Part shown: positions 1 to 64,000 of the stretch, in pieces
How the letters are laid out: each line of letters opens with the position of its first letter
How positions within the stretch are numbered: the stretch's first letter is position 1
Assembly (NCBI GenBank): GCA_040112665.1
Contig: CP157796.1
Location: forward strand, 2,567,501 to 2,631,500
Length of the DNA: 64,000 nucleotides
Direction: 5' to 3'
Source: Oceanicaulis sp.
GTDB lineage: Bacteria; Pseudomonadota; Alphaproteobacteria; Caulobacterales; Maricaulaceae
Notes under the pieces: generated by a model
What the model saw: only the letters and a program-made list of their open reading frames with translations
The model's database searches: none
Told to the model about the DNA's origin: nothing
Translations under genes and position numbers: made by a program

Positions 1-404
1 CGGCCGGCGATGATCTCATCGTCGGCGATCCTAACGCCGGCCTCGCCCGTGTGGACATGTCCGGCGAAACGCGCGCCTTCCGCGCCGGCGTGTCGGTCAG
101 CGACGTCGCCTATTCCGAGCTGCTGGGCCGGCCGAGCGTGCTCGCCGCCTCGGCAGAGACCGGCGTGCTGACCGTTTTCGACGCGACGACGCTGGAGACC
201 GCGACCGAGATCGTGTTCGAAGAGGGGCTCAACGCACCCGCGATCGCTCAGCCGGTCGCGCTCGCGCTCACCGGTCAGAGCTATGGCGGCATGGCGTTTT
301 CGTCTGGTCTGGTGGCCGTCTATGACCGCTCGGACTCGCGCATCAAGCTGGTCGCCCGCGAGGTCGTCTCCCGGGCGGTGGTTTCCGGCGGCGAGACCGG
401 CTGA
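1..404 (+). CDS. 3' end of an unrecognised protein (partial)
   Basis: The frame is already open at the window edge (first full codon at base 3) and runs 133 codons to a TGA. The visible part is a soluble, alternating hydrophobic/polar sequence with short turns, for example GVLTVFDATT and GLVAVYDRSD, which resembles beta-propeller or WD-like strands. I do not recognise a family. Its last 85 bases overlap the 3' end of the convergent heme A synthase gene. No signal or catalytic motif is visible, and the start lies outside the window. Confidence 0.6.
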   Translation, partial: AGDDLIVGDPNAGLARVDMSGETRAFRAGVSVSDVAYSELLGRPSVLAASAETGVLTVFDATTLETATEIVFEEGLNAPAIAQPVALALTGQSYGGMAFSSGLVAVYDRSDSRIKLVAREVVSRAVVSGGETG

Positions 405-1462
405 GCCTGAGGCAGGGCCCGCGCCGCAGTCCAGGCCGCCATCCCCGCGGTCAGGAAGAGCGCGATCGCGCCGCCCTGGTGGGCGAGCGAGAGCGACAGC
501 GGCGCGGCCATGACCAGCGTGGCGATCCCCAGAACGATCTGCACCGCCAGCACGCCCGGAAGAACGAGCGCGAAGTTGCGCAGGACCTTGTCGCCGCTCC
601 TGTGAAAAGCCCAGGCCAGCACCCCGCCGGCGACCGCCAGCGCATAGGCGAACCAGCGATGCTGAAACTGCACCGCCGGACGGCTCTCGAAGATCGCCTG
701 GAAGAACGGCATTCCCGAGAGGTAGTCCTGCGGGAACAGCCGGCCGTGAAAGCCCGGCCATGTGGTGTGAATGCGGCCTGCGTCGAGACCGGCGACGAAC
801 GCGCCGAGCACCACCTGCAGCAGGATCGCCGCCCAGAACGCCGCCGCCCATGGGAAATAGCGTGTCCGCTGCGTGACGCGCGTTTCGCCGTAACGCAATT
901 CGAGCGCTGTCCAGAGCGTGAGCCCGAGGATCACGAACGCCATGGCGAGATGGGTGGCGAGCCGGTACTGGCTCACGTCCAGCCGCTCGCTGAGCCCTGA
1001 GGACACCATCCACCAGCCGATCGCGCCCTGAAGCCCGCCGAGCGCGAACAGCACCCAGAGCCGGGGCCGCAGCCGCTTCGGCGCGCGCCCGCTCCACAGG
1101 AAGAAGACGAAGGGGATGAAATAGACGAGGCCGAGCGTGCGGCCGAGCTGGCGATGGCCCCATTCCCACCAGTAGATGAACTGGAACTCGGCCATGGACA
1201 TGCCGCGGTTCTGGATCTGGTATTCCGGGATCTGGCGGTATTTCTCGAGCTCGGCTTCCCAGCCCGCCTCGGTCAGCGGCGGGATCGCGCCGGTTACGGG
1301 CCGCCATTCAACGATGGACAGGCCCGAATCAGTCAGCCGCGTCGCGCCGCCCACCAGGATCATGGCGCAGACGAAGGCGGCCACGACGACCAGCCACCAG
1401 AACATGGCGCGGTCGGTCTCCGGCGCTGAGAACGGCTTTGGAAGAGCGGTCGCGGCGCGCAT
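320..1462 (-). CDS. ctaA: Heme A synthase (COX15/CtaA)
   Basis: Converts heme O to heme A in the inner membrane for cytochrome c oxidase. The 380-residue protein has about eight hydrophobic helices. Conserved heme-ligand histidines are visible in GHRQLGR and ATHLAMAF in the first half and QHRWFAYA and LAHQGGAI in the second. The N-terminal GGATRLTDSGLS and WRPVTGAIPP motifs are typical of the alphaproteobacterial/mitochondrial COX15 type. The Thr/Ser-rich tail is poorly conserved and overlaps the upstream convergent gene. It is divergent from the acyl-CoA dehydrogenase at 1621; the 158 bases between them must carry both promoters. Confidence 0.95.
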   Translation of the reverse strand: MRAATALPKPFSAPETDRAMFWWLVVVAAFVCAMILVGGATRLTDSGLSIVEWRPVTGAIPPLTEAGWEAELEKYRQIPEYQIQNRGMSMAEFQFIYWWEWGHRQLGRTLGLVYFIPFVFFLWSGRAPKRLRPRLWVLFALGGLQGAIGWWMVSSGLSERLDVSQYRLATHLAMAFVILGLTLWTALELRYGETRVTQRTRYFPWAAAFWAAILLQVVLGAFVAGLDAGRIHTTWPGFHGRLFPQDYLSGMPFFQAIFESRPAVQFQHRWFAYALAVAGGVLAWAFHRSGDKVLRNFALVLPGVLAVQIVLGIATLVMAAPLSLSLAHQGGAIALFLTAGMAAWTAARALPQAQPVSPPETTARETTSRATSLMRESERS

Positions 1463-1620
1463 GCTCGGCGTCTCCGTTGTGGTGATGTTGCGCGGTACTT
1501 ATCGGCTCGGGCGCGGCGGGCAAGAGCGACGTGCGCTTTCGCCGCAACTCGCAGGCCGGGACTGGTCAGCGCCGCATGCGGCGCTTACCCTTTACGTAAA
1601 CGTCAGGGAGGAGATGCGCC

Positions 1621-2799
1621 ATGTCGCTCGACACGTTCCGCAAGGAAACCCGCGCCTGGCTCGAGGCCAATTGCCCCGAGGCCATGCGCAAGCCGATCCG
1701 CTCGGAAGCCGACATCTGCTGGGGCGGCAAGAACTGGACCTTCGCAAGCCAGGATCAGAAAGTCTGGTTCGAGCGCATGGTGGAGAAGGGCTGGACCGTG
1801 CCGACCTGGCCGACCGAATACGGCGGCGGCGGGCTCTCCAAGGAAGAGGCCTTCGTCCTCAAGGAGGAAATGAAGGCGATCGGCGCGCGTAGCCCGCTCG
1901 ACAGCTTCGGCATCTGGATGCTCGGCCCGGCGCTTCTGAAATACGGGACGCACGAACAGAAGCTCGAGCATCTCCCCCCGATCGCGCGTGGCGAGATTCG
2001 CTGGTGTCAGGGCTATTCCGAGCCCGGCGCGGGCTCCGACTTGGTCTCCCTGCGCACCAAGGGCGAACTCAAGGGCGACCGCTACATCGTCAACGGCCAG
2101 AAGGTCTGGACGAGCTATGCGGACAAGTCCGACTGGATCTTCGCGCTCGTGCGCACCGAGCCTGACGCGCCGAAATACTCCGGCATCTCCTTCCTTCTGA
2201 TCGACATGGATCAGAAGGGCGTCTCCACCAAGCCGATCAAGCTCATTAGCGGAAAGTCGCCCTTCTGCGAGACCTTCTTCGACGACGCCGAGGCGCTGAC
2301 CAAGAACCGCCTCGGAGAGGCCGGTCAGGGCTGGGAGATCGCCAAATACCTGCTCAGCCACGAGCGCGCCGGCATCGTTTCCGAAGCCGCGTTCGGCGGG
2401 CTGAACCCGGTCACTGCCGCTCACCAGTCGGGCGAAGTCGAGGAGGACGGGCGGCTGTCCGACCCGATCCTGCGCGGCGACGTCGCGCGCCTGACCATCG
2501 ACGGTCTGGCGTTCGACGCGACCATGCGCCGGGTGAAGGAAGAGGCCGACCACGGCGAAGGCGTCGGCGCGCGCGCCTCGATGCTGAAATATATCGGCAC
2601 CGAGCTGAACAAGCGCCGCAACGAGCTGAACATGAGCGCGCTGGGCTATGACGGCCTGCTCTGGGAAGGCGAAAAGGAAAGCGACGGCGACCCGGCGCGG
2701 TCCTGGCTGCGCAGCCGCGCAAACTCCATCGAGGGCGGGACCAGCGAGATCCAGCTCAACATCGTCGCCAAGCGCGTGCTCGACCTTCCGAGCGCCTGA
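1621..2799 (+). CDS. Acyl-CoA dehydrogenase, catalytic-Glu-bearing partner
   Basis: FAD-dependent alpha,beta-dehydrogenation of an acyl-CoA, substrate unknown. The 392-residue protein has the N-terminal helical domain, the mid beta-domain signature QGYSEPGAGSDL (about residue 131) and WTSYAD, and near the C-terminus SIEGGTSEIQ, which supplies the usual catalytic Glu. The QxHGGxG FAD-contact motif normally found upstream is absent (MSALGYDGLLW is there instead). The next gene, 25 bases downstream, has the opposite pattern, so the two probably form an alpha2-beta2 enzyme of the kind described for steroid side-chain and pimeloyl-CoA dehydrogenases. The ATG follows a GGGAGGAG ribosome site. Confidence 0.9.
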   Translation: MSLDTFRKETRAWLEANCPEAMRKPIRSEADICWGGKNWTFASQDQKVWFERMVEKGWTVPTWPTEYGGGGLSKEEAFVLKEEMKAIGARSPLDSFGIWMLGPALLKYGTHEQKLEHLPPIARGEIRWCQGYSEPGAGSDLVSLRTKGELKGDRYIVNGQKVWTSYADKSDWIFALVRTEPDAPKYSGISFLLIDMDQKGVSTKPIKLISGKSPFCETFFDDAEALTKNRLGEAGQGWEIAKYLLSHERAGIVSEAAFGGLNPVTAAHQSGEVEEDGRLSDPILRGDVARLTIDGLAFDATMRRVKEEADHGEGVGARASMLKYIGTELNKRRNELNMSALGYDGLLWEGEKESDGDPARSWLRSRANSIEGGTSEIQLNIVAKRVLDLPSA

Positions 2800-2824
2800 T
2801 CATTTAAGACCGGAGATTTGATCG

Positions 2825-3949
2825 ATGAGCTTCGTTCTCACCGAAGACGAACAGATGCTGCGCGATTCCGCGCGCGGGTTCCTGGCCGAGGCTTCGCCAG
2901 TATCCGCCCTGCGCAAGCTGCGCGACGCGAAGGACCCGGTCGGGTTTTCCCGTGAGCTCTGGGGCCAGATGGCCGAGATGGGCTGGACCGGCGTGCTCGT
3001 ATCCGAAGACCATGGCGGGGTCGACATGGGCTATTCCGCCGCCGGCGTCATCCTGGAGGAGATCGGCCGCACGCTGACCGCCTCGCCCTATCTGTCCACC
3101 GCCGTGCTCGGGGCCACCGCATTCAATCTCGCCGGAACCGAGAGCCAGAAATCGGCCTGGCTGCCGAAAATCGCGGCCGGCGAGACCGTCATCGCCTTCG
3201 CCATCGACGAAAAAGCCCGCCACGCGCCCGAAAAGATCGACACGCGCGCGGTCGCCGACGGCAACGGGTTCCGGCTCAGCGGCAAGAAACGCTATGTCGT
3301 CAATGCGATGGGCGCAGACGTTCTGATCGTCGCCGCGCGCACCGAGGACGACAGGATCAACCTGTTCCTCGTCGATCCCGAAGCCGAGGGCGTCGAGCGC
3401 ACGGCGCGCCGCACGGTGGACAGCCACGTCCCCGCCGACATCGTCTTCGACGACGTCAAGCTGACCGGCGAGGCGATCCTCTCAGGCGCGGAAGATCCCG
3501 AAGCGGCCTACCGCCTGCTGCTGGACGCCGGACGCGCCTGCCAGGCCGCCGAGCTTTACGGCGCGGCGCTTCAGGCCTTTGACGTGACGCTCGACTACAT
3601 CAAGGGCCGCGAGCAGTTTGGTGTGTCCATCGCGACGTTCCAGGGGCTGCAGCACCGCGCCGCCCATCTTTATGGCGAGCTTGAACTGACCCAGTCGCTG
3701 GTGCGACGGGCGCTCACCACGCTCGACACCCAGCCCAGCCAGGCCCCGCTCTGGTGCGCGGCGGCGAAAGCCAAGGCCACCCAGGTCGCGCGCCTGTCCG
3801 CCGCCGAAGGCATCCAGATGCATGGCGGGGTCGGGATGACCGACGAGTACGATATCGGGCTGTACTACAAGCGCGCCCAGGCCGCCGGGGAGTATCTCGG
3901 CGACGACGCGTTCGGCGCGGGCGAGGTCGCCCGGCTGAGCGGCTATTAA
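2825..3949 (+). CDS. Acyl-CoA dehydrogenase, FAD-motif-bearing partner
   Basis: A 374-residue acyl-CoA dehydrogenase family protein, co-directional with and just downstream of the previous one. It retains the C-terminal FAD-binding motif QMHGGVGMTDE, but the region where EGT with the catalytic Glu should stand reads YYKRAQAAGEYLG, so it lacks an obvious catalytic base. The N-terminal domain (MSFVLTEDEQMLRDSARGFL) is standard. I infer it is the non-catalytic beta subunit of a heteromeric dehydrogenase with its upstream neighbour; that is not proven. The pathway cannot be read from this neighbourhood. Confidence 0.88.
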   Translation: MSFVLTEDEQMLRDSARGFLAEASPVSALRKLRDAKDPVGFSRELWGQMAEMGWTGVLVSEDHGGVDMGYSAAGVILEEIGRTLTASPYLSTAVLGATAFNLAGTESQKSAWLPKIAAGETVIAFAIDEKARHAPEKIDTRAVADGNGFRLSGKKRYVVNAMGADVLIVAARTEDDRINLFLVDPEAEGVERTARRTVDSHVPADIVFDDVKLTGEAILSGAEDPEAAYRLLLDAGRACQAAELYGAALQAFDVTLDYIKGREQFGVSIATFQGLQHRAAHLYGELELTQSLVRRALTTLDTQPSQAPLWCAAAKAKATQVARLSAAEGIQMHGGVGMTDEYDIGLYYKRAQAAGEYLGDDAFGAGEVARLSGY

Positions 3950-3988
3950 GAGCGAGACACAAGCGGCGGGATCGGCGAGACTGGCCAG

Positions 3989-4504
3989 ATGGCGCTCACC
4001 GATCCCCTGCCCGCTTCCGCCGAAAGCGGCGCACGCCCCGGCCCGGCCGGCGGGGCTCTGGCGCGCGTGCTCCTGATCCTCAGCGTGCCCTTCCTGGCGC
4101 TCGGGCTCTGGCTTCCGGTCATGGAGACCCGGCAGCTCTGGGTGTTCAGGACGGAGTACTCGCTGCTTCAGTCCGTGCAGGCGCTTTACGAGGAGGGCGA
4201 GCTCGGGCTCGCCGCGCTCGTCTTCATCTTCTCGATCGTGACGCCGCTACTCAAATGCGTCGGGCTCACCGCACTGCATCTGCGTCCGAGTGGTTCAGGC
4301 GTGACCGGTTTCGCCAAATTCATGGACTGGGTCGGCCGCTGGTCGCTCACCGATGTTCTCGTAGTCGCGATCCTGATCGTCGTCTGGTCGAGCGCCGGGG
4401 CGCTGAACGCGGCGAGCCTGCCGGGCCTGTGGTTCTTCGCAGCGAGCGCTGCAGGCCTGATGATCGCAGCCGGGCTCATCGTGAGCGACCTCAGGGGCCG
4501 CTGA
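3989..4504 (+). CDS. PqiA-like (paraquat-inducible protein A) membrane protein
   Basis: A 171-residue integral membrane protein. After a Pro/Ala-rich cytosolic N-terminus there are four predicted helices: residues about 27-44, 69-95, 112-130 and 143-163. Within and between them are the PqiA-family hallmarks SLLQSVQALYEEGELGLA, VTPLLKCVGL and MDWVGRWSLTDVLVVAI. PqiA domains act with MCE-type lipid transporters, but no MCE gene is present in this window, so the role here is unassigned. It is probably co-transcribed with the dehydrogenase pair, 39 bases upstream. Confidence 0.85.
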   Translation: MALTDPLPASAESGARPGPAGGALARVLLILSVPFLALGLWLPVMETRQLWVFRTEYSLLQSVQALYEEGELGLAALVFIFSIVTPLLKCVGLTALHLRPSGSGVTGFAKFMDWVGRWSLTDVLVVAILIVVWSSAGALNAASLPGLWFFAASAAGLMIAAGLIVSDLRGR

Positions 4505-4612
4505 GAGCTGGCTCGGTTTTTTAGCTTGCTAAGGCCCTATTTCCTATCCGGTAATATCCTTAATCCGCACCGGCGCCCGGATCGGCCGGGCCCTCGGAGA
4601 AAGGAGTACGCG

Positions 4613-4990
4613 ATGCTTCGTCTCTTGAACGTCCTGTTCTGCGCCAGCCTTGTCGCCTTCGGGCTCCTCACCGCGCAGGCACTCGCTGAGCAGCCACAAA
4701 CTGTGCAGGCCGCCCAACCGGCACGCGCCCCTGTCGTCCACGAAGTCAGCTTCGAAGCGCCCCGAGCGATCTCCTGCGCCGAACCGTCGAACGCCGGCGT
4801 GGCGGCCCCTTCATGCAGCCCGACCGGAACGGCTTATTGCCCGGCGACGCTCGAATGGCGCACCCCCGGTCGCAGCCTCGTGCAGCAGTGCGAGGCGCGG
4901 TGCACGCTCATACGCCCGGCCCAGTCCATATCCGGGCCGTCAGGACCGGTTCGCTGCAGCTGCACGGTCGATATGTCGAATTGCAGCTGA
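4613..4990 (+). CDS. Small Cys-rich secreted protein, unknown function
   Basis: A 125-residue protein with a clear signal peptide (LLNVLFCASLVAFGLLTAQALA, cleavage likely after ALA near residue 27). The mature part has eight cysteines, including CEARC near residue 97 and a terminal CSC-CS group, suggesting disulfides in the periplasm. The start is the ATG with AAAGGAG eight bases ahead; an in-frame ATG further upstream has no ribosome site. I do not recognise the family. It converges on the lipoprotein gene with only 3 bases between stops. Confidence 0.7.
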   Translation: MLRLLNVLFCASLVAFGLLTAQALAEQPQTVQAAQPARAPVVHEVSFEAPRAISCAEPSNAGVAAPSCSPTGTAYCPATLEWRTPGRSLVQQCEARCTLIRPAQSISGPSGPVRCSCTVDMSNCS

Positions 4991-4993
4991 CGC

Positions 4994-5725
4994 TCACCGG
5001 CCCCTGACGAACGGCGCCGTGCACCGCCTGCTGGTGCGCGGCGTTCCGAACGAAGCGGTTTCAAGCGTCAGCGTGGCGCCGTCTTCGCTCAGGACCACCG
5101 TGCCGTTCTTTATGTCGCCGGGGATCTGATTGCCGCTTTCCGGTTCGAGCGTGAGCGCGCCCGAAGCCGGGTCGTACGTGTACCGGCCCCAGTAATCCTT
5201 GTAGGTCTCGAACGGGGTCCAGGTGACGGAAAACTCGCCGTCGCCTTCGAAGATGAGTTCGCGAATCGGTTCGGCGCCCTGCGCGGCGCAGGCGCTGTCC
5301 TCCTGCCGCCAGCGGCCGGTCAGCGGAGCGGCCGCGGCGTCATAGACATTGACATGCGCCCTCACCGAGCCTGCGCGTGCATAGGTCGCCTCGATCCTGA
5401 CCGGGCCAGTCGGAGCGTTGTCGTCGATCGTGACGACCAGCCCGCCGAGTTCGTCGCGGCCGAGCGAGGCTGCGCCCTTCGGGCTGAGGCTCGCGCCGGT
5501 GACGCACGCAGGCGGCAGCGCCTCCATCATGCCCGGGCGTTCGGTGTAGTACGGCGTCAGGGTGACCGCCTCGCCGGGCTGCAGCGCCGGTGTCTCCCAC
5601 CAGAAGACGATGTTCGTCGCGGGCCGGTCCGGGCAATCGGCGGTCGAAAAGTCCGCGCTGCCGCCGGTCAGGGCGCAGCCTGAAAGCCCGATGGCCGCCG
5701 CACCGATGATGAGAGCGTTCTTCAA
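4994..5725 (-). CDS. Putative lipoprotein, unknown function
   Basis: Begins at a TTG preceded by GGAGG with 5-base spacing, giving a compact lipoprotein signal (LKNALIIGAAAIG then lipobox LSGC, acylated Cys at about residue 17). An ATG 33 bases further upstream would put an unusual acidic stretch ahead of the signal and is less likely. The mature part of about 225 residues is beta-rich; ITGRW-like text (PLTGRWRQEDSAC at about 135) followed by alternating strands suggests a lipocalin-like or META-like fold, but I cannot assign a family. This is the last host gene before the prophage. Confidence 0.7.
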   Translation of the reverse strand: MKNALIIGAAAIGLSGCALTGGSADFSTADCPDRPATNIVFWWETPALQPGEAVTLTPYYTERPGMMEALPPACVTGASLSPKGAASLGRDELGGLVVTIDDNAPTGPVRIEATYARAGSVRAHVNVYDAAAAPLTGRWRQEDSACAAQGAEPIRELIFEGDGEFSVTWTPFETYKDYWGRYTYDPASGALTLEPESGNQIPGDIKNGTVVLSEDGATLTLETASFGTPRTSRRCTAPFVRGR

Positions 5726-5810
5726 TTCCGCCTCCCCAAGCAAGCTCAAGCCGAGCATGGACCGCCTGCGGTTCGCAGGCCAGTGCGGATACCTATATTC
5801 AGAAAAGAGA

Positions 5811-5857
5811 AATGGTCGGAGCGGCCGGATTCGAACCGGCGACCCCTGGTCCCCCAG
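5811..5857. other. attL core: 3' fragment of tRNA-Pro
   Basis: These 47 bases are identical to 42621-42667, which is the part of the intact tRNA-Pro(GGG) gene from the first base of the anticodon loop to just past the encoded CCA. Identity stops at 5858 and before 5811. This copy is the original chromosomal 3' half, displaced when the phage integrated. It lacks the D arm and acceptor 5' strand, so it is not a functional tRNA. Confidence 0.93.
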
Positions 5858-5890
5858 GCCGGGGGCGCATGAAGTAAATCAACATCTTGG

Positions 5891-5951
5891 CTGTAAACCG
5901 GCCCAAATCGGCCCCTTTAACTTCCAATACCTTACGCCCACGCTGTAAACC
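5891..5951 (+). repeat. Putative integrase arm-type sites, left end (2 x CTGTAAACC)
   Basis: The nonamer CTGTAAACC occurs at 5891-5899 and 5943-5951, both on the plus strand, 33 and 85 bases inside the attL core. Two more copies lie just inside attR. That placement, in non-coding DNA on both prophage ends, is what arm-binding sites of a lambda-type integrase look like. Confidence 0.6.
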
Positions 5952-5952
5952 A

Positions 5953-5969
5953 GGCGAACGGCGTTCGCC
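5953..5969. repeat. Dispersed 17-bp palindrome, copy 1
   Basis: GGCGAACGGCGTTCGCC: two 7-base inverted arms around GGC. Exact copies are at 30682-30698 and 37259-37275, and one-mismatch copies at 20942-20958 and, in the opposite orientation, 35089-35105. This copy sits in non-coding DNA between the arm sites and the first prophage gene, touching its stop codon. Function unknown. Confidence 0.6.
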
Positions 5970-6238
5970 TAGCTTTCGGCCAGCTTGCGCAGGGCGTCCG
6001 CGTCGAGCGTCGAGCCGTCTTCGAACTCGATTTTCGCGACCCGCTTCAGCTCGCCGTCGACGGACAGGCAGACGCGCGGCCTGATCATCGCGCGGACCTT
6101 GACCAGATCGAGCGCGATCTCGGCTTCGACCGCGGCGCCCTTGACATAGCTCAGCGACAATACGGCGACACCGAAAGGAAAAGGCGCGCCGGCGTCGGTC
6201 TCGAACGCCGGCTTCCCGTTTTCGATCACGACGCGCAT
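5969..6238 (-). CDS. Small phage protein, unknown function
   Basis: An 89-residue protein starting at MRVVIENGK; the ATG is preceded by GGAGG at 7-base spacing and follows the upstream stop by one base. A GTG five codons upstream would begin within the preceding gene and lacks a ribosome site. It is mixed alpha/beta and acidic, without recognisable motif. It is the last gene of the leftward late transcript, right after the spanin genes, and so closest to attL. Confidence 0.6.
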   Translation of the reverse strand: MRVVIENGKPAFETDAGAPFPFGVAVLSLSYVKGAAVEAEIALDLVKVRAMIRPRVCLSVDGELKRVAKIEFEDGSTLDADALRKLAES

Positions 6239-6239
6239 G

Positions 6240-6536
6240 TCACACCTCCGCACAGGCCGCGATCACCGGCTCGATTTCTTCGAGCCGGGCGATGCGCTCG
6301 GCCAGGGCGCGGAAGGCGAGCTCGCCCTTCAGCGGGCCGGCGGCGGCGAGAATGTCCGCGACGCCGATCCGGTACTCAGGCGGGCTGCGCAGCTCCGGCC
6401 GGTCGGGAACGCAGGACACCGGGACCGGTGTCAGCACCTCGACGGTGCGCACGGCCTCGGGTTTCGGGGTTGCACCGCACCCGCCCGTGGCGAGCGCCAG
6501 CGCAATAACGCAGAGCGCGGCGAGGAAGCGGGTCAT
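6240..6536 (-). CDS. Putative outer-membrane spanin lipoprotein (Rz1-like)
   Basis: A 98-residue lipoprotein: signal helix FLAALCVIALALA and lipobox ATGGC (Cys at 20), then a Pro-rich segment with PVPVSCVPDRPELRSPP, typical of o-spanins. It overlaps the upstream membrane-anchored gene by 4 bases (ATGA), the usual i-spanin/o-spanin arrangement. Known role of the family: bridging to the i-spanin and fusing inner and outer membranes at the last step of lysis. It is longer than lambda Rz1 and has a C-terminal helical tail. Confidence 0.65.
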   Translation of the reverse strand: MTRFLAALCVIALALATGGCGATPKPEAVRTVEVLTPVPVSCVPDRPELRSPPEYRIGVADILAAAGPLKGELAFRALAERIARLEEIEPVIAACAEV

Positions 6537-6991
6537 GGGCGGGTCTCCATCGCGGCGAGCAGCAGCCGCGCCTCGGCGTCGATCCGGGCGGCGGCGGCGT
6601 CATAGGCGGCGCACCTGGCCGCCTCTGTCTGAGGCGAACCGGCCGGGCCGGCCGGTTCGACGCGCGCGGCGATCGCGCGGCCCGTGTCGATCACCGGTCC
6701 GGCCGCGTCGATCCCGGCCGCCGCGCGCTCGGTCGCGGCCCGCCCGCGCGCCTGCAGGTCCAGGACCGCGCCGTTCTGGATTTCGACGGCGGCCGCGAGC
6801 GTGTCGGCGCGCAGCTCCGCCGCGGTCAGCAGCGCGACGAGCCCGGTCTCGGGATCGCCGATGCGCGCTTCGAGCCGGTCGATCGTGCGGGCCTGCAGGG
6901 CGATCACCGTCAGCGCGGCGGTGACGGCCGCCAGCGCCGCCCCGCCGGCGATTTTCAGCGCCAGCGGGCTTGCGATGAGCGCGCGGATCAT
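6533..6991 (-). CDS. Putative inner-membrane spanin (Rz-like)
   Basis: A 152-residue protein starting at the ATG of MIRALIASP. One N-terminal membrane helix (residues about 9-33, LALKIAGGAALAAVTAALTV) is followed by a long Ala/Arg/Glu-rich helical, coiled-coil-prone periplasmic domain. That topology, the position after endolysin, and the 4-base overlap with a lipoprotein gene fit an i-spanin. Sequence similarity alone would not identify it. The frame is open far upstream over the endolysin gene, but only this ATG gives a sensible protein. Confidence 0.6.
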   Translation of the reverse strand: MIRALIASPLALKIAGGAALAAVTAALTVIALQARTIDRLEARIGDPETGLVALLTAAELRADTLAAAVEIQNGAVLDLQARGRAATERAAAGIDAAGPVIDTGRAIAARVEPAGPAGSPQTEAARCAAYDAAAARIDAEARLLLAAMETRP

Positions 6992-7239
6992 GACCGCACC
7001 CGATCGCGAAGGCGCACCAGCCCGGCGATGCAGACCAGCAAGGCGGCGAACAGGTTCGCGGCGACCGCACAGACGCCGGCTGCGATGAACGGGTCCGGGG
7101 CTGCGCCGAGCACCAGGCGCATGACCGGCGCGGCCAGTGCGCTGAAGACGTAGCCGCACGCCGCGCCGAAGATTGCGAGCACGAGACAGGTCACGAGCAC
7201 TGCGCCGGTCCGGCGCAGCGTGATTTTCAGAGTATGCAT
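6988..7239 (-). CDS. Small two-helix membrane protein, holin candidate
   Basis: An 83-residue protein with two hydrophobic segments (about 10-36 and 50-73) and a basic C-terminus RLRDRVRS. It lies between the endolysin and spanin genes and overlaps the next gene by 4 bases. Size, topology and position suit a class II holin or an antiholin; the four-helix protein upstream of the endolysin is the other candidate. No family motif was recognised. Confidence 0.6.
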   Translation of the reverse strand: MHTLKITLRRTGAVLVTCLVLAIFGAACGYVFSALAAPVMRLVLGAAPDPFIAAGVCAVAANLFAALLVCIAGLVRLRDRVRS

Positions 7240-7248
7240 GACGGCCTC

Positions 7249-7848
7249 CTAGGCTTCGTTTGTGGAAAGCCCGGCGCCGCCGGGCTCGATCAGGGCGGGC
7301 TCGCCCCAGCCCGGATGGCCACCGGGTTTCACCGGCGCGCGGCGCGCGGCGAGCAGGCGGTCTCGGGCGATGCGCGTGATCGTGACGGCGTCGGACTGGT
7401 TGCCGCCGAGCACGTGGAAAGCCTCGGCGTCCTCGCCCGCGTAGAGCCCCACGTGCCCGGCCGTGCCGTGACGCTTGCCCCGCCAGAACACCAGCACGTC
7501 GCCGACCGCCGGCGCATCGACCGGATCGCCGAACCCCGTCCATTCGCGCGCGCGGAGGAATTTCGCCGGAACGGCGCACCCGGCGCGGTGCGCGCAGATC
7601 GCCGCGAACAACCCGCACCACGGCACGGCGTCGTCGGTGAACACGTCGCCCGCCCATGCCGGAACCGCGTTGGCGAGCACCAGCTCGGCGAGCCATCCGT
7701 CGATCACCGGATTGCTGGCCGGCCCCGGCGTCTCGACCGTGCCGTAGAGCGCGAGCGCCTCGAGCAGGATCGGCGGGCCGGGGTGACGGGCGAGGAAGGC
7801 GTAGGCGGGCGGGAGCGCGGCTTCGAGCGCGCGATCATGGACGGGCAT
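7249..7848 (-). CDS. Endolysin, CHAP/TIGR02594-like peptidase
   Basis: A 199-residue predicted peptidoglycan hydrolase. The catalytic Cys is in VPWCGLFAAIC (about 77), followed by GDVLVFWRG, the His-bearing GTAGHVGLYAGED, and VLGGNQSDAVTI, the layout of Cys/His CHAP-fold phage lysins (TIGR02594 type). There is no signal peptide, so release would depend on a holin. It begins one base after the stop of the four-helix membrane protein, within a lysis cassette. Confidence 0.82.
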   Translation of the reverse strand: MPVHDRALEAALPPAYAFLARHPGPPILLEALALYGTVETPGPASNPVIDGWLAELVLANAVPAWAGDVFTDDAVPWCGLFAAICAHRAGCAVPAKFLRAREWTGFGDPVDAPAVGDVLVFWRGKRHGTAGHVGLYAGEDAEAFHVLGGNQSDAVTITRIARDRLLAARRAPVKPGGHPGWGEPALIEPGGAGLSTNEA

Positions 7849-7849
7849 G

Positions 7850-8341
7850 TCAGCCCCCCGCCCCGCCGCCTGGGGGCTCGGGCGGCTTCGGCTTCGGCTT
7901 CCACCGCCATCGCTCGGGCAGGCGGTTGTTGATCCACAGCCACGCCGCCGCCGGGTTGTCCTCGATCCACTTCGTGCCGGCGCGCAGCAGGATGACCAGC
8001 GGGAGCAGGGTCATCATCGTGAGGAACCCGACCGCCATCCGGGCGCTTGGCGGCGTGCCGGGCCAGGCGGCGAGCGCCCAGTCCGAGATCGGCCAGACGA
8101 AGGGGAGCGCCGCGAAGAAGCTCGCCAGCGCGTAGAACAGCCGCTCCCACCAGAGCAGCTTTCGCCGCAGCCAGAAGAGCAGGCAGAACCCGCACCCCAT
8201 GCCGGCCAGCGGCAACAGGATATGGCTTTGCGCGATGAACACGCCGAGCGAGGCGACGCCCGCCGCCCCGGCGCTGACATGGGCGATGACGGCGCCCGGC
8301 GCGTCGGACGCGCCCGGCGGTATGCGGTGAACTGGCGACAC
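7850..8341 (-). CDS. Multi-helix membrane protein of the lysis cassette
   Basis: A 163-residue protein from a GTG with GAAAGG upstream. It has about four hydrophobic helices (residues about 18-38, 43-57, 70-90 and 101-119) and a charged, Pro-rich cytosolic tail. It sits directly upstream of the endolysin gene, the usual holin position, but is larger than most holins. An alternative is a membrane chaperone for the lysis proteins. It is the first gene after a strong terminator. Confidence 0.6.
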   Translation of the reverse strand: MSPVHRIPPGASDAPGAVIAHVSAGAAGVASLGVFIAQSHILLPLAGMGCGFCLLFWLRRKLLWWERLFYALASFFAALPFVWPISDWALAAWPGTPPSARMAVGFLTMMTLLPLVILLRAGTKWIEDNPAAAWLWINNRLPERWRWKPKPKPPEPPGGGAGG

Positions 8342-8365
8342 GAAAAGCCTTTCCCTTCAGGCATG

Positions 8366-8390
8366 AAAAAGCCCGGCGCGGCGGCCGGGC
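8366..8390 (-). terminator. Rho-independent terminator before the lysis cassette
   Basis: On the minus strand a GCCCGGC/GCCGGGC stem with a 6-base GC-rich loop is followed at once by five T residues. It lies after the gene at 8422-8745, separating the structural transcript from the lysis genes. Confidence 0.8.
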
Positions 8391-8421
8391 GGATCGTCGT
8401 CGGCGGGTGTAAGGGCGTGCG

Positions 8422-8745
8422 CTACGCGAACACCCGGCGCGGCGCGGTCGGCTGCACGATCACCTCGGCCGGCACGTTCGGCGTATACGCCCCGATCAGC
8501 CGCAGGTTCGCGTGGAAGCCCTCATCGACCACGGGAGGCGTCAGAACCGTCTCGCCGTCTTCGTCTAGGACCGCATCGGTCACGGTGATCGGGCCGATCA
8601 GGTCGAGGGCGTAGAGGCCGGGCTCGGATGTTTTCCAGTCGCCCGCGCTCGGGCCGTCCGGCACGTCCGCATCGTGGACCGCCCACGGGAGTGCGGCTTT
8701 GAGGGCGGCTTCATCGGCGGCGCGGAGGTAGAGATCGGTGAACAT
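8422..8745 (-). CDS. Small phage protein downstream of tail fibre
   Basis: A 107-residue soluble protein without recognised domain. It starts 8 bases after the stop of the long fibre gene, so it probably belongs to the same transcript. It could be a fibre-assembly or fibre-tip protein by position only. The stop is followed by a terminator. Confidence 0.65.
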   Translation of the reverse strand: MFTDLYLRAADEAALKAALPWAVHDADVPDGPSAGDWKTSEPGLYALDLIGPITVTDAVLDEDGETVLTPPVVDEGFHANLRLIGAYTPNVPAEVIVQPTAPRRVFA

Positions 8746-8753
8746 GACGGCTC

Positions 8754-10841
8754 CTAGTTTCCTACGAGGGTTTCGAGTTCGGCGTTGGAGATACGGCGGG
8801 AGGCGTAGCGGATGCGGGAGATGTAGCCGTTCATAGAGTTCGACCCGCCCGGCCTCGCCCCGATCGTCAGCGCGTAATTTCCGGTCGGTATCGCGCCAGA
8901 CGTATCGAGCGTCTGCGCCTGCCCTCTGATCGACAGCGCAAAGTCGTTCGTCGCCCAGCCCGCCGCGATCCGGCTCGCGGCGCCGGGCGACAGCGCCGCA
9001 CCGGTCATCGTCGCAGAGACCCCCCCGCCGGCCAGGATGAATGCGCGCTGAGACGCCGAGCTTTCGCCGAGATAAATACGGTTCGCACTCGACCCGGCCT
9101 CGAGCTGGGCGTAACAGCCCTCGCCCGGCGCGGCCGTCAGCGCGTCGACGAAAAGGGTTCCCGGCCCGGAATTGTTGACCCAGGCGCCCCCGGCGAGGCT
9201 GAGCAGATCGGCCGCCCTCGTGGCCGCCGCCAGCGCGCCTTCCGGCGGGAGGATCGGGGACGTGGGGTAGGCTTTCTGTTCGAGCTGAGGGGCGTAGATA
9301 CGGAGGGTGAAGCTGGTCGCGCCGGACAGGCTGGGGAACGTGAGCGACGCCTGAGCGCGCGCCACCGTGCCGCCTCCGGCAAGGGTGCGGGTAAACGCGA
9401 AGCGCCTATGCGAGCCGTCGATCGCCAAGGCGGCGCTTGACGCGCTGGCGACATTCGAACCGCCGCTGTCGTTCTCGCGGATGGTCAGCTCCGCGGCCCC
9501 GCTAATCGCGCCGGAGACAAGGCGGGCGCCCGTCGAAGCCGTCCACGCCTGCCCGTTGGACGCCACAATCTGCGCAGCCGCTTCAAAGTCGATCCGCGCA
9601 CCACCGCTGGCAGTTCCCGAAGCGGTCACATCGACGTACGGCCAGCCGTTCTCGTAGCCGCGCGCAAACGTCCACGCCAGCCCGCCGCTTGCACCTACCG
9701 CCCAATGCGTCGGAGCCGTCGATCCGCTCGCCCCCTGTCCGTGGGGGTTGCGAATGTGGTTCGTCGTACCCTCCTCGGTGAGCAGGCCGCGCCCGGTGAT
9801 CGCCGGGGCGTTCGGACGGAACTCCCGGTATGCCCTCACCGCGCCGCCGCTGGTGAAGTCCCACTCCCCGGCGTTGCTCTTGCGGCTCGCGCGGGAAACC
9901 GTGGTCAGGCTGGTGACGGTCTCGGCGGCTCGGGTTGCGGCGGCGGGAGCGCCGACCGGCGGAAGCACGGGGGAAGACGGCGCGGAGCCCAGTTCGAGTT
10001 GCGGAACGAATACGTCGAGCGTGAGGTCGATCGCGCCGGACCCGTCCCAATCGACGACCAGGCCCGACCGGACGCGGGCCACCGTGCCGCCGCCCGCCAG
10101 CGTGCGGGTGAGAAAGAACCGGCGGTGATTGCCGTCGAGATCGGACAGTGCCCTGTCGCCTGTCGCGACACTGACCCCGGCGGACGTATTCTCCTGAATA
10201 CGCAGATTGACCGCCGTGACGTTGCTCATATCGCCCGCGACACGCGCCGCGCCGACCGAGGCCGTCCACGCCTGCCCGTTGCTCGCGGTGATCTGGTTAG
10301 CCGCTTCAAACCAGATGATCGGATCGCCGGTCGGCGTGCCGGAAAACCGCAGCCTTACGCGCGCCCAGCCGTTCGCATAGGCTTCGACCGCTTCGACCGT
10401 GATCGTCGCGCCCTGCGCATCCGCCGCCCAATGCGTCGGGAGCTCGCCGGACGCGGCCAGAGATCCGACCGTCAGCCCCTCCCCGCGCGGATTGCGAAGC
10501 GAGTTCGTCGCCGCGCTCGTCTCTTTCAGAAGCCCCGCGATCCGGTTCCACCGAACGCTGTTCGGCCCCATCTCCGTCAGCGCGCCGCAGAGGGCGCCGT
10601 TCAAGAAATCCCACTCCGGGTTCGTTGCGCCGCTCGCCCGCGCGCAGACCGTATCGAGCAAGGCGAAATTGCGCTGATACTGCGGGCCGTCCGCCTGCTC
10701 AACGTAGGCCGCCTCCCCAACCTCGCGGAAGTCCAGATGCAGGGACGGATCGAAGCCGTCAGAATTGACGACCTGTTCGATCAGGGACGCCGAGCCGATG
10801 TACTCGCCCTGAATGCCTTTTTTGAGATCGAGGGTTTTCAT
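8754..10841 (-). CDS. Tail fibre/spike protein with duplicated modules and LamG-like end
   Basis: A 695-residue protein. The N-terminal ~80 residues contain YQRNFALLDTVCARASGATNP and lead into two tandem copies of a ~190-residue beta-rich module. Each module runs from RNP(R/H)G(E/Q)G and PTHWA through ASNGQAWTAS, (L)TIREN/LRIQEN, HRRF.(L/F)TRTLAGGGTVAR and PQLE(L/Q) to ILPPEGA/VLPPVGA and TRAA. The last ~140 residues look like a concanavalin/LamG-type carbohydrate-binding domain (GTLFVDA to SRIRYASRRISNAELETLV). It probably binds the host surface. It follows the J-like gene by 9 bases. Confidence 0.75.
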   Translation of the reverse strand: MKTLDLKKGIQGEYIGSASLIEQVVNSDGFDPSLHLDFREVGEAAYVEQADGPQYQRNFALLDTVCARASGATNPEWDFLNGALCGALTEMGPNSVRWNRIAGLLKETSAATNSLRNPRGEGLTVGSLAASGELPTHWAADAQGATITVEAVEAYANGWARVRLRFSGTPTGDPIIWFEAANQITASNGQAWTASVGAARVAGDMSNVTAVNLRIQENTSAGVSVATGDRALSDLDGNHRRFFLTRTLAGGGTVARVRSGLVVDWDGSGAIDLTLDVFVPQLELGSAPSSPVLPPVGAPAAATRAAETVTSLTTVSRASRKSNAGEWDFTSGGAVRAYREFRPNAPAITGRGLLTEEGTTNHIRNPHGQGASGSTAPTHWAVGASGGLAWTFARGYENGWPYVDVTASGTASGGARIDFEAAAQIVASNGQAWTASTGARLVSGAISGAAELTIRENDSGGSNVASASSAALAIDGSHRRFAFTRTLAGGGTVARAQASLTFPSLSGATSFTLRIYAPQLEQKAYPTSPILPPEGALAAATRAADLLSLAGGAWVNNSGPGTLFVDALTAAPGEGCYAQLEAGSSANRIYLGESSASQRAFILAGGGVSATMTGAALSPGAASRIAAGWATNDFALSIRGQAQTLDTSGAIPTGNYALTIGARPGGSNSMNGYISRIRYASRRISNAELETLVGN

Positions 10842-10850
10842 CGCGGGCTC

Positions 10851-13800
10851 CTAGAAGGTGGCGGTCTGGTTGACGACGGGCGTGACGGCGATACGCGATC
10901 CGCTGTCGAACTTGGCGGTTACGGCGTTTGGCGATGCTGATTGTCGCCGCGCGCTCAGCACGACATAGCCGTCAGGGAAGCGGGTCGAGACGAGGCCAAG
11001 CCTATCGACGGCCGCCTCGAACTCTTGCAGCTCGGTTGACCAGAGATCGTCGCTGTCGCGGTTGATCTGGATGCGCTCCTCGACCAGCGGAATGTCGGTT
11101 GCGAGGAACGTATGCTGAGAGCCCGGAGAGGTGGCGAAGGTGGACGGCATGAAGTCAAGCCGCACGTCGAAATAGCCGAAGCCCACGCCGGAGCCTGCAA
11201 GGTTGCCCGGCGGGCTTTTCAGAGCAAGCGCGGTCTTGGAAAACGCCAGCGCGTTGATCGCCTGAATGTCGCTGAGTGCGAGCCGAGCCAGGACTAGATA
11301 GTTCGTGCCGCTGTAGCCGGTCACGTCATACCCGACGCCTCCGGTCGCGGTCGTTTGCGTCGGGTACTGCGCGCCGTATTCGCCGATCGCAAACCTTGCG
11401 TTCGCGCGGGTGGCTGTATCCTCGGTGATCGTGGGCGGGCCAGACCACAGGCTCATCCCGTCCGCCAGCGGGCCGATGATCGTGCGCGTGGTCGGGGTCG
11501 CGTCGCCGTCATCAATGTGGATCGGCGAGGCGAAGAATACGAGATTGCCAGACACCGAAAAGGGCACGATGTCTTCGCTTGATCCGATGATCTTGAAGTC
11601 GCCGGCTTGGGCGCGAACCGTGCCGACCTCTACCGTCGGCATCCGCACCACGCCGCCCGACACCGTGAACGGCGCAACGTCGCTCGACCCGTCGAAGATT
11701 GTGAACACGTCGGCGAGGAAGGACAGGCTCGACGTAGTGCCGTCGTTGAGGAACTGAAGGCCAGAAATCTTGCCGTCTACGTTCAGCGTCACGCCGTAGG
11801 CGGCGGCGAGATTGCCCTCAATATCAGCGATGGCGCTGGCGTTGGTAGAGACGTTCGCGCTCACCCCATCGATATTGGCTTGCAGGGTGGTGTCGGCCGA
11901 TGCGCGCGCACTGCTTTCGTTTGATATTGCGCTGGCGTTGGTCGTGATGTCGGCTTCGGCGGTATCCACGCGCGCGGTCAGGGCGGTCAGCGCAGACGCT
12001 TCAGCCTTGTCGTTTTCAAGATCGACCAGCGTGCTTTCAGCCGTCGTGACCCGCGCCTCAAGCCCGTCCGCCTCAGCGCTCAGATCCGCGATGCGCTTGG
12101 CTTCAATCTTGAGCCCGTCGGCGACAACGCTCACGCCCTGGACGGATTGAGCCGCCCCAGCCGCAATTTCGGCCAGCGCGCGCGTAAGCCGATCAGCCTG
12201 AGCCCGGTCGGCTTCCGCCGTCGCGGTCTCAAGGGTCTGGATCAAAGCGGCGTTCGTCTGAATGTCGCTCTGCGCAGTGTCGATCTCGCCTTCATTCACC
12301 GTGACGCGCGCTTCCAGCGTGGTCAGGGCGGACGCTTCAGCTTTCGTGCTGTCGAGATCAGCGACCGCGCTTTCATTCGCCGCGACACGGGCGAACAGAG
12401 CGCCGGCGCTGTCGTCGGTTCCGACTTGCGCTTCCAGCGTGTCGATCCGCGCAGCCTCGGCGGTCAAATCGGACGCATCGGCCTTCGTCGTTTCGAGCGT
12501 GCTGATATTGGCCTCAGCCGCCCCGGTGCGCACGCCGAGATCAGAAACCCGCTTGGCCTCGATTTTAAGATCATCAGCGACGACGCTGACGCCCTGCACC
12601 GCAAAGGCTTGGCCCGCCGCGATCTCCGCCAGCGCGCGCGTCAGACGGTCGGCCTGCGCTCGGTCGGCTTCGGCGGTAGCCTGATCCAGAGCCTCGACGC
12701 TCGCAATCGTCGTGGTGATGTTGCTCGCGTTGGCGTCCGCTTCGCCCTCAACCGTCGTGACGCGGGCTTCCAGCGTGGTGAGCGCCGAGGCCTCGGCCTT
12801 GCCGGTTTCGAGATCGGAGATCGAGCTTTCCGCCGTCGCCACGCGCCCGAACAGCGCGCCGCCGCCGTCATCGGACCCGACGAGGGTTTCAAGCGCGGAG
12901 AGGTCGCTCGCCTCGGCCTTATCGGCTTCAAGGCTGACGACCTGACCCTCAAGGGTCGCGGCCCGGCTGAACAGCGCGCCCTGCCCGTCATCGGTGCCGA
13001 CGAGCGCCTCAAGCGCCGTCAGCGCAGACGCCTCGGCCTTGTCGTTTTCAAGATCGACCGTCGCGGACAGGGCCTGTGTAGCGGTCGCCTCGATCCCGTC
13101 AGCGCGCACTGTGAGCGCCGTGATCTCGGTCTGCCTCAGCAGGTCCGCGTCCGCAGCAGCCCCAGCCCCGGACTTGATCTCGACAAGCTGCGCCGCGACC
13201 TCGGCGAACAGCCGATTTGAGCGGTCCCGGCCTTCGCTAAGGTCGGTCTTCGCGCCGGCCAGCGCTTCGGTCAGATCGGCCGCCGAGCTGTCGAGCGCAG
13301 CCGCCGCGCTGTCGAGCTCCGCGCGCACCGCGTCGAGATCGGTGTTGACCTCCGCCGCCGTCCTGTCGCCCAGCTGCGTCGCATCAAGCGCGCCGGTCGT
13401 CACCTCGCCCAGGTTCGCGACGGGGCTCAGCACGCCGAATTGCGAGACATAGCCCGCGCCGATCTCGTAAGCGGTCGCCGGCTCGAGCCCGCCGATCTGA
13501 TACTCGGTCGCCGCCGCGTCGAGCTGGGCGACCGGACGCCAGCCCGCCTGCGGGTCTTCCCAGGGATTGCCGAGATCGTCGTTCGGCGGCCGGATATAGA
13601 TGATTTGGCCGGGGTTCGGCGTCGACGGCGGATCGATCCTGACCCGGAAACCGGGGTTTTTCGACGGCGGAACGTCGACCGTGTAGTCGCCGCCGTCCGG
13701 CGGGTCGACGTCGGTCAGGTCCGGCGCGCTGAGCGCGGGCGGCGTCGGCGCCGTCTGGGTCCGGCCGAGCGCAAAATCATGCTTGCCCTCGGTTTCGCTG

Positions 13801-15272
13801 ATAAACGAAATCCGCACCACGTTTTCGGCGAGATCGAAGGCCCGGCCGACGCACAGGCACTCGACGCCATTTAGAAGCAACCCCGGCGCGTTGATCGTGA
13901 ACACGTCGCCGGGCTCGATCTGCGCACCCCAGGGCTTCAGCGCGACCGCCCCCGCGATCGTCTCCCGGCTGTCTGCGATCGCATAGGCGGCGAGCTGGGC
14001 GGGCTGGTCCTTGTTCGCCCCGCTCGCTTTCACCGCAACGTAAGGAAAATCAAGCCCCCGCTCGCGCCGCCCGCCATCTGCGGTCACATACGCCGCGACC
14101 GTCACCGCATCCTGCGCGACCATCTCCCATTGATGGCTTTCCATGACGCAGCGCGGAACGACCGTGTTCGTCGCGGTCAGCCGGTCGGCGGCCGTCGCAA
14201 GCTCGAACGGGCCGGCCGTGTCTTCGGCCGACAGCGTCACGACCGAGGTTTTCGGCGCGCGCGCAATCACCGAAATCCGGCCCTTGCTGCGCGAATAGCG
14301 CGCACCGCCCGCCTGCATAAGACCGAGCAGGACTTGATGTTTGTCGTCGGCCGACGTCGCGTTCGCCGAGACCGTCCAGCCGTTCTGATCGCAGACGTTC
14401 GCCCATTCGATGAAAGCGGGAAGGTCGACTCCCTCGACCGGCGCGCCGAGCCCGCCGACGACCACGCCGTTTTCGCGAAGCCCCAGAACCCAGTTCACCG
14501 CCGCGATCGATGGATTTTCCGAGTATTCATACGTCGACGGGTCGGCCAGCCGGTGCGATCCCGACCCGCCCGCCACCGTGCTGTCCTTCCTCGGATCGTA
14601 AAGCTTGATCCCCCGCATTTTGAACAGCGGTCTCGGCTCTCCGGTCGGGTAGGTCTTTTGCTTGCTGTCTTGGCGCAGCGTCAGAAGCGCGTGCGCCTTG
14701 CCCGAAATCCGGTACGACGCCCCCCAGTTCGACATAGGGTTGCCGGCGAGCTGCGCCGCGTCGACTTCCTGGACCAGAGCGGCGGTCTGGGGCTGGTCGC
14801 CGCGCGCGGTCTGAAGGTGCATGTTCTGGGCGAAATTGCCGCCGTTCGTCGCAAGCCCGTCCAGGTTAAACTGCACCGCAACGTCGTCGGCGTAAAACTG
14901 GTCGAAACTTTCGATCGGACCGGCGCCGGAATAGACCGTGACGAAGCTTTGAAACCGGTTGTCCTTGCCCCAGGCGTCGCGGTGCACGATGACCCCTGCG
15001 GTCGCGCGCTCGCCCATGACGAAGGGAATTCCCGCGTTGGGATCGGCGCGCCAGTCGGTCGGTCTGCCCTCTATGTCAAGCTTGGGCGCCAGCAGGAACG
15101 AGGCCGCCGCCGAAGCGGCCGCCATAAGGACATAGGGCGTGACCTTGAACACAGCGGCGGCGATCGCGCCCTGGACGGCGAAGCTGGCGCCCACCGCCGC
15201 AGCGACGGCCGCCGCCGTGTTCGCCGCAGCGACCGCGATCGCGGTGACGGTTGCGGAAATCGGGTCAGCCAT
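10851..15272 (-). CDS. Tail tip / host-specificity protein (J-like)
   Basis: A 1473-residue protein, the largest in the prophage. It has a hydrophobic Ala-rich N-terminus (residues 1-65), a hub region with DPRKDSTVAGGSGSHRLADPSTYEYSENP typical of lambda J-type tips, a fibronectin-like segment near 540-640, and then about 500 residues of heptad-rich sequence with direct repeats. A DUF1983-like end follows (LNVDGKISGLQFLND, FTVSGGVVRMPTVEVG). It is expected at the tail tip, recognising the receptor and gating DNA. Its start overlaps the previous gene by 8 bases. Confidence 0.85.
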   Translation of the reverse strand: MADPISATVTAIAVAAANTAAAVAAAVGASFAVQGAIAAAVFKVTPYVLMAAASAAASFLLAPKLDIEGRPTDWRADPNAGIPFVMGERATAGVIVHRDAWGKDNRFQSFVTVYSGAGPIESFDQFYADDVAVQFNLDGLATNGGNFAQNMHLQTARGDQPQTAALVQEVDAAQLAGNPMSNWGASYRISGKAHALLTLRQDSKQKTYPTGEPRPLFKMRGIKLYDPRKDSTVAGGSGSHRLADPSTYEYSENPSIAAVNWVLGLRENGVVVGGLGAPVEGVDLPAFIEWANVCDQNGWTVSANATSADDKHQVLLGLMQAGGARYSRSKGRISVIARAPKTSVVTLSAEDTAGPFELATAADRLTATNTVVPRCVMESHQWEMVAQDAVTVAAYVTADGGRRERGLDFPYVAVKASGANKDQPAQLAAYAIADSRETIAGAVALKPWGAQIEPGDVFTINAPGLLLNGVECLCVGRAFDLAENVVRISFISETEGKHDFALGRTQTAPTPPALSAPDLTDVDPPDGGDYTVDVPPSKNPGFRVRIDPPSTPNPGQIIYIRPPNDDLGNPWEDPQAGWRPVAQLDAAATEYQIGGLEPATAYEIGAGYVSQFGVLSPVANLGEVTTGALDATQLGDRTAAEVNTDLDAVRAELDSAAAALDSSAADLTEALAGAKTDLSEGRDRSNRLFAEVAAQLVEIKSGAGAAADADLLRQTEITALTVRADGIEATATQALSATVDLENDKAEASALTALEALVGTDDGQGALFSRAATLEGQVVSLEADKAEASDLSALETLVGSDDGGGALFGRVATAESSISDLETGKAEASALTTLEARVTTVEGEADANASNITTTIASVEALDQATAEADRAQADRLTRALAEIAAGQAFAVQGVSVVADDLKIEAKRVSDLGVRTGAAEANISTLETTKADASDLTAEAARIDTLEAQVGTDDSAGALFARVAANESAVADLDSTKAEASALTTLEARVTVNEGEIDTAQSDIQTNAALIQTLETATAEADRAQADRLTRALAEIAAGAAQSVQGVSVVADGLKIEAKRIADLSAEADGLEARVTTAESTLVDLENDKAEASALTALTARVDTAEADITTNASAISNESSARASADTTLQANIDGVSANVSTNASAIADIEGNLAAAYGVTLNVDGKISGLQFLNDGTTSSLSFLADVFTIFDGSSDVAPFTVSGGVVRMPTVEVGTVRAQAGDFKIIGSSEDIVPFSVSGNLVFFASPIHIDDGDATPTTRTIIGPLADGMSLWSGPPTITEDTATRANARFAIGEYGAQYPTQTTATGGVGYDVTGYSGTNYLVLARLALSDIQAINALAFSKTALALKSPPGNLAGSGVGFGYFDVRLDFMPSTFATSPGSQHTFLATDIPLVEERIQINRDSDDLWSTELQEFEAAVDRLGLVSTRFPDGYVVLSARRQSASPNAVTAKFDSGSRIAVTPVVNQTATF

Positions 15273-15720
15273 GATCGACCCTCCAGGCGGCCAGGCAACA
15301 GCTCAGATCGGGCGCGACGACGCGGAACACCCCGTGACCGTCAAGGCCGATCACGCGCCGCGCGCCGGCGGTGTGAACCACCATGAGCGAAGCCCCGAAC
15401 GGATCGCCGTCGGGCGTCGGCATGGCGATCAGATCGCCCGGCCAGGCCGAGGCCGGCGCGATGCGCGCCAGGCCCAGCGCGTCGACAGCCGCGCAAAGAT
15501 CGGAAAACCCCGACGCGGCGAGCGCCTTCATCGCCCCGACCCTGGTCCGGTATTGCACGCCCTTCAGAAGCGGGATCGCGACGCCTTGCTTGCGAAGCGC
15601 CAGCGCGGCCAGCCGCACGCAATCGGCCTTTCCGAAGCTGAGCGCACGTTCGTCGAATTTCTTCAGACATGCGGAAACCGCCCGCTGGCGCGCCGCCGCA
15701 GGATGAACGCCCTTTTTCAT
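15265..15720 (-). CDS. Tail-tip-associated DUF6950/NlpC-like protein
   Basis: A 151-residue protein with FGKADCVRLAALALRKQG (Cys at about 34) and a later GASLMVVHTAG segment that could carry the His of a Cys/His pair. It occupies the position of the NlpC/P60-like tail peptidase upstream of J in many siphoviruses, and resembles the short DUF6950 group. It may open the cell wall during DNA injection. The active-site assignment is tentative. It overlaps the J-like start. Confidence 0.65.
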   Translation of the reverse strand: MKKGVHPAAARQRAVSACLKKFDERALSFGKADCVRLAALALRKQGVAIPLLKGVQYRTRVGAMKALAASGFSDLCAAVDALGLARIAPASAWPGDLIAMPTPDGDPFGASLMVVHTAGARRVIGLDGHGVFRVVAPDLSCCLAAWRVDHG

Positions 15721-15726
15721 GATCGC

Positions 15727-16353
15727 CTAGCTCAGAAACAGATCGAGACCCGCGCTCACCGCCCCGCCGGGCGTTGTGATCGCACCGGCGGGATCGTTGG
15801 CCCGCCAGAAGCCTTTCTTGTTGTAACGCGTGACGTTGTTCAGCCCGTCTTCGTTCACCGCGCCCCAGACCGATTTGTGGTGCGCGGCGGTCAGCCGGCT
15901 TTGACTGTCGTCGAGCAGCTGGAATTGCTCTTCGCTATAGGTCGAGAACTGCAGCCCCCGCACGCCCGGCGCGACCGCCAGCGTCGGCACGTTCAGACGC
16001 CCCCGCGCGACCAGTTCGGGCGCGCCGATCACCGCCCCGGTGTCCGGTGCGACAAGCCCCCAATGGATCTCGAACGCCGCGCCCTGACCGCCCGCCAGCT
16101 CGGCGAGCCCGGCGTCGGTAAAGGGTGCGAAGGTCAGGGACGGCGTGACCGCGCTGTCGACCTCGCCTTCCTCGACCTCGCCGATCTCCGAAAGCACCCC
16201 GATCGCGGCGTCTTCGGGATGATAGGTGTGCCCCCCGAACGTGACGGTCCCGCCGCTGGTCAGCCTGACCGTCCGCTCTGCCAGATCGAGCGAAATCGCG
16301 ATGAAGGCGTGCGGGTTCGCCTCTTTCCAGGCGGCGACGACGACGGCGTCCAT
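15727..16353 (-). CDS. Tail hub/baseplate protein, unrecognised family
   Basis: A 208-residue beta-rich protein beginning MDAVVVAAWKEANPHAF. It overlaps the preceding tail gene by one base and is 6 bases from the DUF6950-like gene. This is the slot between tape measure and tip occupied by hub proteins of lambda-like or GTA-like tails. No motif identifies a family. Confidence 0.65.
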   Translation of the reverse strand: MDAVVVAAWKEANPHAFIAISLDLAERTVRLTSGGTVTFGGHTYHPEDAAIGVLSEIGEVEEGEVDSAVTPSLTFAPFTDAGLAELAGGQGAAFEIHWGLVAPDTGAVIGAPELVARGRLNVPTLAVAPGVRGLQFSTYSEEQFQLLDDSQSRLTAAHHKSVWGAVNEDGLNNVTRYNKKGFWRANDPAGAITTPGGAVSAGLDLFLS

Positions 16354-16934
16354 CAGCCACGCTCCTCGATCGTGAAGGTCCGCCCCGCCGAGCGGTGCAG
16401 ATATTCGAACTTGAGCGGCGCCGCCGTGACATAGCCCTCGACCTTGGGGCTCGCGATCTCGACGACCGCGTCGTCAGGCGGCGGAACCCGGATCAAGGGC
16501 CTCACGGGAAGCGTGATCAGCCCGCCCGCGTCTGCGGTCCGCGCGGCGCGGACCGTGTAGCAATAGCGCCGCCCCGAAATGATGACCGAGACAAAGGCGC
16601 CTTTATTGACGACATAGCCCGGCGTCACCCCGTCCAGATCGAGCGCGTTCCCGCCCTGCCCGGCACCGGCGACGCGCGGCGCGCCTTCGTTCGCCGCCTG
16701 CAGATCGCCCTGATCGATCGGCCAGACCAGCGTCTCGGTCTCTTCGTCGAGATCGGACCAGTCGAGCGCTTCGGCCTGGTCGAGCAGGGTCAGCGCCACG
16801 TCGAACGCAAAATGCCGGCCCAGCCGCGCCGACCGGCTGAGATTGGTTCCGTACGCAGACCGGTTTTCGGTCGGCTGGGGGACCAGGCGGAACGCCCAGT
16901 CCTTGACGCCGCCGCTGGGAAGCATGATCGCCAC
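16353..16934 (-). CDS. Tail protein downstream of tape measure, unrecognised family
   Basis: A 193-residue soluble beta-rich protein (MAIMLPSGGVKDWAFRLVPQP). It follows the tape measure gene after 4 bases, the position of the distal tail protein in siphoviruses; that role is inferred from order only. Translation is coupled to the next hub gene through a one-base overlap. Confidence 0.65.
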   Translation of the reverse strand: MAIMLPSGGVKDWAFRLVPQPTENRSAYGTNLSRSARLGRHFAFDVALTLLDQAEALDWSDLDEETETLVWPIDQGDLQAANEGAPRVAGAGQGGNALDLDGVTPGYVVNKGAFVSVIISGRRYCYTVRAARTADAGGLITLPVRPLIRVPPPDDAVVEIASPKVEGYVTAAPLKFEYLHRSAGRTFTIEERG

Positions 16935-16938
16935 GGCC

Positions 16939-19143
16939 CTACCTCAGCTTTTTCTGCAGCCGCTCGCGCATCCGGGCGAGCTGAAGGCGGGCGTCTTCGC
17001 GCGCCTCGGCGGCGTGTGCGCGCGAGCGTTGATCCATGCTTTCGATCAGCTCTTCGGTCATGACCGCCCCTTCGGCGTGAAGATGGAAATACTGAGGCGC
17101 GAACATGACGATCCCGCCGCCCGCCGACGCGCCGCCGCCGCCGGAAAAGGCCCGCCCCGCCGGTCCGGTCGGTCGCACCTCGACCTCTTCGCCGGGCGTC
17201 CCCCAGAAGCTGACGAGCTGACTGTCGACACCGCCCGCCCCGGCGACCGTGAACCGCCCGCCCCGCTGGAATTTCTTGCCGGGCTTGCCCGCCGAGGACG
17301 CACCCCCGGTCACCGCCGCAAGCCCGATATCGAACAGGGCGTTCAGCCCCCGCCGCAGCGGATCGGTGACCAGCCGCTCGATCGCCAGGCGCTGAAACTC
17401 CATGGCGATCGAGCGGATGATCGAGGTCGCCGCCTCGCCGAAGGATTTGAACCCGCTCAGCGCATCAAGCAGCTCGCGATCAATCGATCGCAGGCCGCCT
17501 TCAAGCACGTCCCTGAGATCGTCTTTCAGCCCCCGGACCGGCTCACGCAAAAGCTCGATCTGGGCGCGCGCCGCATCGGCCGCCGCCGGATCGATCAGGC
17601 CCGCCTGGGTCAGCCGCCGTAGCTCGGCGAACGCCGTTCGCGTGTCATCGGCGGCGCTGGCCATTTGCACAAGCGCGGCGACCCGCGCGCGGATGGCCGT
17701 GTCCGCCCCGCCGGCGTCGGCGAAGAACCCGCCGCGTTCAAGATCGCCGATCCGGGCGATCTCCGCCTGAAACACTTCGACTTCGGTGCGCGTCGCCTCA
17801 AACAGGGCGCGCGCTTCCCCGCGCAGGCCCTCGCGATGCGCTTTCAGCGTCTCGCGGGCGTTCGTCAGCATGTCGCCGAACGGATCGCCTTCACCGAACA
17901 GGTCACGACCGCCGGAGCGCCCGACCCCGTCGCCGTCCTCGCCGTCCGCCGGCGCGCCGGCGCCGCGCCGGCTGGCAAGCTCGGCTTCGATCTCGGCGGC
18001 CTCTTCGGCGGCCTGGCGCACGCGCTGCGCTTCCTCGCGCAGCCGCGCAGCCGCTTCGAGATACGCGTCGGGAAGGTGCTCCGCGTTACGGAGCATTTCA
18101 GTTATTTGGCGGTGGAGCGCACCGCCGTCGCTTGCCCCAACCGCCCGCGCGACCAGCCGCTGTTCCGCAGTCAACAAGGTGCCACGGTCGCGCGCGCCGG
18201 TCGCGCGCAGCGTGTACATCTGCGCGGCTTCTTCCAAGGTGCGCGCCGAAGCCTCCGGATCGCGCGCAGCGAGCCCGCGTCCCATGTTCATCGAGCGCGA
18301 AACAGCCGCAGCCGCACGCAACGCACCTAGCCGCAAATCCTGCCAGGCCCTCGCCGCGTCGAGCACGTCGTCAGTGTGCTCGGTGATCGCAACCGTCCAG
18401 CGCTGTCTTACCTGGCGCTGAATGCGGTCCATGGCGTCGTTAAAGCGCTCGGCGGCCTCGGCGTTGTCGGTGCCGAGCACGATGCCCAGCCGCTGGGCCT
18501 CTTCACGATATCGCGCGATCCCCTGCCGGCCCTCGGCGAAGGTGTTCGTCAGCTGGGTGCCGGTCCGGCCGAACGCCGCGCGCGCCAGCGCGACGCGCTG
18601 GGTCACGTCGGTTTCCCGCGAAATCGCATCGGCCAGCACGTTCACCGCCTCGGCCTGGTCTTCGGTCCCGGCCAGAGTGCGCGCCAGATCGCGATCATAC
18701 TCGCGCAGGAAGGTCAGAAGCGGCCCCGTGCCGACGCGCAGCTGGCCGAGATTGTAGGCGAGCGTTCCGAGCGCGCGGTCGAACCCGTCGAGCGCGCCGG
18801 TCTGACTGGCCTGATACTGCAGCGCGCTGATCTGTTCGACCGTGAACCCTGTCGAGCGCGCGAGCTTGGCCGCCGCATCGGCCGCTTCGAGCGACTGTTG
18901 CGTCATGACTCCGAAACCGCCGATCCCGACCGCCGCAGTCAGAGCCCCGCGCATGCTCAGCGCCTGGCGCGCGATCCCGCCCATATTGCGCTTCACGCTT
19001 GCAAAACCGCGATCGATGGCGCCGAGCGATCGGTTCATCCGCGCCGAGTTCGAGCGCAGCGCGTTGGTCGCCTGGGACATGTCGCGATTGAACGCCGCCG
19101 AATTCGCGCTCAGATCGGCGACAAGGCTTCCGATGATCGCCAT
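16939..19143 (-). CDS. Phage tail tape measure protein
   Basis: A 734-residue protein. The N-terminus (GSLVADLSANSAAFNRDMSQATNALRSNS) and long helical regions are typical of lambda-type tape measures. A hydrophobic Gly/Ala segment lies at about 54-80, a charged coiled-coil middle follows, and the C-terminus ends in Arg-rich helices. It sets tail length: 734 residues at roughly 1.5 angstrom per residue would give a tail of about 110 nm. It lies directly after the G/GT chaperone genes, as expected. Confidence 0.88.
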   Translation of the reverse strand: MAIIGSLVADLSANSAAFNRDMSQATNALRSNSARMNRSLGAIDRGFASVKRNMGGIARQALSMRGALTAAVGIGGFGVMTQQSLEAADAAAKLARSTGFTVEQISALQYQASQTGALDGFDRALGTLAYNLGQLRVGTGPLLTFLREYDRDLARTLAGTEDQAEAVNVLADAISRETDVTQRVALARAAFGRTGTQLTNTFAEGRQGIARYREEAQRLGIVLGTDNAEAAERFNDAMDRIQRQVRQRWTVAITEHTDDVLDAARAWQDLRLGALRAAAAVSRSMNMGRGLAARDPEASARTLEEAAQMYTLRATGARDRGTLLTAEQRLVARAVGASDGGALHRQITEMLRNAEHLPDAYLEAAARLREEAQRVRQAAEEAAEIEAELASRRGAGAPADGEDGDGVGRSGGRDLFGEGDPFGDMLTNARETLKAHREGLRGEARALFEATRTEVEVFQAEIARIGDLERGGFFADAGGADTAIRARVAALVQMASAADDTRTAFAELRRLTQAGLIDPAAADAARAQIELLREPVRGLKDDLRDVLEGGLRSIDRELLDALSGFKSFGEAATSIIRSIAMEFQRLAIERLVTDPLRRGLNALFDIGLAAVTGGASSAGKPGKKFQRGGRFTVAGAGGVDSQLVSFWGTPGEEVEVRPTGPAGRAFSGGGGASAGGGIVMFAPQYFHLHAEGAVMTEELIESMDQRSRAHAAEAREDARLQLARMRERLQKKLR

Positions 19144-19146
19144 GGA

Positions 19147-19730
19147 TCACCCCTTCCCCTGACCGGATCGCTTGCCGCGCCCGGCCGATTTCATGAGGTC
19201 TATCGCGCGGCCGTCCCGCGCCCTGGTTTCAAGCGCGGCCAGCTCCGCCTCGCGCTCCCGCGCTTCGAGGGTGTAAAGCGCCCGCCAGTGCGCGATCTCG
19301 CGCGCGCCAAGGCGCGAGACCTCGGCGGCGCTCTTGCCGAGGTCCCGCGCCAGCACGAACAGGAACCGCACGGACGGGCGGTCTAGTTTCCCGACGCCTC
19401 TTTCGCGCCGTCTTCACCGGCCAGATTGAGCGCCCTGATCTTCGCCATGAGCCGTATCAGGACTTTCCCGTTCTTTTTCGCCAGCGCCTCGACGTCATCG
19501 GCCGTGAACAGGCGGCTCCCGGCCTCGTCGATCGCCGACATGGAGATGGCGACCGCGAGCGCTCTGGACCCGTCCGCCTGTTCCGCCTCGGTCTCGTAAG
19601 CGAGCATGTCCACGCCCGACCACTCGCGAAGCCGGATCGCCCCGCCCCATTCGGGGACATCGACGTCCTCGGTTTTCAGATCCTCTGCGGCGAGTATCTC
19701 CGCAGCGCTGAGCAAAGCCTTTTTCGCCAT
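19147..19730 (-). CDS. Tail assembly chaperone GT fusion made by -1 frameshift
   Basis: Predicted extended product of the G gene. Ribosomes reading TCG GGA AAC TAG slip back one base on GGGAAAC and continue CTA GAC CGC into the downstream frame, giving 115 + 79 = 194 residues. The added T part has DLGKSAAEVSRLGAREIAHW, resembling DUF4035/GpT domains. The downstream frame has only a GTG with no good ribosome site, which supports production by frameshift. In lambda, the G:GT ratio controls tape measure coating during tail assembly. Confidence 0.75.
19383..19730 (-). CDS. Tail assembly chaperone (G-like)
   Basis: A 115-residue acidic helical protein (MAKKALLSAAEILAAEDLKTEDV) between the tail tube and tape measure genes, the conserved position of lambda G. 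It contains VPEWGGAIRLREWSG and ends at a TAG immediately after a slippery heptamer. It is expected to bind the tape measure protein and hold it for tube polymerisation. Start at ATG, 4 bases after the tail tube stop. Confidence 0.8.
   Translation of the reverse strand: MAKKALLSAAEILAAEDLKTEDVDVPEWGGAIRLREWSGVDMLAYETEAEQADGSRALAVAISMSAIDEAGSRLFTADDVEALAKKNGKVLIRLMAKIRALNLAGEDGAKEASGN
19386..19392 (-). promoter_or_regulatory. -1 programmed frameshift heptamer GGGAAAC
   Basis: In the G reading frame the bases are phased G GGA AAC, the canonical X XXY YYZ order, with a TAG stop as the next codon. Lambda uses GGGAAAG at the same place. After slipping, the frame is open through the T-like segment to 19147. 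Confidence 0.8.
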
Positions 19731-19734
19731 CGGA

Positions 19735-20142
19735 CTAGCTCGTCAGACGGCTGAGAACGCCGTCGCCGGGAAGCTCGACGCTGGTTTCCGCGAGATCGCC
19801 GACCGAGCCTTCAAGCGGACTGTATTGCCGGACCAGCACGTTTCCCGAATAGCGCGGGTTCGTCGCCGAAACCGAGCCCGATTTGGGCGTCATCGTCAGC
19901 GCGACGACCGAGCCCACGGCGGAGAACAGGGTCGCGTCGACCGAGCCGGCGTCGAAATCCTGATTGAAGTTCAGCGTCGCGGTGAAATCCTTCAGCCCGC
20001 CGATACGCCGGCGCGCGCCGTCGCCCATAGCGGTCCGGTCCTGTTCCTCGGCGGAATAGGTCAGGGACACCGATTTGACGTGATCGGTCAGATCGACCGA
20101 GTTCAGAACGACTTGCACGTCGTCGAGTATCAGTTCGGCCAT
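19735..20142 (-). CDS. Phage tail tube-like protein
   Basis: A 135-residue protein with DDVQVVLNSVDLTDHVKSVSLTYSAEEQDRTAMGD and FTATLNFNQDFDAGSVDATL. These are features of small siphovirus tail tube/tail-structure proteins, including the QD-TAMG turn seen in many alphaproteobacterial prophages. It follows a second, larger tail protein with a related start pattern (ELDRTSLAD), suggesting the two are paralogous tube components. Confidence 0.7.
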   Translation of the reverse strand: MAELILDDVQVVLNSVDLTDHVKSVSLTYSAEEQDRTAMGDGARRRIGGLKDFTATLNFNQDFDAGSVDATLFSAVGSVVALTMTPKSGSVSATNPRYSGNVLVRQYSPLEGSVGDLAETSVELPGDGVLSRLTS

Positions 20143-20155
20143 GTCGGAATGCTCC

Positions 20156-20872
20156 TTATTGCACGGCGAGGATCAACGCGACCGAGGCGCTCGCCTCGTC
20201 GCCGGTCAGGGTGAAAGACGGGCGGAACCAGGTGTGAGACGTCTCGCCCGAAAAGACGCCCCAGAAGCCGCCGACCGCGTCGATCGTCGGAAAGGTGATC
20301 CGCGTGGCAGGCGCGCTGAACGCGTCGCTGGCCGCAGACCGGACCAGCACGTCGAGCGACGCGCCGGCGGAAAGCGCGGTGACGAAAAGCGCGGCGTAAA
20401 GCTTGCGGCCCGCCTGGACGCTGGGAAGCTCCGACCCCGCTCCGACACCGGTCGCGGTGACCTCGCGAAGCGCGTTCAGCTTGCCGCGAATGATCGGGCC
20501 GTCGCTCATCGCGGCGAGATTGAATTCGGCGAGATCGCCGACCTCCCCGCCGAGCGGCGCATATTCGCCGACATGGACTTGCGCGGCGAAGGCCGTCGCG
20601 CCTTCCGCGGCGTCCGGCGCGGTCACGCCGACGACCTGCCCGGCGAGCCCGACCGCGCCGAACAACGCCGCATCGGTCGCCGACGCGTCGAAAAACCCCG
20701 TCGCCCCGATCCGGCCGTCTTCGAGGCCACCGCGGCGGCGGCGCGCGGTGTCGGCGAGCGACGTGCGGTCCAGCTCGGCGACCTCGCGCGCCAGGGCGAC
20801 CGAATTCGATTGAGAGGACAGGTTCGACCCGCCCAGAAAGAGGCGCTGATCGCGCAGCACAGTTTCGGTCAT
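20156..20872 (-). CDS. Major tail protein candidate
   Basis: A 238-residue beta-rich protein from the ATG of MTETVLRDQRLFLGG. It has NLSSQSNSVALAREVAELDRTSLADTARRRRGG, paralleling residues 10-50 of the smaller tail tube-like protein. It sits between the DUF3168 completion protein and the tube-like gene, where the major tail subunit is expected. Which of the two builds the tube cannot be decided here. Confidence 0.65.
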   Translation of the reverse strand: MTETVLRDQRLFLGGSNLSSQSNSVALAREVAELDRTSLADTARRRRGGLEDGRIGATGFFDASATDAALFGAVGLAGQVVGVTAPDAAEGATAFAAQVHVGEYAPLGGEVGDLAEFNLAAMSDGPIIRGKLNALREVTATGVGAGSELPSVQAGRKLYAALFVTALSAGASLDVLVRSAASDAFSAPATRITFPTIDAVGGFWGVFSGETSHTWFRPSFTLTGDEASASVALILAVQ

Positions 20873-20877
20873 CGGCC

Positions 20878-21288
20878 CTAGCTCCGGTAGGTGATCAGAA
20901 AATCGAGATTGCGGCGATAGCTGCCCGCGCCTCCGGCCGCAGGCGAACGGCGTTCGTCGAACCCGTCGAACGCGGTCTCGAACGCGCACCCCATGACGAC
21001 CGGGTTCGAGGCGGGATCGCGCCAGTCCTTCAGCGCAGCCTTTACCGCGTTCGCCAGCGCCGCGACGCCGTCGAACCCGGCGGCCTTGGCCGTGATCTGC
21101 ACGCGGCGCGGCGTGACGCCGGTGTCGGTCGTCATCGCCCGGACGCGGCCGTCGCTGACCAGCCGGTAAACCAGGTGCGGAAGCGCCGCGCCTTCGGGCG
21201 CCTCGACCGGGTAGACCCGCGTTCCGACGATCGCAGCGATCGCAGCGTCGCCGGTCAGCCTGGAAAACAGCACCGCCTCTTCGCTCAT
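20878..21288 (-). CDS. Tail completion/terminator protein, DUF3168-like
   Basis: A 136-residue protein: EEAVLFSRLTGDAAIAAIVGTRVYPVEAPEGAALPHLVYRLVS matches the DUF3168 pattern of siphovirus tail terminators, with an ITAKAAGFDGVAALANAVKAAL helix in the middle. It caps the tail tube and joins it to the head. It stands in the standard order between the HK97-gp10 family gene and the tail tube. A near-copy of the dispersed palindrome lies in its 3' part. Confidence 0.82.
   Translation of the reverse strand: MSEEAVLFSRLTGDAAIAAIVGTRVYPVEAPEGAALPHLVYRLVSDGRVRAMTTDTGVTPRRVQITAKAAGFDGVAALANAVKAALKDWRDPASNPVVMGCAFETAFDGFDERRSPAAGGAGSYRRNLDFLITYRS
20942..20958. repeat. Dispersed 17-bp palindrome, one-mismatch copy
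   Basis: GGCGAACGGCGTTCGTC, one base different from the consensus at 5953, 30682 and 37259. It lies inside the DUF3168-like gene. Confidence 0.4.
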
Positions 21289-21297
21289 CGCCCGCCC

Positions 21298-21741
21298 CTA
21301 GCGCCGCCGGCCCCGGCGTGCGCCGAGGCCCGATTTCGAATAGTTCCCGGCGACCTTTTTCGCCGCGCGTTCGAGCCGGTCGCCGAGCGCCTTGCCGATC
21401 GCGTCGAGCACCCGCATTTTCTCCGCCTCCCAGACCGGCCGCGCGAAGGGCGCGCGCTCTTCCTCGAAGACGGCGAAGAAGCCGCGCCGGAACCAGCCGA
21501 CCAGCACTTGCGCGGAGAACTGCGTCTTGCGCACCCGGACCCGGCTGACATTGCGTTCGAGCACACCGCTGACCTGATCGCGCGGCCGGCTCGCCGCCGC
21601 GTCGCGCAGCGCTTTCCTCAGCCCGTTCGATCCGGTCATGATCGCGCCTTCGAGTTCGGTCTTGCGCATGAAGGCGGGAAGGCGTCTCAGCGTGCGGTCC
21701 AGCTCCCGCGCGCCTTCGATCCGGGTTCTGATCTCGGTCAT
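21298..21741 (-). CDS. HK97 gp10-like head-tail morphogenesis protein
   Basis: A 147-residue basic protein beginning TRIEGARELDRTLRRLPAFMRKTELEGAIMTGSNGLRKALRDAA, the characteristic helix pair of HK97-gp10-family proteins. FAVFEEERAPFARPVWEAE follows, then an Arg-rich tail. It acts at the head-tail joint. Its start overlaps the head-tail adaptor stop by 4 bases. Confidence 0.85.
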   Translation of the reverse strand: MTEIRTRIEGARELDRTLRRLPAFMRKTELEGAIMTGSNGLRKALRDAAASRPRDQVSGVLERNVSRVRVRKTQFSAQVLVGWFRRGFFAVFEEERAPFARPVWEAEKMRVLDAIGKALGDRLERAAKKVAGNYSKSGLGARRGRRR

Positions 21742-22073
21742 GACGCGACCTCGGCGCGCGCGGTGATCAGAAGGCCCTCGCGCCGCCCGATTTCCTCGAT
21801 CCCGGTGATCGCGTAGAGCGTCCCGGCCTCGCCGGCCGGATAGCGAACGCGGTGATCGGTCTTCACGTCGGTCCGGAAATACACCCGGAAGGTCGAGACG
21901 CGGCTTGCGACCGCCTGGTCGTCTTCGCGTCCCTGGTCGTTCGACCGGTCGCGCTTTTCCGCCCAGACCTCGGACGCGTAGACAGACCAGTCCGAAGAGG
22001 CCGCGCCGGTCGCGCTTTGCGACGACCCGCGCGACAGCAGGTCGATCTGCCGATCAAGCGAACCGGATCGCAT
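21738..22073 (-). CDS. Phage head-tail adaptor (head closure) protein
   Basis: A 111-residue protein of the short SPP1 gp16/HK97 gp7-type joining family: GSLDRQIDLLSRG at the start, VYASEVWAEKRDR mid, and YRVRY-like VRYPAGEAGTLYAITGIEEIGRREGLLITA at the end. It closes the portal/connector after packaging. It overlaps the upstream connector gene by 20 bases and the next by 4. Confidence 0.85.
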   Translation of the reverse strand: MRSGSLDRQIDLLSRGSSQSATGAASSDWSVYASEVWAEKRDRSNDQGREDDQAVASRVSTFRVYFRTDVKTDHRVRYPAGEAGTLYAITGIEEIGRREGLLITARAEVAS

Positions 22074-22653
22074 GGGGGTTGTACACCAGATAGGAGCGAA
22101 GCACGCGGTCGACGGTCGCGTTCGGTTTCAGGTCGACGCCCATCGTCTGCGCTTCGCGATGTTGAAAGAGATCGGCCGCGATCAGCTTGATCGCGGACTT
22201 GATCGGTTCGGGCACAGAGGCCGCGCCGCCATAGCCGGCGGTGAACTCGATCGTCACCGCGTCGAGCGCGTCGGCGAGATCGGACGGCCAGGACTGGCCG
22301 GGATTGAGGGTGATCGCGCCCGGTTCGCTGTCGGCGTCCACGTCGTACACCGCCGGGTCGACGGTCGCCGTCGCGCCCAGGGCGGTTTTATAGGTGATCG
22401 CGTCCACGCTTTGCAGCGGCGCAAACGGAAGCCCCAGAGACCCGCGCCAGAAGCGCGGGAGCTTGAGCTCCCAGGTCTGGGTCAGAAAGGCGCGGTTCAA
22501 ACGCCCCCGGCGGCCTTCGAGCGAAGCTTCGGCCGAAACGATCGCCGCTTCGATCAACACATCTTCGCTGTCGGTCTGCCAGCGAAGATGCGCCTTCATG
22601 TCGGCGAGCGACACAGCCGTTCCGTCCGGCGCCGCAGTAAGGGACAGTCGCAT
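22054..22653 (-). CDS. Head-tail connector protein (gp6-like)
   Basis: A 199-residue protein. VSLADMKAHLRWQTDSEDVLIEAAIVSAEASLEGRRGR is the helical signature of the gp6/phiE125 gp8-type connectors, and IKSAIKLIAADLFQHREAQ near the C-terminus is also typical. It forms the ring under the portal. It lies downstream of the capsid block in canonical order. Confidence 0.82.
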   Translation of the reverse strand: MRLSLTAAPDGTAVSLADMKAHLRWQTDSEDVLIEAAIVSAEASLEGRRGRLNRAFLTQTWELKLPRFWRGSLGLPFAPLQSVDAITYKTALGATATVDPAVYDVDADSEPGAITLNPGQSWPSDLADALDAVTIEFTAGYGGAASVPEPIKSAIKLIAADLFQHREAQTMGVDLKPNATVDRVLRSYLVYNPHAIRFA

Positions 22654-22681
22654 GAACCGCGCCTTTCCAGTTCAGCCCGGC

Positions 22682-23134
22682 CTAGCCGACGATCTCGGCG
22701 ACGCTGGCCGCGTCGAAACCCGAGGCGGGCGCGTAGCGCGGTTCGAGACCGAGCACGATCCCGGCCGCGCCGGAGTTCGCGACAGCCGGCGTCACCGTCA
22801 GCCGGAAGTGACCGAAGCCGTTCGCGACGTCGAGTTCGTCGGGCGACAGCTCGATCAGCGCCTGCTTGTTGCTGTCGTCGGTCCCGGCCTGGGTGAGCTG
22901 GGTGATCGACTTTCCGGTCACGTCTTTCGCGCCGGTACCGGTATTGTCGGTCGCCTGTTCGAGCTTGGCGTCGAACGTGGCGTCGGACCCGAGCGCGCCG
23001 GCGAGGACGACCGCGACGAACTGATAGAAGTTCTTCGCTTCGATCCAGCCGGTCGAGATTGCGGACGTGCCGACCGCCGGCGACGCCGCGCCGACGACCG
23101 CCACCTTGTCGGAGGGAGGAAGGTTCGAGTTCAT
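22682..23134 (-). CDS. Phage head-associated protein, unknown function
   Basis: A 150-residue beta-rich protein (FYQFVAVVLAGALGSDATFDAKLEQATD, then VANGFGHFRLTVTPAVANSGAAGIVLG). It sits between the capsid terminator and the connector gene. Short proteins of this composition often follow capsid genes in alphaproteobacterial prophages; a decoration or head-joining role is possible but not shown. Abundant expression is plausible. Confidence 0.65.
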   Translation of the reverse strand: MNSNLPPSDKVAVVGAASPAVGTSAISTGWIEAKNFYQFVAVVLAGALGSDATFDAKLEQATDNTGTGAKDVTGKSITQLTQAGTDDSNKQALIELSPDELDVANGFGHFRLTVTPAVANSGAAGIVLGLEPRYAPASGFDAASVAEIVG

Positions 23135-23176
23135 GGTGTGCGCGCCTCCTAGCGCGAGCCTTGAAGGGATCTGAAA

Positions 23177-23213
23177 CGAAACGGGGCGGCCCGGTCAGGA
23201 CCGCCCCGTTTCG
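23177..23213 (-). terminator. Inverted repeat/terminator after the capsid gene
   Basis: A perfect 13-bp inverted repeat (CGAAACGGGGCGG / CCGCCCCGTTTCG) with an 11-base loop. Read from the minus strand it ends in TTTCGTTTC. It lies 39 bases after the capsid stop, so it could trim expression between the capsid and connector genes. Confidence 0.65.
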
Positions 23214-23251
23214 AGGGTCTTCAGGTTGACGGAACCGTCAGACGCCGGCGC

Positions 23252-24631
23252 TTAGGCGCGCGCGGCGATCTGGACGAAGTGCGACATGGACGGCTTGCCC
23301 TTGTCCGACGAGATCGGCGCGGACAGGTGCGGCTGACCGCCGAGACGGAAGGTCCAGCGGAACGCCGCCGCGTCGCGATCGAAATACAGATGGATCGACG
23401 ACGCGAACTTGATCTGTTCGCGCTTGGAGTACGACGCATAGCCCGCCGGGTTGATCAGCGTGAAGTCGCCCGCGTCGCCCAGCTTTTCGGCGTGCTGGGA
23501 ATACACCAGCGGGATACCGTTGATGAACCCGCCGACCCCGCGCGCGAAGTTGTCGGGGCTCGGCGGCGTATACACGATATTGTCGCCGATCGTCATCACG
23601 CCGAGCTGAGGGAGCGCGTCCTGCCCGCACATGAAGAACGAACGCGGGCCGAGGAAACACCGGCTCATAAGGCCGAAGATGTTTTCCGCGACGATCGTGT
23701 CGGCGGCCTGGCCCGCCTTCTTCGTGACGTTGATCACCGCCTGCGACTGGCGGAAGCCGAGCGGCCGGTCCTTGCCGTTGCCGTTGATGAAGCTTTCGAC
23801 TGCGGCATACCGGATCGCCTCGCCGGCCTTGCGGGTCAGACGGTTTTCAAGAAGCGGCGCGTCGCTAAGCAGCTCGTCGGACGCGGTGACGAGCGCGTAA
23901 AGCTTGTGCAGCTTCACCGCGCGCCCCTCCGTGCTGAGCTTCGACTTGGCCATCTCGCTCAGCTCGCCGGCCCAGCCGGCCTGAACGCCCGCCGCGCCCC
24001 AGGGCGTCGTTTCATCCGCGCCGCCCTCGACCGTGTTCGACGCGGTCGGTTCGGGATCGAAGCGATTGAGAAGCCCGTCGTCAGCGAAGACGACTTCCCA
24101 GATCGTTTCGCGGATTGCGGGCGGGACCATATAGCCCTCGCCGTTCGGACCGCCGGTCGTGTGCGTGTTGTCGCCCGTGACGCTCGCGGTCAGGCGTTCG
24201 TCGACCGAGCCGCCCACGATCGCCGCCCGGACGCTCGACGCAAATTCGGCCGCCGAATGAAACCCGCCCATAAGCACCGGGTCAGGATCATGCGCCCGCG
24301 CCGCGCCGAGCGCGGACGGACGCAGACGCTGGCCGGCCTCGTAGGGCCGCACGACTTCGATCGCCTGACCGGCGTCGACCGCGCCCGGATCGCTCGCGCC
24401 GCCGGCGAACAGCCGGTCGCGGTCGAGCCTGGCTTCGGCCGCCGCGATCTCGGTCTCGCACGCCTCGATATCGGCGGTGAGCTGTTCGATCGCCGCGCTG
24501 AGCGCGGCCATTTCGGCGGTCTCGGCGTCGGTCCGGTCGGTTTTGGCGTCGAGCGCGTCGAACGCCTTAGCCTTGGTGCGGCCGTCTTTTTTCAGCGCTG
24601 CCAGCCGCTCGCGCAATTCCTTCAGCTTCAT
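23252..24631 (-). CDS. HK97-family major capsid protein
   Basis: A 459-residue protein. The N-terminal ~90 residues form a charged coiled coil (KLKELRERLAALKKDGR), the delta/scaffold domain that the prophage protease normally removes. The rest follows the HK97 fold: TGGPNGEGYMVPPAIRETIW (about 158), VKLHKLYALVTASDELLSDA, ESFINGNGKDRPLGF and the C-terminal WTFRLGGQPHLSAPI. It forms the icosahedral shell. It follows the protease gene by 111 bases and has its own downstream terminator. Confidence 0.9.
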   Translation of the reverse strand: MKLKELRERLAALKKDGRTKAKAFDALDAKTDRTDAETAEMAALSAAIEQLTADIEACETEIAAAEARLDRDRLFAGGASDPGAVDAGQAIEVVRPYEAGQRLRPSALGAARAHDPDPVLMGGFHSAAEFASSVRAAIVGGSVDERLTASVTGDNTHTTGGPNGEGYMVPPAIRETIWEVVFADDGLLNRFDPEPTASNTVEGGADETTPWGAAGVQAGWAGELSEMAKSKLSTEGRAVKLHKLYALVTASDELLSDAPLLENRLTRKAGEAIRYAAVESFINGNGKDRPLGFRQSQAVINVTKKAGQAADTIVAENIFGLMSRCFLGPRSFFMCGQDALPQLGVMTIGDNIVYTPPSPDNFARGVGGFINGIPLVYSQHAEKLGDAGDFTLINPAGYASYSKREQIKFASSIHLYFDRDAAAFRWTFRLGGQPHLSAPISSDKGKPSMSHFVQIAARA

Positions 24632-24742
24632 TGAAGGGTTCCTTTTTGCTCTTGCCGGGCGTTAAACATTTCCAGCCTGTCCACCGCCCGGCGTAAGGCG
24701 ACGGCTGGAACTTGTCGGACCTGTTCGGCGACAGGTCTGAGA

Positions 24743-25636
24743 TCAGAGATCGAAGGCCATGCGCGCGGCGCGGCCGACCCGCGGCGCGCCAGCCCGGCGC
24801 GCGGGCCGTGCCAGCCCGGCGACGACGGCGTCGAGCGTGGCGATCCGGTCGATCATGCCGGCCGCCTTCGCGGCCCGACCCTTCATGATCCGCCCCCGGC
24901 CGTACTGGTCGAGCACGTCGCCGGGCTTGATACCCCGCCCCTTCGCGACCGCTGCGACGAAGAGCTTCAGCTCGGCGTCGACCAGGCCCTGAAGATGCGC
25001 CCGCGCCTCATCGCTGAGATCGTTTTCGGGATAGGTTTCCACCTTTTCCAGGGTCGAGCTGACCAGCGTGACTTTCACGCCCTGCGCTTCGAGCGCGGCC
25101 TTGACGCTGGTGTGCGTGCCCACCACGCCGATCGACCCGACCACCGCGCTTTCAAGCGCGACGATCTCCGAACACGCGCTCGCCAGCCAATAGGCCGCCG
25201 AGGCGCACACCGTCTCGACCATTGCGATCACAGGCTTGGTCGACGCCGCCTTCCGAATTTCCTCGGCGGCCTCGGCGAGCCCGAAGGTCGCCCCGCCCGG
25301 ACTGTCGAACCGCAGCACGATCGCGGCGACCGCATCGTCGGCGACCGCTTCGCGAAGACGCTCGGTCAGCCGGGTGAGCGACGCGCCGAAGGAAATCCCC
25401 AAAAGGCGCTCTACCGGCGAGGGATGCATCCGGATGAAGCCCGAAACAGGGAGGATCGCGACGCCGCCCTGCGTGGTCGCCTGGCCGACCGCCGCAGCGG
25501 ACACGCGAACGCCGTTCGCGTTGATCGCCGCTTCAGCTTCGCGCGCCGCGGCGAGATACGGCGCGGCGAGGTCGATATCCACGGCGCAAAGCCCGCCGAG
25601 CGCGGCGAGCGCGGCTTTCAGTTCCTCAGTCAACAT
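24743..25636 (-). CDS. Head maturation protease, S49/SppA-like
   Basis: A 297-residue serine peptidase expected to process the prohead. Visible features are GGVAILPVSGFI (about 58), RFDSPGGATFGL (110-120), the nucleophile Ser146 in ETVCASAAYWLAS, and GSIGVVGTHTSVKAAL with a candidate catalytic Lys at about 179. The order portal-protease-capsid is canonical. It overlaps the portal gene end by 11 bases. Confidence 0.88.
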   Translation of the reverse strand: MLTEELKAALAALGGLCAVDIDLAAPYLAAAREAEAAINANGVRVSAAAVGQATTQGGVAILPVSGFIRMHPSPVERLLGISFGASLTRLTERLREAVADDAVAAIVLRFDSPGGATFGLAEAAEEIRKAASTKPVIAMVETVCASAAYWLASACSEIVALESAVVGSIGVVGTHTSVKAALEAQGVKVTLVSSTLEKVETYPENDLSDEARAHLQGLVDAELKLFVAAVAKGRGIKPGDVLDQYGRGRIMKGRAAKAAGMIDRIATLDAVVAGLARPARRAGAPRVGRAARMAFDL

Positions 25637-26963
25637 CGTCGACCCCCTGTTCGAGCTTGATCGATTTAAGCGCAGCGGCGAGCTGGTCCGGGTCGCACCC
25701 GTCCAGGGCGGAGACCAGGGCGCGCACGCCGGGGCTCGCGCCCTGTTCGCCCTGGCCGGCTTCGCCCATGTTCATGGGCGTGAGGTAGATATCGCCAGCC
25801 GGGCCGATCGGATTGAGGTTTTCGCGCCTGAGAATGTCGTTCACAGACAACCAGCCCCATTGACGGCCGATCGCATACGCCGCGTAGCGCGCGCCGAGAT
25901 CGCCGCGGAGCAGCGCCGCGAGGACGTGCTCGGCGTAGAAGCGGCCCTTCGCGATGATCAGATCGCGGCGGACCGCCTGTTCCCAGGCTTCGAGATAGAC
26001 CAGCAGCGTGTCCTGAACGAATTCGAGCGCCTGTTGCTCGATATTGGAGAAGGTCGCCTTTTCCAGATCGCCGACCTTGTGCGGCGGAATGTCGAAAAGC
26101 GCGATGATCTCGCGCGCGGTCGCCTGCCAGGTTTCGAGAAATTGCGCCTCATTGTTCTTGACCCCGCCCTTTGTGATCGTCGCGCCGAACGGAACGATCT
26201 TCGTTTCGTGCCGGCGGCGCGGCGAAGTCTTTTTTCTGATCCAATCTAGAAAGTTGTCGCGCTCTTCGTCGTTCGCGAACCAGCCGTCTTTCATTGAAAT
26301 CCAGTCGCCGGCGCCGCCGTTGTTCTGAAAATAGCTGTTTGCATATTCCTGCAGCGCGAGGGCCTTTGAAAACGTCTCCCGCCCCAGCTCGAAAATCGGC
26401 TTCGGCGTGATCCCGTCTTCGCGATAGGGCGGAAGCTGGACGCGGAACACTTCAGAATGATGAAGCATCCGCCGGCCCATTCCGTCCCGGCCCGGGGCCT
26501 CAAACCAGAGTTCGCCGCGCACCCGGCGCGGCTTCACGTCGCCGGCGGGCAGGTGGCGCAGCTGGTCGACAGCCCCGCGATCGCCCGGAACGATTTCCGC
26601 ATAGGCGCCGCGCCAGAACGCCAGATCCCAGGTCATCGCCGTGCGGAACTCGAGCGCGGTCTGTTCGGCGTTCGGCGCGTAGCGCAACAGATCGGACAGC
26701 GGGTGATCCGCCGCCTCGGCCTTGGTTCCGTCCGCGCGCCGCTCGTAGATTTTAAGCGGGAGCGAGCCGACCGACTTCGCGATCTTGTTCGCACAGGTGA
26801 CGACGAGCGCCAGGCGCATGACCGTGCGCGCGGAGACCGGATAGCCCGCGGCGGTGACGATCGGATCGTCGACGTCGCCTGACCAGCCGAGATCGCCCTC
26901 GGCGGTGACCGCGCTCGCGCCGGAGAGGCCGAAGACCGCACGGATCGAAGAAACCAAGCCCAT
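25626..26963 (-). CDS. Phage portal protein, HK97 family
   Basis: A 445-residue protein: TVMRLALVVTCANKIAKSVGSLPLKIYER (about 45), the ALALQEYANSYFQNNGGAGDWISM region (about 200), and FDIPPHKVGDLEKATFSNIEQQALEFVQDTL (about 290), all standard for HK97-type portals. It makes the dodecameric vertex through which DNA is packaged. It starts one base after the terminase large subunit stop. Confidence 0.92.
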   Translation of the reverse strand: MGLVSSIRAVFGLSGASAVTAEGDLGWSGDVDDPIVTAAGYPVSARTVMRLALVVTCANKIAKSVGSLPLKIYERRADGTKAEAADHPLSDLLRYAPNAEQTALEFRTAMTWDLAFWRGAYAEIVPGDRGAVDQLRHLPAGDVKPRRVRGELWFEAPGRDGMGRRMLHHSEVFRVQLPPYREDGITPKPIFELGRETFSKALALQEYANSYFQNNGGAGDWISMKDGWFANDEERDNFLDWIRKKTSPRRRHETKIVPFGATITKGGVKNNEAQFLETWQATAREIIALFDIPPHKVGDLEKATFSNIEQQALEFVQDTLLVYLEAWEQAVRRDLIIAKGRFYAEHVLAALLRGDLGARYAAYAIGRQWGWLSVNDILRRENLNPIGPAGDIYLTPMNMGEAGQGEQGASPGVRALVSALDGCDPDQLAAALKSIKLEQGVDDVD

Positions 26964-26964
26964 G

Positions 26965-28659
26965 TCAGGCCCTCTCGTAGAAGCCGGCGGAGATCGAGAC
27001 CCGTTTGCTGTCCGGTTCCTTGCTCACGCCGGCGTGAATAAGTCCGACGCCCATGATCATCGTCATGACGCCGTCGACGCGGAGCTTCTGGGACGCCTTG
27101 AACGGCATGTAATTCTCTTTCCCGTCGACGCGGACCGAGACGTTTCCGAGCATCCAGTCGGTGATCGGGTTGCCGTCATGGCAGAACCGGCCGTCAGCGA
27201 TCAGCGCCTCGAACTCTTTCGACGGGCCGGAAAAGCTCGGCATGCCCTGGCGATATTCGAAGACCTCGAACCCGTCCTTTTCGAGCTGGTTCGCGATCGC
27301 CTGGGCGTTCCACGGGTCGACGCCGATGACCTCGAACCCGTGTTCGTCGCGCAAGGCCCTGATCTCTTCGAGGACGCGGTCGTAATCGACCCGCGCGCCC
27401 GGCGTGGCGATAAGGTGACCGGCCTCCTTCCATTGCAGGTACGGAACGCCGTCGTTTTCGGACCGCGCGACGACGCCGACTTCCGGGCAGAAATAGCGCT
27501 GCAGGAAGCGCCAGGGCTCGCGGTCGTTTCCATCATCGCCCCAGGTCAGACACAGAGAGGTCAGGTCGGTCTTGCTCGACAGGTCGAGGGTGCAGACCGG
27601 CCGCCGGCCGGCGACGTCGGACAGGATGAAGGGCGCGCGGTTGCGGTCGAGCGCTTCGGTCTCGAACCAGCGGCTTTCGACTTCAAGCCACTGGTTACAC
27701 CGCTTGCGGCGAAACTCGCTTTGCCGGGCGGGCTTGGCGAGCGCCTGGTCGCGCTGGCGCTTGAGAACGTCGAGCGTCACCGAGACGCCGAGATTGGGGT
27801 TCGCCTTGATCCAGACGCTTTCGTCTTTCCAGTCGTCGCCGTCGTCGAGCCCGGCGATATAGACGAAGGTCGTGTCGTCGTCGAAATTCCCTTTGACGAC
27901 CTCTTCGCCGTAGGTCCGCTTTTCCCAACAGACCGCCGCCTTGTCCGAACTCGACCCTGCAGTCGTGATTATCAGGGTCAACGGCTGGTCGCGCGAGCCC
28001 TCGGCGCTTTCGATCACGTCGACCAGGTCGCGCGTCTTGTGCGCGTGAAGCTCGTCGATCACCGTGCAATGCGGGTTGAGCCCGTCCTGCGTCTGGGCGT
28101 CGCTCGACAGGGCGCGGAACTCGCCGTCGCTCGGCCGATGGAAAATCACGTTTTCCTTGATGTCGAACAGCTTGCGCAGGGCGGGAACCGAACGCGCGAG
28201 ACGGCGCGCCTCGGAAAACACGATCTTCGCCTGGTCGCGCTTCGTCGCGGCGGAGTACACTTCCGGCGCGCCCTCCCCGTCCAGGCCGAGCATGTAAAGC
28301 GCGGCCCCGGCGAGCAGGGTCGATTTTCCGTTTTTGCGGGCGACCTCGATATAGGCCGAGGTGAACCGGCGAAAGCCGTTCGCCTTTTTCCAGCCGAACA
28401 GAGACCCGACGATGAAGCACTGCCAGGGTTCGAGCCTGAAGTGCCCGCCCGCCCCGCGCCCCTTGCCGAGCCTCAGCTGTCCGAAGAACCGGAAGGCCCG
28501 GTTCGCCGCCTCTTCGTCGAAGTGAAGGCCGCGCTCCGCGCCGGTTTGCAGATCCTTCAGGTGACGCTCGCACGCCAGCCGAACCAGCCGGCCGGCGAGT
28601 ATGTCGCCCTCGACCACGGCCGTCGCGTAGGCCGTCGTCAGGTGCATCGGTGCGGTCAC
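26965..28659 (-). CDS. Terminase large subunit
   Basis: A 564-residue packaging motor. The N-terminal ATPase has Walker A ARKNGKST (residues 107-114) and Walker B TVIDELHAH (199-207), followed by the coupling motif LIITTAG. The C-terminal nuclease part has CTLDLSSKTDLTS with the first acidic residue at about 353, and VIGVDPWNAQ later. It is of the Terminase_1/HK97 group, normally cos-type. It follows the small subunit gene after 4 bases. Confidence 0.93.
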   Translation of the reverse strand: MTAPMHLTTAYATAVVEGDILAGRLVRLACERHLKDLQTGAERGLHFDEEAANRAFRFFGQLRLGKGRGAGGHFRLEPWQCFIVGSLFGWKKANGFRRFTSAYIEVARKNGKSTLLAGAALYMLGLDGEGAPEVYSAATKRDQAKIVFSEARRLARSVPALRKLFDIKENVIFHRPSDGEFRALSSDAQTQDGLNPHCTVIDELHAHKTRDLVDVIESAEGSRDQPLTLIITTAGSSSDKAAVCWEKRTYGEEVVKGNFDDDTTFVYIAGLDDGDDWKDESVWIKANPNLGVSVTLDVLKRQRDQALAKPARQSEFRRKRCNQWLEVESRWFETEALDRNRAPFILSDVAGRRPVCTLDLSSKTDLTSLCLTWGDDGNDREPWRFLQRYFCPEVGVVARSENDGVPYLQWKEAGHLIATPGARVDYDRVLEEIRALRDEHGFEVIGVDPWNAQAIANQLEKDGFEVFEYRQGMPSFSGPSKEFEALIADGRFCHDGNPITDWMLGNVSVRVDGKENYMPFKASQKLRVDGVMTMIMGVGLIHAGVSKEPDSKRVSISAGFYERA

Positions 28660-28663
28660 GGGT

Positions 28664-29143
28664 CTAACCGTTCGTTCCGTTGATCTTCTTGGCGAAGTCG
28701 AAAAGGTCGTCTTGTTCGCCGAGCGCGAGGCGCATGCGCGCGAGCGGCGACATGCCGAAGTCGGACGCGCAGGAGTGAATGATCTTGATCAGCTCGTTTC
28801 GCCGGCCGACCTCCGGGCGGTTCTTGCGCTGCGTACCGTTCCGGCCCTTCGAGGTGTAGGTGAACCCCTCCTGTTTGAGCTCGCGGGTCACCTGGTCGTA
28901 TTCGCTGACGGCCTGGCAGTAGATCGCCAGCCGCATGACGTCCAGCTTGTCCAGGATGCCTTTTGCGCTGAGGAGCGGAACGATCCGGCGCCATTCCTCC
29001 ATCGCGATCCGGTCGTCGAGCATGAACTCAGGCGGGTCGAGCCGCTCATCCTTCACGACGTCGCCGCGGGCGGCCTCGTGGGGAATGAACGCGTCCGCGC
29101 CGCCTTCGAGCGCGACAAGGTAAGGCTTTTTACCCTTGCTCAT
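28664..29143 (-). CDS. Terminase small subunit, P27 family
   Basis: A 159-residue protein: RLDPPEFMLDDRIAMEEWRRIVPLLSAKGILDKLDVMRLAIYCQAVSEYD matches P27-type small terminases, with the following EGFTYTSKGRNGTQRKNRPEV and MRLALGE segments. It recognises the packaging site and loads the large subunit. It is preceded by a 156-base non-coding stretch that may hold that site. Confidence 0.88.
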   Translation of the reverse strand: MSKGKKPYLVALEGGADAFIPHEAARGDVVKDERLDPPEFMLDDRIAMEEWRRIVPLLSAKGILDKLDVMRLAIYCQAVSEYDQVTRELKQEGFTYTSKGRNGTQRKNRPEVGRRNELIKIIHSCASDFGMSPLARMRLALGEQDDLFDFAKKINGTNG

Positions 29144-29299
29144 CGTTCGCCTTCGTTCGCCGTCGTCACGGGGCTTTCAGCTTTCATCGCCGTTCGCCCC
29201 CGTTCACCCTCAACCCCCAAGGGGCTTTTCATTTCAAAATCCCAGCCGCGAAAATTAAATTCCCCCGCCGGTCCACGCTCGGACCGGCCGGAGGGATTT
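29144..29299. other. Non-coding stretch upstream of terminase, possible cos/pac region
   Basis: No gene is visible on either strand. Contents: several CGTTCGCC-type short repeats at 29153-29203, an AT-rich tract around 29231-29260, and a hairpin CCGGTCC/GGACCGG (29268-29274 and 29281-29287) that could be the terminator of the HNH gene. Because the HNH gene and P27-type terminase flank it, the packaging recognition site is likely here; no cohesive-end sequence can be named from this window alone. Confidence 0.4.
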
Positions 29300-29650
29300 T
29301 CACCCCCCTACCCCCTGCGCGTGCCAGGTCTCCCGCGCGGTCTTGCGGGAGTGACAGGGTTTGCAGAGCGACCGCAGGTTCTTAGGGTCCAGCCGCTTGC
29401 GGTGATCGATCCGGCCGTCCGCATCGCGGAAGCGTTCGACGTGGTCGACCTCGCGCGCAGGTTCGGTCCGGCCATCGGCGAGGCAATCCTCGCAGAGCGG
29501 ATCGCGCTTGAGCTTGATCTCGCGGAGCTTGCGCCAGTCTCGATCATAGCCGCGCTTCGCAGCGCTTCCGCGGAAGCGGTCTTCGAGCTTCGCGCCTTTG
29601 CGCTTGGCCGGCGCGCCGAGCGGCCGGAAGAGCTTGGGAGCCGAAGGCAT
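29300..29650 (-). CDS. HNH endonuclease next to terminase
   Basis: A 116-residue protein: Lys/Arg-rich N-terminus, CEDC (Cys pair at about 53-56), EVDHVERFRDADGR with the first His, RLDPKNLRSLCKPCHSRKTA with Asn, second Cys pair and final His. This is a complete zinc-supported HNH nuclease. HNH proteins beside terminase genes in HK97-type phages are required for cos cleavage and packaging, so it is probably morphogenetic rather than a selfish homing nuclease. Confidence 0.87.
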   Translation of the reverse strand: MPSAPKLFRPLGAPAKRKGAKLEDRFRGSAAKRGYDRDWRKLREIKLKRDPLCEDCLADGRTEPAREVDHVERFRDADGRIDHRKRLDPKNLRSLCKPCHSRKTARETWHAQGVGG

Positions 29651-29773
29651 GACCGCCCCGCTGAAAACAGGCGCGGCCCGGCGATCAGAACCGCCGGGCC
29701 GCGCCAGTGAACCACGATCGGGAGAACAGACGGGCGCAAGAAGAGCCCGCCGCGCCCCCGCCCCTGGGCCACG

Positions 29774-29806
29774 AAAAAGCCCCGCGCGGCGCTGGCCGGC
29801 GGGGCT
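29774..29806 (-). terminator. Rho-independent terminator of the early leftward operon
   Basis: Minus-strand stem AGCCCCGC/GCGGGGCT (29799-29806 with 29778-29785) closed by a 13-base loop and followed by five T residues. It lies after the gene at 29864-30721 and separates early genes from the packaging and structural block. Confidence 0.8.
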
Positions 29807-29863
29807 CTACCCGTTTCACAAGAGCGGGAACGTCGCATAAATGACCCGTTCTGCGTCCCCGCG

Positions 29864-30721
29864 TCAACCCCCCTGTTCTCTGCCGGTCCACTTTGCAAGC
29901 CGGGCATACTCGCGGAGACCGTCGCACAACAGGCCCATGCACGTTCCGTTGCGCTTGCCGACCGCCCCGTCCAGTTCGCGCGGCGTCCGCCCGTCCCGGA
30001 TCACCGCGATCACCACCGCCAGCACCGCCCGGCCCGGAAGCCCGGCGCGGACATAGTCTTCGGCCATAAGCCGCCGCGTCCACGGGACATACCGGTCGAG
30101 ATAGCCCTCGATCGCCATGAATTGGGGCGCGCCCCGCCGCCCGCTCGCCTTGACCCCGCCGGTCTGCAGCGTGTCCGGGTCGGACGCGGCGAACACCCCG
30201 GCCTCGACGGCGGTCAGAATGCGGTCGATATCGTGACCGGCCTGCACACAGATCACGGGCAGGCAGTCGCGCTCGACCAGCCACGAGAACCCGCCCGGCC
30301 TCGGCGTGACAGGCAGGCCGCCGCGCCGCGCTTCGGCCGCCCGCGCCGCCCGGCGCTGCGCCTTCAGCTCGGCCCGCCGCGCCGCCTTCGCCCGATCGGG
30401 ATCGGAGCGCACCGAACTCACCCGCATCGCCTCGCGGCGCTTCGCCCGCGCCGCGTCGATCAGCGCGCCGGCGTCCAGGCTTTCAAGCGCGGCGTCGAAC
30501 GCCGCCTCCCGGCGAGAGGCGGCGACGGCGTCCGCGCTCGCTTTGGACTTCCCGCCCCGCCGTCCGGCGATCTCCGCGCCGATCCTGCGCGCGCTGGCCG
30601 CCGCCCCGTCCGGGTCGGTCAGGGTGTGAAGACCGGGAAGCCGCTCCCAGTCGATCAGCGCGTCGAACCCGCCCGTCTCGGGGCGAACGGCGTTCGCCTC
30701 CCGTCTCGCTCCGCCGCTCAT
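29864..30721 (-). CDS. Phage protein of unknown function, last early gene
   Basis: A 285-residue protein. The middle is very Arg/Ala/Lys-rich and helical (about 85-140). The C-terminal ~100 residues contain an AVLAVVIAVIRDGRTPRELDGAVGKRNGTCMGLLCDGLREYA stretch that resembles a helix-turn-helix. The position, last before the late block, and the DNA-binding look would suit a late-gene activator or antiterminator; this is inference only. It overlaps the replication gene by 4 bases, and an exact copy of the dispersed palindrome lies near its start. Confidence 0.65.
   Translation of the reverse strand: MSGGARREANAVRPETGGFDALIDWERLPGLHTLTDPDGAAASARRIGAEIAGRRGGKSKASADAVAASRREAAFDAALESLDAGALIDAARAKRREAMRVSSVRSDPDRAKAARRAELKAQRRAARAAEARRGGLPVTPRPGGFSWLVERDCLPVICVQAGHDIDRILTAVEAGVFAASDPDTLQTGGVKASGRRGAPQFMAIEGYLDRYVPWTRRLMAEDYVRAGLPGRAVLAVVIAVIRDGRTPRELDGAVGKRNGTCMGLLCDGLREYARLAKWTGREQGG
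30682..30698. repeat. Dispersed 17-bp palindrome, copy 2
   Basis: GGCGAACGGCGTTCGCC, exact match to copies at 5953 and 37259. It lies inside the coding region of the gene at 29864-30721, where on the minus strand it encodes EANAV. Confidence 0.6.
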
Positions 30722-31620
30722 CGCGCCGCCCTCTTGCCGGTGTGAAGATTATCAAGCGCGATGCTTTCAGACCGGGGCGCGTCCAGTGCGATCACGCGCA
30801 CCCCCAGCCCGCCGAGCAATCGGCTGTGACGATCCCTCGCCTCTGCAAACTTGAACCCGTTGGCGAACAGCAGGGTCGAGCCCTGCAGCCGCGCCCCCGA
30901 GATCAGGTTCAAGCCCGCCTCCCGGCCGAGCGCCGCCGTCAGACCCTCGCGCAGCCCGCGCCAGTCGACCGCGGACGCCTCCCGATCCGGAGGGGGGGGA
31001 CTACAGGGGGGGGAGGGGTTAATAGGGTTGTGGCTCACCGTTGAGCCACTTTTCGCCGACAGTTGAGCCACTTTTCCGGGCTCGGCGGGGCGGTTTTCCC
31101 CGACCGGGTCGGAGTTTGAGCCACTATTGCAAATCGGCCCAATGTTTTCAGCGCCTTGCGAACCTTTATCGGCCGAGTTTGAGCCACTAACGCCCGCCGC
31201 GCCCTGGTCGCCCGCCTCCCCCGGAATGTCGTCGTCCAGATCGACCGGCGTGCCCGCCCCTTCGGGCTCGACGGCGAAGATTTCGGCCTCGCGGGCGCGG
31301 ATGTTCGCACGCAAAAGGTCCACGTTGACGCGGTACAGGGCCACGCGCCCGCGTCCGCGCCGCGCATGACCGATCAGCGCAAGCCAGTTGTCTTCGACCA
31401 GTTGCGCCTTCGCCCGCTTCACCGTGGCGACCGACCGGCAGGCGATATCGGCGAGCCGGTCGTTCGACGTCTTGCCCGCGTATTGCGCCGGAATGACGCC
31501 CCCGTCCGTCGCCTCGTTACAGAAGGCGATCAGGATGAGCTTGCGCACCGCAGCGCCGTCGTCACGCCCCGGCCGCCTGAGATTGGCGTGCAGCGCCAGA
31601 GATCCCAGAATGAAGCTCAT
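30718..31620 (-). CDS. Putative replication initiator with N-terminal HTH (O-like)
   Basis: A 300-residue protein from the ATG of MSFILGSLALHANL, which overlaps the preceding small gene by 4 bases. Residues 1-110 form a helix-turn-helix of the phage replication type (AVRKLILIAFCNEATDGGVIP, NDRLADIACRSVATVKRAKAQLVEDNWL). The middle (about 125-210) is low-complexity and Pro/Ser-rich. The last ~85 residues (AVDWRGLREGLTAALGREAGLNL to FKFAEARDRHS) resemble a DnaA domain I-like module. As in lambda O, the DNA coding for the middle carries repeated sites, so protein and origin probably overlap. No helicase or loader gene is evident nearby. Confidence 0.72.
   Translation of the reverse strand: MSFILGSLALHANLRRPGRDDGAAVRKLILIAFCNEATDGGVIPAQYAGKTSNDRLADIACRSVATVKRAKAQLVEDNWLALIGHARRGRGRVALYRVNVDLLRANIRAREAEIFAVEPEGAGTPVDLDDDIPGEAGDQGAAGVSGSNSADKGSQGAENIGPICNSGSNSDPVGENRPAEPGKVAQLSAKSGSTVSHNPINPSPPCSPPPPDREASAVDWRGLREGLTAALGREAGLNLISGARLQGSTLLFANGFKFAEARDRHSRLLGGLGVRVIALDAPRSESIALDNLHTGKRAAR
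30992..31018 (+). repeat. G-tract cluster beside the iterons
   Basis: On the plus strand two runs of eight G and one of four G are separated by ACTACA and a single A. They are 12 bases from the iteron palindrome and end at TTAATAGGG. The minus strand codes Pro-rich PPCSPPPPD. The pattern could form a G-quadruplex and is prone to slippage. Confidence 0.6.
31030..31188. other. Iteron array, putative phage replication origin
   Basis: The decamer TTGAGCCACT occurs four times on the plus strand at 31041, 31063, 31116 and 31179, and GTGGCTCA at 31030-31037 forms a palindrome with the first copy. Three copies read SGS in the host gene and one reads VAQ, a different frame, so conservation is at DNA level, not protein level. 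Spacings are 22, 53 and 63 bases. The array lies in the middle of the initiator gene, as lambda ori does in O. Confidence 0.7.
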
Positions 31621-31721
31621 CGCCGCCCCCTGGACGCCTGCGCCCAGCCCGCGACCAGGCCGAACCACAGCCCCGCCCCGGCGCTCGGAAGCGCGATCAG
31701 AAGGAAATCGGGAAGGGTCAT
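31617..31721 (-). CDS. 34-residue hydrophobic peptide
   Basis: Starts MTLPDFLLIALPSAGAG and has one hydrophobic helix of about 23 residues followed by a basic end (ASRGRR), so probably a membrane peptide. Both ends overlap neighbours by 4 bases (ATGA), linking the 78-residue gene to the replication initiator. That tight coupling is the main reason to accept so short a gene. Confidence 0.5.
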   Translation of the reverse strand: MTLPDFLLIALPSAGAGLWFGLVAGWAQASRGRR

Positions 31722-31954
31722 GACGCGTAGGCTCGCGCCTGTTTCCAGCAATCGCACGCCGCGCACATGCCCGCATTCGGATCATTGCAGATCACATGAT
31801 CCTTGACCGGCTCGCGCAGGATCGCGGCGGCCCGGTCCAGCGCGCCGGCCGCAAGATCGTACTGACCGGCCTTCATCCAGCTGATCGCACTGTCCATCGC
31901 CCCCAGGGCGCGGTTTTTCCTTATCGCCGCGGTCTGCACGCGCTTGCGGGTCAT
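31718..31954 (-). CDS. Small phage protein with Cys cluster
   Basis: A 78-residue protein from the ATG of MTRKRVQTAAIRK. It has a helical core (ISWMKAGQYDLAAGALDRAAAIL, TPR-like helix pair) and a C-terminal CNDPNAGMCAACDC cluster that may bind metal. It overlaps both neighbours by 4 bases within the early leftward operon. Function unknown. Confidence 0.6.
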   Translation of the reverse strand: MTRKRVQTAAIRKNRALGAMDSAISWMKAGQYDLAAGALDRAAAILREPVKDHVICNDPNAGMCAACDCWKQARAYAS

Positions 31955-32256
31955 GACGCCGCCCTTTCCTCGCCGCACGCGGCGACATTGCGGATGCGCG
32001 CCGCGATCGCTTCGGGATCGGCCGCAGGAACGCCCGTCGCGCCCGGCGCGCCGCCGCGCGGCGACCACAGCCGAACCCGCACCTCGATCTCGTTCGGCCC
32101 GGCCGCACCGGCCCCGGCGGTCACGCCGATCACGCCGCAGGCGCTGGCCTCGTCGATAAAGGCTTTCCACCGGGCCAGGCCGGGCTCGCGCTCGGCGATC
32201 TCGCCGAACATGGCGCTCAGCGCCGCGCGCAGCGCAGCTTGTGTGTCGCTCATCAT
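31951..32256 (-). CDS. Small phage early protein, unknown function
   Basis: A 101-residue protein beginning MMSDTQAALRAAL; helical N-terminus and a beta segment NEIEVRVRLWSPRG in the middle. Start and stop each overlap neighbouring genes by 4 bases, placing it firmly in the early operon. No family recognised. Confidence 0.6.
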   Translation of the reverse strand: MMSDTQAALRAALSAMFGEIAEREPGLARWKAFIDEASACGVIGVTAGAGAAGPNEIEVRVRLWSPRGGAPGATGVPAADPEAIAARIRNVAACGEERAAS

Positions 32257-32654
32257 GTCCGCGTCTCCATCATGGTGAGGGGATAGGCGCCGCCCGCGAC
32301 CGCCGCTTCGGCCAGCACGTCGAGCACATGGCGCGGCTCGCGGCCCGGATCGGGCGGGGCGGGATCGCGCCGGTGGGGCGCGTCGTATGTGTTGTGACAG
32401 CGCTGACACCACGCCCTGAGATTGGACGGGTGCGAGTTGGCCGGATCGTGATCGAGATGGGCGATCGTCAGCACGACCTTCGATCCGGTGACAGGGTGCG
32501 GCGCACCGTTCACCGCCCGGCATTCGGGATAGGCGGGCGAACCTTCGCAGGCGTGACCGGCGCGGCCGAGGATCAGCGCCCTCAGCGCCCGCCATTCGGG
32601 CGAATTCAGCGAGCCGCCGGGATAGAGCGCCGCCTTGATCTTCGAGATCGGCAT
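32253..32654 (-). CDS. HNH-type protein of the early region
   Basis: A 133-residue protein from the ATG of MPISKIKAALYP. It has CEGSPAYPEC (about 34-43), LTIAHLDHDPANSHPSNLRAWCQRCHNTYD with the HNH His/Asn/His spacing, and a second Cys pair. This is a second, unrelated HNH-like gene, about 2.6 kb upstream of the packaging HNH gene, in the early operon. It could be a nuclease acting on host or competitor DNA, or a recombination accessory; the role is not known. Confidence 0.7.
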   Translation of the reverse strand: MPISKIKAALYPGGSLNSPEWRALRALILGRAGHACEGSPAYPECRAVNGAPHPVTGSKVVLTIAHLDHDPANSHPSNLRAWCQRCHNTYDAPHRRDPAPPDPGREPRHVLDVLAEAAVAGGAYPLTMMETRT

Positions 32655-32655
32655 G

Positions 32656-32781
32656 TCAGCGCCTCCCCCGAACGATGAAGTCAGCCGGCGTCTCGCCGAG
32701 CACGGCGCACGCCTCGCCAATCCGCTCGGCCAGTGACGCGGCGAGCACAGCCTGCACAAGCCCGATATGAAAGCCGCACAT
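32656..32781 (-). CDS. 41-residue phage peptide
   Basis: Begins MCGFHIGLVQAVLAASLAE and ends RGRR. It fills the space between the ASCH-like gene (2 bases away) and the HNH gene (1 base away) with the same coding strand. It is a predicted amphipathic helix pair, possibly a small DNA-binding or modulator peptide. Accepted mainly on packing of the operon. Confidence 0.45.
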   Translation of the reverse strand: MCGFHIGLVQAVLAASLAERIGEACAVLGETPADFIVRGRR

Positions 32782-32783
32782 GC

Positions 32784-33464
32784 TCAGCCCTCCCCCGCTT
32801 CTGGAACGAGCGCGAAGACGGGCTGCTCGATCAGCGCGAAGGTGATCGCGACCACCTCCGCGCCGTCATGGAAGCGGCGGCCCGGATTTCTGTGCAGCCG
32901 GTCCCACAGCGCGGCGAAGGCGCGGACCGGATCGCCCCGGCGCGCCTCGTGCGGCGCGTTCAGCGCGTCTTCGCGCGCGGGCCGGTAGAACGCCCCGTAG
33001 GGCGCGAAATAATCCTCGCGCACGCCGATTTTCCGGTTGATCTCCGAGAACGCGACGATCCCTTCGCGCCGCGCCGCCTCCCGATCGATGGCGCGCAGGG
33101 GCTCGACGCTGACCGCCGTCACCCGCCCGCAGGCCCGGTTCGCCCATTTCGGCATGTAGCGCGGCGTGGTCCGCTCGGCGCGCGGCGTCCAGTCTTCGGG
33201 CCGGCCGGTCATGTCCACGGGCGCGCCCGCGCCCGACCGGCTCAGCACCTTCTTCAGGTCGCGCCGCGCGGCGTACACCGCAGGCGGCGCGCCCGGATGC
33301 CAGTTGATCGCTTCCTTGAACCAGACGAGATCGCCCGGCTCGAGTTTGAGTAGCGGGTTCGCCCGCCCGCTTTCCGAGCGCACATGACGCCGCGTCTCGG
33401 TTTTCTCGCCGTCCAGGACCGCGGTCATGTTCTCCGGGCTCATTTCCAGGGGAAGGACTTTCAT
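32784..33464 (-). CDS. ASCH/PUA-like phage protein
   Basis: A 226-residue protein: LDGEKTETRRHV near the N-terminus, LEPGDLVWFKEA (about 40), PRYMPKWANRACGRVTAVSVEPL (about 102) and FAALWDRLHRNPG near the end. This is the recurring layout of phage ASCH-domain proteins, which have an RNA/base-binding PUA-like fold. The exact role in phages is not established; modified-base handling or RNA binding are suggested for the fold. Part of the early operon. Confidence 0.75.
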   Translation of the reverse strand: MKVLPLEMSPENMTAVLDGEKTETRRHVRSESGRANPLLKLEPGDLVWFKEAINWHPGAPPAVYAARRDLKKVLSRSGAGAPVDMTGRPEDWTPRAERTTPRYMPKWANRACGRVTAVSVEPLRAIDREAARREGIVAFSEINRKIGVREDYFAPYGAFYRPAREDALNAPHEARRGDPVRAFAALWDRLHRNPGRRFHDGAEVVAITFALIEQPVFALVPEAGEG

Positions 33465-33467
33465 GGC

Positions 33468-33674
33468 CTAGCCCTCCCAGTCGTGCGCAACCGAAAGCGC
33501 GATCCCGACGACGCAACAGACCAGAACCATGCCGAGCGCGATCCAGCCGTCCGGCCAGCCCATGATTTTCGAGACCAGCCCGGCGAGCCCGCCGAGCATT
33601 GCGCCGACGATCAGGCCGAGCCCGCCGCCGATGATGAGTTTCACGCTTGTGGAACCCGTGTGAACCTGTCGCAT
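33468..33674 (-). CDS. Small two-helix membrane protein
   Basis: A 68-residue protein with two Gly-rich hydrophobic segments (about 11-34 and 45-62) separated by SKIMGWPDGW. It lies 3 bases ahead of the ASCH-like gene. No family recognised; small early membrane proteins are often involved in exclusion or lysis timing, but nothing here shows that. Confidence 0.6.
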   Translation of the reverse strand: MRQVHTGSTSVKLIIGGGLGLIVGAMLGGLAGLVSKIMGWPDGWIALGMVLVCCVVGIALSVAHDWEG

Positions 33675-33703
33675 GACGTTCGTCTCCCGTTTGCGGGGCG
33701 TGC

Positions 33704-33746
33704 GGCCCGGCCGCCGGCGCGCGATGGGCTGCGCGGCGGCCGGGCC
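33704..33746. repeat. 13-bp perfect inverted repeat between early genes
   Basis: GGCCCGGCCGCCG at 33704-33716 and its complement at 33734-33746, with a 17-base loop. No T-run follows on either strand. It lies downstream of the DUF2303 stop and may attenuate transcription or stabilise RNA ends. Confidence 0.55.
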
Positions 33747-33799
33747 TTCATGCGCGGCGGGAACACCCCGAAACCGCCGCGCACGCCTTCAGCCGGGGG

Positions 33800-34678
33800 T
33801 CAAAGCCGGCCGAAGAACACCGGAAGGCCGCAGCCCGCCGACACGCCTTCGGCGATATCGGCGAACGCGGCCCGCTTGATCCGCGCCACGCGGCGCATTT
33901 CCAGTTTCAGCAGCGCCCCGGCCCCGCCCGCGCGCCAGCGCAGCGCGCATTCCAGCTGCGCGGGGGGCTCGCCGTCATAGATCGGGATTTCGAGGAACAC
34001 CTTGCGGGGGAGCTGGACCGGCTGAAGCTGGCGCGTCTCGGTCTCGAAGTTCAGCGTCACGTCGCCGCTGTCGAGATTGACCTTGCCCTTGAACTGGTGA
34101 TCGGCGACCGTCTGAAGGTCTTTCACGATCTCAAGAAGGCTGGCCCCGTCCGGATCGGCGACGTCCGCCGCGTTCTCTTCCAGGAAATAGGCGAACTCCA
34201 TCTGCTCGTGAAACTCGCCGCAGAAGTCCGACCAGGCGCGGAACTCTTCGGTCTCGCGCAGCTGCAGCACCGCGACATGCGCGTCATGCGCAGGCCCGCC
34301 CAGCTCGCGGCCCGGAATGATCTCGCCGGCCTCGGCGATCAGCGCGCCCGCGCCCGCCTCGCTCAGTTCGTGATAATCGATCCGCGCGATCACCTGACCG
34401 CGATCGATATCGGCGAACAGCACGCTCTGCGCGCCCTTGAAGCGCGTCGCGTAATCGATCAGCGAGCCGCGATCGTCGACCGTGACGCGCTGGCGCACGA
34501 AGCCGGGAAGCCGGTGCGGATCGGTGACGTCGCGCAGCTCGAACCCTTCGGGCACGACGACATGCTGACGGCCGTCCTCGCCGGCGACAAGATTGTAGGA
34601 CGCCATCGCATAGGCGGCGACAAGGCCCGTATAAAGCGGGTTGTCCGGCGCGTCCTTGGTGTGGTTTTCGGTGTTCAT
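33800..34678 (-). CDS. DUF2303 family protein
   Basis: A 292-residue protein: HVVVPEGFELRDVTDP, LPGFVRQRVTVDDRGSLIDYATRF, VLFADIDRGQVIARIDYHE and WSDFCGEFHEQMEFAYFLEENAADV follow the DUF2303 (YfdQ) pattern from end to end. The family is common in early regions of temperate phages and its function is unknown. The upstream 147-residue gene is its frequent companion. Confidence 0.85.
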   Translation of the reverse strand: MNTENHTKDAPDNPLYTGLVAAYAMASYNLVAGEDGRQHVVVPEGFELRDVTDPHRLPGFVRQRVTVDDRGSLIDYATRFKGAQSVLFADIDRGQVIARIDYHELSEAGAGALIAEAGEIIPGRELGGPAHDAHVAVLQLRETEEFRAWSDFCGEFHEQMEFAYFLEENAADVADPDGASLLEIVKDLQTVADHQFKGKVNLDSGDVTLNFETETRQLQPVQLPRKVFLEIPIYDGEPPAQLECALRWRAGGAGALLKLEMRRVARIKRAAFADIAEGVSAGCGLPVFFGRL

Positions 34679-34741
34679 ACTCAGATTCCTTCCCTGATCT
34701 GTGCGCCGCCCGCCGGACCGTCCGCGCGGGCGCGCGCTGGC

Positions 34742-35185
34742 CTAGTCGGTGAACTCTTCGAGATCGGTCTGTCTGAGGTCGTTGCGCGCGATGCGCCCCT
34801 CGCCCTGGTGAAACAGCACGCCGATCCCGATCGGCTTTGCGGGACGCTTGCGCTCGACCTTCGGGCGAAGCTCGATCACCCCGCCGTTTCCGAGCGCGAA
34901 GTCGAGCTTCAGCGTCACCGAGCCCTTGCCGGCGTACTCGGCGACCTTTTCGACGACCTCGGCGATCGCCGCGTCGAGTTCGTCAAGAATGTCCCCGCGC
35001 CGGTGCGTCTCCAGAAGCTCGATCGCGCTCAGCGCCTTGGGCTTGCCGCCCGCCTTCGCCGCGCCCTCGCGCGCCGCCCGCTCGATCCCGCGAACGCCGT
35101 TCGCCGGTGCGCCCTGGGGAGGGTTCCGGCGCGGATCGGCCTGCGCGCTCAGCGGCCTTTTGTCCGGTTCGTCTGTCATCGTCAT
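34742..35185 (-). CDS. Phage early protein upstream of DUF2303, unknown function
   Basis: A 147-residue protein from the first of two close ATGs (MTMTDEPDKRP), chosen because GGAG lies just ahead. Residues 1-50 are Pro/Ala/Arg-rich and disordered-looking; residues about 50-110 are helical then beta (EVVEKVAEYAGKGSVTLKLDFALGNGGVIELRPKVERKRP). No family assigned. A near-copy of the dispersed palindrome falls in its 5' part, where it encodes ANGV. Confidence 0.65.
   Translation of the reverse strand: MTMTDEPDKRPLSAQADPRRNPPQGAPANGVRGIERAAREGAAKAGGKPKALSAIELLETHRRGDILDELDAAIAEVVEKVAEYAGKGSVTLKLDFALGNGGVIELRPKVERKRPAKPIGIGVLFHQGEGRIARNDLRQTDLEEFTD
35089..35105. repeat. Dispersed 17-bp palindrome, inverted one-mismatch copy
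   Basis: CGCGAACGCCGTTCGCC, the reverse orientation of the consensus (GCC centre) with one mismatch at the outer base. It lies in the gene at 34742-35185. Confidence 0.4.
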
Positions 35186-35250
35186 GGTCTCCGTTTCCTG
35201 CGGGCGGATCGAACCCGCCCCGGCGCGCCCGCTCACGCCGGGGCGGCGGG

Positions 35251-35889
35251 TCAGGACGTACAGCCCGGCGTCATGAACACGTGGAACCCGTTGCGCTTGG
35301 ACACCGCGTTGAACTTGTCGCAGAGCGCTGTTTGCGGCTCGGCGCGGAACGCCCGGAACGCCGCGTTCAGCGCGGCGAGCGCATGATCCAGCTCGTCGGC
35401 GAGCTGCTCGCTGAGCGCGGAAAAATCCATCGTGTTGCCCGCGAGCCGGTCATGATCGCGATTGAGTTTCTTGATCGTGTCGCCGACCACGAGGACGAAC
35501 TGAGCGGCGCGCAGCATCGACAGCGTTTCGCCGATTTCATGGGCGTAACGGACGCCAGGGTCCCGGAAGGCGTGACCGGCCCTTGCGGCGAGCAAATCGA
35601 GATAGAGCGTCACGTCGCAAAGCTCGTTCACGACCCGATTTCGCGCTTTCGTTCGCTTGCGGGACGCCGCCCGGACGGGATCGCCGGGCTCGCCGTTGAT
35701 CACAAGCTGACCGGTGGCGACCAGATCATGCGACGCCCATTCAGCAAACGCTTCCAGCGCCTCGCCGACTTCGCCCGCCGCCGCCGTGAACCACTGGTTC
35801 AAATCCCAGTCCGCGACGCCGTGCCTATGCCAGTGCGCGCACCGTTCAAGGTTCTTTTCGCGCACATATCTCATGAACCCGAGGCTCAT
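35251..35889 (-). CDS. MazG-like nucleotide pyrophosphohydrolase
   Basis: A 212-residue all-helical protein. AAGEVGEALEAFAEW (about 37-51) and NELCDVTLYLDLLAARAG (about 88-105) correspond to the acidic EExxE and ExxD metal-binding helices of the MazG/all-alpha NTP-PPase superfamily. Phage MazG-like enzymes are thought to adjust nucleotide or ppGpp pools. The long C-terminal extension (about 115-212) is not typical and may be a second helical domain. Its start overlaps the 57-residue gene by 4 bases. Confidence 0.68.
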   Translation of the reverse strand: MSLGFMRYVREKNLERCAHWHRHGVADWDLNQWFTAAAGEVGEALEAFAEWASHDLVATGQLVINGEPGDPVRAASRKRTKARNRVVNELCDVTLYLDLLAARAGHAFRDPGVRYAHEIGETLSMLRAAQFVLVVGDTIKKLNRDHDRLAGNTMDFSALSEQLADELDHALAALNAAFRAFRAEPQTALCDKFNAVSKRNGFHVFMTPGCTS

Positions 35890-36059
35890 TTCGCTTTCTC
35901 CCTGTCCGCGCGCAGCTCCGCGCGCAAAAGCTCTGTCGTCGCGTCCTGCAGGCGGGTGCGGGCCTTGGTTTTCCAGCCCGTCCGCGCCGCGCGCGCGGCG
36001 CGCCAGGCCCGCGCGCGTTCGGCCTGGGCTTCGGGCAGGCTCAGACGGCGGCGCGTCAT
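35886..36059 (-). CDS. 57-residue basic peptide
   Basis: Begins MTRRRLSLPEAQAERARAW and is one long Arg/Ala-rich helix, strongly basic, so it may bind nucleic acid. Both ends overlap neighbouring genes by 4 bases (ATGA) between the Cro-like and MazG-like genes, which supports it as real. Confidence 0.55.
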   Translation of the reverse strand: MTRRRLSLPEAQAERARAWRAARAARTGWKTKARTRLQDATTELLRAELRADREKAK

Positions 36060-36343
36060 GACGCCCGCCTTTGCGCCGCCGGCGCGTCGTGTTCGTGTTC
36101 GTGTTCGTGCTCGCGAAGGTCGGCCAGCACGTCAGACGCGCTCAGGCCGGTCAGCTTCACGATCTCGGTCAGATATCCGATGCGCGGAACGCGCCGGTCA
36201 CGATGACCCGCGGGAAGACACCAGCGGCGCGCGGTCTGATGCGGCACGCCGCCGAGCTTCTTGCCCAAAGCCTCGTAAGTCAGCTTGTTTTCGACGCGCC
36301 AGGCGTCCAATCTGTTGCCGGTCGAAGGCTCGTTTCCGGTCAT
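36056..36343 (-). CDS. Cro-like transcriptional regulator
   Basis: A 95-residue protein. RLDAWRVENKLTYEALGKKLGGVPHQTARRWCLPAGHRDRRVPR is a helix-turn-helix with recognition helix HQTARRWC, followed by a short dimerisation helix and an EHEHEHEH tract encoded by tandem GAACAC hexamers. It is the first gene of the leftward early operon, transcribed divergently from the CI-like gene across a 168-base control region. No ribosome site is evident ahead of the ATG; a leaderless or near-leaderless start is possible. Confidence 0.72.
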   Translation of the reverse strand: MTGNEPSTGNRLDAWRVENKLTYEALGKKLGGVPHQTARRWCLPAGHRDRRVPRIGYLTEIVKLTGLSASDVLADLREHEHEHEHDAPAAQRRAS

Positions 36344-36368
36344 CGACTACACCGCACCGTTGTTAATT

Positions 36369-36383
36369 GCACCATAACGGTGT
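36369..36383. promoter_or_regulatory. Operator-like palindrome between cro- and cI-like genes
   Basis: GCACCATAACGGTGT: arms GCACC and GGTGT around five bases. On the minus strand it reads ACACCGTTATGGTGC, almost the same as the site at 37166. It lies in the divergent regulatory region and is a likely binding site for one of the two HTH proteins. Confidence 0.6.
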
Positions 36384-36511
36384 AATTGGTGCGGGTGATT
36401 TGCCCCGATCCGTCAACCCCTTTCGGTGACTTTGCACCGAACCGGCGCTCAAATCTCACCGCGAACGCCCGCAAAATAGCTGGGTGCTTTGGTGATTTCG
36501 GAGGCCCGGCC

Positions 36512-36847
36512 ATGTCGCGCGCTTACGGCGCCGTCCGGCGAGACGTACCCCATCGTCTGCGCGAGATACGTCACGCGCGCGGGCTGACGATCGAACAGCT
36601 CGCCGAGCTGGTCGGGCTCACCTATCAGACCGTGCAGAGATACGAGACCGGCGACCGCTCGCTGCGCGTCGAGGACCTGCCGCGGTTCGCCGCCGTGCTG
36701 AAATGCCGGCCCGGCGATCTTGTAGACGACGACAGCGCCGATCCCGACGAGCTGGTCGCCCGTGACCTGTTCCGAAAGCTCAGCCGTGAAGACCGCAAGC
36801 GCTTACTTGCGGCGATGAACGCGTGGGCCGGCGACGACGCCGCCTGA
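36512..36847 (+). CDS. CI-like phage repressor (XRE family)
   Basis: A 111-residue protein from an ATG with GGAGG seven bases upstream. HRLREIRHARGLTIEQLAELVGLTYQTVQRYETGDRSL is a textbook XRE helix-turn-helix (about 12-50). The remainder is helical (DPDELVARDLFRKLSREDRKRLLAAM) with no LexA/CI-type autoprotease domain, so SOS-triggered self-cleavage is not expected. It is divergent from the Cro-like gene and convergent with the immunity gene. It probably maintains lysogeny through the GCACC-N5-GGTGC sites. Confidence 0.78.
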   Translation: MSRAYGAVRRDVPHRLREIRHARGLTIEQLAELVGLTYQTVQRYETGDRSLRVEDLPRFAAVLKCRPGDLVDDDSADPDELVARDLFRKLSREDRKRLLAAMNAWAGDDAA

Positions 36848-37063
36848 TCAGCGCTTTGATTTTGCCGCCTTCCGGTGCGCAATCCCGGTCACCGCCCAGA
36901 CCAGGGAGACGACCCAGCCGATCAGCGTCCAACCCAGAAACAGGTTGAGAAAGAAGATCGCCAGGTGATCGGGGTGCGCGCGAAGTGCTGCGATGAACGC
37001 CGGCAGGAAATACCCGACGAACAGCCCGCCGAGCACGATCGCGGCCAAGGTCTCATCATTCAT
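36848..37063 (-). CDS. Superinfection immunity (Imm-like) membrane protein
   Basis: A 71-residue protein with two membrane helices (about 7-27 and 36-60). The second contains FFLNLFLGWTLIGWVVSLVWAV, the signature of the Imm_superinfect family, whose T4 member blocks DNA injection by related phages. It stops immediately after the repressor gene and starts near the operator at 37132, so it may be expressed in the lysogen. AAAGGGGTGG lies ahead of the ATG. Confidence 0.78.
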   Translation of the reverse strand: MNDETLAAIVLGGLFVGYFLPAFIAALRAHPDHLAIFFLNLFLGWTLIGWVVSLVWAVTGIAHRKAAKSKR

Positions 37064-37131
37064 GCCCCACCCCTTTCAGCCCGCAAGCGCCTAATACCAG
37101 TAACGTAATTTTCGACACACGCGCCAGTCTA

Positions 37132-37146
37132 GCACCAAATTGGTGC
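37132..37146. promoter_or_regulatory. Operator-like perfect palindrome upstream of immunity/parB genes
   Basis: GCACCAAATTGGTGC: 7-base perfect arms around one A. It is in the 154-base divergent region between the immunity gene (minus) and the ParB-like gene (plus), 19 bases upstream of the next palindrome. Confidence 0.65.
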
Positions 37147-37154
37147 ACACCGTA

Positions 37155-37183
37155 TTGACGCCTTTGCACCGGTATGGTGCATT
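37155..37183 (+). promoter_or_regulatory. Rightward promoter with embedded operator
   Basis: A -35-like TTGACG (37155-37160) and a weaker -10-like TGCATT (37178-37183) are 17 bases apart. The palindrome GCACCGGTATGGTGC (37166-37180) fills the spacer and touches the -10, so a bound repressor would block RNA polymerase. Downstream is the ParB-like gene with GGAGA ahead of its ATG. Confidence 0.55.
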
Positions 37184-37217
37184 ACCGTTCGTCTGATTTG
37201 CGAACGGAGAGCCCGCC

Positions 37218-38561
37218 ATGACCGCAGCAACCGCCGAAGCCCCCGCCGGGACAGCAGAGGCGAACGGCGTTCGCCCGCTTCCGCCCGAACCGGTGAACGT
37301 CAGGGATACCGCCCTTCTGGCCGAACTCGCCGGGCGGGCCGAGCCCGCTTTGGCGCTTGAACTGGCCAGGGCGCTCGACCGGTTCGATCCGGTCAAGAAG
37401 CGCTTTCGCTCCGATCTGGTCCTGCGCAGCCTCAGAAGCTTCGCCGATCAGGGGCTGGTCAAGCTCAGCCATGAAGGCGAGGGCGCGACGATCACGCCGC
37501 GCGGGCTTGCGATCTGGCGCGCGCTTTCAGGTCAGACCGATCAACCCGGAGAAGGCGGCGCGTTCGGCGTCATTCACGATCTGATCGAGCCCGACCCGGA
37601 CAATCCGCGCACCCTGTTCGACGGCGACGCGATCGAGGACCTTGCGCAAAGCATCGCCGACGCCGGACAGGTGCTTCAGAACCTCATTTTGCGCCGCCAT
37701 CCGGACGCGGAGAAAGCCGCAGCCGGCCGCTTCATGATCGTCGGCGGCGAACGCCGCTGGCGCGCGGTCGGAACGCTGATCAAGGCCGGGCGCTGGCCGT
37801 GGAACAGGCCGCTTCCTGCGATCGTCCGCGACTACGCCGAAGACGACCCGCACGCCGCGCGCGTCGACGCGCTTGTCGAGAACCTGCAGCGGGTGAACCT
37901 GAGCCCGCTTGAAGAGGCCGAAAGCTTCGAGCGCCTGCGCAAGGCGGGCCTGTCGACCGCCCGGATCGCCGAACGCATCGGCCGCACCCAGAGAAACGTG
38001 CAGCAGCGCCTGCAGCTTCTGAAGCTCGACCCGGCCGACCGCGCCCGCCTCGCGAGCGGCGAGATCACCGTCGAACAGGCTCGCGCCATGCTGAGCGCGG
38101 GGAGCGGCGATCAGACGGCGGAGGCGTCCGCGCCGCGTCCGATCCCGGCGGCGCGACAGCGCCAGTTCTGGACCGAGTTTCTTTATCAGGACAAATACAT
38201 TCCCGACGCTACGCTGATTGCAAACCTGTCCCGGCGCTATCGGCTGTCGCGCGAGGTGGCCGAGGCGTCGATCCATGACGCCAGCGCGGCCGGCGTGATC
38301 GCCGGGAACACGCAAGGCTGGCGTCTGGCGAGCCCTGACGTCCAGGACACGACCCCGCCCGCCCCGCCCCCCGCCGACGACCCCGCGAGCCTGTACGCCG
38401 CCGCCCGCGCGAAGGTGCTCGACGCGCTCGAAGACCTCGCGCGGATCGTCGTCACCGAGATCAGCAATTCCAACAGCCACAACCTCATTCTCTCCGCGCT
38501 GGAAAGCGGCGCGGACGGGCTGAAGGCCGCGCACGCGCGCGAGAAAGGCGACCGCAAATGA
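37218..38561 (+). CDS. ParB/Srx-domain protein
   Basis: A 447-residue protein. Residues about 30-105 look like a winged helix (RSDLVLRSLRSFADQGLVKL and an ITPRGLAIWRAL wing). The ParB N-terminal CTPase-type domain follows: DLIEPDPDNPRTLFDGDAIEDLAQSI (about 120), VGGERRWRAVGTL (about 176), then VENLQRVNLSPLEEAESFERL and the helix-turn-helix STARIAERIGRTQRNVQQRLQLL (about 252). No ParA gene is next to it, so a regulatory or DNA-spreading role is as likely as partition. First gene of the rightward operon; the 17-bp palindrome lies in its 5' end. Confidence 0.8.
   Translation: MTAATAEAPAGTAEANGVRPLPPEPVNVRDTALLAELAGRAEPALALELARALDRFDPVKKRFRSDLVLRSLRSFADQGLVKLSHEGEGATITPRGLAIWRALSGQTDQPGEGGAFGVIHDLIEPDPDNPRTLFDGDAIEDLAQSIADAGQVLQNLILRRHPDAEKAAAGRFMIVGGERRWRAVGTLIKAGRWPWNRPLPAIVRDYAEDDPHAARVDALVENLQRVNLSPLEEAESFERLRKAGLSTARIAERIGRTQRNVQQRLQLLKLDPADRARLASGEITVEQARAMLSAGSGDQTAEASAPRPIPAARQRQFWTEFLYQDKYIPDATLIANLSRRYRLSREVAEASIHDASAAGVIAGNTQGWRLASPDVQDTTPPAPPPADDPASLYAAARAKVLDALEDLARIVVTEISNSNSHNLILSALESGADGLKAAHAREKGDRK
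37259..37275. repeat. Dispersed 17-bp palindrome, copy 3
   Basis: GGCGAACGGCGTTCGCC, exact copy, 42 bases into the ParB-like gene, encoding EANGVR. It is the copy closest to a gene for a DNA-binding protein. Confidence 0.6.
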
Positions 38562-39043
38562 CCCGCCGCAATCCCTCCCCCTGGGCGCTCCCGCCCGGCG
38601 CCGAGCCCAGCGAACGCCCCGCGCCCGACCGCGCCAGCCCGGCGCCCGAAACCACGCCGCGCGCCTATGACCGCGCGCACCCGCGCCGGGGCGGCCAGAA
38701 CGCGAACGCGCACTTGCGCACCTTCGCCGACAAGGCCGCCGCCGTCGCCGCCCATGAACGCGCGCTGAAACGCATGCTTGAAATCGGCCAGGAAGAGGGC
38801 GTCCGCGTGCTCGCCTTCGTCTTTTCAGACGTCAGCGGCGAGCCGAAAGACCCGGTCAATTCAGGGCTCGCCAAGGGCTGTTTTCGCACCGACACGGTAG
38901 CCGCCGCGCAGCATCTCAGCGGCGATCCCGACGTCGTCAGGACATACGCGATCGACGCGATGACGGCGATCTTCGGCGCACCCGCCCCCGCCGGCCAGAA
39001 ACCCGGCTCCGACCCAATCGGAGAACCGGAGGGCTCGGCATGA
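38558..39043 (+). CDS. Phage protein of unknown function
   Basis: A 161-residue protein overlapping the ParB-like gene by 4 bases. The N-terminal ~55 residues are Pro/Ala/Arg-rich; a helical part (DKAAAVAAHERALKRMLEIGQEEGVRVLAFVFSDVSG) leads into a compact domain with GCFRTDTVAAAQHLSGDPDVV. No family recognised. Second gene of the rightward operon. Confidence 0.62.
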   Translation: MTRRNPSPWALPPGAEPSERPAPDRASPAPETTPRAYDRAHPRRGGQNANAHLRTFADKAAAVAAHERALKRMLEIGQEEGVRVLAFVFSDVSGEPKDPVNSGLAKGCFRTDTVAAAQHLSGDPDVVRTYAIDAMTAIFGAPAPAGQKPGSDPIGEPEGSA

Positions 39044-39333
39044 ACGCGGTGACCAAAATCCGGACCGTCCGCCCGCCCCGCGCCGGCCGGACCGGCCCGG
39101 CGGCGCTCGACGAGCTGGCGCAGTTTCAGCGCGGTCCGAAGGACGCGGCGAGCTACGCCGGATCGCTGCGCCTGAAAGAAAAGATCGAAGCCTACTGGCG
39201 CGCACGCGGCCGGACGGCGGTCGTCACGCTCGAAAACGGCGGTGCGAACCCGCATCTGAAAACCGCCCATGTCGTGACCCGCTCGAACATCGTGAACGGC
39301 TTCCCGCCGCGCGCGAAGGGGCGCCGGTCATGA
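39040..39333 (+). CDS. Small phage protein, unknown function
   Basis: A 97-residue basic protein (pI high from many Arg/Lys). AASYAGSLRLKEKIEAYWRARGRTAVVTLENG suggests a helix-strand DNA- or RNA-binding fold, and the C-terminus HVVTRSNIVNGFPPR is conserved-looking. It overlaps both neighbours by 4 bases. Function unknown. Confidence 0.6.
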   Translation: MNAVTKIRTVRPPRAGRTGPAALDELAQFQRGPKDAASYAGSLRLKEKIEAYWRARGRTAVVTLENGGANPHLKTAHVVTRSNIVNGFPPRAKGRRS

Positions 39334-39521
39334 TCGGCCCGAACACCTTCGCCGCGCTCGGCGGGCGGACCGGCTTTCCCGACGCCCAGGCCGCCGCCGA
39401 TCACGTCCCGCCCTGCCCTGTGTGTCACGGCGCGCTCGTCACCGACGACCCCGCAGACCCGTTCAACCCCGCGCCCGTGCCCTGCCCGGCCTGCGCCGAC
39501 GAAGAAGAGGATGCGTTTTGA
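39330..39521 (+). CDS. Zinc-ribbon small protein
   Basis: A 63-residue protein with two Cys-x-x-Cys knuckles, PPCPVCHG (Cys at about 29 and 32) and VPCPACADEEE (about 52 and 55), making a plausible four-Cys zinc ribbon, and an acidic end. Overlaps the next gene by one base. Function unknown. Confidence 0.6.
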   Translation: MIGPNTFAALGGRTGFPDAQAAADHVPPCPVCHGALVTDDPADPFNPAPVPCPACADEEEDAF

Positions 39522-39826
39522 TGAACGATCACCAACGCAAGGCTGTCACCGCCTACGCCGCGATCGCTGCAGCCGAGACCGCCTTCAGGCACGCGGCTGA
39601 GGCGGCCTTTCCGCCGGGCTCTGTCGCTCGCGTTTGCAGGCACAGCACGCAGACCGTCGAGATCATGAAATGGCTTTTCGGCAGCCGGGTTCGCGTTCGC
39701 AACCCGAAGACCGGGAAAACATACGACGTGCACGCCGCTTACATCGTTCCTGCAGGATCGGCCGCCCCGATTTACGAGCTGGCCTCGACCGTGTCCGCCG
39801 CTCATTGCGAAGGGGCGGCGTCATGA
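39521..39826 (+). CDS. Small phage protein, unknown function
   Basis: A 101-residue protein starting MNDHQRKAVTAYAAI; its ATG uses the last base of the preceding TGA. Helical first half, then a beta-rich segment VRVRNPKTGKTYDVHAAYIVP. No family recognised; overlaps the next gene by 4 bases. Confidence 0.6.
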   Translation: MNDHQRKAVTAYAAIAAAETAFRHAAEAAFPPGSVARVCRHSTQTVEIMKWLFGSRVRVRNPKTGKTYDVHAAYIVPAGSAAPIYELASTVSAAHCEGAAS

Positions 39827-40053
39827 CCCGACCGGCCCCCGCCCGCCGTACCCCGCGCGCTGCGGCGACCGTCATGGCCTGGATCGGCTTCGGCGCGCTT
39901 CTGGGCGCGGTCACCGGCGGCGTCATGGTCGCGATCGGACTGATCGCCCGCGATCCCGACGCCTTCGCGACCGGCTGGCGCATCATCGCGATGTTCATCG
40001 CCGTCTTTGCAGCCTTCGGCTTGCTCGACGTGCGCCGGGAGCGGCGGACGTGA
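39823..40053 (+). CDS. Small two-helix membrane protein
   Basis: A 76-residue protein with a basic Pro/Arg N-terminus, then two hydrophobic helices (about 15-42 and 50-67) and a basic end LDVRRERRT. Overlaps the upstream gene by 4 bases. Function unknown. Confidence 0.6.
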   Translation: MTRPAPARRTPRAAATVMAWIGFGALLGAVTGGVMVAIGLIARDPDAFATGWRIIAMFIAVFAAFGLLDVRRERRT

Positions 40054-40105
40054 GGCGTTGCGACACCGGTTTTCGACTTCACCCGCTCAGCAAAGGAGAC
40101 CCCTC

Positions 40106-40396
40106 ATGAGCACCCTTCCCGCCGGCATGAAGCCTGTCATGGTCACCACCAAGCATCGCGGCGTGTTCGCCGGGCTCGTGCCCGACGACGCCGACCTCGC
40201 ACAGCCCACGCTGGCGCTGAAATCGGCCCGCATGGCGATCAAGTTCGGCACGACCAGGGGCGTGCAGCAGCTGGCCGAGAGCGGCCCGACCGGAAACTCG
40301 AAGATCTCCGCGCCGGCCGATATTCCGGTCCTGCACGACGTGACGGCCGTGTTCGCCGTGACCGAAGCGGCCTGGGCGAAGTGGGAGGCGGCGTGA
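40106..40396 (+). CDS. Small phage protein, DUF6948-like
   Basis: A 96-residue protein from an ATG with AAAGGAG in good position. MKPVMVTTKHRGVFAGLV at the start, the middle ARMAIKFGTTRGVQQLAESGPTGNSKIS, and the end AVFAVTEAAWAKW resemble the short DUF6948 group of phage proteins; this is from memory of the pattern. Function unknown. It leads directly into the repeat-protein gene with a one-base overlap. Confidence 0.65.
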   Translation: MSTLPAGMKPVMVTTKHRGVFAGLVPDDADLAQPTLALKSARMAIKFGTTRGVQQLAESGPTGNSKISAPADIPVLHDVTAVFAVTEAAWAKWEAA

Positions 40397-40824
40397 TGGA
40401 TCGCGATCGGCTGGTCACGGCGGACGATCTTGTCCGCGGCGGCTGTTGCCGAGACGGCGTGCGCGCGGCCCTTCTCAGAGAACACGAGAAGGGCCGCGCC
40501 GCGGCGGCCATGCCCGTTCGCGGCGTCGTCGCGCTCGCGACCGCGAGCGAGCGCGAGCCGGTGAGGCGAGCGCTTCAGCTCGACGGCTACGGCTACGGCT
40601 ACGGCGACGGCTACGGCTACGGCTACGGCTACGGCGACGGCTACGGCGACGGCTACGGCGACGGCGACGGCTACGGCGACGGCTACGGCGACGACTACGG
40701 CGACGGCGACGGCTACGGCGACGGCTACGGCTACGGCTACGGCTACGGCTACGGCTACGGCTACGGCTACGGCGACGGCTACGGCGACGGCTACGGCGAC
40801 GGCGACGGCGACGGCGGATACTGA
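40396..40824 (+). CDS. Gly-Tyr/Gly-Asp repeat protein
   Basis: A 142-residue protein. Residues 1-62 form a small helical domain (LVTADDLVRGGCCRDGVRAAL and VVALATASEREPVRRAL). Residues 64-139 are almost wholly a Gly-Tyr / Gly-Asp dipeptide repeat encoded by in-phase hexamers, ending GGY. I recall similar GYG-repeat tails behind a short domain with a D-L-x-x-G-x-C-x-x-G motif in other phage genomes, but no function is known to me. The repeat is acidic and aromatic, probably unfolded and sticky. Its start shares one base with the upstream stop and it precedes the next gene by 12 bases. Confidence 0.72.
   Translation: MDRDRLVTADDLVRGGCCRDGVRAALLREHEKGRAAAAMPVRGVVALATASEREPVRRALQLDGYGYGYGDGYGYGYGYGDGYGDGYGDGDGYGDGYGDDYGDGDGYGDGYGYGYGYGYGYGYGYGDGYGDGYGDGDGDGGY
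40585..40812 (+). repeat. Hexanucleotide tandem array (38 units of GGCTAC/GGCGAC)
   Basis: Thirty-eight consecutive 6-base units, all in phase with the host gene. Each unit is GGCTAC or GGCGAC except one GACTAC at 40693. The order of the two types is irregular, with runs of up to eight GGCTAC units at about 40723-40770. Such an array can gain or lose units without breaking the frame. Confidence 0.95.
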
Positions 40825-40836
40825 AAGGGCGCGGGC

Positions 40837-41118
40837 ATGGATCAGGCCTATCTTGATCTCATCACGACCGGCCGTCAGGCCCGCGCCTTCCGCGCCGAAC
40901 ATGAAGCCCTGTTTGACCGGCTCCATCTGCGCGGCACGGCGATCCGCTGGGCGATGGGCGGAACCGTTCGCTCGGGTGTCGTCATTTGCAGCGGCTTCGG
41001 GCGAAGACTTCTGGTCGCGGCCTTTGAAAGCGACGCGTGCCAGTGGCTCATGCCGTCGCGTGTGATCCTGCCTGACGGCCGCGAACTGGCCGAAGCCCTG
41101 AGCAACGACCGAGCATGA
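40837..41118 (+). CDS. Small phage protein, unknown function
   Basis: A 93-residue protein (MDQAYLDLITTGRQARAFRAEHEALF), helical start followed by beta-rich VRSGVVICSGFGRRLLVAAF and VILPDGRELAEAL. It looks like a compact soluble fold. No family recognised. Overlaps the next gene by 4 bases. Confidence 0.6.
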   Translation: MDQAYLDLITTGRQARAFRAEHEALFDRLHLRGTAIRWAMGGTVRSGVVICSGFGRRLLVAAFESDACQWLMPSRVILPDGRELAEALSNDRA

Positions 41119-41372
41119 ACGCCCCCTCCCCCTCCCGGCGCGCCCCGCGCGCATACCCGCCAGACCGCGAGATCAGGCGCGCGCTCGACGCGGCGCGCGC
41201 GGCGGGGTTAAATCCGGCCGGGTTCACGATCGGCCGGACCGGGGAGATCACCGTCTTTGAACAAGCGCCGCACGCCGCCGAACCCGCGCCCGCCGACGAC
41301 GCGCCGGACCCCGCGCGCGCCGCGCTCGACGCCCGCCGCCGGCGCAAGGCCGGCGAGCCGGGCCGAGGCTGA
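41115..41372 (+). CDS. Small phage protein upstream of integrase
   Basis: An 85-residue protein. YPPDREIRRALDAARAAGLNPAGFTIGRTGEITVFE is a helix-strand unit found in proteins that commonly sit just upstream of phage integrases in alphaproteobacteria; the rest is Ala/Pro/Arg-rich and disordered. It may be an excisionase-like or accessory factor, but nothing shows this. It ends 10 bases before the integrase start. Confidence 0.58.
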   Translation: MNAPSPSRRAPRAYPPDREIRRALDAARAAGLNPAGFTIGRTGEITVFEQAPHAAEPAPADDAPDPARAALDARRRRKAGEPGRG

Positions 41373-41382
41373 GGCCGCCGCC

Positions 41383-42543
41383 ATGTCCGGCGCGCCGCCC
41401 GCCCGCATTCATCGGGTTTCGAAGATCCTTTCAGGCGGCGAACGCCGCTGGTTTTACTACGCCTGGCGCGGCGGCCCGCGCTTCTGGACGTGCGACGGCG
41501 CGCCGGTCGACTACGCCCGCCCGCCCGAAGGCTTCGGCGCCGCGCTCGACGCCGCGCGGGCCGAGGGCCGCCAGACGGCCGCAGGCCGCACCGGCGCGCG
41601 CACGGTCAGCGCGCTGATCGACCGCTACCGCCGGTCCGGCGACTTCGCCAGGCTGAGCGAGGCGACGAAAGAGACGTATGGCGTCTATTTCGCCCAGATC
41701 GAGGCGGAGTTCGGAGACGACGCCGTCATCGCCTTCGACGATCCTGAAATCGTCGACGACATTCTCGCCTGGCGCGATGAAAAGGCCGCAGCGGGCCAGC
41801 TCCGCGCCGCCGATCACCGGGTCCGGGTGCTCGCGCGGCTGTTATCGTTTGCAAGGCTTCTGAAATGGTGCGCGCACAATCCCGCCCAGGGCGTCCCGCG
41901 CCTTTATGACGCCGACCGGTCGGAGATCGTGTTCAGCCGGGCCGAGCGGGCGCTGATCTTCGAAGGCGGCCCGGCCGCCGATCCGGAGACCGGCCAGGTG
42001 CGCCAGGTCGCCCCGGCCGAGCCCCATCTCGCGGCGATCTTCACCCTGGCCTTTTACACTGGCGCGCGCCGCGCCGATCTCGCCGCCATGCCGCTCAGCG
42101 CCGATCACGGGCTCGAACTGGTCTGGCGCACGTCCAAGAGCCGGGGGCGGACCGAGGCGATCGTTCCGGTCCTTCCCCCGCTGCGCGCCCTGATCGATGC
42201 GCGCCGCGCTCAGGCCCAGGCCGCCGCGCCCGCGGAAAAGACCCGGATCGCGGCGACGACGATCCTGACGACCTCGCGCGGCCGGCCCTGGACACGGCGC
42301 GGCCTGTCCGACGCGGTGGCCAAGCGCCTGGCCGAATGTGCGATCACCGGAAAGCACCTTCACGACAGCCGGGGCACGTTCGCGACCGAGTTGTGCGAAG
42401 CGGGCTTCAGCAACGCCGATATCGCCGAGTTCTGCGGATGGAGCGGCGACGAAAAGAAGGTCGCGCGCATCCGCGCCCGCTACGTCAACCGCGCCGCACT
42501 GGCGCGACAGCGCATCAAGCGATGGAACGACGGGAAGCGATAG
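41383..42543 (+). CDS. Tyrosine-family phage integrase
   Basis: A 386-residue site-specific recombinase. Residues 1-70 may be the arm-binding domain, 75-170 the SAM-like core-binding domain (TVSALIDRYRR to HNPAQGVPRLY), and the rest is catalytic: Arg229 in TGARRADLAAM, Lys252 in TSKSRG, His327-Arg330 in HLHDSRGTF, Trp353 in CGWSG, and nucleophile Tyr367 in RARYVNR. It sits 77 bases from the attR core, which lies in a tRNA gene, as is usual. The ATG at MSGAPPARIH was chosen; an upstream in-frame ATG would overlap the preceding gene heavily. Confidence 0.92.
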   Translation: MSGAPPARIHRVSKILSGGERRWFYYAWRGGPRFWTCDGAPVDYARPPEGFGAALDAARAEGRQTAAGRTGARTVSALIDRYRRSGDFARLSEATKETYGVYFAQIEAEFGDDAVIAFDDPEIVDDILAWRDEKAAAGQLRAADHRVRVLARLLSFARLLKWCAHNPAQGVPRLYDADRSEIVFSRAERALIFEGGPAADPETGQVRQVAPAEPHLAAIFTLAFYTGARRADLAAMPLSADHGLELVWRTSKSRGRTEAIVPVLPPLRALIDARRAQAQAAAPAEKTRIAATTILTTSRGRPWTRRGLSDAVAKRLAECAITGKHLHDSRGTFATELCEAGFSNADIAEFCGWSGDEKKVARIRARYVNRAALARQRIKRWNDGKR

Positions 42544-42575
42544 GCCCGGCCCCGAGGAACGCCGCAGGGACAAAT

Positions 42576-42596
42576 CTGTAAACCGGGCTGTAAACC
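42576..42596 (+). repeat. Putative integrase arm-type sites, right end (2 x CTGTAAACC)
   Basis: CTGTAAACC at 42576-42584 and 42588-42596, 12 bases apart, between the integrase stop and the attR core. They match the pair inside attL in sequence and strand. Confidence 0.6.
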
Positions 42597-42620
42597 GCCG
42601 GGTCACGAAACCCGCTAAGT

Positions 42621-42667
42621 AATGGTCGGAGCGGCCGGATTCGAACCGGCGACCCCTGGTCCCCCAG
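42621..42667. other. attR core within tRNA-Pro
   Basis: The second copy of the 47-base core, here part of the intact tRNA gene from the anticodon loop to the 3' end. The phage attP therefore supplied a new functional 3' half, and the tRNA survived integration. Confidence 0.93.
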
Positions 42668-42700
42668 ACCAGTGCGCTAACCGGGCTGCGCCACGCTCCG
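42623..42700 (-). tRNA. tRNA-Pro (GGG)
   Basis: A 78-base cloverleaf on the minus strand including an encoded CCA. The acceptor CGGAGCG pairs with CGCTCCG with the C1-G72 pair typical of bacterial tRNA-Pro. The anticodon stem CTGGT/ACCAG encloses loop CTGGGGG with anticodon GGG, and the T arm is GCCGG-TTCGAAT-CCGGC. It is the prophage attachment target. Confidence 0.95.
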
Positions 42701-42808
42701 ATACCAGATCGCCCGGCGGGGTGGACCGGGAGCCCGGCGCGACGCCGGGAGGCGGGTTATAGGCGCGCCGCGCGCCCGGAGCAACCGGGCAAACGCCGCG
42801 CTGCGGTC

Positions 42809-43300
42809 TCAAGCTGCAGAACGGTTCTCGAGGGCTTCGGCGAGCGCGTTGCGCGCCGCTTCGACCCGCTCGAGCGCAGCCTCCAGACGGCTCCGGGCTT
42901 CATCGCTGATCGCCGCAGCCGGATGGCTCGATGCGGCCGGTGCGTCCTGCGAAAGCGCCGGCTCTGAATAGGTTTCGGACGAACCGGGAGGACCCGCCGG
43001 CGAAGCCGTGATCGGCGCGTCCCCTTCGCCTTCGCCGAGGGCCGCGACTGCGCCGACCCCGTGTTCGCGCAGATATTTCTGCGCGCCCTTGATGGTGTAA
43101 CCGTCCTCGTAGAGCAGCCGCTTGAGCCCCTTCAGAAGGCTCACGTCCTGGGGCCGGTAGAGCCGCCGGCCGCCCGCACGCTTCATCGGTTTGAGTTGCG
43201 CGAAGCGGCCCTCCCAGAAGCGCAGCACATGCGCTGGAAGGCCGGTCTCTTCGGACGCTTCCGAGATCGTGCGGTAGGCGTCGGGCGACTTGTCGGCCAT
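42809..43300 (-). CDS. MerR-family transcriptional regulator
   Basis: A 163-residue protein. Residues 10-80 are a MerR winged helix: [24 protein letters not shown] and [35 protein letters not shown]. The rest is a Pro/Ala-rich linker and a C-terminal coiled coil. There are no metal-binding Cys, so it is the cytosolic MerR type that regularly follows ihfA in alphaproteobacteria; the target is unknown. It starts where the ihfA stop ends. Confidence 0.88.
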
Positions 43301-43609
43301 TTAGGCGAGGTCTTTGCTCAGCGCGGCGTCGACTCGGTCCTTCAGCACCTGGCTGGGCTTGAACACCAGCACGCGGCGGGGCTCGATCGGCACTTCCTCG
43401 CCGGTTTTCGGGTTGCGCCCGACCCGGCCGTTCTTGTCGCGCAGCACGAACGAGCCGAAGGAAGAAAGCTTCACGGACTCGCCGGCCACAAGCGTGTCGG
43501 AGATCATGTCCAGAACCGCTTCGACGAGCTGCGCGCTTTCCTGACGCGGCAGCCCGACATCGCGATGGACGGCGTCCGAAAGGTCGGCCCGCGTGATGGT
43601 CTTGCCCAT
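43301..43609 (-). CDS. ihfA: Integration host factor subunit alpha
   Basis: A 102-residue DNA-bending histone-like protein: [22 protein letters not shown], the flanking helix [50 protein letters not shown] with the Pro-containing minor-groove arm. It acts with IhfB in recombination, replication and transcription. It lies between merR and fabH, the normal alphaproteobacterial order. The neighbouring prophage integrase may itself depend on IHF. Confidence 0.95.
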
Positions 43610-43690
43610 TGGTTGTCCCCTGTCCTGTCCTAGGCCCGCGAGATTAGTTGCACGGGCGCGGCGCGGTCAACGTTAACCATAGGGAAACGC

Positions 43691-44665
43691 TCAATAACGC
43701 GCTAACGCGGCGCCCCAGGTGAACCCGCCGCCGAGCGCCTCCATCAGAACGAGGTCGCCGCGCTTGATCCGGCCGTCGGAAATCGCCTGGTCGAAGGCCA
43801 GCGGAATCGAGGCGGCCGAGGTGTTGCCGTGCCGGGAGACCGTGGAGATCACCTTCTCCTCCGGAATGCCCAGCTTCTTTGAAACGCCCAGCAAAATTCG
43901 CTGGTTGGCCTGGTGCGGCACGAACCAGTCGATGTCGGAAATCCCGACGCCGGCCATTGCGGCGGCTTCGCTCATGGAGTCCGCGATCTTCGTCACGGCG
44001 TGCCGGAACACCTGATTGCCCTGCATGCGCAGATGCCCGACGGTCTTGGTCGAGGACGGCCCGCCGTCGACATAGAGCAGATCGCAATACCGACCGTCAG
44101 AACGCAGATGGGTCTGGAACAGGCCCTTCTGCTCGGCCGGATCGCCCTCCTCCGCGGTCAGCACGGCCGCGCCGGCGCCGTCGCCGAACAGCACGCAGGT
44201 CGTCCGGTCCGTCCAGTCCAGGATGCGCGAAAAGGTCTCCGCGCCGATCACGAGCGCGCACTTGGCCTGGCCGCACTTGATGAAATTGTCCGCCGTGGCC
44301 ATGGCGTAGAGAAAGCCCGAGCACACCGCGTGCACGTCGAAGGCCGCGCCCTGCCTGACGCCGAGCTTTTCCTGAACGATCGTCGCCGTCGCCGGAAAGG
44401 TCAGATCCGGCGTCGCCGTGGCGAGCACGATCAGATCGACCTTGTCCGCTTCAAGCCCGGCGGCCAGCAGCGCCCGGCGCGCCGCAGCCGCGCCGAGATC
44501 GGAGGTATATTCGCCGTCCGCTGCGATATGGCGCTGCTCGATCCCGGTGCGCTCGCGGATCCAGGCGTCGGAGGTCTCGACGATGGCTTCCATCGCCGCG
44601 TTGGTCAGCACCTTCTCGGGCAGATAGGCTCCGATGCCGGCGATGCGCGAATAATACGAGGTCAA
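43691..44665 (-). CDS. fabH: Beta-ketoacyl-ACP synthase III
   Basis: Starts fatty acid synthesis by condensing acetyl-CoA with malonyl-ACP. The 324-residue thiolase-fold enzyme has catalytic Cys115 ([12 protein letters not shown]), His in [12 protein letters not shown] (about 250) and Asn in [11 protein letters not shown] (about 281), and the [13 protein letters not shown] end. It follows plsX by 3 bases, the standard plsX-fabH pair, and precedes ihfA. Confidence 0.95.
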
Positions 44666-44668
44666 AAC

Positions 44669-45721
44669 TTATCCTTCCGCCGTCCCGGCGGCGACGTCCA
44701 TTCTGGACAAGGTATCGAGATTCTTTTCAATTTCGGTAAGGAAGCGGCTGTCTGCCAGCTCGAGCGCGATCCTGAGCGCGGTCGCAAAGCCGTGCGCGTC
44801 CGTTCCGCCATGGCTTTTGACCACGACGCCGTTGAGCCCGAGAAACACGCCGCCGTTCACATTGCGCGGATCGACCTTGGCGCGCAGCGCCGTGAGCGGC
44901 CCGAGCGACAGGATCGCTCCGGCGATCTTGCCCGGCAGCGTCGCGGTCAGCGCCTCACGGAACCAGCCGCCGACCAGGCGCGCGGTGCCTTCTGCGGTCT
45001 TCAGCGCGACGTTTCCGGTGAAGCCGTCGGTGACCACGACATTGGTCGTGCCCGCTGAAATGTCGTCGCCCTCGACATAGCCGCGATAGTCCATGTCCAG
45101 ACCCGCCTCGCGCATCAGCGCATCGGCGTCCCGGATTATCTGGCTGCCCTTGAGCTCTTCCTGGCCCACGTTCAGAAGACCGACCGTCGGCCGCTCAACC
45201 CCGTGCACAGCGCGGTGAAACGCTTCGCCCAACACCGCGAACTCGACGAGCTGGGCGGGGCTGACCTCGACGTTCGCGCCGACGTCCAGAACCGTGGAGA
45301 ACCCGCTCGGCGCAGGCCAGCTCGCGGCGATCGCAGGCCGGTGCACGCCGGGTTTCATCCGCAGGACGACCTTGGAGATCGCCATCAGAGCGCCGGTGTT
45401 GCCCGCCGAAACCGCGACCTGCGCTTCGCCGTCCTTCACCGCATGCACGGCGTTCCACATCGAGGAGCCGCGCGAGCGCCGTACCGCTTCGGACGGCTTG
45501 GCGGACATGTCCACCTCGCTGTCGGTGTGGCGAATCTCGCTCGCCGCCTTGAGCGTATCGTGCCGATCGAGCAGCGGTCCGATCCGCGCTTCATCGCCGT
45601 GCAGCAGGAAGCGCACCTGGCGCCGGCGGTTCTTGAGGAAGTGCGCTGCGCCTTCGATCACGCTGTCGGGCGCATGGTCGCCGCCCATGGCGTCGACGGA
45701 GAGAACCAGAGAGGCCGTCAT
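44669..45721 (-). CDS. plsX: Phosphate acyltransferase
   Basis: Makes acyl-phosphate from acyl-ACP for phosphatidic acid synthesis at the membrane surface. The 350-residue protein starts at the ATG of MTASLVLSVDAMGGDHAP; VDAMGGD, MWNAVHAVKDGEAQVAVSAGNTGALMA and FTGNVALKTAEG are family motifs. An upstream in-frame ATG is not supported by a ribosome site. In many relatives a DUF177 (YceD) gene precedes it; here 98 non-coding bases separate it from the bc1 chaperone gene. Confidence 0.95.
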   Translation of the reverse strand: MTASLVLSVDAMGGDHAPDSVIEGAAHFLKNRRRQVRFLLHGDEARIGPLLDRHDTLKAASEIRHTDSEVDMSAKPSEAVRRSRGSSMWNAVHAVKDGEAQVAVSAGNTGALMAISKVVLRMKPGVHRPAIAASWPAPSGFSTVLDVGANVEVSPAQLVEFAVLGEAFHRAVHGVERPTVGLLNVGQEELKGSQIIRDADALMREAGLDMDYRGYVEGDDISAGTTNVVVTDGFTGNVALKTAEGTARLVGGWFREALTATLPGKIAGAILSLGPLTALRAKVDPRNVNGGVFLGLNGVVVKSHGGTDAHGFATALRIALELADSRFLTEIEKNLDTLSRMDVAAGTAEG

Positions 45722-45819
45722 GCAAATTCCGTCAATGAATGTCCCGAAGGCCCCTTGGGGCGGTCGGACCTTACCCATCGAACCGTGACTTGCAAGCCGC
45801 GCTCGCGTCCGGCGGCGCC

Positions 45820-46386
45820 TCAGGCAGCGGCGGGAAAGCGCGGCGCAGCGCCGTCGAGCAGGTCTTCGGCCGGCTGATCGGCCAGCGCGCGTTCGGACGC
45901 GGCTGCGTAGGCGGCCAGACGGCGTGCGGCGGGCCCGGCTTCGACCGGCGCATCCTCAGCCGCCTCGTCTTCTGCGGCGAAAAGATTGCGCTCTATCACC
46001 TCGGCGAGCGCGCCTTCGTCGCCCGCGTCGAGCGCGGCCTCATAGGCTTTCGCCCGTCCGTAGAAGGCCTCGCCCATCTCCCGGATTTTCTTACCTACGG
46101 AAAGATCGCCGGTGCCCATCTCGCGCAGCGCCGCGTCCATGTCGTCGAACATGATGTCGAAGACGAGCTGGCTCATATGCCGGCCCGCCTCGCCTTGCGA
46201 CCGCAGACGGCGGAAGACCAGCACGGCGTGCAGCGTTATGAGATCGAACCGCCCGTCCACGGTGTCCGGCGCACCGTCTGGGCCGTAGAGCGAGGGCTTG
46301 CGCGCTTCGCGCACGAGGGACACGTAAAGCGCCCGGGCGGGCGCTTTCATCGAATCTTTCTTGAACAGGCGGGCGAACATGCGCAT
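45820..46386 (-). CDS. Ubiquinol-cytochrome c chaperone family protein
   Basis: A 188-residue helical protein: RALYVSLVREARKPSLYGPDGAPDTVDGRFDLITLHAVLVFRRL and QLVFDIMFDDMDAALREMGTGDLSVGKKIREMGEAFYGRAKAYE match the CBP3/UQCC1 family, which assists assembly of the cytochrome bc1 complex. The start may be two codons later (MFARLF). It is divergent from bamE, with 101 bases between them. Confidence 0.9.
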   Translation of the reverse strand: MRMFARLFKKDSMKAPARALYVSLVREARKPSLYGPDGAPDTVDGRFDLITLHAVLVFRRLRSQGEAGRHMSQLVFDIMFDDMDAALREMGTGDLSVGKKIREMGEAFYGRAKAYEAALDAGDEGALAEVIERNLFAAEDEAAEDAPVEAGPAARRLAAYAAASERALADQPAEDLLDGAAPRFPAAA

Positions 46387-46487
46387 GCGGCTCCCACATC
46401 AGCGCGCTTGAAGCTATGCTCGCGAACAGTTACGTCAAACCTCGACCGGCGCATAGCCGCCGACCGCATCTCAGCTCTGGAGGGGTC

Positions 46488-46991
46488 ATGCGACTTCGCC
46501 GCGCCGCCATCGCCGCCGCCGTCATCGTCAGCGCCGGCATGGTTTCCGCCTGCAACCCGACCCTGCGGAGCCACGGCTTCCGCTATCCCGACGGCGAAAT
46601 GCCCGCGCTGACGCCGGGCGAAGACACCCAGGCGAGCGTGCTGGCCGCGCTGGGCAATCCGTCCACCCGGGGCACGTTCGAGGACGACACCTGGTACTAC
46701 ATCTCGGCGACGCGCGAGTATCTCGCCTATCTGCGCCCCGATACGCGCGAACGCCGCGTGATCAAGCTCACCTTCGACGACGCCGGCGTGCTGACCGCGC
46801 AGGAAGAGTACGGCCTTGAAGACGGCCGCGTCGTGGCGCTGGTCGATCGCGAGACCCCGACCCGCGGCCGCGAACTGACCCTGCTCGAGCAGCTGCTCGG
46901 CAACGTCGGCCGTCTGCCGAGCGAACAATTCGGCGGCGAACAGAACCTGCCCGGTGGCGCTGGCGGCCCACGTCCCGACGGCGGAATGTAA
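46488..46991 (+). CDS. bamE: Outer membrane protein assembly factor BamE (SmpA/OmlA)
   Basis: A 167-residue lipoprotein: signal helix and lipobox VSAC with the acylated Cys at 22, then GEDTQASVLAALGNPSTRGTFEDDTWYYIS and IKLTFDDAGVLTAQEEY, the two-helix/three-strand BamE core. The C-terminal ~35 residues are a Gly/Pro-rich extension. It stabilises BamD-BamA at the outer membrane. GGAGGGG lies just ahead of the ATG; a strong hairpin follows the gene. Confidence 0.9.
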   Translation: MRLRRAAIAAAVIVSAGMVSACNPTLRSHGFRYPDGEMPALTPGEDTQASVLAALGNPSTRGTFEDDTWYYISATREYLAYLRPDTRERRVIKLTFDDAGVLTAQEEYGLEDGRVVALVDRETPTRGRELTLLEQLLGNVGRLPSEQFGGEQNLPGGAGGPRPDGGM

Positions 46992-47040
46992 ATTCGGGCC
47001 TGCACTCGCAAGCCACGACAGCTCGCTCGATCACGACAAT

Positions 47041-47071
47041 AAAGCCCCGGCGTCACCGCCGGGGCTTTCTT
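47041..47071. terminator. Bidirectional terminator between bamE and hppA
   Basis: AAAGCCCCGGCG/CGCCGGGGCTTT, a 12-bp perfect stem with a 4-base TCAC loop, with T-rich sequence after it on the plus strand and AT flank on the other. It serves the convergent bamE and hppA genes. Confidence 0.85.
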
Positions 47072-47092
47072 GTTTCAAGCTTCAGCCTTTGA

Positions 47093-49243
<2,151 letters not shown>

Positions 49244-49418
49244 GTCTGTTCGTTTCCCGTACAGGCGTTGTTCTTATGAGGCGCCCGCCGCACTTGGTTG
49301 GGAGAAAAGAAGAATCAGTGCGGTTCAAGCCCTCCCCGATGGGGTCGGACTATGCCCAAACCACAATCCGGGCGCAACAAAGCCGTAAAAAACCCGAAAC
49401 GCCCATAAGAACGCTAGG

Positions 49419-49904
49419 TTACCGGATGTAGCGCACGTCCTCGCCGAGCAGGTCCAGCCGGTCGATACGATCGGCTTCGATGATCTCTCCGGCGGCCTCG
49501 AGAAAGGCGGCGTGGGTGATCGACTTATCCAGGCTCTCGTCATCGGAAAGCCGAAGCGGGGCGCGGTGCCCCGCCCGAACGAACCGGTCGTTCAGGATAT
49601 GGACCTTCGCGATGTAATCGAACCGGTTTCCCCGCCTGAGGCAGACCCGCGGGGTCAGGAAGGCGTAGCCCGCGAGACGCTCCGCTTCGCCACGGACCAC
49701 CGGAACGACCACGACCGGCGCATCGAGCGCCTGCGGGCAGGTCTCGTCGGGCCCGAACACGGTCTGGGCCGCGAGCGCCGCTTCTTCAAGCGCGTTATAG
49801 ACCTCGGTCGGACCGTCGTCCTGCGCCGGCCCGGCGGGCGCAGCCGAAGCTCCAGCCGTCAGAGCGGCGGCGCAAAGCGCCGAAATGAAGAACGTACGAA
49901 CCAT
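49419..49904 (-). CDS. Secreted protein of unknown function
   Basis: A 161-residue protein with a signal peptide (FFISALCAAALTAGASA, cleavage near residue 22). The mature domain has two Cys (ETCPQALDAP and TPRVCLRRG) that may pair. It also has a Val-rich strand PVVVVPVV. No family recognised. It lies 24 bases after thiL on the same strand and may be the end of that operon. Confidence 0.7.
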   Translation of the reverse strand: MVRTFFISALCAAALTAGASAAPAGPAQDDGPTEVYNALEEAALAAQTVFGPDETCPQALDAPVVVVPVVRGEAERLAGYAFLTPRVCLRRGNRFDYIAKVHILNDRFVRAGHRAPLRLSDDESLDKSITHAAFLEAAGEIIEADRIDRLDLLGEDVRYIR

Positions 49905-49928
49905 GAGCGGAGCTATACGCCCACAGCG

Positions 49929-50918
49929 TCAAAAATGCGTGAATCCGCTCCGGCGCGCTTCGATCGTTCGGCCGTCGCAGGTGACGGTCGCGCCCGCCGC
50001 GCCGTCCGTGAGCCTTCCGATGGCGGTGAGGCCGACATCGCCGATCATCGCCTTTAGGCCGTCGAACCGGGCTTCCGGCACGGCGAGCACCAGCTCGTAA
50101 TCGTCGCCGCCGCCTGCGAGCGAGAGCAGCGCCTCGACCCGGTCGTCCTGCCTGTCGAGCCATCCGCGTGCAGCGTGTGAAAGCGGCAGGCGACCCAGAT
50201 CGATCTCGGCGCGCAGGCCAGAGGCGTCTGCGACATGTCCGGCGTCCGCGATCAGACCGTCGCTGACATCGATCGCCGCGTTCGCGTAGGCCCGAACCGC
50301 TTCGGCGAGCGCGATGCGCGGTTCGGGCAGAGTGAAACGCCGGCTGACATGAGCCGCGGCGGCGACGTCAAAATCGATCCGTCCTAGCCGGTGTTCGAGC
50401 CCCAGCCACGCGTCCCCGATCGTGCCCGTGACCGCAAGGATATCGCCCGCCGAAGCGCCGCCGCGGCGGACGGCCCGCCCGGCCGGAACCGTCCCGAGCA
50501 TCGTCACGGCGATGGTCCAGGGTCCGTCGGCGGCGGTGGTGTCTCCCCCGGCGAGCGTCACGCCGTAACGGTTCTGGTCTTCGGCGAGCCCGTCGGCGAA
50601 GCCGTCCTTCCGCGCCTCGAACCCGCCGATCGGCCAGACGATGTTCAGAAAATAGCACCAGGGATCGGCCGCCATCGCGGCGAGATCCGACAGGTTCGCC
50701 CGCAGTGCCTTGCGGGCCGCGAGCGCAGAGTCTTCCTCCTCTGGGAAGTGCCGGCCCTCGATCAGCGTGTCGGTCGTCACGACCAGCTCCCGCCCGGCCG
50801 GGACCGCGAGCACGGCTGCGTCGTCCTTCAGACGGGCCGCGCCGGGCAGGCCTTCAGTAAGCGGAGCGAGCCGCCGGGCGATGTAGGCGAATTCGCCCTC
50901 TCCGCCCTGCCCGGCCAT
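49929..50918 (-). CDS. thiL: Thiamine-monophosphate kinase
   Basis: Phosphorylates thiamine monophosphate to the diphosphate cofactor. The 329-residue protein of the PurM fold has RLKDDAAVLAVPAGRELVVTTDTLIEGRHF, the LSDLAAMAADPWCYFLNI helix, LAGGDTTAA, and AIDVSDGLIADAGHVA. Its ATG overlaps the nusB stop by one base; nusB-thiL coupling is common. Confidence 0.93.
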   Translation of the reverse strand: MAGQGGEGEFAYIARRLAPLTEGLPGAARLKDDAAVLAVPAGRELVVTTDTLIEGRHFPEEEDSALAARKALRANLSDLAAMAADPWCYFLNIVWPIGGFEARKDGFADGLAEDQNRYGVTLAGGDTTAADGPWTIAVTMLGTVPAGRAVRRGGASAGDILAVTGTIGDAWLGLEHRLGRIDFDVAAAAHVSRRFTLPEPRIALAEAVRAYANAAIDVSDGLIADAGHVADASGLRAEIDLGRLPLSHAARGWLDRQDDRVEALLSLAGGGDDYELVLAVPEARFDGLKAMIGDVGLTAIGRLTDGAAGATVTCDGRTIEARRSGFTHF

Positions 50919-51418
50919 CAGCCGGTCCTGACCTGCCGGGCCAGCGTGTCGAGCGTGGCGTTCACGAAACCCGGCTCCGGGCCTTCGAAGAAGGCGTGCG
51001 CGACGTCGACATACTCGTTGATCACCGTGGCGGTCGGCACGTCGGGCCGCGCGACCAGCTCATAGCCGCCCGCGCGCAGGATCGCCCGCACGGTCGCGTC
51101 GAGCCTGGACAGCTTCCAGCCAGTCTTCAGGGCTTTGGCGATGATCGGATCGACATCGTCCTGGCGCTCGACGATGCCGCTGAGCAGATCCGCGAAGAAG
51201 TCCTCGTCCGCCTCGACATACTCGCCGGGCTCGCCTTCATGGCCGAAGCGGTGATTACGGAACTGCATGACGACCGATTTCGCGCCCTGACCGGTCAGCT
51301 CCATCTGGTACATGGCCTGTACCGCCGAGAGCCGCGCAGACCGGCGCAGACGCGCGCGGCGCTGCGATCTAGTCTCGGCCGCGTCCGGCGTCTCGGTGGC
51401 GCGCTCGGGTTCGGTCAT
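50918..51418 (-). CDS. nusB: Transcription antitermination factor NusB
   Basis: A 166-residue helical RNA-binding protein that joins NusE on boxA of rRNA leaders. RRSARLSAVQAMYQMELTG is the N-terminal helix; LKTGWKLSRLDATVRAILRAGGYELVARPDVPTATVINEYVDVAHAFF is the conserved C-terminal part. The ATG of MTEPERATE overlaps ribH by 4 bases. Confidence 0.95.
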   Translation of the reverse strand: MTEPERATETPDAAETRSQRRARLRRSARLSAVQAMYQMELTGQGAKSVVMQFRNHRFGHEGEPGEYVEADEDFFADLLSGIVERQDDVDPIIAKALKTGWKLSRLDATVRAILRAGGYELVARPDVPTATVINEYVDVAHAFFEGPEPGFVNATLDTLARQVRTG

Positions 51419-51849
51419 CGGGCGAATTTCCGTTTCAGGGCCAGCATGGCGAGCGCGGCTTCTGCGGCGTCCCGGCCCTTGTTCTTCTGATCGACATGGG
51501 CGCGCACGCGCGCCTGCTTGATGTTCTCGACGGTGAGGATGCCGTACCCCAGGCAAACGCCCTGAAGCGACAAATCCATCAATCCGCGTGCGCTTTCTCC
51601 GCACACATAGTCGTAATGGCTCGTCTCGCCCCGGATCACGCAGCCCAAAGCGACATAGGCGTCGTAGCCGGCCCCGCCCTTTTCGGCGAGCGCGATGACG
51701 CCCGGGATCTCGAACGCGCCGGGCACGTGCTCGACCTCATAGCTCGCGCCCTGTTCGTCGAGATAGCCGCTAGCGCCGCGGACGAGTTCTTCGGCGATGT
51801 CTTCATAGAACGGGGCGGCGATCACCAGCACCCGAGGCTTATCGGCCAT
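51415..51849 (-). CDS. ribH: 6,7-dimethyl-8-ribityllumazine synthase
   Basis: Condenses the ribityl-aminouracil with dihydroxybutanone phosphate. The 144-residue subunit has HVPGAFEIPGVIALAE, ALGCVIRGETSHYDYVCGE with the catalytic His, and VCLGYGILTVENIKQA. It overlaps both ribBA (11 bases) and nusB (4 bases). Confidence 0.95.
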   Translation of the reverse strand: MADKPRVLVIAAPFYEDIAEELVRGASGYLDEQGASYEVEHVPGAFEIPGVIALAEKGGAGYDAYVALGCVIRGETSHYDYVCGESARGLMDLSLQGVCLGYGILTVENIKQARVRAHVDQKNKGRDAAEAALAMLALKRKFAR

Positions 51850-52990
51850 GTCGGCCCCCTTCGATCTCGCGCTGCTCGACGACTTCGAGGCCGTAGCCGT
51901 CGAGGCCGACGATGGTCTGCGGCGCGGTGGACAGCAAAATCATCTTTCTCACGCCCAGATCAAGCAGGATCTGAGCGCCGACGCCGTATTCGCGCAAGCG
52001 GCGCGCTTCGCGGGTGTCGGGCGAATCTGCGGGCGCGGCGCCGAAGCGCTCGGTGATGGCGGCCGGGTTCGTCTCCCGGATGAAGACCATCACGGCGGGC
52101 CCGTCATGGGCGGCCAGCGCCTCGACCCCGTGCTCGACCAGCTCGGACCGCCCCCCGAGCGCGCCCAAAACGTCGTCGGCGAAGCTCACCTTGTGCATCC
52201 GAACGAGCGCCGGCTCGCCGGCTTTCGGCGTGCCCTTGCTGATCGCGACGTGTTCCACATTGTCGACGAGCGAGCGGAACACGGTGAGCTTGAACGGACC
52301 GCCCCAACGGGTCTCGACCTCGGTGTCGAGCCGGCGTTCGACGAAGCGGTCGTGCTTTCTGCGATAAGCGATGAGGTCGGCGATCGTGCCGATCTTCAAG
52401 CCATGGCGTTGGGCGAAGGCGACGAGTTCAGGCAGGCGCGCCATCGAGCCGTCTTCGTTCATGATCTCGCAGATCACGCCCGACGGATTGCAGCCTGCGA
52501 GCCTTGCGACATCGACAGCCGCTTCAGTGTGGCCTGCGCGGACCAGAACACCGCCGTCGCGCGCGACGAGCGGGAAGACATGGCCGGGCGACACGATGTC
52601 GTCCGCGCCCTTGGTGGGGTCGATCGCCGCAGCGATCGTGCGGGCGCGGTCATGCGCGGAGATGCCGGTGGTCACGCCCTCGCGGGCTTCGATCGAGACG
52701 GTGAAGTTCGTCGTGTGGCGGCTCTCGTTGCGCTGGCTCATCAGCGGCAGTTTGAGCGCCTCGGCGCGCTCGCGTGGCATGGACAGGCAGATCAGGCCCC
52801 GGCCATGCTTGGCCATGAAGTTCACCGCCTCGGGCGTGGCGAACTGGGCGGGCATGACCAGATCGCCCTCGTTCTCCCGGTCCTCGGCGTCCACCAGGAT
52901 GAACATGCGCCCGTTGCGCGCGTCCTCGATGATGTCCTCGATCGGGGAGAGCGGGCTTTCAGGACCGGTGTCGTTCGCGGTGTCGCTCAA
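51839..52990 (-). CDS. ribB: RibBA: DHBP synthase with degenerate GTP cyclohydrolase II domain
   Basis: Residues 14-210 are a full 3,4-dihydroxy-2-butanone-4-phosphate synthase: DAEDRENEGDLVMPA with the acidic metal site, RESRHTTNFTVSIEAREGVTTGISA, GHVFPLVARDGGVLVRAGHTEAAVD. The C-terminal 170 residues align in position with GTP cyclohydrolase II, but the zinc site (normally H-S-x-C-L-T-G-D with two more Cys) reads MHKVSFADDVLGALGGRSEL with no Cys. That half is therefore probably inactive, and GTP cyclohydrolase activity must come from elsewhere. Confidence 0.92.
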   Translation of the reverse strand: MSDTANDTGPESPLSPIEDIIEDARNGRMFILVDAEDRENEGDLVMPAQFATPEAVNFMAKHGRGLICLSMPRERAEALKLPLMSQRNESRHTTNFTVSIEAREGVTTGISAHDRARTIAAAIDPTKGADDIVSPGHVFPLVARDGGVLVRAGHTEAAVDVARLAGCNPSGVICEIMNEDGSMARLPELVAFAQRHGLKIGTIADLIAYRRKHDRFVERRLDTEVETRWGGPFKLTVFRSLVDNVEHVAISKGTPKAGEPALVRMHKVSFADDVLGALGGRSELVEHGVEALAAHDGPAVMVFIRETNPAAITERFGAAPADSPDTREARRLREYGVGAQILLDLGVRKMILLSTAPQTIVGLDGYGLEVVEQREIEGGRHGR

Positions 52991-53622
52991 GACGAAGCGC
53001 CTTCGCTGTCGGGCGCGCCGGGCCGGCGCGACTGCATCAGGCGCGCGGCGTAGCGCGCCATGACGTCGATCTCAAGATTGACGTGCGCTCCCGCCTGCAG
53101 CGCGCCCAGCGTCGTGGCTTCGGCGGTGTGGGGAATGATCATCAGCGAGAACCGGTCGCCGTCCACGCCGTTCACGGTCAGCGACACGCCGTCCACGGCG
53201 ATCGAGCCTTTCTCGGCGATGAAGGGAGACAGCGCTTCAGGGGCGGCGATCTCGAACGTGATCCAGCCGTCCGCGTCGCGGCGGGAGACCACCTCGCCGA
53301 CCCCGTCGACATGGCCCTGAACGATATGGCCGCCGAGCTCGTCGCCCACTTTCAGCGAGCGCTCGAGATTGAGGCGCGCGCCCTCGCTCTTTGCGCCGAA
53401 CGTCGTGCGCGCAAGGGTCTCCGGAGAGACTTCCACAACGTGACGCGCGCCGCCCTCTTGCGCTTCGACCGCGACGACGGTGAGGCACACACCATCGTGG
53501 GCGACAGAGCAGCCGAGCTCGAAGCTTTCGGGCGCATACGGGCTGTCGACATGCAGCCGGCGCACGGCGCCATCCTCGACTTTCGCGATTCTGCCGATCG
53601 CCGTGACGATGCCTGTGAACAT
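52987..53622 (-). CDS. ribE: Riboflavin synthase, alpha chain
   Basis: Dismutates two lumazines to riboflavin. The 211-residue protein has the MFTGIV start and two homologous lumazine-binding barrels (GCSVAHDGVCLTVV in the first, GSIAVDGVSLTVNGVDGD in the second), and LGGHIVQGHVDGVGEV between them. It overlaps ribBA by 4 bases. Confidence 0.95.
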   Translation of the reverse strand: MFTGIVTAIGRIAKVEDGAVRRLHVDSPYAPESFELGCSVAHDGVCLTVVAVEAQEGGARHVVEVSPETLARTTFGAKSEGARLNLERSLKVGDELGGHIVQGHVDGVGEVVSRRDADGWITFEIAAPEALSPFIAEKGSIAVDGVSLTVNGVDGDRFSLMIIPHTAEATTLGALQAGAHVNLEIDVMARYAARLMQSRRPGAPDSEGASS

Positions 53623-53627
53623 TCGGC

Positions 53628-54290
53628 TCAGCCCCGCTCGTAGGTTTCCCAGAGGTCCGCGCCCGCCTCACGTACGCTGACGCGGGTGAAGATGGGCGCA
53701 GCGCCCAGGCTCTCAAGGCCGAGCGCTGCGACGCAAGGCCGCCCGTCGCCGCCGATCAGCGTGGGCGCGCGGAACCATTCAATCCTGTCGACCAGGCCTT
53801 CGCGCACCGCCGCGCCCGCCAGCGTCCCGCCCGCCTCGATCATCAGGCTGCGCACGCCGTCTTCGAACAGTGCTCGCAGCGCCGCCGTAAGGGATGCCCT
53901 GCCCGCACCGTCAGTCTCGACCGCGACCAGCCGCGCCCCGTTCGACGACAGAGCCTGGGCGTCTGTGTCGGTCTTCGCGTGGAAGAGCGTCGCGGGGCCG
54001 GCTTTCAGCAGCGCGCAATCGGCCGGCGTGCGCAGACGGCTGTCCATCACCGCCCGCAGCGGCTGATGCTCGCTCGGCGCGCCGCCAGGCCGTGCGGTCA
54101 TCTGCGGGTCGTCTGCGAGCACGGTCCCCACCCCGGTCAGAACGGCGTCGTGTGCGGCGCGCATGTGATGAACCGCCTCACGCGCCTCGGGCCCCGTGAT
54201 CCATTTCGACCGGCCGTCGCCGAGCGCGATCTTTCCGTCGAGCGAGGTGGCGAGCTTGAGCGTGACCGTCGGGCGCGGCGGCTCGCTCAC
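53628..54290 (-). CDS. ribD: RibD-type pyrimidine reductase, deaminase domain absent
   Basis: A 220-residue DHFR-like reductase: [60 protein letters not shown], and [29 protein letters not shown]. This is the C-terminal half of RibD. The usual N-terminal deaminase with its HAE and PCxxxxxxPPC zinc site is missing, and no room exists for it because the start overlaps nrdR by 4 bases. The deaminase step must be encoded elsewhere. Confidence 0.9.
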
Positions 54291-54787
54291 GCCTCGTCCC
54301 CTTCTCCGCCCTCGTCGTCGGGCGCGTCATCCTCGCCGTTGAGGTGATGCTGGCGGATGAAGTTCGAGAAGTCGTCGACTTCCTTGAAGTCGCGATAGAC
54401 CGAGGCGTAGCGCACATAAGCCACGGTATCGAGATGGCGCAGCCCGTCCATGACCAGCTCGCCGATCGTCTTGGACGGCACGTCCGGCTCGCCGCCGCTT
54501 TCCAGCCTGCGCACGATGCCGGAGATCATCTGATCGAGCCGATCGCGATCGATCGCCCGCTTCTGGGCTGCGAGATTGATCGACTTGGCGAGCTTCTCGC
54601 GCTCGAACGGCTCACGCGTTCCGTCGGACTTGATGACGTTGAGGTCGCGCAGGTGAACGCGCTCGAACGTGGTGAAACGCGCCCCGCACCCCGGGCAGAG
54701 CCTGCGCCGGCGTATCGCCTGGCTGTCCTCAGCCGGGCGGGAGTCCTTCACCTGGGTGTCGGGGTTCGCGCAGAAAGGACAGCGCAA
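54287..54787 (-). CDS. nrdR: Transcriptional repressor NrdR
   Basis: A 166-residue regulator of ribonucleotide reductase genes: zinc ribbon CPFC (3-6) with CPGC (31-34 region, [18 protein letters not shown]), then an ATP-cone ([23 protein letters not shown]). The acidic C-terminal tail DEGGEGDEA is an extension. It lies one base from the glyA stop and overlaps ribD, placing it in the glyA-nrdR-rib string. Confidence 0.95.
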
Positions 54788-54788
54788 G

Positions 54789-56105
54789 TCAGGCGCGCTC
54801 CACGTTGAGTTCGGGATAGATCGGGAAGCGGTCGCACAGCGCGATCACTTCCTCGCGGATACGGCCCTCGACGGCGGCGTCGCCGTCACGGTTCGCGGCG
54901 AGCGCGTCGAGCACTTCGGCCATCATCTCGCCCACCCGGCGGAACTCAGCCGCACCGAAGCCGCGCGTGGTCCCGGCCGGCGAACCGATACGGAGCCCGG
55001 AGGTCACCATCGGCTTTTCGGGGTCGAACGGCACGCCGTTCTTGTTGCAGGTGATGTGGGCGCGTTCGAGCGCCTTCTCCGAAATGTCGCCGGTCAGGCT
55101 TTTCGGCCTGAGATCGACGAGCGCGACATGACTGTCGGTGCCGCCGGAGACGAGGTCGAAACCCGCCTCGCCGAGCGCGCCGGCCATCGCCTTGCAGTTC
55201 TCGACCACGTTGCGCGCATAGGCCTTGAACTCAGGCCGCAGCGCCTCGCCGAAGGCCACCGCTTTGGCTGCGATGACGTGCATGAGCGGGCCGCCCTGAA
55301 GGCCGGGGAAGACCGCGGAGTTGAACTTCTTGCCCAGCTCGGCGTCGCGCGAAACGATCATGCCGCCGCGCGGCCCGCGCAGCGTCTTGTGCGTGGTCGT
55401 GGTGCAAACGTCCGCGTATTCGACGGGACTGGGATAGGCGCCGCCCGCGACCAGGCCGGCGAAATGGGCCATGTCCACGAGGAGATAGGCGCCGACCTCG
55501 TCGGCGATCTCGCGGAACGCCTTGAAATCGATCGTGCGCGGATAGGCCGACCCGCCCGCGATGATCATCTGCGGCCGGATCTCCCGGGCCTGTTCGCGGA
55601 GCTTGTCGTAGTCGATCAGCGCGTCGTCTTCGCGCACGCCGTAGGAATGGGCCTCGAACCACTTGCCGGAAATGTTCGGACGCGCCCCGTGGGTCAGGTG
55701 ACCGCCGGCGGCGAGATCGAGCCCGAGAATCTTGTCGCCCGGTTTGAGCAGAGCGAGAAAGACCGCCTGATTCGCCTGGCTGCCCGAGTTGGGCTGAACG
55801 TTCGCGTAGGCCGCGCCGAACAGCTTTTTCGCGCGCTCGATGGCGAGTTCCTCGGCGATGTCGACAAACTCGCAGCCGCCGTAATAGCGCCGGCCCGGAT
55901 AGCCTTCGGCGTACTTGTTGGTGAGCGGCGAACCCTGCGCTTCCAGTACGGCGCGCGAGACGATGTTCTCAGACGCGATCAGTTCGATCTGGGTCTGCTG
56001 ACGCCGAATCTCCTTCGAGATCGCGTCGGCGAGCTCGGGGTCGGCCGCGCCGAGCGCCTGCGTGAAGAAGGGGTTCGCGGGATCGTTCGCGTGCGCGTCG
56101 GCCAT
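54789..56105 (-). CDS. glyA: Serine hydroxymethyltransferase
   Basis: Interconverts serine and glycine with tetrahydrofolate. The 438-residue PLP enzyme has [36 protein letters not shown], the [13 protein letters not shown] turn, and the PLP lysine in [14 protein letters not shown] (about 240). It heads the nrdR-riboflavin string. The 229 bases upstream to mucR hold no gene and presumably carry both promoters. Confidence 0.96.
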
Positions 56106-56334
56106 GGGCGCCTGTGCTCCATCTGCTTGGGGTCTTTACATACGGCCCGGCGCGGCGGGCGACAACCACGCGAGGCGTCAGCCCGAAGCTGCGCACCGCT
56201 CAACCATGAACTGGCAAAACAAAAGCAATGAGGCGTGATTTTATTCAGCTGTTTACTTGCGCTCAAGACAGTGGGCTCATATACAGCCGCCAATCCGAGG
56301 GATTCGGACCGGGTCAAAACCACTTCAGGATCAT

Positions 56335-56766
56335 ATGATGAACGAAGAGCACATTCCGACCGTCGATAACGAAGAACTGCTGCGCATGACGACCGACATC
56401 GTCGCGTCTTTCCTTACGCACAATTCGGTGCCGGCGGAGAGCGTTCCGGACATGATCAAGTCCGTGCACGCCACGATGAAAGACATTGCGACCGACCAGC
56501 CCAAGCCCGAGCCCAAGGCGAAGCCGGCGGTTCCGGTCTCCAAATCGGTGACCGACGATTACATCGTCTGCCTGGAAGACGGCAAGAAGCTGAAAATGCT
56601 CAAGCGCTATCTGCGCTCGCAGTACCACATGAGCCCGGAAGACTATCGCCGGAAGTGGGGCCTGCCGGCCGACTATCCGATGGTCGCGCCGAACTATTCC
56701 AAGCGCCGCTCCGAGTTCGCCAAGGAAATCGGCCTGGGCCGCGGCGGCCGCAAGAAAGGCAAATAA
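56335..56766 (+). CDS. MucR/Ros-family transcriptional regulator
   Basis: A 143-residue DNA-binding protein. An N-terminal oligomerisation helix (LRMTTDIVASFLTHNSVP) and a Lys/Pro linker precede the Ros/MucR zinc-finger-like domain: DDYIVCLEDGKKLKMLKRYLRSQYHMSPEDYRRKWGLPADYPMVAPNYSKRRSEFAKEIGLG. It is a global regulator in alphaproteobacteria, often of the cell cycle and surface traits. Two adjacent ATGs could serve as start; the first has AGGA in better position. Confidence 0.93.
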   Translation: MMNEEHIPTVDNEELLRMTTDIVASFLTHNSVPAESVPDMIKSVHATMKDIATDQPKPEPKAKPAVPVSKSVTDDYIVCLEDGKKLKMLKRYLRSQYHMSPEDYRRKWGLPADYPMVAPNYSKRRSEFAKEIGLGRGGRKKGK

Positions 56767-56782
56767 GCCTTTCTTCGCCGTT

Positions 56783-57028
56783 TCAGACGATGACGCCCCG
56801 GCCGCCACGCCGGGGCGTTTTCGTTTCCGAACCGTCTTTCGAGACGAGACCGAGTTTTCGGGCGAGCTTGCGGCCCGCGATGCGTTCGAGATCAAGCTGG
56901 GCGGCCGAGCGCGGCCCGGTGACCACGACTTCCTCGCCGGTGGCGACGTCGACCGCGGCGACGCGCACCGAATCGCCGATCGCGACAAACTCGAAGATCA
57001 CTTCGCGACCTTCGAGCGGCTCGCTCAT
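56783..57028 (-). CDS. Small protein beside hemA (DUF6898-like)
   Basis: An 81-residue protein beginning [37 protein letters not shown] short protein of this type regularly follows ALAS genes in alphaproteobacteria (DUF6898, from memory). Its ATG shares a base with the hemA stop (TGATG), so translation is coupled. Its last codons form one arm of the mucR terminator. Confidence 0.75.
   Translation of the reverse strand: MSEPLEGREVIFEFVAIGDSVRVAAVDVATGEEVVVTGPRSAAQLDLERIAGRKLARKLGLVSKDGSETKTPRRGGRGVIV
56794..56821 (+). terminator. mucR terminator overlapping the convergent gene's 3' end
   Basis: CGCCCCGGC/GCCGGGGCG, a 9-bp stem with a 6-base loop followed by TTTT and more T-rich sequence on the plus strand, 27 bases after the mucR stop. 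The stem lies inside the end of the convergent DUF6898-like gene. Confidence 0.8.
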
Positions 57029-58242
57029 CAGGCCACCTTCTCCGCTGCATGGACGGCGTAAACCGCCCTCACCGCCTCGACGAGTTCGTCCATCAGCGCG
57101 TCGTCGTGCAGCGGCGTCGGGGTCAGCCGCATCCGTTCGGTCCCGCGCGGGACGGTGGGATAGTTGATCGGCTGTACGTAGATGCCGTGCTTCTCCAGAA
57201 GCTCGTCGGTCATCCGCTTGCATAGCACCGGATCGCCGACATGAAGCGGCACGATATGGGTCTCGGAGTCCATCACCGGCAGGCCCGCTTCGCGGAAACG
57301 GCGCTTAAGCGTCGCGGCGCGCTCCTGATGGGATTCCCGCAGATGATGCGCGCTTTTGAGGTACTCCACGCTGGCGCGCGCGCCAGCGGCGAGCGCCGGG
57401 GCGAGCGAAGTCGTGAAGATGAACCCCGGAGCCCACGAGCGGATCGCGTCGACGATGACCTCGTCTGCGGCGATGTATCCGCCCATCACGCCGAACGCCT
57501 TGCCCAGCGTGCCTTCGATGATGTCGAACCGGTGAAGCAGGCCGTCGCGCTCGGCGACCCCGCCGCCGCGCAGCCCGTACAGCCCGACCGCGTGCACTTC
57601 GTCGAGATAGGTCAGCGCGCCGTACTTGTCGGCGAGATCGCATACCGCCTCGAGCGGGCCGATATCGCCGTCCATCGAGTAGACCGACTCGAGCGCGATC
57701 AGCTTCGGCGCGTCTTTCGGCGCAGCCTTGAGAAGCTGTTCGAGATGGTCGATGTCGTTATGCCGCCAGACATGCTTCTCGCAGTTCGCGTTCTTCACCC
57801 CTTCGATCATCGAGGCGTGATTGAGCGCGTCCGAGAAGATGATCAGGCCGGGCAGGATCTTGCCCAGCGTCGCGATCGTCGCCTGGTTGGCGATGTAGCC
57901 CGAGGTGAAGAGCAGCGCGGCTTCCTTCTGGTGAAGGTCGGCCAGAGAGGTTTCGAGCTCGACATGGTAGTGGGTCGTGCCGGAGATGTTCCGCGTACCG
58001 CCCGCGCCGGCCCCGACATCGTCGATCGCCTGCTTCATCGCGCCGGTCACGCAGGGGCTCTGGCCCATGCCCAGATAGTCGTTCGAGCACCAGACCACGA
58101 CTTCGCGCACGTCGCCGTCTTCGGTCCGCCAGCGCGCGCGAGGGAACTCGCCGCGAACCCGGCGAAGATTGGCGAACACGCGATAGCGGCCCTCGGCGCG
58201 AACACGCGCGAGCGAAGCCTTGAATGCGCTGCGATAATCCAT
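57028..58242 (-). CDS. hemA: 5-aminolevulinate synthase (C4 pathway)
   Basis: Condenses glycine and succinyl-CoA, the first step of heme synthesis in alphaproteobacteria. The 404-residue PLP enzyme has [43 protein letters not shown], the [11 protein letters not shown] turn, and the PLP lysine in [13 protein letters not shown] (about 248). The DUF6898-like gene follows it; hemB lies about 3.5 kb away. Confidence 0.96.
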
Positions 58243-58389
58243 GGCGTCCGCGCCGGCACGCGAAGGGGCGGAACCGGCGGCTCTCCGTTGCTGGTCTATG
58301 TCACCCGTTCGACATAGACCGAACCGCCCGCTTCGTCGCCCCCCGGATGACTAAAGGTCGCGGCCCTTGTTTGAAACTGTTTCGCAAAC

Positions 58390-59292
58390 TCAAGCGCTTG
58401 GCTTCAGCTCGCCCGACAGAAGCTTGATGACGCCGGAGAAATCCTGACCCTCGCCGCCATTGTTCACGAACATCTCGTAGAGCGCCTCGGCCTGCGCGCC
58501 CATCGGCGTGGAGGCGTTCGCGCGATGGGCCGCGCCCATGGCGAGCTTGAGATCCTTGAGCATCATCGGCGCGGCGAAGCCGGGCTTGTAATCGCGGTTG
58601 GACGGCGCGGCGGGCACCGGCCCGGGGACCGGGCAATAGCTCGTCAGCGACCAGTTCTGCCCCGACGCCTTGGAGGCGATGTCGAAGAAGTTCTGCGGGT
58701 CGAGGCCGAGCTTGATCGCGAGGTTCATCGCCTCGCAGGTGCCGATCATGTGTACGGCGAGCAGCATGTTGTTGCAGATCTTCGCCGCCTGCCCGGCGCC
58801 GGCGTCGCCGGCCCGGATCACCGCCTTGCCCATCTTCTGAAGGATCGGTTCGGCCTTGGCGAAGGCCTCTTCAGGGCCGCCGACCATGAAGGTGAGCGTG
58901 CCGCCTTCGGCCGCAGCGACCCCGCCGGAAACCGGCGCGTCGACGAAGCTGAACCCGGCTTTCGCTGCAGTCTCGCCGACCTCGCGCGCGGTCTCCACAT
59001 CGATGGTGGAGCAGTCGATGACTACGGTGTCTTTCCCGGCCAGCGACAGCACACCTGCGTCGCCGAGATAGATCGATCGAACATGCGGGCCGGCGGGCAG
59101 CATGGTGACGACCACTTCCGCGCCCTCGACGGCGTTCTCGACGCTGGAGGCGGCTTTCGCGCCCTTTTCAGCCAGCGCCTTCACCGCGTCGGGATTGAGA
59201 TCATAGGCGCGCACGGCGTGGCCGGCCTTCACCAGGTTCGCGGCCATGCCCGAGCCCATGTTTCCAAGTCCGATGAATGCGATCTCGGCCAT
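58390..59292 (-). CDS. mmsB: 3-hydroxyisobutyrate dehydrogenase
   Basis: NAD-dependent oxidation of 3-hydroxyisobutyrate in valine breakdown. The 300-residue protein has the dinucleotide fold FIGLGNMGSGMAANLVKAGH, the substrate-site DAPVSGGVAAAEGGTLTFMVGG (about 120), and the catalytic Lys in GAGQAAKICNNML (about 170). It lies 27 bases downstream of the HIBYL-CoA hydrolase gene, the preceding enzyme of the pathway. Confidence 0.94.
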   Translation of the reverse strand: MAEIAFIGLGNMGSGMAANLVKAGHAVRAYDLNPDAVKALAEKGAKAASSVENAVEGAEVVVTMLPAGPHVRSIYLGDAGVLSLAGKDTVVIDCSTIDVETAREVGETAAKAGFSFVDAPVSGGVAAAEGGTLTFMVGGPEEAFAKAEPILQKMGKAVIRAGDAGAGQAAKICNNMLLAVHMIGTCEAMNLAIKLGLDPQNFFDIASKASGQNWSLTSYCPVPGPVPAAPSNRDYKPGFAAPMMLKDLKLAMGAAHRANASTPMGAQAEALYEMFVNNGGEGQDFSGVIKLLSGELKPSA

Positions 59293-59319
59293 GCGGGCCT
59301 CCCTTAAAAGTATTCGGCT

Positions 59320-60369
59320 TCAGTCCAGAAACGTCATTTCCTGATCGTCGGGCAGCGGCTCGAAATACGCCGCCACTTCAGCGTCTGTCGCCTGGTCACC
59401 CCAGTTCGGCGAATTGTCCTTGTCCAGGATCACCGCACGCACGCCTTCATAGAAATCCGAGCCCTCGCGCAGGAAGCGGGTGGAGACGCGCAGGTCCTGG
59501 ACCATCACGTCGCGGAAGCTGAGATCAACGCCCTTGCGCAGGGCGGCGAGCGTGACGGCGAGCGAGGTCGGCGACTTGGTGTTCAGGATCGAGGCCTGCT
59601 TTTCGCTCCACGGATCGCCGGCGTCCTTCAGGCGCTGATGGATCGCGGAAAGATCGTCACCGGCGAAGGCCGCGTCGATCATTGGGGCGCGTACGCCCAG
59701 CTCGCTCTCTCCGGCGTCGCCGCCGAACCCGTCGAGCAGCGCGTCGATACGGTCGCCGTGCGGATCAAGGTTCTCGGTCTCGAGCGCATGGATGAGCTCG
59801 CCGAACCGCTCGGTGGGCACGTAGTGGGTCGCGACGCCCGACGCGATGCAGTCCGCCGTTTTCAGCCGCGCGCCGGTCAGGCCCATCCAGGTCCCGAGCT
59901 CCCCGGAGAGACGCGGCAGGAAATAAGCGCCGCCCACATCCGGGTGAAACCCGATCCCTGTTTCGGGCATAGCGAACAGCGTGCGATCGCCCGCCACACG
60001 AAACTCGCCGTGCACGGACACACCGACCCCGCCGCCCATCGTCACGCCATCGATCAGGGCCACATAGGGTTTGGGGTATTCCTCGATCAGCGTGTTCAGC
60101 CGGTACTCGTCGCGCCAGAAGGTCCAGGCGCGTCCGTCGCCCGCCTTGCCGCTTTCGGCCAGCATCCGGATGTCGCCGCCCGCGCAGAACCCCTTCTCGC
60201 CCTCGCCGTCGACGACCACCGCCTTCACCGCGTCGTCCTCGGCCCAGTCGAGCAGCGCCTGCGTCATCGCCTCGACCATGTCCTGATTGAGTGCGTTGAG
60301 CGCTTTCGGCCGGTTCAGCGTGATCCGGCCGACAGAGCCGGTCCTGCGGATGATGACGTCCTCGGTCAT
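59320..60369 (-). CDS. 3-hydroxyisobutyryl-CoA hydrolase (crotonase fold)
   Basis: Releases 3-hydroxyisobutyrate from its CoA ester in valine degradation. The 349-residue crotonase-fold protein has GRITLNRPKALNALNQDMVEAM, EGEKGFCAGGDIRML, ALIDGVTMGGGVGVSVHGEFRVA, PETGIGFHPDVGGAYFLPRL, and the hydrolase-type C-terminal extension. An enoyl-CoA hydratase is the alternative, but length and neighbours favour the hydrolase. Confidence 0.9.
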   Translation of the reverse strand: MTEDVIIRRTGSVGRITLNRPKALNALNQDMVEAMTQALLDWAEDDAVKAVVVDGEGEKGFCAGGDIRMLAESGKAGDGRAWTFWRDEYRLNTLIEEYPKPYVALIDGVTMGGGVGVSVHGEFRVAGDRTLFAMPETGIGFHPDVGGAYFLPRLSGELGTWMGLTGARLKTADCIASGVATHYVPTERFGELIHALETENLDPHGDRIDALLDGFGGDAGESELGVRAPMIDAAFAGDDLSAIHQRLKDAGDPWSEKQASILNTKSPTSLAVTLAALRKGVDLSFRDVMVQDLRVSTRFLREGSDFYEGVRAVILDKDNSPNWGDQATDAEVAAYFEPLPDDQEMTFLD

Positions 60370-60449
60370 GAAAGGCCTCTCTGGCGGTTCGGAGTGGTGC
60401 GGAGGGCATCGCGCGTCAACCCTCGCCGGTCAAGGCGAGGCGCCCGGGC

Positions 60450-61586
60450 CTATTTCAGCAAATCCTTGGCGATGATGACGCGCATGATCTCATTCGTGCC
60501 CTCAAGGATCTGGTGGACCCGGAGGTCACGCACGATGCGCTCGATCGGATAGTCTTTCAGATAGCCGTAGCCGCCATGGATCTGCAGCGCGTCGTTGGCG
60601 ATCTTGAACCCCAGATCGGTGGCGAAGCGCTTGGCCATGGCGCAGTATTTCGGCGCGGCCGGATCCTTGCGGTCGAGCGCGTCGGCGGCGCGCAGCAGCA
60701 TCAGGCGGGACGCGTCGAGCTCGGTCGCCATGTCGGCGAGCTTGAACTGGGTCGCCTGAAAGTCCGCGATCGCCTTGCCGAACTGGTTGCGACCCTTGGC
60801 GTATTCAAGCGCCAGCTCAGTCGCCTCGGCCGCCCCGCCCAGCGAGCAGGCGCCGATATTGATCCGTCCGCCGTTGAGCCCCTGCATGGCGAAGGAGAAG
60901 CCCTGCCCCTCCTCGCCCAGCCGGTTTTCGACCGGCACGCGGCAGTCCTCGAAATTGACGACCGCCGTGGGCTGGGAGTTCCAGCCCATCTTCTTCTCGT
61001 TGGCGCCGAAGCTGAGCCCTTCGGTCCCCTTCTCCACCACGATCGCCGAGACCCCCTTGGGCCCCGCATCGCCCGTGCGGCACATCACGACATAGACGTC
61101 GCTGGTCCCCGCACCGGAGATGAAGGCTTTCGAGCCGTTCAGCACGTAGTGATCGCCGTCGCGAACCGCCTTGGTGCGCATGGCGACCGCGTCCGAGCCC
61201 GAGCCCGGCTCGGTCAGGCAGTAGGACGCGATCTTGTTCATCGCCGTGAGATCGGGAAGCCAGCGCTGGCGTTGCTCTTCGCTGCCCCAGCTGTCGATCA
61301 TCCAGCTGACCATGTTGTGGATCGAGATGAAGGCTGCGGTGGACACGCAGCCCCGGCTCAGCTGCTCGAAGATCAGCGCGGCGTCGACGCGGCTCATGCC
61401 CGATCCGCCGACATCGTCGCGGGTGTAGATGCCGGCGAAGCCGAGTTCGGCGCTCTCTTTAAGGACGTCGACGGGGAAGTGCTTCTTCTCGTCCCATTCC
61501 GCCGCGTTGGGCTTCAGGCGATCTTCGGCGAAACGGCGCGCCGCATCTTGGATGAGGGCTTGCTCTTCGGTCAGCTCGAAATGCAC
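60450..61586 (-). CDS. Acyl-CoA dehydrogenase, probably isobutyryl-CoA dehydrogenase
   Basis: A 378-residue FAD enzyme starting at a GTG ([20 protein letters not shown]) with AGGAGG seven bases ahead. The much longer open frame upstream is antisense to hemB. It has [18 protein letters not shown], the [19 protein letters not shown] motif, and [15 protein letters not shown] with the catalytic Glu, so unlike the pair at 1621-3949 it is self-sufficient. Its place next to the hydrolase and mmsB suggests isobutyryl-CoA as substrate. Confidence 0.92.
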
Positions 61587-61601
61587 GTCGAAACCTCCTA
61601 A

Positions 61602-63768
<2,167 letters not shown>

Positions 63769-63813
63769 GGCGCGGAAGATGGCGTCTCGCTCTGAAGGAG
63801 GTCCCGGCGCTTC

Positions 63814-63832
63814 CCCCGGATCAAGTCCGGGG
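63814..63832. repeat. REP-like palindrome CCCCGGA-TCAAG-TCCGGGG
   Basis: A 7-bp inverted repeat around TCAAG in the intergenic space after the PLP enzyme gene, without a T-run. Palindromes of this CCCCGGA/TCCGGGG type are, from memory, common intergenic repeats in alphaproteobacteria. It may still act as a transcript end for the two convergent genes. Confidence 0.55.
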
Positions 63833-63857
63833 ATTCGGCCGGGAATTCAGGGCATGC

Positions 63858-64000
63858 TCAGGCTTCGGCGGCCTGGCCGTACTCGCGCGGATCGCCCATG
63901 CCTTCCTTCACGCCGAGCTTGACCAGCAGGTAGTTCACCGGCCAGGCGGCCACGAAGCCGAGCGTCAGCGAGATGATCAGCGCGCTCCAGAAGCGCGGGC
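63858..64000 (-). CDS. C-terminus of a DUF4396-like membrane protein (partial)
   Basis: The frame comes in from the right edge and reads 46 residues to a TGA: PRFWSALIISLTLGFVAAWP then VNYLLVKLGVKEGM and a charged end. A final membrane helix followed by N-x-x-L-V-x-x-G-x-K-E-x-M resembles the end of DUF4396 proteins. The rest is outside the window. Confidence 0.65.
   Translation of the reverse strand, partial: PRFWSALIISLTLGFVAAWPVNYLLVKLGVKEGMGDPREYGQAAEA

Follow-up and report, generated by a model that had tools for sequence, protein, structure and literature searches.

Sequence analysis of a 64,000-bp stretch of the Oceanicaulis sp. chromosome (contig CP157796.1, positions 2,567,501 to 2,631,500; referred to as the window) demonstrated that the O-like initiator gene of a prophage contains an array of short repeats (31030–31188), which is conserved at the DNA level and has changed in concert in a related phage. 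The array and the gene very probably form a lambda-type intragenic phage replication origin, at which the winged helix of the protein would bind the iterons and its C-terminus would recruit the helicase. The principle is that of an ordinary lambda-type intragenic origin, and the natural demonstration of iteron co-evolution is unusually clean. The initiators of the two phages are 55% identical, and all iterons differ by the same three bases; because of this natural pair, the initiator–iteron specificity and co-evolution are directly testable by domain and site swaps. It is best read as a case of iteron specificity switched between two phages, perhaps with a helicase-recruiting domain built into the initiator.

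The host is a GC-rich bacterium, and the prophage of approximately 36.9 kb is integrated in tRNA-Pro. Direct repeats of 47 bp, corresponding to the 3′ part of tRNA-Pro(ggg), were identified as attachment sites at 5811–5857 and 42621–42667, which places the prophage ends at approximately 5.8 and 42.7 kb. The prophage genes include terminase (small terminase gene, 28664–29143), portal, major head, tape-measure, and integrase genes, the last (41257–42543) located beside tRNA-Pro. A ParB-like partition protein (37218–38561, + strand; PHROG 4715, E value, 5e-27) is encoded divergently from the replication/structural operon and may be a regulator or a pointer to a plasmid-like state. In the right arm of the prophage, ACGGCTACGG-type repeats are dense at 40461–40800, with up to 15 copies per 160 bp.

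The initiator gene (30718..31620, − strand) encodes a protein of 300 aa with matches to the O-like families PHROG 391 (“replication initiation O-like”; E value, 2.4e-5) and PHROG 270 (E value, 2.6e-4), the O-like match spanning residues 24–155. The start codon of the 300-aa form agrees with that of the full-length homolog in viral contig L001, described below, which favors this form over an unsupported longer ORF of 355 aa starting from 31785. A winged-helix domain was predicted at the N-terminus (approximately residues 18–118; 31267..31567, − strand) from the PHROG match and a match to HTH_36, the latter under the family cutoff (E value, 0.026). This domain is the putative iteron binder, and its recognition-helix region covers approximately residues 61–76 (31393–31440, − strand). 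The gene immediately downstream (29864..30721, − strand) occupies the position of a lambda P-like partner and is syntenic with its counterpart in L001 (61% identity). It had no Pfam or PHROG match, and no P gene was recognizable.

The repeats fall in the linker part of the initiator. The sequence TTGAGCCACT occurs in four exact copies on the + strand, which read AGTGGCTCAA on the gene strand: iteron 1 at 31179..31188 (gene nt 433–442), iteron 2 at 31116..31125 (nt 496–505), iteron 3 at 31063..31072 (nt 549–558), and iteron 4 at 31041..31050 (nt 571–580). An inverted copy, GTGGCTCA, lies at 31030–31037 on the + strand. Together with iteron 4, which forms its left half, it makes up a perfect 20-bp palindrome (31030..31049) of the form GTGGCTCA-N4-TGAGCCAC, in which the two halves are separated by the 4-bp spacer CCGT. 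The array thus comprises four direct half-sites and one full palindrome with dyad symmetry, all within the initiator gene, and the right half-sites of iterons 1–3 are degenerate. On the gene strand, GTGGCTCA starts at nt 434 (codon phase 1), 497 (phase 1), 550 (phase 0), and 572 (phase 1); the three copies that share a phase encode SGS, and iteron 3, in the other phase, encodes KVAQ. The original prediction of four direct copies of TTGAGCCACT and one inverted TGAGCCAC within 160 bases, three of the copies in one reading frame and one in another, was therefore confirmed. When the gene was shuffled 1000 times with its dinucleotides preserved, only 2 shuffles contained any 10-mer that reached four copies per 160 bp. 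Outside the array, the 10-mer was found once in the 3.08-Mb genome, where approximately six occurrences are expected by simple 4^-10 counting. Loose matches with up to two mismatches were scattered over the whole window at chance level (34 observed, 31 expected), and no second repeat cluster was found at any promoter in the window. The significant feature is the clustering of the copies.

The sole close relative found was the viral contig L001/L047 (IMGVR_UViG_2890736068_000002), in which most genes around the initiator are syntenic with those of the prophage, at 38–63% identity. Its initiator aligns with that of the window over the full length. In the DNA alignment, every window iteron faces an L001 iteron, and L001 carries GTGGCCGG at four homologous places instead of GTGGCTCA. 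The sites start at nt 413, 476, 529, and 551 of the L001 gene (434, 497, 550, and 572 in the window gene), with identical spacing (63, 53, and 22 bp) and identical codon phases. The inverted partner likewise starts at a homologous place (nt 584 in the window gene and 563 in that of L001), and the fourth site of L001, GTGGCCGG-N4-CCGGCCAT, has the same architecture as the window palindrome. L001 contains two near-perfect palindromes, whereas the window phage contains one, which is perfect. The motif of the other phage is absent from each of the two initiator genes.

Comparison of the two arrays base by base showed that the GTGGC core is identical at all 20 positions of the four sites, while the last three iteron bases were replaced from TCA in the window to CGG in L001 (0 of 12 identical). 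The remaining linker is identical at 81 of 174 positions (47%). Since the core was kept, the triplet was replaced in concert, and the rest of the linker diverged, it is concluded that selection acts on the DNA. Protein-level selection fails to account for this pattern, which does not depend on codon phase, includes an inverted copy, and is the same in every copy; the encoded residues shift from SGS to SGR and from VAQ to VAG. The original interpretation was right in substance: the claim that the DNA rather than the protein is conserved was borne out, and the suggested check of the homologous position in a relative whose protein has diverged had a positive outcome. As judged from the two sequences, these results indicate that the sites changed together, as expected of iterons tracking their cognate initiator, and that the initiator and its DNA sites evolve together. 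In the recognition-helix region, residues 63, 65, 66, 69, and 72 differ between the two phages, and V64, V67, K68, A70, and K71 are kept in L001. We infer that the differing positions may set the iteron specificity.

Other searches for relatives yielded little. A scan of genome contigs returned no relative, and the phage and plasmid records contained no useful one, with a single weak match to a Klebsiella phage and a remote Streptomyces HTH. Two weak profile matches, L008 and L048, were spurious, both places being occupied by other genes. Viral-contig loci with three copies of AGTGGCTCA were mostly structural genes with Gly/Ser repeats and not origins. A scan for AACCCTATTA together with a C-run found no O-like gene besides that of L001's own contig (L067).

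Matches to PHROG 391 were present in 62 of 289 alphaproteobacterial genomes. The weak ones include ordinary winged helices, because control genomes match too, and one weak-match locus, L110, is RepC. Among 23 stronger O-like loci inspected in other genomes of the class, 10 had at least three linker repeats (L086, L089, L090, L091, L092, L097, L102, L104, L108, and L109). The repeats are unrelated in sequence and often palindromic, and in several loci AT-rich DNA comes after them. Their steps are mostly 21–25 bp (20–25 bp overall) and not multiples of three, except in L090 and L092, where the repeats could be protein repeats. On the basis of these 10 loci, O-like genes recurrently carry iterons in their linker, as lambda does.

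In lambda, ori lies in the middle of gene O and its iterons are 19-bp imperfect inverted repeats, next to which an AT-rich region is located (PMC7466680), in agreement with the original statement that the lambda iterons lie inside gene O. The O proteins of lambda and of Stx phages likewise have an N-terminal DNA-binding domain, and their four to six mid-gene iterons, each an inverted repeat of approximately 20 bp, are similar to those of the window (PMC7466680); both are small phage replication modules. The window differs from lambda in that its iteron sequence is unrelated, its spacing is uneven (63/53/22 bp), and three of its four right half-sites are degenerate. Its flank is a C-tract/G-rich sequence instead of a long AT-rich element, and its initiator has a C-terminus predicted to be DnaA-domain-I-like, in a module in which P is not recognizable.

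We infer that the array acts as an origin, from iteron binding through strand opening nearby to recruitment of the helicase. The N-terminal winged helix, probably as dimers, would bind the iterons in the DNA that encodes the protein's own flexible linker, the bound sites being the GTGGCTCA half-sites, the last of which is the full 20-bp palindrome. The resulting nucleoprotein complex would distort or open the DNA nearby. The C-terminal domain, probably DnaA-domain-I-like, would then recruit the host DnaB, whether directly, via a host loader, or via the product of the downstream gene.

Three other explanations of the repeats were considered. They may be operator sites, used for autoregulation or by another phage regulator, instead of an origin. 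Palindromic half-sites are typical of operators; a palindrome is present here, and the protein that binds it could act as a repressor of its own gene as well. However, the repeats lie approximately 430–600 nt into the gene and not at a promoter, no cluster occurs at promoters elsewhere in the window, and the genome holds one other exact copy. Unrelated iterons also occupy the same linker position in other O-like genes. The operator explanation is considered improbable. A site for DNA packaging (pac/cos) or for recombination was regarded as highly improbable: the array runs in the same operon direction as the small terminase gene and is approximately 2 kb from it, but it lies within an O-like initiator gene and neither inside nor next to that for the terminase, the gene that hosts it itself encodes a DNA-binding domain, and O-like genes of unrelated elements carry such arrays. 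The least probable explanation, with almost no likelihood, is that the repeats are a by-product of a repetitive, low-complexity Ser-Gly-Ser linker with no DNA function. In its favor, SGS is encoded three times in the same frame, and SGSG/GSSG protein repeats account for the majority of the AGTGGCTCA arrays in other viral contigs. Against it, one copy reads KVAQ in the other phase and another is inverted, the core is kept at 20/20 against 47% in the linker, and phases and spacing match L001 despite the residue changes.

For the intragenic origin, the DNA beside the last palindrome was also analyzed. On the gene strand, the palindrome is followed by CCCTATTA and then a long C-tract. On the + strand, this corresponds to a G-rich tract, G8-N6-G8-A-G4-TTAATA-G3 (30992..31027), which adjoins the palindrome, has a G-quadruplex motif, and is conserved in L001. 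Its G4Hunter score of 2.8 is the maximum of the window, and the L001 counterpart scores −2.68 on the C-rich strand. The nucleotide identity of the tract to L001 is 88%, compared to 65% for the gene; when the C-tract was tested codon by codon for additional conservation, the result was suggestive but did not reach significance (Fisher P 0.07). The iteron region has an AT content of 41–43%, compared to the window mean of 32%, and ranks in the top 1.4% of the 150-bp stretches of the window by AT-richness. Beside the palindrome itself, no classical AT-rich unwinding element was evident, the flank consisting of the short TTAATA and the C-tract. None of the papers searched linked G-quadruplex, phage origin, and iteron together, and a functional role of the tract is speculative.

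The C-terminal domain (residues 219–300; 30721..30966, − strand) was weakly predicted by structure modeling to have a DnaA-domain-I-like fold. DnaA domain I (PF11638, DnaA_N) has the order alpha-alpha-beta-beta-alpha-beta. The low-confidence model of the initiator (block-mean pLDDT 46–72 over residues 211–280) has predicted helices at residues 220–231 and 233–240, strands at 243–246 and 249–252, a helix at 255–271, and a strand at 275–278. With this model, the top three rows of VIA-align were DnaA domain I of H. pylori, B. subtilis, and E. coli (Z 7.1, 6.9, and 5.9; rmsd 2.6–3.1 over 64–69 residues); the helicase loader DciA scored Z 4.4 and 4.0. The first rank in Foldseek was also a DnaA domain I structure (4tps_D, prob 0.87). 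Alignment of the C-terminus to the host-order DnaA_N by hhalign added weak sequence support (P 0.003; equaled by 1 of 300 column shuffles). When predicted alone with no alignment, the C-terminus gave only generic KH-like/LarE matches. It had no Pfam DnaA_N match, and a whole-genome scan with PF11638 listed a lone gene elsewhere in the chromosome, at 707667, and not the initiator. In alignment A5, the W and F columns that would correspond to W6 and F46 of E. coli DnaA are invariant, and the Glu (E21) appears one position off, as judged by eye. In E. coli DnaA, W6 serves in dimerization, and E21 and F46 contact DnaB (PMC5448010). DnaB is recruited by DnaA domain I in E. coli, not in B. subtilis (PMC5448010). 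If the C-terminus of the initiator is DnaA-domain-I-like, it would show helicase capture by phages whose hosts lack dnaC-type loaders.

It is conceivable, though rather unlikely, that the prophage represents a distinct class of phage origin, in which the initiator joins a lambda-O-like winged helix, specific for iterons within its own gene, to a DnaA-domain-I-like helicase recruiter, and the conserved G-quadruplex-prone tract beside the last palindrome replaces the AT-rich unwinding element. In such a class, a single protein would do the work of O and of the loader contact.

The combination of iterons and DnaA_N does exist, as one surveyed O-like gene, L104 (L104:703–1959, − strand; genome G013 of the same class), joins palindromic intragenic linker iterons to a Pfam-confirmed DnaA_N C-terminus (E value, 4e-17). 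L104 shares the PHROG family match and the palindromic linker iterons with the window initiator; its DnaA_N is clear by Pfam, whereas the fold of the window initiator is a prediction.

Follow-up and report, generated by a model that had tools for sequence, protein, structure and literature searches.

The window, a stretch of 64,000 nucleotides from the Oceanicaulis sp. contig CP157796.1, contains a complete-looking 36.8 kb prophage (5811-42667) that lies in tRNA-Pro and has its ends set by a 47 bp direct repeat. Towards its right end lie two small overlapping genes: a DUF6948 gene and a gene for a Gly-X repeat protein, hereafter the GX-repeat gene. The ATG of the GX-repeat gene overlaps the DUF6948 stop codon as TGATG (40394-40398), and the gene ends 12 bases before the next open reading frame (ORF). 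This arrangement meets the definition of a DUF6948-GX cassette used throughout (GX immediately downstream of DUF6948, on the same strand, overlapping or abutting). The GX-repeat gene is placed between the helix-turn-helix (HTH) regulator and ParB-like genes on one side and the integrase on the other, in the early/lysogeny arm of the prophage, and the cassette is on the strand opposite to the structural block. The only PADLOC matches were generic HTH ones, to the repressor. Coordinates are collected in Table 1.

Table 1. Features of the prophage and of the DUF6948-GX cassette, in window positions.
Feature	Position	Strand	Description or evidence
att site, left copy	5811..5857	.	47-bp exact direct repeat
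Structural block: terminases, portal, protease, major head protein, tape measure, tail fibre	10851..29143	-	
Cro/CI-type HTH regulator	36386..36847	+	Gene-family scan; same arm as GX-repeat gene
ParB-like protein	37218..38561	+	Gene-family scan
DUF6948 gene	40106..40396	+	Pfam PF22253, E 4e-22; AlphaFold2 pLDDT 95.9; Foldseek and VIA matches to Sm/LSm
GX-repeat gene, 142 aa	40396..40824	+	ATG 40396, TGA 40824; 62-aa N-terminal GAC domain and acidic Gly-Tyr/Gly-Asp tail
N-terminal GAC domain	40396..40581	+	Motif T-x-D-D-[LIV]-x(3)-G-[AC]-C-x-x-G-V; AlphaFold2 pLDDT 82.7
38-unit in-frame hexamer array	40585..40812	+	Sequence, TRF
93-aa ORF, no assigned function	40837..41118	+	Directly downstream of GX-repeat gene
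Prophage tyrosine integrase	41257..42543	+	Gene-family scan; adjoins right end
att site, right copy, tRNA-Pro 3' end	42621..42667	.	47-bp exact direct repeat

The initial annotation described a 38-unit in-frame Gly-Tyr/Gly-Asp array at this position, and both the array and its coordinates were correct when the sequence was re-read and analysed with TRF. The array consists of 22 GGCTAC, 15 GGCGAC and one GACTAC hexamers in a single frame. TRF reported a period of 6, 38.8 copies and a score of 354, compared with scores of 51-62 for the six remaining tandem arrays of the window (seven in total). The third codon bases are C throughout all 38 units, and variation is confined to unit position 4 (T for Tyr, G for Asp) plus the single G-to-A change in the GACTAC unit. 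An excess of repeated blocks within this array was not significant (P = 0.11). A 355-residue antisense ORF on the minus strand (40087-41154; AVAVAV...) is likely spurious, since it owes its existence solely to the lack of stop codons in the array when read in that direction.

The tail of the window protein is strongly acidic (pI 4.05, net charge -17) and contains 24 Tyr, and the N-terminal 62 residues, which include the sequence DLVRGGCCRDG, form a basic domain (pI 9.7). We defined a family of GAC-domain GX proteins by a T-x-D-D..GAC..GV domain with a Gly-X tail directly behind it, and the window protein has both. When aligned, 32 further domains from phage proteins were 24-52% identical to that of the window protein, with T8, C18, G21, V22 and A38 invariant across all 33; this conservation supports translation in the frame of the array. 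The AlphaFold2 model of the GAC domain comprises two strand-helix-helix units, and because a fold search of the PDB with this model gave no meaningful match, we claim no fold for it. Searches of Pfam, PHROG and NCBIfam with the domain likewise returned nothing beyond chance. The initial annotation had suggested finding out whether this domain always carries such a tail. A degenerate DNA motif for the GAC domain, searched without demanding a tail, retrieved 24 loci (20 viral and 4 bacterial), of which 23 carry a Gly-X tail. The sole tail-less locus (L157) is a chance match, and the domain passes this check. Candidate relatives in the host's family, sought with the GX N-terminal sequence, were rejected, as all the 20-bit matches inspected were noise.

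Neither the DUF6948 gene nor its predicted fold featured in the initial annotation. The encoded protein is a clear member of PF22253, matching the full length of the model at 78.5 bits (gathering cut-off 27, E 4e-22); Pfam assigns the family no function. The AlphaFold2 model (61 sequences; pLDDT in Table 1) has five strands and a C-terminal helix. When this model was searched against the PDB with Foldseek, the best 50 matches were all Sm/LSm proteins or spliceosomal Sm chains (probability 0.96-1.00, best E 0.013). VIA-align placed 3by7 first (Z 6.5 over 72 residues), a metagenomic protein whose entry describes structural similarity to Sm/LSm-like RNA-binding proteins, followed by LSm1-7 and archaeal Sm proteins. 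Although 3by7 is the best VIA match, it shares only 12% identity with the window DUF6948 protein. We take 3BY7 to be phage-borne, of putative cyanophage origin, and a pentamer. VIA Z scores below 8 may mean a shared arrangement only, unrelated small barrels included, though the list of matches is uniform. DUF6948 had no match among PDB sequences, and none of the Pfam LSM models fired on the 61 DUF6948 members, SM-ATX appearing once at chance level (E 0.1). The window DUF6948 protein is only mildly basic (+1, pI 8.1). Given the uniform list, the Z scores below 8 and the absence of sequence or Pfam LSM matches, we describe the protein as Sm-like by predicted fold, not as a proven Sm protein; the similarity is moderate and structural only.

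The association of the two genes extends well beyond the window. Viral contigs were scanned for runs of ten Gly-(Tyr/Asp) codon pairs in a row, which gave at least 120 stretches, most of them small proteins with irregular Gly-Tyr/Asp/Ser/Asn tails. Counting only arrays with at least 500 bp of upstream sequence, 83 of the 102 Tyr-containing arrays among the matches listed directly follow a DUF6948 gene in the same orientation. Ten of the remaining Tyr-array loci have a divergent DUF6948-like gene (VVVDRGWIFAGDV...) upstream, and hhalign of eight aligned divergent copies against DUF6948 gave an E of 1.3e-6 and a probability of 91%. A few Tyr arrays lie behind other genes (L034 and L066, VWA-like; L088, L043 and L064). 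Gly-Asp-only arrays also occur in viral contigs (22 among the matches listed, with a cut of <10% Tyr). Only 1 of 17 mostly Gly-Asp arrays among the matches listed lay behind DUF6948, and that one contains Tyr; these arrays are mostly a separate class without DUF6948.

The reverse search used DUF6948 proteins or the Pfam model as query and did not demand an array. It found an array of at least eight units downstream of 78 of 84 DUF6948 genes; of the six exceptions, five have a shorter array of five to seven units. Of 142 cases, 117 have the nearest GX ATG overlapping the end of DUF6948, most often at -13, -16, -1 or -4, and no DUF6948-GX fusion was found among 178 DUF6948 genes. The two genes form a conserved phage cassette with the GX-repeat gene in second place, and the pairing is well supported in both directions.

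Several loci depart from this simple arrangement. L034 and L066 carry tandem MKYPKGYGYG...YPY repeat genes behind a von Willebrand-A-like gene, which is a second genetic setting for the same tail, and L223 has three tandem DUF6948 genes, at least two with their own repeat gene behind. At L071, L079, L115 and L130 the Gly-X array is fused ahead of another conserved phage domain (YWLSC..YFAAKW ... GALKREI), and at L024 a GAC-like domain stands behind the array. These fusions indicate that the array is a mobile module.

Using tblastn, no phage match was obtained with the GX protein, its N-terminus or the window DUF6948, and the window DUF6948 had no match among plasmids; divergent DUF6948 subfamilies were needed as queries to reach named phages. 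With such DUF6948-like queries, the pair was found in Rhodobacter phage RcapNL, the Rheinheimera Barba phages, Pectobacterium phage Taid, Iodobacter phage PhiPLPE, Vibrio phage IKEMa6-1 and ctOK67, where the repeat gene is annotated 'lamprin'. A degenerate version occurs in ct8d5349, in which a low-complexity Thr/Asp/Glu repeat gene follows just downstream of the degenerate Gly-X gene (L168 3626-4024). The PhiPLPE annotation omits an evident Gly-Tyr/Asp/Ser repeat gene that follows DUF6948 (L165, about 1173-1410). The gene behind DUF6948 in Chlorobiaceae phage CV-1-33 (L167 3283-3528) was deposited in another frame (MAMALAMA...); the annotated frame is probably wrong, as a Gly-Asp/Ser/Tyr array is open there.

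The genomic neighbourhood bears on whether the chain could coat the virion or the cell as an adhesive. Gly/Tyr-rich chains are adhesive elsewhere, as in a tick cement glycine-rich protein (PMC11794139), and the initial annotation had listed a surface module among its suggestions. We consider this improbable, as the window gene lies in the early/lysogeny arm on the strand opposite to the structural genes, the Barba cassette sits between DNA polymerase and exonuclease genes, and the leaders of the GX proteins are, by inference, unlike signal peptides.

To describe how the arrays evolve, codon statistics were calculated for loci sampled via DUF6948 alone; some were near-duplicates, leaving 73 distinct arrays (2159 units). 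Mean entropy was 0.19 bits at each of the synonymous positions (3 and 6), 1.03 at position 4 and 0.87 at position 5, and non-synonymous exceeded synonymous entropy in all 73 arrays. The X residue was Tyr in 33% of units, Ser in 27%, Asp in 26% and Asn in 4%. Ala codons were depleted, with 28 observed against 178 expected under independence of positions 4 and 5. The third bases of the Gly and X codons are near-fixed inside an array and differ between arrays, in seven combinations (GGC/GGT/GGA/GGG). Since the fixed synonymous bases differ between arrays, the protein pattern is what is conserved. The simplest reading, which we infer, is rapid homogenisation through unit turnover together with selection on the amino-acid mixture.

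Near-fixation of synonymous bases within an array is also what might be seen if the repeat acted as DNA or RNA (a recombination hot spot, decoy sites or a replication element) and the protein were incidental, and in several named phages the cassette does lie near recombination genes (RecE/Bet, Erf, exonuclease) or replication genes. We nevertheless hold this to be very improbable indeed, because the Gly-X pattern persists while the synonymous bases vary between arrays, an in-frame start is present in all the arrays sampled, Ala is under-represented among the X codons and the N-terminal domain is conserved. Neutral slippage, by which a small gene would merely harbour a meaningless expanded repeat, fits the fact that arrays do slip, with excess repeated blocks in 19 of 82 long arrays. 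It is very improbable to us given the near-obligate pairing in both directions, the restricted X alphabet, the consistent excess of non-synonymous diversity and the absence of stops and frameshifts. The array was also considered as the target of a diversity-generating retroelement and rejected: position 4 varies T/G here and mostly T/G/A elsewhere, which is not the adenine-specific pattern of such elements, and no reverse transcriptase matched among the neighbouring window genes scanned.

Turnover of whole units can be followed in near-identical phages. Among 60 Barba records listed, the stretch was 792 bases long in 41, 798 in 17, and 822 and 834 in one each. Barba1A and Barba15S differ by one extra unit with flanks identical at 2900 of 2900 positions; in Barba12A the flanks are identical and the unit order is changed; and Barba19A and 31A differ by two units. 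In another pair (L047 and L062), with flanks 99.4-99.6% identical, the uninterrupted GY/GD run is 21 units in one and 48 in the other. The change in length and unit order without loss of frame predicted by the initial annotation is thus seen in the Barba phages and in L047/L062; the evidence comes from these related phages and not from this strain. According to the available text of their description, the first Barba isolates were plaque-purified and sequenced with Illumina short reads at 193x to 4,789x (PMC6715854). On this partial account small assembly errors remain possible, but it is unlikely that these would always amount to whole units. A genome of the same genus (G096; L264/L274, end of contig 39) carries a similar Gly-Tyr/Asp array whose upstream gene lies beyond the contig. 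The contig ends in this array, indicating that assembly broke in or near the repeat.

Within the open literature (subscription papers were outside the search), we found no paper on DUF6948 or on such phage tails, no description of a GX partner for PF22253, and no prior description of the DUF6948-GX partnership. By analogy, the nearest tested parallel to the mechanism proposed below is Hfq of E. coli and Caulobacter, in which disordered, acidic C-terminal domains regulate the Sm core, according to the portions of the sources available (PMC5606850, PMC6561178). On that limited basis, the likeness is a Sm-type barrel whose nucleic-acid binding is tuned by a disordered acidic chain, although in the cassette the fold is predicted and the function inferred. 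The cassette differs in that a gene of its own encodes the chain, which is periodic in Gly-X and rich in Tyr, and we found no sequence similarity to Hfq. Rof/YaeO is likewise a small Sm-like protein; as far as the accessible part of its source goes, it can act through protein contact (Rho inhibition) and not as an RNA chaperone, and no GX partner is mentioned there (PMC11018626). The Tyr-Gly low-complexity chains of the FUS/hnRNP type, which undergo Tyr-driven phase separation (PMC5704491), resemble the GX chain in the even spacing of Tyr among small polar residues, whereas the GX chain is strictly Gly-X, acidic, phage-borne and without an RNA-binding domain of its own.

As the best mechanism we tentatively propose, while judging it short of an even chance, that the Sm-like product of one gene binds nucleic acid and that an acidic, aromatic and disordered chain, encoded separately by the other, competes with that nucleic acid or condenses it. 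The first gene would supply a small Sm/LSm-like barrel, for which ring formation and single-stranded nucleic-acid binding are inferred. The second, usually started inside the last codons of the first, would supply a disordered (Gly-X)n chain, in which X is most often Tyr, Ser, Asp or Asn, preceded by a short leader or a small helical domain. This chain may act in trans on the Sm-like ring, as the acidic tail of Hfq does in cis, either competing for the nucleic-acid face or drawing rings and nucleic acid together as a condensate during early infection. Slippage or recombination would turn over the 6 bp units so that length drifts and frame is kept, with selection holding the amino-acid mixture. 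The pairing, the gene overlap, the fold prediction, the composition, the turnover and the codon signature are observations; ring formation, nucleic-acid binding, contact between DUF6948 and GX, and condensation are inferred only, there being no contact, ring or RNA-binding data. The sticky or condensate-like tail suggested by the initial annotation similarly remains an inference without experimental support.

The main rival to this Sm-ring and disordered-partner mechanism is a counter-defence or neutralising pair, in which GX would target a host factor as a sticky decoy or effector, with DUF6948 as its chaperone, antidote or carrier and an arms race as the driver of fast turnover. The genes are small, located in the early region and highly variable, and PF22253 occurs in only 3 of 385 genomes of the host's class (the host's among them) and in none of 14 control genomes, making it a rare, phage-borne feature of bacterial genomes. 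Set against this, there was no match to known defence proteins, although the library used contained no counter-defence proteins, and phages that differ greatly share the X alphabet and leader style, as would fit a general physical role. We therefore regard counter-defence as possible but rather unlikely.

Extended to its full reach, the Sm-ring and disordered-partner proposal would make the cassette a dedicated two-component ribonucleoprotein-condensate system of tailed phages in several bacterial groups, in which a phage Sm ring is joined by a separately encoded (Gly-Tyr/Asp/Ser)n scaffold that rapidly tunes its length, the number of repeats determining how strong the condensate is in early infection. 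This is speculative, and we think it unlikely. In its more immediate meaning, the work unites DUF6948 and the GYG-tailed 'hypothetical proteins' of phages as one recurrent cassette with a structural clue, the Sm-like fold. The Rheinheimera Barba phages and Rhodobacter phage RcapNL are isolates that allow functional study. The cassette also offers a natural system whose repeat length shifts from one near-identical phage to another while selection acts on its composition. If it is true that both proteins form a nucleic-acid-binding condensate, the cassette would be a two-gene phage analogue of eukaryotic Sm/LSm granule chemistry.
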